This document shows, piece after piece, positions 1-30,718 of a stretch of DNA of 30,718 nucleotides. A model generated the notes under the pieces. It was not told where the DNA came from, made no database searches, and was given only the letters and a program-made list of their open reading frames with translations. The translations under genes and the position numbers were made by a program. The DNA comes from a virus. The stretch lies in IMG/VR virus record IMGVR_UViG_3300037485_000659, positions 1 through 30,718 of that record. The stretch is one strand, 5' to 3'. Each line of letters starts with the position of its first letter. Positions within the stretch are counted from its first letter, which is position 1.

Positions 1-49
1 ATCATTAAGACGTTCCTTTCATGTGTTCTCCGTTCCTCTCCTCTGACTG

Positions 50-79
50 CCTCCGGCCTAACCGCCGGAGGTCTTTTTT
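50..79 (+). terminator. Intrinsic terminator, plus strand
   Basis: A perfect 8-bp stem (CCTCCGGC at 50-57, GCCGGAGG at 64-71) with a 6-nt loop is followed directly by a T-rich run at 72-79. The T-run is on the plus strand only, so it should end rightward transcription from a gene left of the window. The last codons of the leftward MerR-like gene lie inside the right arm. Confidence 0.7.
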
Positions 80-273
80 CTCTTTGCCAGTATCTCGACC
101 ACCCTCGCGATGTCATCCCGTGACCACTCGCGGTAGCGGTTCGCGCCCCGCTCGGCCGTGGGGATAAGCCCTGCGGCCTCCCATAGTCGTATGGTGTCTT
201 TTGACACCTCGCACATCTCCGCCACGTCGCCCGTGCGGAGCGTTTCTCTTAGTAGTCTGCTTTTACGTTTCAT
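58..273 (-). CDS. Small MerR-type helix-turn-helix DNA-binding protein
   Basis: This 71-residue protein is mostly one winged-helix MerR/excisionase-type DNA-binding domain. Residues 14-22 and 24-32 (TGDVAEMCEVS, DTIRLWEAAGL) form the HTH, followed by the wing segment GANRYREWSRDDI. It lacks the long dimerisation helix and effector domain of full MerR regulators, so it resembles phage excisionases and small MerR-like repressors. The start follows a GGAGGAGG site and overlaps the end of the upstream gene by 11 nt. As the last gene of the small leftward operon it could regulate phage transcription or act in excision. No integrase is visible in the window to favour excision. Its stop codon lies in the stem of a plus-strand terminator. 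Confidence 0.8.
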   Translation of the reverse strand: MKRKSRLLRETLRTGDVAEMCEVSKDTIRLWEAAGLIPTAERGANRYREWSRDDIARVVEILAKRKKTSGG

Positions 274-535
274 CTTCCTCCTCCCACCAACTGCAATAAT
301 GCTCGAACTCTACATTATCGTGAATCTCTCTACACCAACGATGGCCAGCTATTTCAAAACCACTACTTGCATTGCAGTCCTTGCACCGACCCTTTATCTG
401 GTTGGCGCGGAGTTCGTTTACCAACTCGGTCATCCTGTCAAGCTGCACCCGCATGTCATGACACTTTGCTGTAAACTCATCGCACCTATTGACTAGCTCA
501 CTGGTTCGCGCCATATAAAACTCTAATTCACTCAT
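263..535 (-). CDS. Hypothetical coiled-coil protein with C-terminal Cys/His cluster
   Basis: I do not recognise this 90-residue protein. The first 45 residues are predicted helical with heptad-like spacing (SELVNRCDEF, MTELVNELRAN). The C-terminal half has CKDC, a His, then HRWC and HYC, which could bind zinc. The frame is open further upstream to 694, but the ATG at 535 forms an ATGA overlap with the preceding gene's stop and is preceded by a purine-rich GGCGAGG segment, so I chose it. It lies in the early-type leftward operon. Its function is unknown; a small nucleic-acid or protein adaptor is possible but unsupported. Confidence 0.6.
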   Translation of the reverse strand: MSELEFYMARTSELVNRCDEFTAKCHDMRVQLDRMTELVNELRANQIKGRCKDCNASSGFEIAGHRWCREIHDNVEFEHYCSWWEEEDET

Positions 536-735
536 CTGGCCCTCGCCTCCCCGATCACGTGCCCCGCGCACCCAGGACACGCGCACTTCCCATTTACTAC
601 CCAGTCCTGCGCCTCGGCGCACAGGATCGCCGTCGGTTGCTCGTGGCCGTATGTCGTTAGACTCGCGCCGCAGGCATCGCAAACGATACGCCATGACATC
701 TGTTGTGTTCGTGTGTTCATACCGCCTCTGATCAT
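532..735 (-). CDS. Hypothetical small zinc-ribbon-like protein
   Basis: A 67-residue protein with two paired-cysteine motifs, VCDACG near the N-terminus and CACPGC near the C-terminus, separated by about 35 residues with an extra Cys and His. This spacing suggests a zinc ribbon or treble-clef fold. An AAGGAGG site sits 9 nt before the ATG at 735. A further ATG at 720 has a weaker site, and the frame is open to 777. The gene overlaps the next one by ATGA. It may be a transcription- or DNA-related accessory protein, but the family is not recognised. Confidence 0.6.
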   Translation of the reverse strand: MIRGGMNTRTQQMSWRIVCDACGASLTTYGHEQPTAILCAEAQDWVVNGKCACPGCAGHVIGEARAR

Positions 736-739
736 TGTG

Positions 740-1015
740 TTATGCCTCCTTAAGGTATTTTGCAAAGCGCTCCACAATCTCGTCTGACATTACCACTTCT
801 TGATATAACCATCTCTCTACATCTTTTGGCGTCATTGCTCGCACATACATTGCAAAACTGCTTTGGTCTGGAAACGACTGGACCCTAAACCAATTTCCCT
901 TATAAGTTTTGTAAAGTGTTTCTTCGCCAGAAACCACATTACCTTTTTTAGGGATCGATGCAACTTTTACTGCTTTTTCTGTGTCGTATATTTCGCCTTC
1001 GATTATAAACTTCAT
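740..1015 (-). CDS. Hypothetical phage protein (KIYDTEKA-type)
   Basis: This 91-residue protein starts MKFIIEGEIYDTEKAVKV and has the segment ETLYKTYKGNWFRV. This matches, from memory, a small uncharacterised family common in phages and mobile elements, in which 'YDTEKA' precedes 'E.LY.T..GNWF'. No catalytic or metal-binding residues stand out, and the role is unknown. The start has an AGGAGG site 7 nt upstream and shares ATGA with the previous gene's stop. Its codon use is more AT-rich than its neighbours, suggesting a different origin. Confidence 0.65.
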   Translation of the reverse strand: MKFIIEGEIYDTEKAVKVASIPKKGNVVSGEETLYKTYKGNWFRVQSFPDQSSFAMYVRAMTPKDVERWLYQEVVMSDEIVERFAKYLKEA

Positions 1016-1308
1016 TTTGTCGCCTCCTCTCTGTATTGTGCGTCAGCGATCTTCAGTATCGCCGTCGCTATTTCTTTTCGCAGCGTCGGGTTGCCCTGCC
1101 ACCGCGCCAGACAGTGACAGGCACTCCAGAACGCATCAAACATAACATCAGCCACCGGTCGGCTGGAGTCAGCCACCGGCTTCAGAAAGTCTTTTTGGAA
1201 CCCACTCACAACCTGCGCCCGTTGCGCCGGAGCGCATTTGTGGAGATCGGCCAACCGCTCGCAAGCCAGCGTTAGCCCCATTGCGAATATCGCCTCACGT
1301 CTATTCAT
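1012..1308 (-). CDS. Hypothetical helical protein
   Basis: A 98-residue, probably all-helical protein with three Cys and two His (LACERLADLHKC, SACHCLARW) that do not form a clear metal site. I do not recognise it. The start at 1308 has GGAGTG 7 nt upstream and lies inside the end of the preceding gene. The stop overlaps the following ATG as ATGA. This tight coupling supports expression from the promoter near 2760. No function is proposed. Confidence 0.6.
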   Translation of the reverse strand: MNRREAIFAMGLTLACERLADLHKCAPAQRAQVVSGFQKDFLKPVADSSRPVADVMFDAFWSACHCLARWQGNPTLRKEIATAILKIADAQYREEATK

Positions 1309-1633
1309 CGCCGTGCACTCCGTTCCGCTGTCTCCAATTATATGTACGGCATTTTTGAGAGCAAAATAGTTTTTTCGGCACGGAATCTTCTGCTAGAACT
1401 TTGCCGCACCATTGACAATTACGAACAGGCTTTATTGGTGGCCGTTTACTCCAGTCAGTTGCAACGGTGTCATCGTTGCCGAGGCGGCGGATGTCCTGCG
1501 CATAGTTCACAAACTCGCAGGCAGCGTCCATACAATAACGCGCCTCCATCTTCATTTGTTGACGGGTCATCTCGTCGAGCCTCGCAACTCGTGCGATGAA
1601 CAGCTTTTCGGCAACTTCTAACGGTCTCAACAT
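1301..1633 (-). CDS. Hypothetical protein with C-terminal FCS-type zinc finger
   Basis: The N-terminal two thirds are helical (LRPLEVAEKLFIARVARLDE onward). The C-terminal 35 residues carry CQWCGK, then LFCSQKCRTYNWRQRN, a CxxC...CxxxC arrangement typical of small phage zinc fingers related to the FCS/MYND type. These usually bind nucleic acid or protein. The frame is open to 1669 with alternative ATGs at 1648 and 1657. I prefer 1633 because GGAAG lies 7 nt upstream and the overlap with the preceding stop is short, but the start is uncertain. The specific target is unknown. Confidence 0.6.
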   Translation of the reverse strand: MLRPLEVAEKLFIARVARLDEMTRQQMKMEARYCMDAACEFVNYAQDIRRLGNDDTVATDWSKRPPIKPVRNCQWCGKVLAEDSVPKKLFCSQKCRTYNWRQRNGVHGDE

Positions 1634-2370
1634 TTGGTGGCTTCCCATTTTCCGCATACCTGCTCGCATATAGCGATTAAGTCTATAGCACGAGCATAAG
1701 CACGAGCAGCAGCATAAGCAGCATAAGCTGCTGCATCAGCAGCAGCACGAGCAGCAGCATAAGCTGCTGATGATGCATCAGCAGCAGCATCAGCAGCAGC
1801 ATAAGCAGCACGAGCAGCAGCATAAGCTGCTGCATCAGCATCAGCATAAGCACGAGCAGCAGCATAAGCTGCTGCATCAGCATCAGCAGCAGCATCAGCA
1901 GCAGCATAAGCTGCTGATGATGCATCAGCAGCAGCATCAGCAGCAGCATCATAAGCATCATTAGCAGCAGCATAACTGCGATCGCTCCCGTTTAGCCAAC
2001 TATCTGCCCATTCATTCCATTTCGGATCATTGCTAACAACTTTCGCGCAACGGATAGCAATTTCTATAAGTTGATCTATAGTCATAACAGGCATTTCTAT
2101 TTCCCTCAACAGCGTGAGAGATTTCACCCCACATTTAAGTTGTCTATCATGCTTGATTACTCTACCAGGCTTCGCCTCGAATATCCGAGGATTCCTGAAG
2201 TTGCTATGTATTGGATTCATTAACACAGCAACCAGAGGATGCTCATAGGAATGTAACCACTTGTTGCTGCACAGACCATCATCGCCTGATTTAGCGTGTT
2301 TGGTCACTCCTAACTCCCATTGAGTGTCATTATACGTCTGCATGTTTTGATCGGTGAGCTTATATAGCAT
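1627..2370 (-). CDS. DUF7666-like phage protein with long Ala-rich repeat tail
   Basis: The first ~90 residues (YKLTDQNMQTY, QWELGVTKHA, LCSNKWLHSYEHPL, FEAKPGRVIKHDRQLKCG) resemble a phage domain I remember as DUF7666; its function is unknown. After a linker (MTIDQLIEIAIRCAKVV) comes about 100 residues built almost only of Ala, Asp, Tyr, Arg and Ser in units such as AAYAAADAAADA. This should form a long helix with Tyr and Asp at regular intervals. The protein then ends in a normal segment (IDLIAICEQVCGKWEATKC). GGAGG lies upstream of the ATG, which overlaps the preceding stop as TAATG. Ala-rich tails of this style recur in phage homologues and expand by DNA slippage. Confidence 0.7.
   Translation of the reverse strand: MLYKLTDQNMQTYNDTQWELGVTKHAKSGDDGLCSNKWLHSYEHPLVAVLMNPIHSNFRNPRIFEAKPGRVIKHDRQLKCGVKSLTLLREIEMPVMTIDQLIEIAIRCAKVVSNDPKWNEWADSWLNGSDRSYAAANDAYDAAADAAADASSAAYAAADAAADADAAAYAAARAYADADAAAYAAARAAYAAADAAADASSAAYAAARAAADAAAYAAYAAARAYARAIDLIAICEQVCGKWEATKC
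1686..1975 (-). repeat. GCA/GCT-rich imperfect repeat tract within the Ala-rich gene
   Basis: A low-complexity tract of CAGCAG/CATCAG/CATAAG units encodes the Ala-rich helix. It contains a 53-bp perfect direct repeat (1750-1802 and 1897-1949, offset 147 bp, i.e. 49 codons), so a larger block was duplicated in frame as well as single units. AGCAGCAGCATAAGCTGCTG segments are partly self-complementary. The tract is open in several frames, which explains the spurious alternative ORFs here. Confidence 0.9.
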
Positions 2371-2666
2371 TACCTCGCCTCCATTTCGCCGCTCAGTATA
2401 ACCGTTGTTTTCGCGTTCTCCCGCACTATCGCGAGAGCTTTGGTCTCAATGTGCTGGTAGGCAGCTAACCACCCCCAGAGGAGTAGACCGGCCAACACGA
2501 GCCACGTAGCCCCTCTCGTGAGGCTTTCGTGTCGCACCCACCACCCGCGCCGCTGGTAGCGCAGTATTCGTTGCGCCGTCTCCCTGTGCGCCAACTGCGG
2601 GCATTGTCTATTTGGTCGCATCATCCGGCAATAGCAGGTTGATCGTGTGCGTGTCCTCATATTCAT
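2370..2666 (-). CDS. Small single-span membrane protein, first gene of the early-type operon
   Basis: A 98-residue protein with a very basic N-terminal half (Arg-rich, four Cys), one transmembrane segment at about residues 54-70 (TWLVLAGLLLWGWLAAY), and a 28-residue polar tail. The positive-inside rule places the N-terminus in the cytoplasm. AGGAGAGG precedes the ATG at 2666; ATG at 2660 is a near alternative. It is the first gene after the strong promoter at 2756-2784. Its role is unknown; superinfection exclusion or host-membrane interaction is possible for an early membrane protein, but nothing in the sequence proves it. Confidence 0.6.
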   Translation of the reverse strand: MNMRTRTRSTCYCRMMRPNRQCPQLAHRETAQRILRYQRRGWWVRHESLTRGATWLVLAGLLLWGWLAAYQHIETKALAIVRENAKTTVILSGEMEAR

Positions 2667-2690
2667 TATTCCTCTCCTGTTGTTTGTTGT

Positions 2691-2748
2691 TTGCAGACCG
2701 GAGTTGTATTCTGTCGCTGTGTGTAGTTTGCGGCACTCCGGCCTGCAA
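2691..2748 (-). promoter_or_regulatory. 14-bp inverted repeat at the 5' end of the early-type transcript
   Basis: TTGCAGACCGGAGT (2691-2704) and ACTCCGGCCTGCAA (2735-2748) are reverse complements except for one G-T pair, with a 30-nt loop. The outer end lies about 8 nt downstream of the -10 box, where transcription should start, so the transcript would begin with this stem. It could stabilise the mRNA 5' end or be a repressor operator. Confidence 0.6.
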
Positions 2749-2755
2749 CATGTAT

Positions 2756-2784
2756 ATTATACCCAATTACATAGCGTTAGTCAA
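2756..2784 (-). promoter_or_regulatory. Consensus sigma-70 promoter for the 2666-58 operon
   Basis: On the minus strand, TTGACT (2784-2779) is separated by exactly 17 bp from TATAAT (2761-2756). An AT-rich stretch at about 2785-2825 upstream could act as an UP element. The predicted start is near 2749. No other promoter this good was seen in the window, and it lies just before the first gene of the short leftward operon. Confidence 0.85.
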
Positions 2785-2821
2785 TAGTTTATGCAAAGTA
2801 TTTTATTTATTTTCAGCCACT

Positions 2822-2872
2822 CATAATAAAGCCCCACCGACCCAAGAAATGCAATGGGAGGACGGTGGGGTC
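2822..2872 (-). terminator. Intrinsic terminator ending the structural operon
   Basis: CCCCACCG (2832-2839) and CGGTGGGG (2863-2870) form an 8-bp GC stem, with an inner 4-bp CCCA/TGGG stem in the loop. Read leftward, it is followed by CTTTATTAT, a U-rich tail. It sits 45 nt after the endolysin stop codon and before the next promoter, the expected place for the end of the late operon. Confidence 0.65.
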
Positions 2873-2916
2873 TGCGCTGAGTTCCCGACTTAGACTCGGT
2901 ATCAGCCACAACTCAC

Positions 2917-3285
2917 TTAGTCTCCATACTGGATATGACAAGCCTCTTTGAGGATCGGATGCATTCCTACCTTCCGCGCTTCGGTAGCCAGTGCGATCCA
3001 GAAGTCGCCAGGGGCATTCCACCCGTGGCTTTTGGATATGATGTCTACAGCTTTGCCGTTCAGGTGTTTACTATACATCGTCCACGTTACGCACTTCCGG
3101 CTCTTCTGCCTAGTCCTGCCGATGCTGTACAACCACGACTGACGCTCAGGACTTCTCCGCGCCTCATAGATAACTGCATCATAGCCACGTGCATTCATAG
3201 CCTCGATCAATTTAGCCACTCGCTCCGCAACATACGGAGCCAGTGAATTGATGGATGCATTTCGTTTCGGTTCAAAGATACTCAT
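2917..3285 (-). CDS. Endolysin, peptidase M15 (D-Ala-D-Ala/L-Ala-D-Glu peptidase type)
   Basis: A 122-residue single-domain zinc peptidase predicted to cut peptidoglycan stem peptides at lysis. The M15 signature SKHLNGKAVD (residues 72-81) supplies His and Asp zinc ligands. The C-terminal HIQYGD supplies the third ligand (His117) in place of the usual HFE-type ending. There is no signal peptide or cell-wall-binding domain, so export would depend on the holin encoded upstream. GGGGAGG lies 5 nt from the ATG at 3285 and only 2 nt from the ATG at 3288, so I prefer 3285. The TGA of the terminase gene lies within the two ATGs. The length fits compact phage M15 endolysins. It is the last gene before the terminator. 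Confidence 0.88.
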   Translation of the reverse strand: MSIFEPKRNASINSLAPYVAERVAKLIEAMNARGYDAVIYEARRSPERQSWLYSIGRTRQKSRKCVTWTMYSKHLNGKAVDIISKSHGWNAPGDFWIALATEARKVGMHPILKEACHIQYGD

Positions 3286-4706
3286 CATATCCTCCCCGCC
3301 GCTGTAATTCGCTTCTCCGCTGAAAGTCTGTTAAACGCCCCGCTCGAAGCGTCTACCTGGTCATCGTTTGTGCCGGTGGGGAACTGGCCTAGCTCGTCTA
3401 GGTATGAACTATTCCACACGCCGCGCACCATTGATATGTTACCCGCCTCGGCCTGCGCCGCAAACGGATCGGAACGTATTTCTTTTGAGCCGGTAGGTTT
3501 ATCGCCGCGCACCGAATACCCAGACAGCAGCCTGGTATAATTCGATATGGTATTCAGCCCGCCGCTGCCGCCCTCCTGCTCGATGTAGATTTTCACCGCC
3601 CGCCCGTCGACGTTCGCCGTCTGGCTCACCAGCCGCTCGGTGTGTAGACTGCTCAACCGATCACGCTGGACATCCTCAATACAATAGCTGCCGTCCGCGC
3701 ACTTGCTCATTAGCACACCCACGCTGTAGTCACCTGTGGTCGTAGCTGCTAAGTCCCAGTATCTAATACGTGACTGCACCGCCGCCGGCCTGGCGTCCAC
3801 CACCCCGAACCAGTGGCGTTTGATGTAGCCACCCTCGCGCGGCGAAGGCCTGCCCTGATACAACGCATTATACCCATACGAGCCCAATACCAGATGTTTA
3901 TCTTTGAGCGAGGCTAGGTCGAAACGCTCAGGGCACAACGCTTCACCGACCTCGCGCCCCAGTGGATCGTTGTCTTCGGCCTCAGCCGGTAGGTTTATAG
4001 CTGTCCAGTCATTGCCACTCTCCCCGGCCATTATTCGACCCCATAGGTCATCATTGTGCCAGCGTGTTTGAATTAGTATAGCTGTCGCGTTCTGTTGGAG
4101 TCTGGTGTATAAGTCCTCAGACCACCACTCCCACACCCGCTCTCGGTATACAGGCGAGTCAGCCTCGGCTCGGGACTTTACCGGGTCATCTATAATTAGC
4201 AGGTCGATCGGTCGGCCTGTTACGCCAGCACCAACACCTACGCACACAATGCCGCCGCCCTGCGCCGTCTCCCACTCTGACATTGACTTTGACTCGTTAC
4301 TGATTTGGATGCCCGCCGCCTCGGCTATGCGCCGCGTGTGCCGCCCGAACCGGTTTGCAAACGACTGGTTATAGCTGCCAATACCAATTCTAAGCCTGGG
4401 ATTCTTCGCGAGCCGGTAGACTGTATAACGCTCGGTAACACATGAGCTTTTGCCGTGTTGCGGTGGAATAGACAACGCGAGGCGTTTAATGCTGCCCGCG
4501 GTCATTTGTGCGAGCTTGTCCTGGACATACAGCTGCCACGCCCAACGCCACGAGAACTCAGGCGAAACACGCTCAAGCCAGTCGAGGTATGGCTCTGCCG
4601 CCGACGTGCCGTCAGTCCGTATCGTCAGCCTGCGGCGTGCCGCTTCCTGCAATAATGCCCGTGACTCGCTCGATAAGGTCGGCGTCTGACAGTTTGCTGA
4701 GGTCAT
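3285..4706 (-). CDS. terL: Terminase large subunit (ATPase-nuclease)
   Basis: A 473-residue packaging motor. Walker A is PPQHGKS (81-87), Walker B is IDLLIIDDP (167-175) and a coupling-type motif is ILIQTRWHNDD (210-220). The RNase H-like nuclease domain has acidic residues in RYWDLA (Asp318), YIEQEGG (Glu376/378) and DDQVDA (448-453). The layout fits the TIGR01630-type phage terminases. The protein drives DNA into the prohead through the portal and cuts the concatemer. The start has GAGGT 5 nt upstream and overlaps the preceding gene by 95 bp in another frame, so the two are probably translationally coupled. Its place after the lysis genes, about 23 kb from the portal, is unusual. Confidence 0.95.
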   Translation of the reverse strand: MTSANCQTPTLSSESRALLQEAARRRLTIRTDGTSAAEPYLDWLERVSPEFSWRWAWQLYVQDKLAQMTAGSIKRLALSIPPQHGKSSCVTERYTVYRLAKNPRLRIGIGSYNQSFANRFGRHTRRIAEAAGIQISNESKSMSEWETAQGGGIVCVGVGAGVTGRPIDLLIIDDPVKSRAEADSPVYRERVWEWWSEDLYTRLQQNATAILIQTRWHNDDLWGRIMAGESGNDWTAINLPAEAEDNDPLGREVGEALCPERFDLASLKDKHLVLGSYGYNALYQGRPSPREGGYIKRHWFGVVDARPAAVQSRIRYWDLAATTTGDYSVGVLMSKCADGSYCIEDVQRDRLSSLHTERLVSQTANVDGRAVKIYIEQEGGSGGLNTISNYTRLLSGYSVRGDKPTGSKEIRSDPFAAQAEAGNISMVRGVWNSSYLDELGQFPTGTNDDQVDASSGAFNRLSAEKRITAAGRI

Positions 4707-4938
4707 GTGTTACCTCGCTGGTTTCTTTCCAGCGTTCGGGGAATAAGTTCATCAATAAGAACTTTGCGGAGTTCGCATCCGGCGGTATATCGGTCTCTGT
4801 TATCTCCTCGCGCTCTGGCACGTATTCACCGTGCAGCACGGCACGGTTTACCACGCGCCGCGTGGACTGCTTATAGCCACACGCCCGCTTAGAGAGTGCC
4901 TCAATTAGATCGCGCTCGCTATCGCTGTAGTCTGTCAT
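4612..4938 (-). CDS. Putative terminase small subunit (adjacent to terL)
   Basis: A 108-residue protein next to and overlapping terL. The centre (NSAKFLLMNLFPERWKETSEVTHD) matches the segment common in small terminases and packaging-site-binding proteins, where 'A.F.L.N..PE.W' precedes a 'VTHD/VEHS' strand. The N-terminus (SERDLIEALSKRACGYKQSTRRVV) is helical and may be a diverged DNA-binding part. AGGTG is 7 nt before the ATG at 4938; the ATG at 4956 lacks a site. The small subunit recognises the packaging site and feeds DNA to TerL. A second candidate at 29341-29691 has a clearer HTH, so the assignment is probable, not certain. Confidence 0.65.
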   Translation of the reverse strand: MTDYSDSERDLIEALSKRACGYKQSTRRVVNRAVLHGEYVPEREEITETDIPPDANSAKFLLMNLFPERWKETSEVTHDLSKLSDADLIERVTGIIAGSGTPQADDTD

Positions 4939-4946
4939 TATTGCAC

Positions 4947-5273
4947 CTATGGACATTTCGGAAGCGTCGGCTTAACTTGCCGGAACACCCACTCCAAGAT
5001 AAGATTTCCCACGCTATCGGGCAATTCTAGCCCCTGCTTCTGTGCCGCCGCCCGCATTTCGTTTAGCACAAACTGGCGTTTAACGGCATTGCTTTCGCCG
5101 TTGCCGCACATCTCCGCCGCCTCGGTGAGGAATCGTTTGACAGCCTCCGCGCCGCCGATGATCGACAGCCACTTCCGCGCCTCCGCGTCGAGGCTAGGCA
5201 AATAACGTGCTACGATGATACCGATGATCGAGACCACAAACCATCCGACTTCCAACCAGTCATGAACAGTCAT
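4947..5273 (-). CDS. Holin, LLH-type
   Basis: A 108-residue protein with one N-terminal transmembrane helix (about residues 5-23, DWLEVGWFVVSIIGIIVARY) and an amphipathic cytoplasmic part with KWLSIIGGAEAVKRFLTEAAEM and a final VFRQVK segment. This layout (one TM, then a ~80-residue helical tail with Ala and charged residues) matches the phage LL-H holin family. It would form membrane lesions that time lysis and release the endolysin encoded two genes downstream. An AGGAGG site lies 5 nt before the start. It follows an XhlA-like gene, making a two-protein membrane lysis unit. Confidence 0.75.
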   Translation of the reverse strand: MTVHDWLEVGWFVVSIIGIIVARYLPSLDAEARKWLSIIGGAEAVKRFLTEAAEMCGNGESNAVKRQFVLNEMRAAAQKQGLELPDSVGNLILEWVFRQVKPTLPKCP

Positions 5274-5282
5274 TGAGTCCTC

Positions 5283-5642
5283 CTAGAAATGGATTTGTAA
5301 CCGTTGAGAAATCACGCCCACAGCCACAGCAATTATAGATGAGACGAATAACCACGCAATCCGCGCTGTAGTGCGTTTGATTGATGACAGATCGTCGACC
5401 ACTGTGTTTACACAATTCTCCAGGTCTTTTATACGTGTTGACTCCAGCCGACATATCTCCATCGAACCATTCATCATGGTATCTAGTTTCCGATTGATTT
5501 CTCCCAACGATTTGTCAAGCAGCGATATTGCTTTGTCTAGGTTGGAATCAGCGGCACGCAATCCCTTTATGTCTTCCAGCACACCATTCTGCACGCCAGC
5601 GACGCGGGATAACTCAGTGTTTACATTGTATTCCTCAGTCAT
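5283..5642 (-). CDS. XhlA-like coiled-coil protein with C-terminal membrane anchor
   Basis: A 119-residue protein. Residues 20-90 are a predicted coiled coil (SNLDKAISLLDKSLGEINRK, IKDLENCVNTVVDDLSSI), followed by RTTARIAWLFVSSIIAVAVGVIS, a single C-terminal transmembrane helix at about 92-112. This matches haemolysin XhlA-type proteins, which act with a holin in PBSX-like lysis cassettes. AGGAG lies 8 nt before the start. It lies 9 nt upstream of the holin gene, which supports a lysis role. An alternative is a generic membrane-anchored coiled-coil protein. Confidence 0.65.
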   Translation of the reverse strand: MTEEYNVNTELSRVAGVQNGVLEDIKGLRAADSNLDKAISLLDKSLGEINRKLDTMMNGSMEICRLESTRIKDLENCVNTVVDDLSSIKRTTARIAWLFVSSIIAVAVGVISQRLQIHF

Positions 5643-5653
5643 TGGTTTTACTC

Positions 5654-6061
5654 CTAAGCATATTTACGGCCACAGCTTGTACATCTCAAGCGAGTATGTC
5701 CGTCCTTGCAATTATACTCTATTTTAGAGAGATGGTCACATACCGGCAGAGCTTTCAGATAGGCCGCCATATCGACGCTCAAACTGAGCGACTCGACTAC
5801 ATCTGCAACAGGTATTAATCCCTGCCTGATATATGAGATGTTTTCCTGTATTTCTGAGTTGATCGGAACCTGATGGATTCGTCCGCAGTCCATGCATTTG
5901 TAGATTATTGAGGTCATAATTTCCGCGATGTGCGAGCATTGAGGCACATCGCGGACAGCCTCAGAGTGCTCTTCCGTCCACCCATTATCCGCCGGAGAAA
6001 TGACACCCTTTATATAAAGGTCTTTCACAACATCCATCGGCCAATTTATACTAATATCCAT
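5654..6061 (-). CDS. Hypothetical protein with two CxxC motifs
   Basis: A 135-residue protein, not recognised. It holds two similar halves: CSH...YKCMDCGRIH in the first and CDHLSKIEYNCKDGHTRLRCTSCGRKY in the second. The pattern Cys-x-His followed by CxxCG in each half suggests an internal duplication of a small zinc-binding unit. The ATG at 6061 overlaps the upstream stop as TAATG and follows AGGTGG; the frame is open to 6085. Its place between baseplate-like and lysis genes suggests a virion-associated or late accessory role. No enzymatic motif is seen. Confidence 0.6.
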   Translation of the reverse strand: MDISINWPMDVVKDLYIKGVISPADNGWTEEHSEAVRDVPQCSHIAEIMTSIIYKCMDCGRIHQVPINSEIQENISYIRQGLIPVADVVESLSLSVDMAAYLKALPVCDHLSKIEYNCKDGHTRLRCTSCGRKYA

Positions 6062-6543
6062 TATGCCACCTGTTCCACAATACACGAACTAGGGCCTGTG
6101 TCCGCACCTGCTATTTTGACAAACACATTTGTTCCAACGCAGTCAAACTCGTCGCACTCTCCATCCCAGCAATAAATATAAGGATAAGGAGTTCGAACAC
6201 GAAGCACTGCATGCCCATCCTTGAATATGCCCATAAGCATGATTCCTGGGCCGTCGAATAACCCCCACGCCCAGCGGCAGTGCCCCCACTCTGGCACGTC
6301 AACAGATGATGACACTATCTCGCCTGTCCCAGATGTGTCGTTTGTTGGTCCCTCGCCTAACGTGTAACATCGCCCAAACGCTGGAGGCACAACAAACAAA
6401 TCAGTAATGTAAGCGTGGTGCATTTCGCACGGACACCAGCAGGTAGTCGGTATACGATTAGCTGTGCCCGAGTCTACCGGCTGGCTGTACCAAACTCCAC
6501 CCTCTAAATACATCACCTTTGCGGGTTTGTTGAAGTTCCTCAT
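6061..6543 (-). CDS. Cys-rich putative tail/baseplate protein
   Basis: A 160-residue protein rich in aromatic residues, Gly and Cys (TCWCPCEMHH, CYWDGECDEFDC-like segments) with predicted beta content. The TCWCPCEM segment resembles the FWCSCSM segment near the C-terminus of the preceding gene's product, hinting that they share a module. It lies downstream of the tape measure in the baseplate/fibre region, so a tail-tip or host-recognition part is the best guess. The ATG at 6543 overlaps the preceding stop as TAATG; an ATG at 6549 is also possible. No database family is recalled. Confidence 0.55.
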   Translation of the reverse strand: MRNFNKPAKVMYLEGGVWYSQPVDSGTANRIPTTCWCPCEMHHAYITDLFVVPPAFGRCYTLGEGPTNDTSGTGEIVSSSVDVPEWGHCRWAWGLFDGPGIMLMGIFKDGHAVLRVRTPYPYIYCWDGECDEFDCVGTNVFVKIAGADTGPSSCIVEQVA

Positions 6544-7850
6544 TAACATTCTACCGTTTCAACTATTATTTGTGTGTCGCCAGCCTCGACCTTAACCAAA
6601 CGCCCGCCGTCATCGAATGTCATTTCCCACAAGTTTTGTTTCCAGATTCCGCCGTTTGCGTCCCACCAAACCGTACCAACAACAGACAAAATCAGCCCCT
6701 TTTGAAAGTCCGCCGTCAAGTCCCATGGCGCGTCAGCGTCCGTCCCTGCCGTCGGGGATAACTGCAACGTTTTGTAGCCGTCGGCTGGCGTGTCCGTGTT
6801 CGTGTCCTGGTTCATCGAGCAGGAACACCAGAACGTCTCCTCTGACCCATAATCACCAAACGATGGAACAGTCCGCACGCGGATCACAGTGCCGTCAGGT
6901 ATCGGTCTATAATAATACGCGGCGGCAGGCTCCTCGACATCGTTGAAACAGTCAAACTGATCATCTTCAGGGTCTTCGCCGTCGAGTATAGACCACCCAC
7001 CATAGCCGACAACGTCAGAGCCGATATACTGCGCTTTTACGCATTTGTACCGCCACTGCCCATCGTCGCCAGTGAGTTCAGATGTCACCACTAACGCCGT
7101 GAATGTTTCTGTCCCTCCTGCGCCACCGCGTGGAGAGTTAAACCAATAATACGGAGTGCCGTCGTCTGGGTCAATGTGCGTGTGAACTCTGATTATAGTC
7201 CCGTCTGGTATGGCCTCGTGATTCTCGCCATCGGCGACTTCAGCATCATTAAACGCAGTTCCCGTGATGCCGTATTCCGCAACTGTTGTCCATGAATCGT
7301 AAGCGTTTGCAACCGTCGAGGCGTTGAAAGTCGCCTCAGCCCACGAGTATATCCATTTGCCTGTCTGTGATGCAGCGGATGAACTCAGTATTATTCCCGG
7401 AGTTAATCCTAGTTGTGAACCCTCGCCGACGTTGTAGGTGAATAATACTCCATCATATCCAGTTCCGATGTCAGGAGTTTTGCGGCCTGATACTATTGTG
7501 TCTTGCGGCACTGGATCAGTAGCCAGACCGTTTTCCTCGGCAGTGTTCAGTGCAGGGTAGAAAGATTTGGGGACTTCGACCAATTCCCACCCCTCTAATG
7601 TATACCGCACCTCTTCGACCGAATACATCCAACTGACATCATCAATAGGCTCCGCACCAATCAAGCGATAAAACTTTAGATTCACGTCAACGTTAGATAC
7701 CACCGCCCTGCCCTGCGGCATTTGTTGAGTAGACAGACCAGAGCCAGCCGTCACGAGTGCGTTATCCATGAGGTAGTTTACAATGTCAACTAGCTCATTG
7801 TATTTTTCAACAGTGGGGAACGCACCCTCGGCTTTGCGTGGTCGCCTCAT
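6543..7850 (-). CDS. Putative baseplate/tail-fibre protein with internal repeats
   Basis: A 435-residue protein. The N-terminal ~60 residues (PTVEKYNELVDIVNYLMDNA) look helical and may trimerise. The rest is beta-rich with about three diverged repeats. Each runs from a 'W.Y' strand (VSWMYSVEEV, GKWIYSWAEA, GQWRYKCVKA) to a 'FND.E...IPDGTIIRV.T' segment (clear in the last two) and an aromatic strand (YYWFN, FWCSC). Repeated beta modules of this kind form stacked domains in tail fibres and spikes. It lies two genes after the tape measure and overlaps its neighbour by ATGA. Host-receptor binding is inferred from position and architecture, not from a recognised domain. Confidence 0.6.
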   Translation of the reverse strand: MRRPRKAEGAFPTVEKYNELVDIVNYLMDNALVTAGSGLSTQQMPQGRAVVSNVDVNLKFYRLIGAEPIDDVSWMYSVEEVRYTLEGWELVEVPKSFYPALNTAEENGLATDPVPQDTIVSGRKTPDIGTGYDGVLFTYNVGEGSQLGLTPGIILSSSAASQTGKWIYSWAEATFNASTVANAYDSWTTVAEYGITGTAFNDAEVADGENHEAIPDGTIIRVHTHIDPDDGTPYYWFNSPRGGAGGTETFTALVVTSELTGDDGQWRYKCVKAQYIGSDVVGYGGWSILDGEDPEDDQFDCFNDVEEPAAAYYYRPIPDGTVIRVRTVPSFGDYGSEETFWCSCSMNQDTNTDTPADGYKTLQLSPTAGTDADAPWDLTADFQKGLILSVVGTVWWDANGGIWKQNLWEMTFDDGGRLVKVEAGDTQIIVETVEC

Positions 7851-8578
7851 AGCCCTAACCCTGCTGTGCCAAACGCTGCCGACGCGAAGACAACACTCCC
7901 GCTTGGCTGCAATAATACCGTGTCCCAGCTGCCTGTAGACGGGTCAAGCGATTTATTCCAACCCTGCGGATTGATTTTGAAGTCGTATTCCAGATTGTAG
8001 TAACCACCGGAGACCCGCCTCGACTTGTAGCCAGCAAAGAGCACCGTCCCCACACCGTAAGCGTATGACTCCCCGTTAGGCGTCCACGTGTCCGAGTTGA
8101 TCTTGCCTAATAACGCCATAATTGAGCTTGTTGGCTCAGGAGAGATCGGATCAAGCGTTATCGTGAGGCTGCCCATCGCCACGGGTATAACTATTGCCGC
8201 GTCTAACGGCACTCCGCTGCCAGCGAAATAGCCCACGTGGCCTAGACTGAGCAACTCGCCCGCGAGGTCTTTACTGACGCCCGCCACGGATGCAGTCCCG
8301 CCCTTGCTGTAGGTCAACTCCAGTTTGCAGTGAGTATAGCCGCCGCCGAGATAGCCGGTAGACCCTGCTACCTGCCCATAGCCCCTGTATGATATTTGCG
8401 AGAGTTGGAGTTCATCATCGCCAGGATAGAAGTCGTTTATCTCTGGCACGCCCGGAACAGCCTGCCAGCCCTCATACGGCTCAACCAGCATAAACCGCTT
8501 TCGGGTCTCGGTGTTGAAGCGACCAATGGTTCCGCTGCCGTTGTCGTAGTTTTCAAACAGCTCAATTACACTGCTCAT
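7847..8578 (-). CDS. Putative distal tail / tail-tip protein
   Basis: A 243-residue predicted beta-rich protein immediately after the tape measure, the position usually held by the distal tail protein. It is rich in Gly, Ser, Tyr and aromatic residues (YRGYGQVAGSTGYLGGGYTH, SGGYYNLEYDFKINPQGWNK). The segment YDFKINPQGWNK followed by LDPSTGSW suggests an end-cap domain seen in late phage proteins of this position. No clear family match is recalled. The start shares ATGA with the tape-measure stop and has AGGT 5 nt upstream. Function is inferred from gene order. Confidence 0.55.
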   Translation of the reverse strand: MSSVIELFENYDNGSGTIGRFNTETRKRFMLVEPYEGWQAVPGVPEINDFYPGDDELQLSQISYRGYGQVAGSTGYLGGGYTHCKLELTYSKGGTASVAGVSKDLAGELLSLGHVGYFAGSGVPLDAAIVIPVAMGSLTITLDPISPEPTSSIMALLGKINSDTWTPNGESYAYGVGTVLFAGYKSRRVSGGYYNLEYDFKINPQGWNKSLDPSTGSWDTVLLQPSGSVVFASAAFGTAGLGL

Positions 8579-11535
8579 TGTGTACCTGCTATCGCGTTTT
8601 CTAGTGATTTTAGACTCCGCGCCGAAGCGACCTGCGCCTCATACGCTTTGTCCAGCGTGGCATTTGTTGCCTGTAGTTTCCCGCCGACATCGCCGCCCAT
8701 TCCCGCACCCATCCCGATCATCTGTGGTGACTGCGGCATTTGTGGGCCTGCAAACGCCACTTGCAATGATGATTCCGCCATCTTACGCCAGAGGCTCTCT
8801 ACGCTGCCTGCGCCGGTCATCTGGCTTAACTGTTGCAGCATATCCATACGCTCATCGTTGCGCGTATCTTCCTGCTGTCCCATCGCTGCCCGTTGCGCCA
8901 TCGTGTCGGCATCATAGGCGGATAGTATCTCCGCTTTGAGTTCCGCGTCAGCGATAGACTCGTCAAACGCTTTGCGCTCGGCTGCCCGCTGCCGGTCAAA
9001 CTGTGCGATCCTCATTGCCGTCTCGCCGTAAAGGATGCCCACGAGGCGGTCAGAGTATTCTTGCAGATAGCTTGTGGCTTTCTGCCACGCGGACATCTGC
9101 GTGGTGATCTCCGTCTGCTGTGCCTCGTTCGTTTTCTTGGCTATGTCAGCCCTGATGTTTATGACCGCGCCCGCGTATGTGCGATCAATTGCAATTTGTT
9201 TCTCCCGGAACGACTGCCAGATGTCAGCCTCGCGTGCCGCTGTATTCTCACCAATTGCGGCGTTGCGTGCTAGGTCTCCTAGTTTCTGACTAAGTGAAAG
9301 TTCGTTTTCAGCCGTGGCGGTCGACTTCGCACCCTGCGCCGTTACGAAACGCGGGTCATACTGTTTACTCGTTTCGTCTATCCACTCGCCGATGAACTCT
9401 TTGTATTGTGACAGCCGCATATTTTGCGAAGCAGTATCTTCGTCAAGTGCGTTTTTCGCGATTGCAGAATAGCGGTCTTTTGTGTCTTTTATCTGTTTGT
9501 CAGTTTCGATATTGCGGAGTGCTTCGCCCTCTTTGAGTATGGTCATCTCCATCTCTGTATAGCGGTCGATGTAGTCACTGCGTATAGCCGCTATCTCAGC
9601 CTCTCCGGCTGCCACTTCGCGAGTTTGAGCCTCTCTAATTGCTTTGTTCATTTCGAGAGTTATTTTCTCAAGCCGCCCAGCATTCCGAATTGCTACCGCC
9701 TCATTTATCGCGTCGGCTTTTGCTTGGTCGTCAGCCGTTATACCCGTGCTGGAAGCCACGCCACCAGATGATGCAGCCCCGCCGGAATGTTGCAGGTCTA
9801 ACAGTTCGGCCTGTAGTGTTCTCTGGCGCGCCTGCGCTGCCGTTATACGCGCCTCATTCGCACGGATGAAAGCGTCGGCACTACCGGTTATAATTCTCCA
9901 CTGTGCCGCCACGGTCTCAACCGCCCCCACAGGATTCCTCTGGGATTCAATGTTTTGGCGAGCTTCTTCCTCTTTGACCGCCTGCGCTGTCGCTAGGTCT
10001 CTTAGCCGCTGCATCTGCAATAGCCGCAGTTCCTCAGTTGCCGCCTGAGTTTGACCGCTCAGAACTCCCATAGAGTTCCCGATCAACTGGTTGCCTGATA
10101 CCACTTCGGGAGCGATAGTGCGAATTTGTGACAGTAGAGAGTTCATCCTGTCTAATTCAACATTCGTTTTATCGTTTTTGTCCCTCAAAGTCTCATACTC
10201 AGAAATCATTTTCTTGGCGTTTTCAATCTGTGCTTTCCGAGCGTTTACGTTTTCAATCGCCGCCTCGGTGTTGTCAGCTTCCTGCGCCGCCAGTGTTTTC
10301 TGAGCATTTACGATTGCATATATGCCCACGCCCAACAGAGCCAACGCTGCAATAACTGCCACGATCGGATTAGCAGCGAGCCATATAAACGCTTTACTCA
10401 GCGCGGGAATTGCCAAACCTAATTGAGCAATCAGTGAGATTAGCGGGCCGAGAGCCGCAGTTAGTGCCAACATCGTCACGATCAATTTTTTTGTTTCCGG
10501 GTTCAAGTCACCAAACCATTCGACCAACCCACGCACCCACTTGACTGCCGACTCTAACGCAGGTATAACACTATCAGTCAAGATCGGCATAAACGACATC
10601 GCGAGTTGCTGTGTGATTCCTACGAAGCGGCTCTTTAGGTCATCCATAGCCGCATCCATACGCCCCGCCGCCGCTAGTGCGTCCGTGTCCAGGACTAAAC
10701 CAAACTCCGACGCCCTGTTCTTTGCATTCTCAAACTCGGTAGCAGACATCGCGAGGATAGGTAACAGATCGGATGCCCCGCGCCCGAATATCTGGGATGC
10801 AAGCATCGTGCGCTCAGTGGCATTGCCCATATTCTGCAACGCTCTAATGAGTTCCGGAAACAACTCATTCATACTGCGGAGCTGCCCGTCAGAGCCTCTG
10901 GCGTTCACTCCCAGCCGTTTGAATGCTTCAGCCACGTTGCCGGTGTCCTGTTCCACGCCCATCAGTTTCCGCTGTACCATTGTCGAGGCGTTAGCGATAG
11001 CCTCAAACGAAAGCCCAGACTGGTCAGCGACAAACTTGAGTTGCTGGAGTAGCGTGGTATTCAAGCCCGTTTGTTTGCTCATATTGTCGAGCTTCTCAGA
11101 TAGGTCGGCAGTTTTCACAGCAAACGCACCAATAGCGGTAGCTGCTGCCACCAGCGGAGCAGTTATGCCCATAGTGAGCTTGTTACCGACATCAGCTAAT
11201 TTCTGCCACTTTTGCTGGTTGTCGGCAATAGCGGCGTTCAGTATCTCCATCCTACGAGCAACGCCCGCGAGCTGGTCATCCATCGCCTTGATAGCAGCAG
11301 GGTCAGCGTTCTTGACTTGCAAAATTAACACGCCAGACTGCAGGCGTTTCGCCTCAGCTTCCAGCGTCTTGAGTTCGCGCACCATCGTCAGCACGTTTGT
11401 AGAGTCGGCTTTCACGTCGAGCTTTAGTTGTTTCGACAGCGTGTTGAGCTTGGTCTCCACCGAGACCATCGCCGCGTTAAACTCGCCGATCTTCGCCCCG
11501 ACTTTGACAAATATATCAGCTACTTGTGTTGACAT
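8575..11535 (-). CDS. Tail tape measure protein
   Basis: A 986-residue protein whose length sets tail length (by the usual ~0.15 nm per residue, roughly 150 nm). The N-terminus is helical/coiled coil. Residues 130-310 hold the tape-measure domain (DNMSKQTGLNTTLLQQLKFV, MVQRKLMGVEQDT, FGRGASDLLPIL). Residues ~348-411 hold several hydrophobic segments (LIVTMLALTAALGPLISLIA, VAVIAALALLGVGIYAIV). The rest is long Ala/Gln/Glu-rich coiled coil. No lytic transglycosylase or peptidase domain is obvious. GGGAGGG lies upstream of the start. It follows the frameshifting chaperone, as in lambda, and overlaps its 3' end by 20 bp. Confidence 0.95.
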   Translation of the reverse strand: MSTQVADIFVKVGAKIGEFNAAMVSVETKLNTLSKQLKLDVKADSTNVLTMVRELKTLEAEAKRLQSGVLILQVKNADPAAIKAMDDQLAGVARRMEILNAAIADNQQKWQKLADVGNKLTMGITAPLVAAATAIGAFAVKTADLSEKLDNMSKQTGLNTTLLQQLKFVADQSGLSFEAIANASTMVQRKLMGVEQDTGNVAEAFKRLGVNARGSDGQLRSMNELFPELIRALQNMGNATERTMLASQIFGRGASDLLPILAMSATEFENAKNRASEFGLVLDTDALAAAGRMDAAMDDLKSRFVGITQQLAMSFMPILTDSVIPALESAVKWVRGLVEWFGDLNPETKKLIVTMLALTAALGPLISLIAQLGLAIPALSKAFIWLAANPIVAVIAALALLGVGIYAIVNAQKTLAAQEADNTEAAIENVNARKAQIENAKKMISEYETLRDKNDKTNVELDRMNSLLSQIRTIAPEVVSGNQLIGNSMGVLSGQTQAATEELRLLQMQRLRDLATAQAVKEEEARQNIESQRNPVGAVETVAAQWRIITGSADAFIRANEARITAAQARQRTLQAELLDLQHSGGAASSGGVASSTGITADDQAKADAINEAVAIRNAGRLEKITLEMNKAIREAQTREVAAGEAEIAAIRSDYIDRYTEMEMTILKEGEALRNIETDKQIKDTKDRYSAIAKNALDEDTASQNMRLSQYKEFIGEWIDETSKQYDPRFVTAQGAKSTATAENELSLSQKLGDLARNAAIGENTAAREADIWQSFREKQIAIDRTYAGAVINIRADIAKKTNEAQQTEITTQMSAWQKATSYLQEYSDRLVGILYGETAMRIAQFDRQRAAERKAFDESIADAELKAEILSAYDADTMAQRAAMGQQEDTRNDERMDMLQQLSQMTGAGSVESLWRKMAESSLQVAFAGPQMPQSPQMIGMGAGMGGDVGGKLQATNATLDKAYEAQVASARSLKSLENAIAGTQ

Positions 11536-12294
11536 CTGCTACCCTCCCGCCGAATGCCTGATTTAGAAGTTTGGCTATCATCTGTTGATCCTGCCACGTT
11601 TGCGCCCGTTTCGGTTTAGCGGCTTTCTGTGTGGGCATGAAGTCCTGTGGACTCCACGGGTCACGCTTGGTCTTGGGGTCACGGTTGATATTAGCCAACA
11701 CGGCACAGATAAGAGCCGCGTGGCTTGCGTCTCTCTCGTAACTCGCTGTATGCCGTTTGACTAGCATATCAAACTCCTTATACGTCAGCTTCCAAAACTC
11801 GCCATCGGTCAGCCGTAGATCATACCGACCAATAGCCCATAACTCTAGCCACGTTGGAGGTTCTCCGCGTTTCCCGAGTCTGGTTCACCGTCCGCCTGTT
11901 CCGACTTGGGGAGAGCCTCGCGGATCGCCTCGAATAGTTTCGTACCGATCTCTGCCACGTTACCGGCATTGACCAAACGCCCCGCCTGGCGCAGTGTTAG
12001 TGAGCTATCAGGACCACCCAAACACGCCCAAAGCAACGCTCGGAGATCACGTGCATTGATCGCATCCCGTGCGATTAGTTCACCCACAACATTGATTCCT
12101 GCGCTCAAGTTATCACCACCGGCACTCACCGACTGAAGCGATTCTCGGAGAGTCTCGAAGATCGGCGCAATGAACTTCAAAACGCTCTTTCCGGTCTCAT
12201 CCTCAAAGTCGCTCATAGCGGAGAAGTCGAGCCGCAGCTCATAAGACTTGCCGCCGAGTTCAATTTCTACAGGTTTGACTATTGCGCGTGTCAT
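11516..12294 (-). CDS. Tail assembly chaperone, -1 frameshift product (gpGT-like)
   Basis: Predicted fusion of the upstream chaperone ORF with the -1 frame. Ribosomes read 142 codons from 12294, slip at GGGAAAC (11875-11869), and continue R-G-E-P-P-T-W-L-E-L-W with no stop to 11516, giving about 259 residues. The -1 part includes a typical T-domain start (GEFWKLTYKEFDML), followed by VKRHTASYERDASHAALICA and NINRDPKTKRDPW, then a basic tail. An internal ATG at 11767 makes the second half look like a separate 83-residue gene, but its coding sense begins further upstream and it lacks an independent site. In lambda, gpG and gpGT bind tape measure and tube protein during tail assembly. Confidence 0.85.
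11845..12294 (-). CDS. Tail assembly chaperone, unshifted product (gpG-like)
   Basis: A 149-residue helical protein made when ribosomes do not shift. It starts TRAIVKPVEIELGGKSYELR and has LRLDFSAMSDFEDETGKSVL, the beta-hairpin-then-helices pattern seen at the start of many tail chaperones, and ends SGNAENLQRG. The slippery site is at codons 140-142, eight codons before the stop. It lies between the tail tube and tape-measure genes, as expected. The start overlaps the preceding 37-codon gene by ATGA and has no strong site, so it is probably translationally coupled. The unshifted form should be the more abundant product. Confidence 0.85.
   Translation of the reverse strand: MTRAIVKPVEIELGGKSYELRLDFSAMSDFEDETGKSVLKFIAPIFETLRESLQSVSAGGDNLSAGINVVGELIARDAINARDLRALLWACLGGPDSSLTLRQAGRLVNAGNVAEIGTKLFEAIREALPKSEQADGEPDSGNAENLQRG
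11869..11875 (-). other. Programmed -1 ribosomal frameshift site GGGAAAC
   Basis: On the minus strand the heptamer reads G GGA AAC in the frame of the chaperone gene (GGA is codon 141), an ideal X XXY YYZ slippery site. Lambda uses GGGAAAG at the same place in its G-T pair. Frame 0 ends eight codons later, while the -1 frame stays open for 117 codons. A small GGAG-AAC-CTCC hairpin follows within 10 nt. Confidence 0.88.
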
Positions 12295-12404
12295 TTCTTT
12301 TTTGCCGCCGGTTTGGTTGCCGTTTTGGTCACACTCTTTTTCGTGAACGTCTTGCGCTTGTCGCCGAACCGCGCTAACAGTTCCGCTTTGGTTGCTTTAG
12401 CCAT
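12291..12404 (-). CDS. Small Lys/Thr-rich basic protein
   Basis: A 37-residue protein: MAKATKAELLARFGDKRKTF, then a tail of Lys, Thr, Ala and Pro. The start at 12404 has AGGGAGG 5 nt upstream, one of the best sites in the window, and the stop overlaps the chaperone start as ATGA. This placement suggests it is truly translated and may couple translation to the chaperone gene. The tail resembles histone-like or intrinsically disordered basic peptides. No family is recognised. It could be a small virion or assembly protein. Confidence 0.65.
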   Translation of the reverse strand: MAKATKAELLARFGDKRKTFTKKSVTKTATKPAAKKK

Positions 12405-12429
12405 GTTATCCTCCCTATATGATATATGG

Positions 12430-12456
12430 TAGGGAGGGGACAAATTGCCCCCTCCC
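12430..12456 (-). promoter_or_regulatory. Hairpin between tail-tube gene and small basic gene
   Basis: GGGAGGGG (12432-12439) and CCCCTCCC (12449-12456) form an 8-bp GC-rich stem with a 9-nt loop just after the tail-tube stop codon. There is no U-tract on the leftward transcript, so it is not a classic terminator. It may protect the mRNA 3' end of the abundant tube transcript or act as a partial attenuator. Confidence 0.5.
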
Positions 12457-12465
12457 ATTGACTGA

Positions 12466-12903
12466 CTAGCTGCCGCCTGGTGTCCAAGTCGGCGAGCCGG
12501 TAACCTTGAAAGTCGCAGTAAACGGCAATAGGCCGTCCACGGGAGCGTCTCCCGTCTTGAGTTTCGAAACTATCGCATCAAACGCCCAAGATGAGCCGTC
12601 GGGGAATGACATAGCCATTGCCCTAACGCCGCCTGTGGTGTCCTGTGCGAAGTGCGCTATGACAGCATTCTGCCCAGCATCGCCAGCGTATAGCTGCCCC
12701 TCAACGGAGCATTCACCAGCATCCCTGATGCCCTGGATGAATTGCTTATAGCCGTCCGCGTTGTCGTGGTTAGTAGCGTCAAGCACGTTTGCCGTCTGCT
12801 CTAGCCCGCCGATGTTGTTCAGCGATCCGATGGTCTCAGCACCCACATCGGTATACGCCAGTATCGTTCCGTAGCTTTTGGTAGCCGTGATTGTAGTGGC
12901 CAT
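12466..12903 (-). CDS. Major tail tube protein
   Basis: A 145-residue protein with the lambda gpV/TP901-type tube fold pattern: an N-terminal ATKSYGTILAYTDVGAETIG strand region, the conserved-style segment LDATNHDNADGYKQFIQGIRDAGE, and a C-terminal beta part ending DGLLPFTATFKVTGSPTW. In this family the 'D.T.......YK.F..G..D.GE' motif is typical. The protein forms the hexameric rings of the non-contractile tail tube. AGGAGG lies upstream of the ATG. It lies between tail terminator and chaperone genes, and is followed by a GC hairpin. No sheath gene is present, which supports a siphovirus. Confidence 0.9.
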   Translation of the reverse strand: MATTITATKSYGTILAYTDVGAETIGSLNNIGGLEQTANVLDATNHDNADGYKQFIQGIRDAGECSVEGQLYAGDAGQNAVIAHFAQDTTGGVRAMAMSFPDGSSWAFDAIVSKLKTGDAPVDGLLPFTATFKVTGSPTWTPGGS

Positions 12904-12915
12904 AGATTAGCCCTC

Positions 12916-13290
12916 CTAGGTAATGTCAGCCTGGATTGTGACATCCAGAACGGTCTGATGGACACGTGCGCCCGGCTCGTAGATGTCGACCTCATTCTGT
13001 ACAAATGCCGTGGCGTCGTTTAGTTCGCCCATCTCGCCAGTGTAACCGCTCAACGCGGCTTTGACCTCTCCCGCGAGCGTCTTTGCCGCCGCGTAAGTGG
13101 CCGCGAAGCAACTGACCTGCATCAGCCCTGTTTCCATACCGCAGTCTCCGTCGTGTGTAACTAGAGGTCTCCCTGCTATGCGCTGCAAACGCACCGCCGG
13201 AAAAGTTATCCCGTCTGGAAACAGTATCGAATGGACTGGCACGTCCAGTTGTTCGCTCAGATATGTATATAGCCCCTGTTCAATAGTCAC
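12916..13290 (-). CDS. Tail terminator/completion protein (DUF3168-like)
   Basis: A protein of about 124 residues (TIEQGLYTYLSEQLDVPVHSIL..., then GMETGLMQVSCFAATYAAAKTLAGEVKAALSGY) with the alpha/beta pattern of DUF3168 / SPP1 gp17 tail-completion proteins, which cap the tail end that joins the head. I place the start at the GTG at 13290, because GGGGAGG lies 6 nt upstream and the GTG overlaps the previous TAG (TAGTG). An ATG at 13305 in the same frame has no ribosome binding site. Its place between the gp10-like and tube genes is standard for siphoviruses. Confidence 0.8.
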   Translation of the reverse strand: MTIEQGLYTYLSEQLDVPVHSILFPDGITFPAVRLQRIAGRPLVTHDGDCGMETGLMQVSCFAATYAAAKTLAGEVKAALSGYTGEMGELNDATAFVQNEVDIYEPGARVHQTVLDVTIQADIT

Positions 13291-13685
13291 TAGGAGCCTC
13301 CCCATAATGATTCAAGTTTGCGCCGGATGTTATCGGCAAATGTTTTCTCGACAGCTTTCTGTGTTACAGATAGTGCGCCTCGGAGGTATGACATTGATGG
13401 CATGTGCTTAGTCCCATACTCCTGATACCTCGCATACTCAACAGCAGTTCCCACTACTACCGTGTTTTCGCTGCCGTCGTGCTTTACGCCGTCCACCAAC
13501 AACGCCGGAGACTCAACACGGCTGCTGGCAGTGCGCGTGGCGTATGTGATGGAGTTCCTTAGCCTGCCCGTGTCATACGGAGCCATTTCCTGCGCCCGAC
13601 GTGCGATGATCGCACCACTCTCAATAAGTGCCGCGTCAACCGCTTCCTGTAGCGCATTAGCTAGTTGGCGTGCTGAGACTCCCAT
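13290..13685 (-). CDS. HK97 gp10-like head-tail/tail assembly protein
   Basis: A 131-residue protein with the hallmark segments of the HK97 gp10 family: an N-terminal helix, then RRAQEMAPYDTGRLRNSITY, a GTAVEYARYQEYGTKHMP segment and a C-terminal helix with LRGALSVTQKAVEKTFADNI. 'AP.DTG.L..SI' followed by 'YA.Y.E.GT' is diagnostic. These proteins take part in joining tails to heads or in early tail assembly. GTGGAGG lies upstream of the start, which overlaps the preceding gene by 29 bp. Gene order is that of SPP1- and HK97-like phages. Confidence 0.88.
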   Translation of the reverse strand: MGVSARQLANALQEAVDAALIESGAIIARRAQEMAPYDTGRLRNSITYATRTASSRVESPALLVDGVKHDGSENTVVVGTAVEYARYQEYGTKHMPSMSYLRGALSVTQKAVEKTFADNIRRKLESLWGGS

Positions 13686-14064
13686 CGTTCTGCCTCCACA
13701 GTAGGTCTACCTGCAATAGATCGCCCTGCTGGTGTACATCGTTCACGGCTTTCACGTCGTATGTTTTGCCGTCGTATTCCACGCGGTCGCCTGGCTGGAT
13801 GTCAGTTGTCACCTCGACCGGCGGCGTCGCCGTTGTCGTGGTCACTGGGTCGAGGTATAGCCGATGAGTTGCAGCATAGCCGTGATGGAACGCTGCAAAC
13901 TGCTGGTCTCCGCTCATTTGTCGCAAGACCCCCGACCCCTCCCACACCGGCTCAACACTCCACGTTTTCTCAGGCGCACCGAATGCATCGGATGCCTCGG
14001 TGAACCGGTAGACGGCGAAGCCAGATGTTAGCCACTCCGGGAATATGTCGGCGAGTGTGCCCAT
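13657..14064 (-). CDS. Head-tail joining (head closure/stopper) protein
   Basis: A 135-residue beta-rich protein with FRFTEASDAFGAPEKTW-like N-terminus and a typical stopper-family C-terminal part (DIQPGDRVEYDGKTYDVKAVNDVHQQGDLLQVDL). 'GDRV.Y.G..Y.V..V.......L...L' is characteristic of SPP1 gp16 / head-tail joining proteins. It closes the portal channel after packaging and forms part of the connector. The start overlaps the adaptor stop as TAATG with GGTGAGG upstream. It follows the adaptor gene, as expected. Confidence 0.85.
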   Translation of the reverse strand: MGTLADIFPEWLTSGFAVYRFTEASDAFGAPEKTWSVEPVWEGSGVLRQMSGDQQFAAFHHGYAATHRLYLDPVTTTTATPPVEVTTDIQPGDRVEYDGKTYDVKAVNDVHQQGDLLQVDLLWRQNDGSLSTPTS

Positions 14065-14327
14065 TATGTAAACCTCACCTGTTTGAACGGGTTCAGCAGT
14101 CCGAGTAGTGCCGGAGGAAAGTCAGTTGAATATGTGACCTGCATATCACCCAGACGTTTTGACTGCACGTTATCTGCGCCCGCCTGCGCCAGAAACGTCG
14201 TGGCTTTTGCGATGAACAACTCCACCGCCGGAGGCGCAGTGATAGCCGTCCACCCCACGCGCCGGTTGCAGTAGTTGTTCGCGAAATCTAACAGAGCTTC
14301 CGTGATGTCAACTGTATCATCTATCAT
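14064..14327 (-). CDS. Head-tail connector/adaptor protein (gp15-like)
   Basis: An 87-residue mainly helical protein (ITEALLDFANNYCNRRVGWT, PAVELFIAKATTFLA) ending with LGDMQVTYSTDFPPALLGLLNPFKQVRF. The closing 'G...V.Y.....P..L..L..Y' pattern is that of SPP1 gp15 / HK97 gp6-type adaptors, which bind under the portal. GAGGGAG lies 6 nt before the ATG. It is the first tail-side gene after the accessory cassette, whereas in related phages it directly follows the major capsid gene. A candidate extended -10 lies just upstream. Confidence 0.82.
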   Translation of the reverse strand: MIDDTVDITEALLDFANNYCNRRVGWTAITAPPAVELFIAKATTFLAQAGADNVQSKRLGDMQVTYSTDFPPALLGLLNPFKQVRFT

Positions 14328-14344
14328 GTCAATCTCCCTCGCCT

Positions 14345-14353
14345 AGTATACCA
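14345..14353 (-). promoter_or_regulatory. Candidate extended -10 promoter before the connector gene
   Basis: In the 55-nt gap between the radical SAM and adaptor genes, the minus strand reads TGGTATACT (14353-14345), a TGn extended -10. A weak TTGCTA lies 19 bp upstream. It could restart transcription of the tail genes after the inserted cassette. The evidence is motif only. Confidence 0.35.
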
Positions 14354-14382
14354 CGATTAGTCAGGTTGGTAGCAATTGCACG

Positions 14383-15114
14383 TTATAGCCCAACACCATC
14401 AGACGTTATACGCATATCAGCCAGCCACGAGCCTGAGTAATCTATACTCCACTCAATCTCAGACGGCTGTTGTGTGACCGCTAAAGCCTCATCATCGCTC
14501 AACAGTGAATCACGTTTAAACTCATCTGACATATAGCCCAACGAGAACTCGAATGGTGTTCTCGCCTCGTGCCGCGTTATCCCGAAATACCGTTTGCAAT
14601 CTGCCGCCATTGATATAATTTCGCCTGCGTTTTGCCTAAACAGCATTGAGATTATGTGGAGTGCTGGCGCGTTTGATGAACTACGAACAGCAATTACCAA
14701 CCTATCTAAGTTGTCTATGAACGTCTCGTATTTTGCGCCGCGCCTGAAGTACTCATACGTTTCCGGCACGAGGCTCTCAACAGAGATGTTGATATGATTG
14801 ATGTTGGCATTCGCCAGTGCGTCAATGTCATCATCGCTCATCTGCGTCGAAAGGTTGGTCGAGAGAAACGCTTTCGGTCTCAGTTCCGGCGGTATCATTC
14901 GCATTATATCCGCAAACTGCGGATGGATCGTCGGCTCAAACCCACACGAGATGAATAACTCGTTTGCGCCTACTGCCTCGTTTCGCGCAACGTCCAACAC
15001 TCGCGCAAACGTATCAAACGACATTTCTGGAGTCGGTTGGATGTTTGCCCAATCGTTAGAGCAAAATGGACATCGTAGGTTGCAATTACCGGTTATATCG
15101 CACATCATATTCAT
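14383..15114 (-). CDS. Radical SAM enzyme without a visible SPASM domain
   Basis: A 243-residue protein with the [4Fe-4S] motif CNLRCPFC (Cys 11, 15, 18), followed by radical SAM barrel features: GANELFISCGFEPTIHPQF (GGE-like region), AFLSTNLS and INISVESLVPETYEYFRRG. It resembles MoaA/SPASM-type cores used for peptide or sugar modification. The protein ends RITSDGVGL soon after a 'RI.SDG' segment that in SPASM relatives precedes further cysteines, so an auxiliary cluster domain is absent or lost. The ATG at 15114 overlaps the previous stop as ATGA; a GTG at 15132 is possible. It forms a cassette with the methyltransferase and glycosyltransferase genes. The substrate is unknown. Confidence 0.85.
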   Translation of the reverse strand: MNMMCDITGNCNLRCPFCSNDWANIQPTPEMSFDTFARVLDVARNEAVGANELFISCGFEPTIHPQFADIMRMIPPELRPKAFLSTNLSTQMSDDDIDALANANINHINISVESLVPETYEYFRRGAKYETFIDNLDRLVIAVRSSSNAPALHIISMLFRQNAGEIISMAADCKRYFGITRHEARTPFEFSLGYMSDEFKRDSLLSDDEALAVTQQPSEIEWSIDYSGSWLADMRITSDGVGL

Positions 15115-15698
15115 AGACTGACCAATCCACACCCTGGATCGCTGCCGGAGTCGGTATACATAGCCACGTGATGGTTTTGTTTTATCTCATCCCACAGCCT
15201 CGGAACTTCGCACCAGCCTGGCATGTCGCAGTTTACGTCGTGCATTCCGATCATTCCGCCCGCCCGAACCATTGCGCTGTAGTTATCCCAGTCGGGCTTA
15301 CACACATCATACATGTGGCCGCCGTCGATGAATAACCAATCGTATTCAGTAGAGACACTGCGGACAGCATTGATTGTCGCTTCGTCTCGCGAGTCTCCGT
15401 TTATGAGTTTTAGCGTGTGTTTGCGTTCGGTGGCATAACGGTTCCATTCTGATATTGTTTTGCGCGGAGTCACCCAGTCTGGATTCAGTGACAAATTGAC
15501 CGAAACAATCAACGAGCCAGCCGGAGCGTGTTTCATCCATTGGTACAGCGTCCCGCCGAGGTATGAGCCTATTTCCAGTATGCGCGTCGGTTGCAGTCGG
15601 TCGAATTGCTGTATGAGCGACTCTAACGCAAACTGGCTCATTGATGATGGATTCACAGTCACCGAATCATCCATAAACTGTGTTATAGGTTCAGTCAT
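15111..15698 (-). CDS. Class I SAM-dependent methyltransferase (Methyltransf_24-like)
   Basis: A 195-residue Rossmann-fold enzyme. Motif I is RILEIGSYLGGT (about 39-50), the acidic-loop region follows SLIVSVNLS, then INGDSRDEATI and the strand YDWLFIDGGHMYDVCKPDW. GGMIGMHDVNC provides the late motif. 'FIDG.H.Y..v..D' and 'GG.i..HD' are typical of Methyltransf_24 / cephalosporin-hydroxylase-like proteins in sugar and natural-product modification clusters. GGAGGAG lies 7 nt before the ATG at 15698, which overlaps the glycosyltransferase stop (ATGA). It probably methylates a glycan made or transferred by the upstream enzyme; this link is inferred from gene order. It ends in GCGLVSL. Confidence 0.85.
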   Translation of the reverse strand: MTEPITQFMDDSVTVNPSSMSQFALESLIQQFDRLQPTRILEIGSYLGGTLYQWMKHAPAGSLIVSVNLSLNPDWVTPRKTISEWNRYATERKHTLKLINGDSRDEATINAVRSVSTEYDWLFIDGGHMYDVCKPDWDNYSAMVRAGGMIGMHDVNCDMPGWCEVPRLWDEIKQNHHVAMYTDSGSDPGCGLVSL

Positions 15699-18600
15699 AT
15701 CGCCACTCCTCCAAGCATCAGTTTGGCATACTGTGCGCCTAGTTTGTTCCAATCATAGCGGTCAGCGGTCGCCAGCCCTGCGGCTATCAGCCGTTTGTGT
15801 TGCTGTTTGTTTTTCGTGAGCCATTGCACGTGTTCAGCGATTGCCTCAACATCACGGAACGGAGCAATTAAGCAGTTTACATCATATTTCGCATACTGTT
15901 CTTTCCCCGGAAAGTCGCTCAGAACTACGAGCGTTCCGCAGGCCATCGCCTCTATTGGTGTCATTGCGAAGCCGTCGGAGTCTGAGGCATAAACGTATAT
16001 ATCGTGGTCTGCATAGACTGCCGCCACCTCAGCCGTGGTCTGGGGTCTGTAGTGCGTATCAGCCCACTGGCATTCGCGAGCGTATCGGTGGAAGCAATTG
16101 ACCACCGCACCCGGTATCAGTTTCCGAATAGCCGCCGCAATTGCTGGATTGTCCGGCCCTTTGTGACCGTCCGCACCATACATCAGCACCCGTGGCAGTT
16201 TGCCCATTTTACGTGGCATATATGGGTACATCTCGCGGTATAGCCCAACGTCGACTATATGAGACTCGCGCCCCATCGCCGCTAGCCTGTCGTGTAAATG
16301 CTGCCCAATAGTGATGATCTCGAAGTCTTTATCTTGGTAACTGTCAAGTGCTTTCCTCGCCGTCAGCCCGCAAGAAGCCGCCATACAGTCTTCGATCTGC
16401 TGCACAAAATAATACCGTTTCGCCGCGTTGATCGCTTTCGCCTCTTTGAGCGTGTCGCATCTGGTAGCGACAACGATCTCAGCCTCGTGGAGTTCGTGAA
16501 TCGGTCGAATGGGGAATTGTGGGAAGTCTTTGTCTGGATCGGTGTCCATCTTTCGCACAAACACCTCAGCATGCACTCCACAGATGGACAGTTGCCGCGC
16601 CAGTGCCGCCACTACTCTATTCCCGCCACCCGCCGACTGGAAGTCTGGCAGAATGAATGCAATTCGTGTGCGTGATAGATGGTTGCGGTATGTATTCCAC
16701 TCGCGCTCGAATATCTCACAACTGGCCTTGCGCATCGCTAACACCCGCAATCGATCGCCCTTGTTGGCTTTGACAACCGCGTGGCTGGAATGCGTCAGCA
16801 CGGCATCTGGCACATACCAAACCTCTGAGCCTGTTTTAGCCGACAGCCGCATACCGTATTCTAAATCCTCGCACCCAAACAAATAACGCTCATCGAATAG
16901 CCCCATTTCGGCCTCGACCGATACGCGGAGACAGTAGACCGCACCACAAACGGTATGAACCTTTCGGTAGTCGTTAAATTGTGGATCGTTCGTGGTGCAA
17001 TTGCGGCCTAGTGAGCATTGATCTACGCCGTTTGGCTGCATATCAAACCCACATGTTTCAATGTCTCCATTGTCATACAGCAATTTCGGACCACACAAAC
17101 CACACTCCGGCCTCGCCTCCATCCATCGCATCAGATGATTAAGCCATTGCGGATCGTGAGCTGCCACGTCTTGATTATACAGTATGTGGTAGTCGCAGTC
17201 GGTTAGTTTCTCCATCCCGCGGTTGACCGCCTCGGAGAAGCCCACCGGAGAGTCAAACCGAATGACCGCCGTTTCATCACGTAGCATCTTCAGCGTTTGT
17301 GCGTCAGTGCTCGCGTTGTCCACTATCTGTATATGGATAGTTCCCGCGTAGTCAGTCTCGCGCAGTTTGCGGAGACATCTCTCTAGCAGGATCGGAGCGT
17401 TGAACACAGGTATAATTATGCCGACGGCTGGCCAGACCGACGGGTCAGGTAGATTCAACTCAGCTTTCGGAATGCGCCAGCCCATACGAGCTAGAAAAGC
17501 GTCACGGTTATCATTGAGTTTGACTACAGCCTCGCGCCGTGGCGGCCTCTTCTCCGCCCTAACTCTGGCTATCTCTGCAATAGCCGCGAGTCGGCTCTCC
17601 CGCGTGTGTTTATGTCGCACAACTCCACCTATCACCCGCGTTCGCGCGTGGCGTGCGCGCGTCTGCTGCACTTCCTCGGCTATCTCTACGCCCTCCGGCA
17701 GTTGTTCATCACATCTCATAAGCGCGGCTGCCGCCCTGGCAGCACACCCCCCATCTGTGTAGGTATAGCATCGGCCAATAGCTGTCCGCCGAGCCTCTCT
17801 ATATTTTGCATCGTCCTTAATTGCGGTCTGGACAGTCGCTAACAGTTCAGCCGGAGTGTGACAGACAGCCCCTAAGTTAAGCCGCTCGTTATACATCCCG
17901 CCGTATTCAGACGGCTTGTAAGATTTGCTCATCACCGGCACAACTGGTCGGTCAAGCGAAGCAAACTCGAATATAGCCGATGTCGCATCAGCCACCATCA
18001 TATCAGCACGCTCGAATACCTCAGCCAACGAATAGACGGTCTCAATGCCCATCGCCTCGTATATCGGAGCCAGCTCTCTGATGATCGACGGATGCCCGTG
18101 CCCTAGCAGTGTGTAGTGTTGCGATAACTCGCGCACAGCCTCGCGGTACTCGTCAAACGCTGTGAATGTGTTTGGAGACACAAAGCAACGCCAATGCCAC
18201 GCCAGCGCAATCGTAGGGCGTTTGGGGATAGGTCTATGCTTTGCCGTCTGCCACTTGTCGAGCTTTGGACAGCCGATGACCTCAACATGTATTGATGGAT
18301 TCCCCACGCGCTCGAGAGCCGCTATGGTCTCGTTACTGGAAAGAATGAGTTTAGTATTCTGCCGGTTGCGGTTCGTGCCTGGGTAGCCCTCATACGAATG
18401 TTTCGCGTCGAAAACGAATCCCACGCCGTGCATTAGAATTGCGTTTGGTCTGCCTGTGCGGTCTAGCCACGCCGGATCACGGTGACCAGCTACGACCGTT
18501 AGGTGTTTGGCAGTCTTGAGAGCATTGAGCATGTGCGATGATGTTTTGTGGAGTGTTGCCTCAATGCCGTGATGATGAAGATATTCGGCGTTTGCTTCGA

Positions 18601-18724
18601 TAGCGTGGAATTGACCGCGTGATGTTTCGGGGATGGAGTGCCAGACCGGAGCCATGTGGTCGATATAATGGTTCCTGCCTATTTTGGCATTATGCCCCTC
18701 GACCACGACAAAATCAATCATCAT
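15695..18724 (-). CDS. Three-domain glycosyltransferase (GT-B + GT2 + GT4)
   Basis: A 1009-residue multi-domain enzyme. Residues 1-345 resemble a CDP-glycerol glycerophosphotransferase/GT-B fold (NAILMHGVGF, KLILSSNE, VEVIGCPKLDKW, LGHGHPSI, MMVADATSAIFEFASLDRPVV). About 431-655 is a GT2 domain (VGIIIPVFNAP, IQIVDNAST, FSEAVNRGM, YHILYNQDV, FGCEDLEYGMRL). About 685-1009 is a GT4-like GT-B domain (RIAFILPDFQSAGGGNRVV, VLMYGADGHKGP, IYVYASDSDGFAMTPIEAMA). It could assemble a short glycan in one polypeptide. With no host-like glycan operon around, virion proteins (the capsid gene lies next to it) or host surface polymers are the likely acceptors. The start has only a weak GGGGG site; ATG 18721 is an alternative. 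Confidence 0.9.
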   Translation of the reverse strand: MMIDFVVVEGHNAKIGRNHYIDHMAPVWHSIPETSRGQFHAIEANAEYLHHHGIEATLHKTSSHMLNALKTAKHLTVVAGHRDPAWLDRTGRPNAILMHGVGFVFDAKHSYEGYPGTNRNRQNTKLILSSNETIAALERVGNPSIHVEVIGCPKLDKWQTAKHRPIPKRPTIALAWHWRCFVSPNTFTAFDEYREAVRELSQHYTLLGHGHPSIIRELAPIYEAMGIETVYSLAEVFERADMMVADATSAIFEFASLDRPVVPVMSKSYKPSEYGGMYNERLNLGAVCHTPAELLATVQTAIKDDAKYREARRTAIGRCYTYTDGGCAARAAAALMRCDEQLPEGVEIAEEVQQTRARHARTRVIGGVVRHKHTRESRLAAIAEIARVRAEKRPPRREAVVKLNDNRDAFLARMGWRIPKAELNLPDPSVWPAVGIIIPVFNAPILLERCLRKLRETDYAGTIHIQIVDNASTDAQTLKMLRDETAVIRFDSPVGFSEAVNRGMEKLTDCDYHILYNQDVAAHDPQWLNHLMRWMEARPECGLCGPKLLYDNGDIETCGFDMQPNGVDQCSLGRNCTTNDPQFNDYRKVHTVCGAVYCLRVSVEAEMGLFDERYLFGCEDLEYGMRLSAKTGSEVWYVPDAVLTHSSHAVVKANKGDRLRVLAMRKASCEIFEREWNTYRNHLSRTRIAFILPDFQSAGGGNRVVAALARQLSICGVHAEVFVRKMDTDPDKDFPQFPIRPIHELHEAEIVVATRCDTLKEAKAINAAKRYYFVQQIEDCMAASCGLTARKALDSYQDKDFEIITIGQHLHDRLAAMGRESHIVDVGLYREMYPYMPRKMGKLPRVLMYGADGHKGPDNPAIAAAIRKLIPGAVVNCFHRYARECQWADTHYRPQTTAEVAAVYADHDIYVYASDSDGFAMTPIEAMACGTLVVLSDFPGKEQYAKYDVNCLIAPFRDVEAIAEHVQWLTKNKQQHKRLIAAGLATADRYDWNKLGAQYAKLMLGGVAI

Positions 18725-18739
18725 GCCCCCGTATAGTTA

Positions 18740-18773
18740 GCAGCCGGAGAGGAGGTGTGAACTCTCCGGCTGC
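18740..18773 (-). promoter_or_regulatory. 12-bp perfect hairpin after the major capsid gene
   Basis: GCAGCCGGAGAG (18740-18751) and CTCTCCGGCTGC (18762-18773) are perfect reverse complements with a 10-nt loop, 13 nt after the capsid stop codon. The leftward transcript has TAACTAT after it but no U-tract. It may be an attenuator or mRNA 3'-end stabiliser separating abundant capsid mRNA from the glycosyltransferase cassette. Confidence 0.6.
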
Positions 18774-18786
18774 CGTGCGCGGTGAC

Positions 18787-19758
18787 TTAGGAACTAGCCG
18801 CCACTGCGTTTCTGTGAGTCAGAGCGACGATACGAACATTCTTCTGTTCGTATACTCTCGCCCAGTTGGCAGCAAGAGCCAACTCTACGTTAGTTGGTGA
18901 GGAAAGCACACAGGAGCTATCCTGCCACGCCACGCCACGCGGATGCAGAATGAACTGCTTCCTATTGGTGAGCCACGTGTCGCCAGCGAGCGTGTCCCGT
19001 GCGGTCTCGGTGGCGTTGAGCGGATTGCCCTCGCCGTAGCCGACAGCACCAGCCCCGAACAGATACGTAGTGTAAACGCCATTAGTAACAGGGCAGCTAT
19101 CATCCTCGACAATTCGCCGACCGAGGAATGACTTGATAGACGCCACGCCCTGAGAGTCAGGAACGTAGTCAATCAGGTCGAGTTTGGTAAGAAGCGTTAC
19201 GGTCGCACTATGCGCCATAATCGCCGTGAGTGAATCTTTGTTGTCGCCGAGCAACTGCGCAGCGTCGAGAACAGCCTCAGCGTCGATCACTGCGGCAGTG
19301 GTCGCCTCCTCGGAGATGTCCAGCACACCGCCGGACATTGAGCCAGCGTTGAAGATGCCCTCAAGAGTCTTGAGTAAAGCATCCTGCATCCTGCGTGCCC
19401 AGTAGCCGCCGAGCAGTTTGCCGATAGCCGCCATCGGATCGTCACCGGCGAGAATCGCCGCCAGATCGTTTGTGCCGAATGCACGGCCGCGCTGCAGGAT
19501 GATCGCTTTGTCCTGCGCCGTGTCGATCTTACCGACGGTAAGCGAGCCAGCGTCAGAAAGCACTTCATCCGCGCCTGCCAAGTCCTGCCAGAACGGCATG
19601 TTGACAATGCGCCCGCCACTGGAAGCCAGCACGTTGAGAGCCGGATTAGCCTGGATGATGCCAGAGCTAAACAGGTTAGACTGAGCAGCCGTCTGCTCGA
19701 TCACGTAAGGGTTGAATACCTCAGGGACTATAACGTCCGTTATTTTAGTAACAGCCAT
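18787..19758 (-). CDS. Major capsid protein (HK97-fold)
   Basis: A 323-residue capsid protein. The start AVTKITDVIVPEVFNPYVIE, then LASSGGRIVNMPFWQDL and VLSDAGSLTVGKI, and later DDPMAAIGKLLGGYWARRMQDA, match, from memory, a large family of phage coat proteins (SPP1 gp13-like, HK97 fold) common in Firmicutes phages. The second half has LTAIMAHSATVTLLTKLDLIDYVP, the P-domain region, and a DTLAGDTWLTNRKQFILHPRG segment typical of this family. It forms the icosahedral shell. AGGAG lies upstream of the ATG. The scaffold gene directly precedes it. A perfect hairpin follows, then the accessory enzyme cassette. Confidence 0.93.
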   Translation of the reverse strand: MAVTKITDVIVPEVFNPYVIEQTAAQSNLFSSGIIQANPALNVLASSGGRIVNMPFWQDLAGADEVLSDAGSLTVGKIDTAQDKAIILQRGRAFGTNDLAAILAGDDPMAAIGKLLGGYWARRMQDALLKTLEGIFNAGSMSGGVLDISEEATTAAVIDAEAVLDAAQLLGDNKDSLTAIMAHSATVTLLTKLDLIDYVPDSQGVASIKSFLGRRIVEDDSCPVTNGVYTTYLFGAGAVGYGEGNPLNATETARDTLAGDTWLTNRKQFILHPRGVAWQDSSCVLSSPTNVELALAANWARVYEQKNVRIVALTHRNAVAASS

Positions 19759-19769
19759 TTGATTTACTC

Positions 19770-20444
19770 CTATTTTGCCGCCTGTGCGGCCTCAGCTTTG
19801 AGGCTTTTGGCCTGTTCAGGGTCGGTTTGTGTTATCTCGCCCTGTCGGGTGAGGTTGAATGTCTCTTTACGCCACGGATTGATAACGCCCTGCCCGTTGC
19901 CGGACGTTTTAGGAGGTTGGCCACCTCCCGCTTTCTTGAACCGCTCCTCAACTTGCGACGTTACCGCCGCGTTGAGTTTGTCAGTCCATATCTGAGTGAT
20001 TGCCGCTAAATTGCCCTCGGTCTGCTCAGAGTCATCAGCAACAACGAATGATACGAGTTCGGTTGGCAGTCCCTTAGTCATCAGCGTTTGCAGCGCTGAT
20101 GACTTCAGCGATTCCCTCGTTTTCTCATATTCCATGCGTGAGAGTTTGTCCTCCATCTCACGAAGCCGCTTGTCGCGTTCATCCTCCGCCGGGTGGCGTT
20201 TGGCATACTCAGCCTGAACTAATTTAGGCAGACTATTGGCCTTCCAGGAATCAATCACCGCAGTTATACCACGATCAATATATGGTTGTGCGATCGCTAT
20301 TCCCTCAGAGGTCTCCAGAAACGCCCTGACGGTGTCTCCGTTTACCTCTGCCGTGGTCAGTCCCAATGTTTCGCGAATCTCACCAATGACCTCTACATTA
20401 GCGATATTCTCTGCCAGAAATTGTTTCACATCTTCAGGTAACAT
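19770..20444 (-). CDS. Capsid scaffolding protein (DUF4355-like)
   Basis: A 224-residue, charged, largely coiled-coil protein (DERDKRLREMEDKLSRMEYE at about 92-111) with a flexible Gly/Pro segment (GGGQPPKTSGNGQG) and a C-terminus INPWRKETFNLTRQGEITQT. 'NP..KETFNLT.QG....DPE.A..L' is the closing signature of DUF4355-type scaffolds in SPP1-like phages. Scaffold guides capsid subunits into the prohead and then leaves. GAGGAG lies 8 nt before the start. It sits right before the capsid gene as in most siphoviruses. No protease gene is seen nearby, so scaffold may exit intact. Confidence 0.88.
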   Translation of the reverse strand: MLPEDVKQFLAENIANVEVIGEIRETLGLTTAEVNGDTVRAFLETSEGIAIAQPYIDRGITAVIDSWKANSLPKLVQAEYAKRHPAEDERDKRLREMEDKLSRMEYEKTRESLKSSALQTLMTKGLPTELVSFVVADDSEQTEGNLAAITQIWTDKLNAAVTSQVEERFKKAGGGQPPKTSGNGQGVINPWRKETFNLTRQGEITQTDPEQAKSLKAEAAQAAK

Positions 20445-20514
20445 TTTCTAATCTCCTCTAGCCTGTCGGTGCATATTGCCCCGATAGTCTATATCTACTA
20501 TAGCACGTTCTGTG

Positions 20515-23500
20515 CTATTCGACCACAACTGTTCCGGGAATGTCCTCGACTGTGGCATATCCCGTGATGATCTCAGGTATCGTGACCGCGCCGCGTGTCC
20601 AGCTTATCGAATATGGTATACGCCCAAGCGGCAGGTCGAGAGTCTCCGCGCCGGTCATATCCCACGTAACGATTAGCGTCCCCGGCGTTTCCTCTGTTGC
20701 CGTTGCGGCGAAGTCTACGCCGTCCATATTGATGACCGGTGTGTCAGTCGCCACGTTGAATGTGGAGTTGTCAGTGATAGTAACTATCATCTGGGTCGTT
20801 GCCGCCGTGTAGGTCGCACCACGCAGTATGCTGATGTTTCCAACGGCATTCACCGGTGATATGATCGTGACATCCATATCGCCGAGTTCGGCTTTGATCG
20901 CCGACGCAATAGCCGGTATATCTTCCTCCGTCAGTGCGCCGGTGGCGGCCACCACGGCCTCAGCAATAGCAGTGATAGCCTCATCGCTCATAGAGTCTGC
21001 CACGCTATCCATTTTACCGCCGACAAGTGCCGCCGGTATGCGAGTCTGGATGTTGTCGGTGTCAGCCTGCACTGTGACTATCTTGTTACTAATAGCCGTC
21101 AGTTGGCTGTCGTATTCGTCCGGCTGTGCAGCCGTCTTCGCCGCATCATAAGCAGCCGAAAGCGTAAAGCCTTCTTTGTCGGTGACTCCTGCTATGGTGT
21201 CGGTAGTCACCACATAGTCAGCAGCCGCCAGTGTTCGCGCCGTGAACTCTGTATTGGTTGGCACGTCTGCAACTGCCGTCGTTAGCGCGTCCAGTTCAGC
21301 GTCAACGCTGCCCGCCGCCGGAGTGCCTGCGGTAGGCGCGAGCTTCATCGCGTCGCGTGTCTGTTGCGCCGTCAGTCCACCGCCGCCACCTGCCGACTCC
21401 GCAGCAGTCTGGATAGTTACGAGCGTTTCATCAGTCCACCCTGCGCCCTTGATCTCCGTGAGCGTCGCCTCAAGGGCTGTAGCGTCCAAATGAGCGTCGA
21501 TACTGCCAGCGTTCGGTGTGCCGGATGTCGGCGCGAGCTTCATTGCATCTCGTGTCTGCTGTGCGGTTAATCCGCTTCCGCCGCCTGCCGCCTCAGCAGC
21601 AGACTGAATTGTAACAAGTGTCTCATCTGCCCACCCTGCGCCTTTGATGGCCGTGAGCGTCGCCTCAAGAGCTGTAGCGTCCTTTATAGCTTCTGCGCTA
21701 TCTGTTGTGTTGTCGTATGTCGTGCCTGTGCTGATGTCCGTCGGAGTGAGAGCGTTCGCTTTTGCAGCTAATGCCCTGATCGCACCCAGCACTGTGTTGA
21801 TCCCCGTTCCCGTCCACGCGCCTAACCTGCCGATCAGAGTTTGGCTGGTCGCCTCTAATGCTACCGCGCCCGTGAGATAGCCAGCTTTTGTCGCCGTCCA
21901 GTCGGTAGCTAGGGCAGCCCCGTCAGTGCCACGCATAGCCTCAGTATAGCCCGCAGCAATGATGTAGTAATCGTCGGCCGCGACAGGTGTGAAGCTGAAT
22001 GCCCGATCTACCACAACAGTGTTACTGGATGCCGTGCAGGATGCTATGCGCCTGACCTCATAGTGGTCATCGGTTTTGTCCTCGACCATAATTAGCGCAC
22101 CCATCATCGAGTCATCACCAATGATGTCACCGTCTACTACGATCGTACTTGCATCTGAGGCGGAGACCACATTACCCTGCATAATAAATTGATGTGCAAG
22201 CGTGTAGCCCAGTGTATCTTCGTCGTGTCCTGTGTGGCTGCGGTTCCATACTGCTTGCTGAATCGCGTCAGCGGTCAACCCTGCCTGAGTCTGTGCCACA
22301 GTCCGAATCTCTACAAAGTCGATTCGTAGTCGGTCATTAGTTGTGGTAGATGTAGAAGTGAATCGTATAATCATCGCGCCCGTGGCAGGGTTAATCATAT
22401 TAGTCGCCATCGCGTAAACGCGGTTCTGGTCTTGTGAAGCGTTGCTTGTAGCGTTGCCGTCAAAGTCGGTTGTCGTGTTAGATAGCTGGACAAACGCGGT
22501 AGTAGTGTAATCATACGCCCACACATGCACGTTACGTGCGCTAGAACTGGCGTTAAAGCGTCCATTGACTGTTACACTCGACGGTACGCGCCCCAGAGCA
22601 GATGTGAACCCTAGTTGCACATCTAATCCGAACCCGTTTCCATCAGCACCAGACGCAGGTCCCGTGTTGTAGTAGGTTGTCGTAGTGGTGGTCACACCAT
22701 CGTCAACGAGTGTATCTGAGTAGTCGCCCTCAGTCGATCCGACCGTTTTGGTTGTCTCGGTGTTGCTGCCAGCATAATACCCAATAGGATTGCTCACAGC
22801 AATCGCATCCCGAATCAGTTGTAGCCCATCAGTCGCAGGATCGAAGTCCGACGTGTTGCCGTTAGCCAGCAGACGCGAGAGAATAGTGTTGTCGGCTACC
22901 TCAGTTGTCATATCGGCAGCAGCCGTGGCGGTCTTGGCTAGGTGGTCAAGATTGAGTTCATCGAGAACTTTACGAACTGCCAGTGCAATGATGTTTGTTG
23001 CGTATGCAGTGCTACCAATATCTGCAGCTAATGTGGCGTTATCTATTGCAGCATTAGCAATAGCAGCAGCTGTTATTGCACCAGCAGCAAATGATGTTGA
23101 TGCAATGCCTCCCGACGCAACAGAACCTACAGCACCACTTACGGAACCAACAGAGCCTACTACGTTACCTGCAACGCTTCCTACTGCACCAGTTACAGAA
23201 GCGATAGTAACATCAGATGCTACCTTCGCATCTGTTATCGCGTTATCGTTAATCGCCGTTGCGGTTATTGCGTTAGCAGTTATCGTCTTAACGTTTACGT
23301 CTACGTCATCTGCTACTGCAGCGTTGGTTATCGCATTAGCAGCGAATGATGTGGAGGCGATACCTCCTGATGCAATAGACCCTACTGCACCTGTAACCGA
23401 CGCAATGGTAACATCTGATGCCACTTTCGCGTCAGTTATTGCATCAGCTGCAATTGCCGTAGCAGTGATCGCATTAGCAGCGATCGTAGTTACGTTGACA

Positions 23501-23835
23501 TCTTTGCTACGGTTCATAATGCTGAACGTGGATATAACCGCACCAATCACCGATATACTATCTACCGTGCCTGTCGTGATAACCACACTGTAGTCAAACC
23601 CTACAGCGTAGAATGCAGCAGAACTTAGGTCGATCAACACATTGTTGAGACCTGTTACGCCATCAAAGTTCGCGGCTAATGTTACGCCAGTAGTGACCTC
23701 GCTGTCGGTAGCAGACCCTTTGTAGACTGACACAGCACCACTCGTCAAAGCGGCAGGTGTTCCGTCCGCTTTGTGCGTGTGGAACTTGAAATTGAGCGTC
23801 GCATAATCTTCTGCATAATCGCCTAAATAAGCCAT
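20515..23835 (-). CDS. Large repeat-rich fibre-like virion protein
   Basis: A 1106-residue protein. Residues 1-105 form a beta domain (LGDYAEDYATLNFKFHTH, FDGVTGLNNVLIDLSSAAFY, FSIMNRSK) seen at the start of other phage surface proteins. Residues ~115-290 are low-complexity repeats of 'ANAITATAIA.DAITDAKVASD', 'GAVGS' and 'GGIASTSFAA'. The middle has a jelly-roll-like stretch (DVQLGFTSALGRVPSSVTVN). About 730-860 holds two copies of a 65-residue unit (GLTAQQTRDAMKLAP). The last ~90 residues look Ig-like (TPGTLIVTWDMTGAETLDLP). It lies between the head genes, before the scaffold, not after the tape measure. This suggests a head fibre or decoration protein, though a tail fibre cannot be excluded. 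Confidence 0.7.
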   Translation of the reverse strand: MAYLGDYAEDYATLNFKFHTHKADGTPAALTSGAVSVYKGSATDSEVTTGVTLAANFDGVTGLNNVLIDLSSAAFYAVGFDYSVVITTGTVDSISVIGAVISTFSIMNRSKDVNVTTIAANAITATAIAADAITDAKVASDVTIASVTGAVGSIASGGIASTSFAANAITNAAVADDVDVNVKTITANAITATAINDNAITDAKVASDVTIASVTGAVGSVAGNVVGSVGSVSGAVGSVASGGIASTSFAAGAITAAAIANAAIDNATLAADIGSTAYATNIIALAVRKVLDELNLDHLAKTATAAADMTTEVADNTILSRLLANGNTSDFDPATDGLQLIRDAIAVSNPIGYYAGSNTETTKTVGSTEGDYSDTLVDDGVTTTTTTYYNTGPASGADGNGFGLDVQLGFTSALGRVPSSVTVNGRFNASSSARNVHVWAYDYTTTAFVQLSNTTTDFDGNATSNASQDQNRVYAMATNMINPATGAMIIRFTSTSTTTNDRLRIDFVEIRTVAQTQAGLTADAIQQAVWNRSHTGHDEDTLGYTLAHQFIMQGNVVSASDASTIVVDGDIIGDDSMMGALIMVEDKTDDHYEVRRIASCTASSNTVVVDRAFSFTPVAADDYYIIAAGYTEAMRGTDGAALATDWTATKAGYLTGAVALEATSQTLIGRLGAWTGTGINTVLGAIRALAAKANALTPTDISTGTTYDNTTDSAEAIKDATALEATLTAIKGAGWADETLVTIQSAAEAAGGGSGLTAQQTRDAMKLAPTSGTPNAGSIDAHLDATALEATLTEIKGAGWTDETLVTIQTAAESAGGGGGLTAQQTRDAMKLAPTAGTPAAGSVDAELDALTTAVADVPTNTEFTARTLAAADYVVTTDTIAGVTDKEGFTLSAAYDAAKTAAQPDEYDSQLTAISNKIVTVQADTDNIQTRIPAALVGGKMDSVADSMSDEAITAIAEAVVAATGALTEEDIPAIASAIKAELGDMDVTIISPVNAVGNISILRGATYTAATTQMIVTITDNSTFNVATDTPVINMDGVDFAATATEETPGTLIVTWDMTGAETLDLPLGRIPYSISWTRGAVTIPEIITGYATVEDIPGTVVVE
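21290..21680 (-). repeat. Tandem 195-bp coding duplication in the fibre-like gene
   Basis: Two adjacent copies of a 65-codon unit encode the segment around ETLVTIQ.AAE.AGG and GLTAQQTRDAMKLAP. The marker AGCTTCAT occurs at 21341 and 21536, 195 bp apart. The copies have diverged mostly at third codon positions, so the duplication is old and under protein-level selection. Confidence 0.8.
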
Positions 23836-23836
23836 T

Positions 23837-24889
23837 TTATCCCTCGCTAATCAAAACACTCGCCCCGACTAATCGTCCACCGCCTGAACCTGCTACCAAT
23901 GTCCCTGTTTCCGGCGCACCCGCGCCAGCACCAGCACTATCGCCATTCACACCTAACTTCACGTCCGCTTTCGGAATTGTTTTCGCGTAGTAGTAGTAAT
24001 GCGTCGCGTCGTAACCATATTGCTCGGAATGCCCAATACCTGGAGTCCATCTAATGTTACCAAGCACCGCTGCGCCACCAGCAATAGTATTGATTATGTT
24101 ACCCGTTACCGTTACCACACCAGTTGATGCGTTGTATACGGCTGGCGTTCGCGCTGCATTGCCTGATTGCAAATCACCAGTTATCGTTATCGTGCCAGTA
24201 GAACCATTAGAAAGTCCAGGTTTACCAGCACCACTACCTCCTGTTATATTTGCCGTTATTGTTGTAGTACCTGATGCGGTAGTCTTGGCTAGCCCCTCGC
24301 AGCCAGAGCCACCCACGATTGAACTACCAGCGTTAATTGTGCAATTCGTCCCATTGCCCAACGAAATACCGTTGGCTCCTGGACTGCTTCCACCCGTCAA
24401 AACTCCAGTAATTGATATTGTTGAGCCACCGTTGCTGTATATTCCGTGACGGTTAGCGTCAGAACCACCAGTAGAATTACCAGTCATAGTCAAATGGTGA
24501 GAACTACCTCCCAGTGACAAACCTGTTGCAGCTGCACTTCCGGTCACGTTGCCGATAAGCGTTAGTGTTTTTCCGTCTGTTATTGTCGTAATTGGTACTG
24601 TCGAGCCAGCAGTTATGTTACCTCTGATGGTGCAATCATTTGCACTAACTAGGTTACCGCCAGCAGCTCCACCACCTGTAGCTGCTGTAGTGATTTCCAC
24701 TGATGTTCCTGCACCTACATCAATGTTCACCGTGTTTGGAATAATCACACCTGTTTTACCGTTCAGACATAGCGTATCACCATTAGCCAGGTTCGCCCAT
24801 GTCAGCGTTTTAGCAGCAGCATCAGTTTTCCACTTATTAGCATCATTAATGTTGCCGTCGTTGGATTGACATAGCCAAATGTCTGCCAT
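23837..24889 (-). CDS. Beta-helix-like surface protein, paralogue B
   Basis: A 350-residue protein homologous to the next upstream gene. The N-terminus has DANKWK and LTWANLANGDTLCLNGKTGV, the middle is a series of 'ITGDL/ITGNI/GGS' strands of about 15-25 residues typical of a right-handed parallel beta-helix, and the C-terminus has NIRWTPGIGHSEQYGYDATH, then YYYYAKTIPKADVKLGVNGD and a Gly-rich end. AGGAGG lies 5 nt before the ATG. Beta-helix proteins on phages often bind or cut polysaccharides, but no catalytic motif is visible. It is encoded in the head module with its paralogue, so a decoration or adhesin role is inferred. Confidence 0.7.
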   Translation of the reverse strand: MADIWLCQSNDGNINDANKWKTDAAAKTLTWANLANGDTLCLNGKTGVIIPNTVNIDVGAGTSVEITTAATGGGAAGGNLVSANDCTIRGNITAGSTVPITTITDGKTLTLIGNVTGSAAATGLSLGGSSHHLTMTGNSTGGSDANRHGIYSNGGSTISITGVLTGGSSPGANGISLGNGTNCTINAGSSIVGGSGCEGLAKTTASGTTTITANITGGSGAGKPGLSNGSTGTITITGDLQSGNAARTPAVYNASTGVVTVTGNIINTIAGGAAVLGNIRWTPGIGHSEQYGYDATHYYYYAKTIPKADVKLGVNGDSAGAGAGAPETGTLVAGSGGGRLVGASVLISEG

Positions 24890-24890
24890 G

Positions 24891-26123
24891 CTATCCTCCT
24901 GCGCTCACGAGGACGCTGTTACCTACCAACGACCCACCGCCACCAGCACCTGCTACCAATGTCCCTGTTTCTGGTGCGCCAGCACCGTTACCATCTACAC
25001 CCAATTTAACATCAGCTTTCGGTATCGTCTTTGACGAGTAGTAGTAATGCGTAGCGTCGTAGGGACGCTGTTGCGACTGTGCTGCGGTCGGAGTCCATCG
25101 GATGTTACCTGTAACAGCATTGCCACCAGCAATTGTGTGTATGATGTTGCCAGTTATCGTCACAACGCCAGTAGACGAATTATATATAGCTGGTGTCAGC
25201 GCAGCAGAACCAGAGCTTAGATCACCAGTGACCGTTATCGCAGCAGTAGATGTACTAACGATAGCACCGACCATACCAGCAAAACTACCGCCAGTAATGT
25301 TACCTGTGATAGTCAACGCGCCAGTAGACGCATTATAAATTGCGTAGTTAGATATAGCAGTGCTACCGCCTGTTATCGTGGCAGTTATTGTTCCAGCACC
25401 AGTGCTATCATTACTAATTCCTCGCGCCGTTGCTGCCCCGTCGCCGCCCTGAATGGTACTGCCCGATTCAACAGTAAAAGCACCAGAGCTCGCATTATGG
25501 AAACCGAATGATGTTGCTGCGCCGTTGCCACCCTGGATCGTGCTGCCTGAGCCAAATGTAATTGCGCGTGTGTTGGCGTTGTAGACACCCTTTGATGTTG
25601 CTGCGCCTGACCCGCCTGACACAGTACCGGTGATAACCGTTGACCCGCCCTGTGCTGTAGTGCAGTTGCAGTACACCCCATAGGCTGTGGTCGCACCAAC
25701 CCCACCTGTTACGTTACCCGTCAGCGTCAATGAGTGACCGCTAGAGAGCGCAATACCAGGAATACTTGTAGCACCTCCCGTTACGTTACCAATAACTGTT
25801 AAGCGTTTTGCACTCGTTGCTGTAGTTATGGGAGTTGTGGTTCCTGCTGTTATGTTACCTCGTACCGTGCGGTCAGTCGTAGCAACCAAGGTGCCACCTG
25901 CTGCACCAGTACCTGATAGGATAGTTGAAACGGTTACCGATGTTCCTGCACCAGCATCAATATCCACGTTCAGAGCAATACCTGTTTTGCCGTTCAGGTT
26001 CAGTTCATCACCGTTGGCAAGATTTGCCCACGTTAACGCAAGACCAGTCGATGGTAGATTTTTCCATTTGTTGGCATCATCGATGTTCCCAGCAGTAGAC
26101 TGTGCGAACCACACTGTAGCCAT
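24891..26123 (-). CDS. Beta-helix-like surface protein, paralogue A
   Basis: A 410-residue paralogue of the next gene, with the same N-terminal DANKWKN...LTWANLANGDELNLNGKTGI, a longer run of 'LTGNVTGG', 'SGSTIQGGDGAATA' and 'ITGNITGGS' repeats, and the same C-terminus NIRWTPTAAQSQQRPYDATH, then SKTIPKADVKLGVDG. The repeat 'GSTIQGG(N/D)GAAT' occurs twice in tandem, with a third variant GTVSGGSGAATS just before. The repeat length suggests extra beta-helix turns relative to paralogue B, a usual source of variable reach. No lyase or hydrolase residues are recognised. The start has AGGAT upstream. Gene duplication is the simplest explanation for the pair. Confidence 0.7.
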   Translation of the reverse strand: MATVWFAQSTAGNIDDANKWKNLPSTGLALTWANLANGDELNLNGKTGIALNVDIDAGAGTSVTVSTILSGTGAAGGTLVATTDRTVRGNITAGTTTPITTATSAKRLTVIGNVTGGATSIPGIALSSGHSLTLTGNVTGGVGATTAYGVYCNCTTAQGGSTVITGTVSGGSGAATSKGVYNANTRAITFGSGSTIQGGNGAATSFGFHNASSGAFTVESGSTIQGGDGAATARGISNDSTGAGTITATITGGSTAISNYAIYNASTGALTITGNITGGSFAGMVGAIVSTSTAAITVTGDLSSGSAALTPAIYNSSTGVVTITGNIIHTIAGGNAVTGNIRWTPTAAQSQQRPYDATHYYYSSKTIPKADVKLGVDGNGAGAPETGTLVAGAGGGGSLVGNSVLVSAGG

Positions 26124-26124
26124 A

Positions 26125-26421
26125 CTATCCTACCTTGTCAGCCAACACTGACGTTGCTGTTGCCACATCAATCGCCGCTTTTGCATCCTCTACTGCTTTG
26201 TGCTTCGCCTCGATCTCCGCAGCATAGGCAACATTGACAGCATTGAGCGCAGCATTTGCAGTCATCTGCGCTGCCTCGCGGTCAGCCATCCACCGTGCCT
26301 CAGCCTCGGCAAGATACGCTTTCGCTACCTCTGCATTAGCGATTAGCACAGGCGCGTCAAGTTCGCGCTGGATGATCTTCAACAAAACTTCTTCTTGTTC
26401 TTTGGTCAGTTCAATAGCCAT
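26125..26421 (-). CDS. Small Ala/Glu-rich helical protein
   Basis: A 98-residue, almost entirely helical protein (IELTKEQEEVLLKIIQRELD, then Ala-rich amphipathic helix with ANAEVAKAYLAEAEARW and EIEAKHKAVEDAKAAI). No family is recognised. GGGGTG lies 7 nt before the start. A coiled-coil oligomerisation role, perhaps as a chaperone or adaptor for the beta-helix proteins encoded next, is conceivable. That is inference from position only. Confidence 0.55.
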   Translation of the reverse strand: MAIELTKEQEEVLLKIIQRELDAPVLIANAEVAKAYLAEAEARWMADREAAQMTANAALNAVNVAYAAEIEAKHKAVEDAKAAIDVATATSVLADKVG

Positions 26422-26422
26422 T

Positions 26423-26911
26423 TTATTTCACCCCGAATGTTAGAATTGCGCTCTGCCCCTCGTTGATCTCTAGTGCCGATGTTATCACACCTGTTGCCGA
26501 TGGTGTGACCACAGATCCATTCAACTTCACCGACCCAGGCACAACACGAGTATAAAACGGGAGCGTGAATCGTGCCAGCTTATACGGATGAACAATAGTC
26601 AGTTCCGCTGTGCTACTGCTCGTATACAACACACCCTCAGCGTCGCTATATTCCACCGTCGCAGTTATGACAGCGACCTCCGGTGCTGGTAGCGGATGGC
26701 TCAATGTCACAGTGAACACCTGCGTCAGTCCGCTCTTTACTGTTGCTGTCGCCGGGAGAATGCTCGTCGTTAAACTGGCACAAGTTGCAGGGATGGATAG
26801 TGCAAGTAGCGCAACTAACGCCCATAGACATATACCTCTTTCGATATTCCTGCGCCGTAATCTCCTGCGGGAACGGCTATTTTCACGTTCAAACACCACC
26901 CACCATCCCAT
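26423..26911 (-). CDS. Secreted or membrane-anchored beta-sandwich-like protein
   Basis: A 162-residue protein. A long basic N-terminus (ENSRSRRRLRRRNIERG) is followed by a hydrophobic segment ICLWALVALLALSIPATCA at about 27-45, which fits a signal peptide or anchor, though not a canonical lipobox. The rest is beta-rich (SILPATATVKSGLTQVFTVT, EVAVITATVEYSDAEGVLYT) like an Ig-type domain. AAGGAGG lies 7 nt before the ATG at 26911, so the start is well supported even though it lies 97 bp inside the upstream gene. A periplasmic or surface role for the infected cell, or a virion accessory, is possible. No specific family is recognised. Confidence 0.65.
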   Translation of the reverse strand: MGWWVVFERENSRSRRRLRRRNIERGICLWALVALLALSIPATCASLTTSILPATATVKSGLTQVFTVTLSHPLPAPEVAVITATVEYSDAEGVLYTSSSTAELTIVHPYKLARFTLPFYTRVVPGSVKLNGSVVTPSATGVITSALEINEGQSAILTFGVK

Positions 26912-27042
26912 ATCGGAGCCTCCTTGACAATAATAGACACGTTATCAGTTCCCATCCCATCTGCGCCATTCGCACACGTCCTGAACTCTATCACGCCACC
27001 CTGACACACGCCCCAGATGGTTACAACCAGTAACCAACTCAC
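26815..27042 (-). CDS. Small protein with N-terminal signal-like segment
   Basis: A 75-residue protein if begun at the GTG at 27042, which overlaps the previous stop as GTGA; the frame is open to an ATG at 27096. It starts VSWLLVVTIWGVCQGGVIEF, a hydrophobic signal-like segment, then a polar part with Cys and Gly-rich strands (DGGWCLNVKIAVPAGDYGAG). No family is recognised. With the next gene it makes two adjacent predicted exported proteins that overlap in different frames. An AGGGG site lies about 10 nt upstream of the GTG, so the start is moderately supported. Confidence 0.5.
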   Translation of the reverse strand: MSWLLVVTIWGVCQGGVIEFRTCANGADGMGTDNVSIIVKEAPIWDGGWCLNVKIAVPAGDYGAGISKEVYVYGR

Positions 27043-27980
27043 TGCACCGCTGCCCCTAGTTTGCGCTTCGCGTCCCACGTGGCGTAGTTCTGCCACGGCT
27101 GCAAACCCTCGCCCTTAACATAGCGCACCGATGACTCAAAGCCTATCACGTGCGGCCTCGCGTGGCAACGGCAGTTTATGTCCATCTCAGGCTCACCGAA
27201 CCCACCCGGAACCATCGCTGAATAGCCGTCGATCGTAAACGGCTGGTCAACTGGCACTCTCACCCCGTCGAGCGCGCCGTGCTCGTCGCGTGTGCGGTCG
27301 TCAAGCAACGCCGACCATTCTTTCTCGACATTCGCCCCGCGGCGGATCGCTTCCTCGCACACGTCCTGCTGCCCCTGCTGTGTTACTCGGTGCGCCTCAG
27401 TGCGTATGACTCGCATGGCCTTCGTGGCGTCCCCGTCGAGCACATCCTTGACACGTGCCGCCATCTTCGGGTAACTCTCGCCCTGAATAAGCCCACGTGT
27501 GACATTCTCCCTGATGTTTTTGATGATCTCTGTTCGGTGTTTCGCGAGCCGGTCGGAAAGCGTGAGCTTGTCGATCTTCAGCTGCACTGCGGCTTTGACC
27601 GCCTCCGGCTGGATGATGCCCCAGTTGATCGCCACAGTGGCCTGCTGCCCGCCACCCGCTTCGATCATATAGGCAGTGCGCTTGTAAGCGTCAATGTAGA
27701 TACTCCCGCTGGCTTCCTCAATGAGTGCTGTCACTTCTCCGGTTGCCTCATTGACTATCTGAGCCACGTTCTCGAATATCGCTTTGAGTCGGCCATAGTT
27801 GAGCATCTGTGAGTAGGTAAGCTCATCGCCTACAGCGAACTTAGCATACATCTCGGCGAGTTCTGCACGAATGCGCGTCAGCGCGTCTTTGTAGGCGGCT
27901 ATGACATCGCGCTCCGCTTTCGCCGCTAATTTCTGCGCCGATGTCAAGACCTCTTTGTGCAGATCGTCGTAAGTCGCCAT
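27039..27980 (-). CDS. Minor head protein (SPP1 gp7 / Mu F-like)
   Basis: A 313-residue protein. The N-terminal ~150 residues are helical. The C-terminal part has the classic segment WSALLDDRTRDEHGALDGVR, then VPVDQPFTIDGYSAMVPGGF and EPEMDINCRCHARPHV. The order 'W....D.RTR..H..LDG', 'PGG.G.P....NCRC' defines the Phage_Mu_F/SPP1 gp7 minor head proteins, which associate with the portal and influence DNA entry and ejection. GAGGT lies 6 nt before the ATG. It directly follows the portal gene, as in SPP1. Confidence 0.92.
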   Translation of the reverse strand: MATYDDLHKEVLTSAQKLAAKAERDVIAAYKDALTRIRAELAEMYAKFAVGDELTYSQMLNYGRLKAIFENVAQIVNEATGEVTALIEEASGSIYIDAYKRTAYMIEAGGGQQATVAINWGIIQPEAVKAAVQLKIDKLTLSDRLAKHRTEIIKNIRENVTRGLIQGESYPKMAARVKDVLDGDATKAMRVIRTEAHRVTQQGQQDVCEEAIRRGANVEKEWSALLDDRTRDEHGALDGVRVPVDQPFTIDGYSAMVPGGFGEPEMDINCRCHARPHVIGFESSVRYVKGEGLQPWQNYATWDAKRKLGAAVQ

Positions 27981-27989
27981 CTGTTACCT

Positions 27990-29306
27990 CTAGGGCAGCG
28001 GTGGAGTGATTGCGTCTAGATTGACAACGGCCTCTGATTCCATGTCGGCCTGTTCCTGTTTCGGGTCATCGACAAACGAGAGCAACGATAGCCGCGTCTG
28101 CTCGGTGACCATTCCCTTGAGCTTGCCCGTGGTCTCAGCCTCGCTCGAAAGCTCAATTGGTATGTTACGGTCGAATTGGTATGTGATAGTGTCCGGCGGG
28201 ATAGTTACGCCACGAGTCGACCATACGTTGGTGAGCAGCTGGAACTGTTCACGGAGTGCCGCAGTGAACTTCCGCTCGCGTGTGCCTGCGCGGCTTTCCA
28301 GCCCGAGCAACTTCCATTTTCGTGCCTCGCCGCTCATTGTCGAGCCGGAGAATGATTCATCTGACATGTCAACGGTCTTGCTGAACCGGTAGATGTTGCT
28401 TTTGAGTGTGCTTTTGTGGCTTTCCAGAAAGTCCCCATTGACTGCTTTGGTCAAGAACGTCGCGCCGCATCCCTCCGGTAGTGAGAAAGCACCCGCCTGC
28501 CTGGCAGCTTCCAGCACCTCTGGCTCAAGCGTGCCGCCGCCGGTGAATATCATATAGGCGTTGCGGAACTCCTCGATCTCGTTCTGTGCGTCCGAGACCG
28601 CCCGATCGTAAGCGTCGATCAATGTCTCGACCTTGCCAAAGTCAGACTGGTATTCGTCGTTATTGCGGAACTCAACTATAGGAACTCCGCCGAAATAGTG
28701 AGGCGTTGTTTCGACCAGACCGAACACACTGGAGCCGTAGACTGACTCATACCGACTAATAGATGAATCAGTGTAGACAAACGCCACATGCTTGAGCGTC
28801 GAGCCCACAAGTGCATCATAGTGCCGAATGGTCTGCACGTCCGAACACACGAGCACTTCCCACGGGTAGACTATCTCGACCTGCTCTATCCCGTCAGCGT
28901 CGATGTATAGCAGTCTATACGCCACGCCACACGCGCCGCTTATCTTCGCGGTCTCGGAGTCAATATCATCAATATCCACGCGGCTTAGGAACGTCTGGAA
29001 GTAGTCCTGTTGCCGCTGGTCTTCGCCGTCGAGACTATACGTGATCGGCTTGCCGAACAGATAGCCCACGAGCTGGTCAACGATCTCACCCCGGAAGTCG
29101 TTTGCCAGTTGACTGTTGATCTTCGACGTATCGGTAAACGTCCTGGACTGGATCGGGAGCCCCTCGCCCTTGTAGGCGTTGTAGAGTCTGAGGTATTCGA
29201 GTCGGTCGGCGTATGTCTGGCTAATCAGTATGCCAATAGCCTCCGGTGATAGCTCTGCCGATAGGTCAATGCCGCTATCCGATGCAATGCTTGTAAGATC
29301 AACCAT
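27990..29306 (-). CDS. Portal protein (SPP1 gp6-like)
   Basis: A 438-residue protein with the SPP1 gp6 portal pattern: an N-terminal helical region (RLEYLRLYNAYKGEGLPIQS), INSQLANDFRGEIVDQLVGYLFGKPITYSL, ACGVAYRLLYIDADGIEQVE, IVYPWEVLVCSDVQTI, VPIVEFRNNDEYQSDFGKVETLIDAYDRAVSDAQNEIEEF and a C-terminal MVTEQTRLSLLSFVDDPKQE. 'AKI.G.aY.l.Y.d..G......p.....v' and 'P..E..NN....sd.e' are family signatures. The dodecameric portal is the DNA gate. AGGAG lies 6 nt before the ATG at 29306; a TTG at 29321 is in frame but lacks a site. Confidence 0.94.
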   Translation of the reverse strand: MVDLTSIASDSGIDLSAELSPEAIGILISQTYADRLEYLRLYNAYKGEGLPIQSRTFTDTSKINSQLANDFRGEIVDQLVGYLFGKPITYSLDGEDQRQQDYFQTFLSRVDIDDIDSETAKISGACGVAYRLLYIDADGIEQVEIVYPWEVLVCSDVQTIRHYDALVGSTLKHVAFVYTDSSISRYESVYGSSVFGLVETTPHYFGGVPIVEFRNNDEYQSDFGKVETLIDAYDRAVSDAQNEIEEFRNAYMIFTGGGTLEPEVLEAARQAGAFSLPEGCGATFLTKAVNGDFLESHKSTLKSNIYRFSKTVDMSDESFSGSTMSGEARKWKLLGLESRAGTRERKFTAALREQFQLLTNVWSTRGVTIPPDTITYQFDRNIPIELSSEAETTGKLKGMVTEQTRLSLLSFVDDPKQEQADMESEAVVNLDAITPPLP

Positions 29307-29340
29307 TAGCCACTCCTGCAACTGTCACAAACAGTATACT

Positions 29341-29691
29341 CTATGCGTCCAGTCCAAGCAATTTGTTGATATGTTTCTGAACGTTCGCCGCCTCGGCGTG
29401 TTGGTTTGACTCAAGGAGTTTGCGGAAGCATAACTCTAGCCGCCTCGCCGATTTGCCTATTTCGACATCACGCTTTATCCCGTTGTAGTATGCCGCAAGC
29501 GCGTCTTTCGCGTCTCTGATATATATGTCAGTCTGGCGTTCACAAACGCCCCATGTTTTTTCGCTATACTGCAATATCTCAGGGCGACCCACACCACGGA
29601 CTATTAACTCCACCACGCGACCGACGCGCGACTTCGTTTCTTCATTCGATGCATGCTTCGTTTTCAGCTTTGATATGATCACTGGTGGCAT
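29341..29691 (-). CDS. Small-terminase-like HTH protein (next to portal)
   Basis: A 116-residue protein. RVGRVVELIVRGVGRPEILQ, then YSEKTWGVCERQTDIYIRDAK forms a clear helix-turn-helix ('R...I..yaa..WgvseRq.drYi..A'), followed by a helical dimerisation part (LELCFRKLLESNQHAEAANV, QKHINKLLGL). This is the usual arrangement of one class of phage small terminases or terminase-associated DNA-binding proteins encoded just upstream of the portal. The start overlaps the Mom-like stop as TAATG. terL is not adjacent but at 3285-4706 with its own small-subunit candidate, so which one recognises the packaging site is open. Confidence 0.7.
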   Translation of the reverse strand: MPPVIISKLKTKHASNEETKSRVGRVVELIVRGVGRPEILQYSEKTWGVCERQTDIYIRDAKDALAAYYNGIKRDVEIGKSARRLELCFRKLLESNQHAEAANVQKHINKLLGLDA

Positions 29692-30632
29692 TATTCATCA
29701 CCACATGTAATTATATTTGGAGCGCACAGGTCGGAATTACACCGCCCTTGTCCCGCCTGGTCGGCGGGCGCATCGTTCTCTATGCTTTGTGCGCGTAATT
29801 GACCCTTATACATCCCAGCCCCTCTAGCAGCTATTTCGCTAAATGGTATAATTGGCACCGTCAAACGCTCGCGGGCTGTTGGGTCTAAGAAGTAGATATA
29901 ACGAAGTTGATAACCAGGCAATGGTTTGAAACCCGCCTCAACATAAGCTCTCATGCTACTCCCGCCGCCCGGACGGGCGGCGTTACCTATCGCACCAATA
30001 CCAGGCCGCATACTCGCCGAATGACTTATAAGATTCAAACCCCCCAATTTGGTATAGCCGCGAGGCGCGGCTATACCGTGAACTATATTTGCACCTTTTG
30101 TCGCGGAAACGCGACAAAAGGTGGTCGCTTGTGCTTGTTGTTTCTTGCTCTTGTTATCTGTCAAACTGACGCGCGCTTCTCGCGCGTCAGTTTCTGGAGC
30201 ACTCCATATTTGGTTATTCACTTTTATGCTAGTCAATACAAAACCACTCGCCCTATAAATCGCACCATCGCCACACTGCGTCGCGTCAGCAAACGAAACA
30301 ACCCACTTGAGCCATGGATAAGTTTTATGTAACCAGCGCATAGCATATCCAATGCATCGGCTTTCACTGTTACGAGGAAGCCAATCTGCAAAAGCCAAAC
30401 GATTTAATTCTATAAACTCATTCCACCCTGTTCCGTCAACCAATCCCTGTAATTTGCGTTTGTCTAAAGACGGCCCAAACTGCATAGCCCCGCCGCATTT
30501 ATCACCAGAGAAAACCCCGAGGTGAACCTGTGAATTATTCACCACTTTGCCCGAGTAGTGCAGTGTTTTAATAATACGACGAGCATCCGTTGACGCAATA
30601 GGTTTAACGATAAGATTCTTAGCTTTCCCCAT
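29691..30632 (-). CDS. Mom-like DNA-modification protein with in-frame hairpin insertions
   Basis: A 313-residue protein. The first ~145 residues (LHYSGKVVNNSQVHLGVF, MQFGPSLDKRKLQGLV, FIELNRLAFADWLPRNSESR, VVSFADATQCGDGAIYRASG) and residues 223-280 (GGSSMRAYVEAGFKPLPGYQ, LRYIYFLDPTARERLTVP, IPFSEIAARGAGMYKG) match, from memory, the phage Mom family. These GNAT-like enzymes modify adenines in phage DNA to evade host restriction. Between and after these lies low-conservation sequence packed with palindromes encoding ETDAREARVSL (147-157), TTFCRVSATKG (170-180), GIAAPRGYT (186-194) and NAARPGGG (217-224). GAGAGG lies 7 nt before the ATG, and the start overlaps an upstream ORF. Confidence 0.85.
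   Translation of the reverse strand: MGKAKNLIVKPIASTDARRIIKTLHYSGKVVNNSQVHLGVFSGDKCGGAMQFGPSLDKRKLQGLVDGTGWNEFIELNRLAFADWLPRNSESRCIGYAMRWLHKTYPWLKWVVSFADATQCGDGAIYRASGFVLTSIKVNNQIWSAPETDAREARVSLTDNKSKKQQAQATTFCRVSATKGANIVHGIAAPRGYTKLGGLNLISHSASMRPGIGAIGNAARPGGGSSMRAYVEAGFKPLPGYQLRYIYFLDPTARERLTVPIIPFSEIAARGAGMYKGQLRAQSIENDAPADQAGQGRCNSDLCAPNIITCGDE
29963..29982. repeat. Palindrome H4 inside Mom-like gene
   Basis: CGCCGCCCG (29963-29971) and CGGGCGGCG (29974-29982) form a 9-bp perfect stem with a 2-nt loop (or 8 bp with a 4-nt loop). It encodes NAARPGGG between two family-typical segments. Confidence 0.85.
30051..30077. repeat. Palindrome H3 inside Mom-like gene
   Basis: GGTATAGCCGCG (30051-30062) and CGCGGCTATACC (30066-30077) form a perfect 12-bp stem with a 3-nt loop, translated in frame as GIAAPRGYT. 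Confidence 0.92.
30092..30123. repeat. Palindrome H2 inside Mom-like gene
   Basis: CACCTTTTGTCGCG (30092-30105) and CGCGACAAAAGGTG (30110-30123) form a perfect 14-bp stem around a 4-nt loop (GAAA on the plus strand), translated as TTFCRVSATKG. It is the longest hairpin in the cluster. Confidence 0.93.
30163..30193. repeat. Palindrome H1 inside Mom-like gene
   Basis: AAACTGACGCGCG (30163-30175) and CGCGCGTCAGTTT (30181-30193) form a perfect 13-bp stem with a 5-nt loop, translated as ETDAREARVSL. Confidence 0.93.
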
Positions 30633-30717
30633 GGGTATACCTCTCGCATATCCATGCTAACGCATTACCATTACTGTTCGCATTTACCGCCGACTCTCCA
30701 CCGCCCTCAATTTTGGC
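30619..30717 (-). CDS. C-terminal end of an unidentified upstream gene (partial)
   Basis: At the right edge an open frame encodes AKIEGGGESAVNANSNGNAL, then AWICERYTHGES and stop, overlapping the first 14 nt of the Mom-like gene. It runs off the window, so its product cannot be named. A tight 14-nt overlap fits the operon style seen elsewhere. In phage Mu, com also overlaps mom and controls its translation, but nothing here shows that this ORF is Com-like. Confidence 0.45.
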   Translation of the reverse strand, partial: AKIEGGGESAVNANSNGNALAWICERYTHGES

Positions 30718-30718
30718 T

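Follow-up and report, generated by a model that had tools for sequence, protein, structure and literature searches.

Why genes for a glycosyltransferase (GT), a methyltransferase (MT) and a radical SAM enzyme (rSAM) should separate the genes for the major capsid protein and the head-tail adaptor of a phage, and on what the encoded enzymes might act, is the question raised by this locus. To our knowledge, glycosylation of phage virions has been established for only a few isolates. The stretch of DNA analysed, referred to here as the window, is the 30,718-base IMG/VR virus record IMGVR_UViG_3300037485_000659.

The cassette within the late operon

The window carries one late operon on the minus strand, which runs from a Mom-like gene through portal, minor head, two beta-helix-like, long fibre-like, scaffold and SPP1-type capsid genes to the three-gene cassette, and continues with the head-tail adaptor, Hc1-like, Neck1-like, tail terminator, major tail and tape measure genes. 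TerL and endolysin-like genes are found farther along, past the tape measure. The features relevant to this work are the following:

15695-18724, minus: the whole GT gene, 1009 aa, with PF04464, PF00535 and PF00534 matches, all above cut-offs
17690..18724, minus: N-terminal module of the GT gene (residues 1-345), TagF-like GT-B, PF04464 at 51 bits, the conserved core of the cassette family
15695..17500, minus: middle and C-terminal modules of the GT gene (residues 409-1009), GT2 and GT4, PF00535 and PF00534
15111-15698, minus: MT gene, class I SAM methyltransferase (Methyltransf_24), 195 aa, PF13578 at 43.8 bits
14383-15114, minus: radical SAM gene, 243 aa from its ATG, PF04055 at 73 bits, CxxxCxxC motif
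18787..19758, minus: neighbouring major capsid protein, SPP1 gp13-like, PF20036 at E 2e-10 and phrog_247 at E 5e-105
14064..14327, minus: head-tail adaptor, the neighbour closing the slot, phrog_1161 at E 3e-13
18740..18773, minus: perfect 12-bp hairpin between the capsid gene and the cassette (stem 18740-18751/18762-18773, 10-nt loop), no U-tract
24891..26123, minus: P0003, repeat-rich head-module protein, probably a beta-helix, 62% identical to P0002, a possible other acceptor
23837..24889, minus: P0002, repeat-rich head-module protein, probably a beta-helix, with an all-beta model, a possible other acceptor
20515..23835, minus: P0001, long fibre-like head-module protein of 1106 aa, so described from its sequence, a possible other acceptor

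The first-pass annotation had described three genes coupled by ATGA overlaps and encoding a GT-B/GT2/GT4 protein, a Methyltransf_24-like enzyme and a radical SAM enzyme, and both the coordinates and the content hold, with all three genes on the minus strand. The GT stop codon (15697-15695) overlaps the MT start at 15698, and the MT stop (15113-15111) overlaps the rSAM ATG at 15114; the rSAM gene is also listed from an upstream GTG, its 243 residues being counted here from that ATG. Within the GT protein, Glyphos_transf (PF04464) spans residues 132-332, GT2 (PF00535) residues 436-541 and GT4 (PF00534) residues 895-983. The phage therefore encodes glycosyltransferase domains scoring above their cut-offs, embedded by ATGA coupling in a virion structural operon, where the genes for the major capsid protein and the adaptor flank them.

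The capsid protein of the window is 47-54% identical to those of TVCOM_ph1, phiFL3A and SPP1, and the related capsid loci, 51 in number, provide a measure of how unusual the slot is. In them, the next open reading frame begins within 270 bp of the capsid gene and encodes 62-211 aa in 49 cases, a long repetitive protein taking its place in the other two (L020 and L021). Occupation of this slot by a cassette is thus not the rule among the capsid relatives. When the whole records of 48 phages with related capsids were scanned, GT2 (PF00535) was found in none and radical SAM (PF04055) in one, far from the capsid gene. Judging from these counts, the cassette is an insertion peculiar to this phage inside its capsid clade. 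The slot proteins of L020 (8986-10311) and L021 (9141-12134) are fibre-like, and the position after an SPP1-type capsid gene may take virion-surface accessories generally.

The signals that had been pointed out around the cassette proved less informative. The hairpin that precedes it is indeed perfect, but 10 of the 51 relatives have a stem of at least 9 bp behind the capsid gene, so that it must be regarded as ordinary, and a role as a special regulator was rejected. As for the weak extended -10 after the cassette, promoter-like matches in the region (3 observed) are no more frequent than in shuffled sequences (5.5), and the element is therefore unsupported beyond its letters. Base composition was equally uninformative regarding a recent acquisition (50-55% GC in the cassette versus 48-59% elsewhere).

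The leading module resembles polyol-phosphate transferases

The three modules announced for the GT protein are all present, but the first of them is not an ordinary sugar GT-B domain. Its PF04464 score (51 bits) lies well above the curated cut-off of 22.1, and a family alignment of 25-26 sequences revealed invariant positions at D22-H23, H99-G100, H177, H209-x-H211-P212, D246, S249 and E253, that is, the motifs DH, HG, HxHP and D..S...E. We take HG, HP and D..S..E to be the catalytic histidine and acidic-serine donor motifs of TagF-type enzymes. When a 25-row profile of the family was compared with the PDB, only four sequences were retrieved at E values up to 1, all of them polyol-phosphate polymerases: Cps3D (the best, E 2e-4), TarL and two TagF entries, the similarity being remote. 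An AlphaFold2 model of the module, for which the alignment was built without the phage-collection row, reached a pLDDT of 90.9 and displayed two alpha/beta halves, as expected for GT-B. Considering the Pfam and profile matches, the N-terminal domain is nearest to the TagF/TarL polyol-phosphate transferases. It shares with TagF, TarL and Cps3D the above-cut-off PF04464 match and the conserved HG, HxHP and D..S...E motifs, and differs from them in being about 340 aa long, soluble-looking, phage-encoded and capsid-adjacent, and similar only remotely.

Given the TagF-type fold, a polyol-phosphate donor is plausible for this module, though the donor may instead be a sugar. A possible further resemblance to the TagF/TarL/Cps3D systems is provided by genes for TagD/RfaE-domain-II-like cytidylyltransferases, which were found in capsid-adjacent GT cassettes of four relatives: beside GT-B in three (L104:7317-7745, L113:7355-7834 and L118:2202-2693) and at the contig end, which cuts the gene, in L098. 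Their best NCBIfam scores fall below the equivalog cut-off, and no such gene is present in the window. Together, the TagF/TarL similarity and the TagD-like genes of these four relatives give a hint of a polyol-phosphate-containing glycan.

A transferase family placed behind the capsid gene

Almost no match to the full-length GT protein was obtained in 50,697 phage records. Residues 1-340 did match gp32 of Virus Rctr41k (KX853513), which lies inside the head-gene module of that phage and was the only family member in the collection. This homologue (34% identity) is a single-domain protein annotated as hypothetical and, in contrast to the window gene, has no adjoining GT2, GT4 or rSAM. Single-sequence scans of viral contigs with the GT or the rSAM protein gave no match, and alignments were required: a two-row GT-B profile retrieved L095 (48% identity) and three further contigs, and a six-row profile retrieved 29 IMG/VR contigs. 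The set of 30 related records used here includes Rctr41k and contains three near-duplicate pairs (L106/L107, L108/L109 and L114/L117).

Cellular and plasmid sequences yielded little. A family member used as the query had no GT-B match among 72,556 plasmids, and only 3 of 198 Bacteroidota genomes gave matches, which were weak and partial; matches of the full GT protein to plasmids were confined to its generic GT2 part, and a scan of genome contigs returned only ordinary chromosomal GT2 in a Prevotellaceae MAG. A distribution in which all homologues sit in host exopolysaccharide operons, which had been named as the outcome that would speak against a virion role, is thus not what emerged from these plasmids and Bacteroidota genomes.

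Of the 30 records, 14 (13 non-redundant) have a recognisable PF05065 capsid gene, and every one of them carries GT-B on the strand of that gene, at a distance of 129-4884 bp downstream from the capsid domain. The same placement is seen behind an SU10-type capsid gene in L095 and behind the SPP1-type capsid gene of the window, the recurrent order being terminase, portal, capsid, GT-B cassette and connectors. In L112, L114, L117, L123 and Rctr41k, a fused protein with a head-protease domain, annotated as capsid protein and protease in Rctr41k, is encoded just upstream of GT-B. There are exceptions: GT-B follows a minor-tail-like gene in L106/L107 and lies away from any recognised capsid gene in L115 and L119, for which reason the acceptor may vary among relatives. 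In L106, a 2652-aa open frame (10794-18749) comes close after the cassette of GT-B and two MT genes beside the minor-tail-like gene.

Recurrent partners and module shuffling

The MT family (PF13578) is present in 11 of the 30 related records and lies near GT-B in 10 of them (9 non-redundant). An alignment of eight members has no invariant residues other than D125, H128, D154 and glycine positions, and the similarity of the window MT to RMNT_CmcI, a sugar O-methyltransferase, is weak and below the cut-off. A second partner consists of glycosyltransferases resembling gp109 of phage Che8, of which 12 genes were found at 11 loci, all at most 4.2 kb from GT-B, and none in capsid-matched control loci. 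The window GT and MT themselves gave no significant BLAST match to the Che8 proteins gp108-110. The proposed link of the cassette to virions is strengthened by these data, as both GT-B and MT families recur beside capsid genes of different families and the cassettes of relatives include gp109 homologues. A search for the same trio in other phages, which the first-pass annotation had advised, was successful for the GT-B domain and the MT family, whereas the radical SAM gene was found in none of the 30 related records. A protein family of 220-270 aa (c4) also recurs in GT-B cassettes (L104, L108, L113, L116, L118 and L120); the members tested gave no match in Pfam (L113, L104) or NCBIfam (L113).

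The closest relative is L095 (IMGVR_UViG_3300032516_004914). Behind its SU10-type capsid gene lies a 731-aa gene that shares about 54-55% identity with the window GT over residues 408-1005, which comprise GT2 and GT4. This is followed by genes for an epimerase/dehydratase, a sugar-1-phosphate nucleotidyltransferase, a 226-aa protein without family match, a Methyltransf_24 enzyme, a GT2 and a separate GT-B (the 48% identical homologue mentioned above), then by a 773-aa S/T/N/G-rich protein and by connector-sized genes. L095 therefore shares with the window the GT modules, the MT family and the slot behind the capsid gene, and differs in its capsid type, in having the modules on two genes, in the extra epimerase, nucleotidyltransferase and two more GT genes, and in lacking a radical SAM gene. 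The window GT gene is thus a fusion of modules that L095 has on two genes. GT-B is fused to different partners elsewhere, such as Nucleotid_trans in L099, a pattern of module shuffling around a fixed GT-B core.

Probable decoration of the virion and its possible acceptors

The reading we prefer, with a probability of about 0.7, is that the cassette decorates the virion: GT and MT would build a small O-methylated glycan on a particle protein, most likely the capsid protein, in the cytoplasm of the infected cell. That it represents a variant of the virion-decoration cassettes of the Corndog and Che8 kind appears well supported by the capsid-adjacent placement of GT-B, the L095 cassette, the MT genes near GT-B and the Che8 gp109 homologues. 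In the cluster O mycobacteriophage Corndog, genes for an O-methyltransferase, two glycosyltransferases and a putative GlcNAc-transferase lie between the portal and protease genes, and few capsid peptides were detectable (PMC4351075). Modification of its capsid was proposed in that work and, in the passage of PMC12363180 that cites Freeman 2023, is given as later reported. The Corndog set (gp35-gp38) and the window thus both combine an O-methyltransferase or MT with several GTs in a virion structural operon near capsid genes. They differ in the slot, which in the window lies between capsid and adaptor, and, by the published description of Corndog, in the TagF-like fused transferase and the radical SAM gene, neither of which is described there. 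For Che8, the passages of PMC11256854 and PMC12363180 that cite Freeman 2023 describe a capsid carrying glycans. Its gp108-gp110 are likewise a phage-encoded GT set linked to capsid glycans, with gp109 homologues at 11 loci that hold the GT-B family of the window, but they are located at the far end of the Che8 genome, and the window has no homologue of gp109 or gp110.

The sequence of events could be as follows. Briefly, transcription of the late genes would include the cassette, which follows the capsid gene; sugars would be attached to a virion protein in the cytoplasm, and extended, by the GT2 and/or GT4 modules; a nucleotide-activated donor would supply the polyol-phosphate or sugar that the TagF-like module adds; the methyltransferase would cap a hydroxyl; and the radical SAM enzyme, if active, would tailor one residue. 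The sequences themselves show the gene content, the repeated placement beside capsid genes, the repeated pairing of GT-B with MT and the company of gp109-like transferases, whereas the acceptor, the donors, the order of steps, the rSAM role and any benefit, such as particle shielding or altered adsorption, are inferred. Adjacency need not mean joint action, and the placement could reflect late expression only.

We regard the major capsid protein as the likeliest acceptor, since a neighbouring capsid gene is what these otherwise dissimilar phages share; next in line are the beta-helix and fibre proteins. Were P0001-P0003 the acceptors instead, the cassette would be the same, and we consider this unlikely. 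A parallel would be the beta-helix autotransporter adhesins, to which dedicated transferases add sugars in the cytoplasm. After its minor head gene and before its scaffold gene, the window encodes two S-, T-, N- and G-rich paralogues that resemble beta-helices, together with the long fibre-like protein; the S/T/N/G-rich protein of L095 directly follows the GT cassette. Such a protein is missing from the neighbourhood of most related cassettes, though, and no homologue of P0001-P0003 was found in the related loci. The tandem paralogues P0002 and P0003 contain TGNITGG-type repeats and abound in G, S, T and N; neither P0001 nor P0002 has a Pfam or PHROG match, and the all-beta model of P0002 has block pLDDT values of 60-87 over residues 81-270 and mostly below 50 elsewhere.

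Remodelling of the host surface, the alternative raised by the first-pass annotation, would have the enzymes block superinfection by altering, in infected or lysogenic cells, the O-antigen, the capsule or teichoic acid. The placement of the genes in a late structural operon beside the capsid gene, and their recurrence behind different capsids, is something that surface conversion does not require. The three genes encode neither a flippase nor a gtr-type membrane-anchored lipid-carrier transferase and do not constitute an O-antigen conversion module of the GtrA flippase, GtrB and membrane GtrC kind, the window GT2 having only weak GtrB-like similarity (E 7e-5). This reading, to which we give still less credence than to the previous one, draws on the relatedness of all the domains to cellular enzymes that make polysaccharides, with matches to Cps3D/TagF, rhamnosyltransferase and EPS models, and on the common interpretation of phage GTs as host-surface modifiers, as for the pelagimyophages (PMC7029224).

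The Mom-like DNA modification protein (phrog_1384), encoded at 29691-30632 on the minus strand near the record end and upstream of the portal gene, suggests that the phage DNA is modified. Its presence brings to mind a cassette that adds sugars to DNA bases together with the Mom-like gene, and the best PHROG of the window MT is named 'DNA methyltransferase', but at an E value of only 3e-5. Among the cassette proteins there is no relative of a known DNA glucosyltransferase, the cassette and the Mom-like gene are far apart and the GT-B relatives sit with capsid genes; DNA glycosylation was accordingly judged very improbable.

A bolder version of virion decoration, possible but doubtful, is that phages from several capsid lineages cover the capsid in an O-methylated glycan that resembles teichoic acid and contains polyol-phosphate, using a TagF-like transferase inherited beside the capsid gene; here the transferase is fused to two GTs, and rSAM would alter the glycan further. 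Should the TagF-like assignment prove correct, phage particles may bear a charged coat of a kind so far undescribed, which would matter for adsorption, particle stability and recognition. More generally, a GT-B family that tracks the capsid gene across capsid types could serve as a sequence marker for glycosylated or phosphopolyol-coated virions in uncultured phages. What is new here is the capsid-tracking TagF-like transferase family with its recurrent partners, the three-module fusion and the attached radical SAM gene.

The radical SAM gene

The suggestion of a radically modified glycan did not gain from this analysis, as it rests on one short rSAM gene that all 30 related records lack. That the gene is a decaying or unrelated passenger, only GT and MT being functional, is a serious contender at somewhat under even odds. 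Its cluster motif, CNLRCPFC (CxxxCxxC), is intact and places the protein in the radical SAM superfamily, as does the PF04055 match (73 bits against a cut-off of 29.5), which covers positions 3-144 of 166; the gene also keeps its ATGA overlap with MT. On the other hand, it is the last of the cassette and encodes only 243 aa, ending at ITSDGVGL, with no in-frame C-terminal cysteines. The protein therefore lacks the SPASM/twitch cysteine domain that its nearest NCBIfam families usually have, which sets it apart from the radical SAM/SPASM maturases. No relatives were found in phages, and plasmids gave one weak match. The best families are MoaA-, PqqE- and W-maturase-like; QueE is not among the families listed, and a role in deazaguanine synthesis was set aside. 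In pelagimyophages, radical SAM genes occur near glycosyltransferases in hypervariable regions, and a host-surface role has been proposed for them (PMC7029224). The window protein may be a natural short enzyme, a truncated form or the product of an assembly error. Across its stop codon (14350-14400 of the window, minus strand), an alternative frame reads AITCNCYQPD, which resembles the cysteine-rich start of SPASM-type C-termini and possibly reflects truncation, decay or chance.
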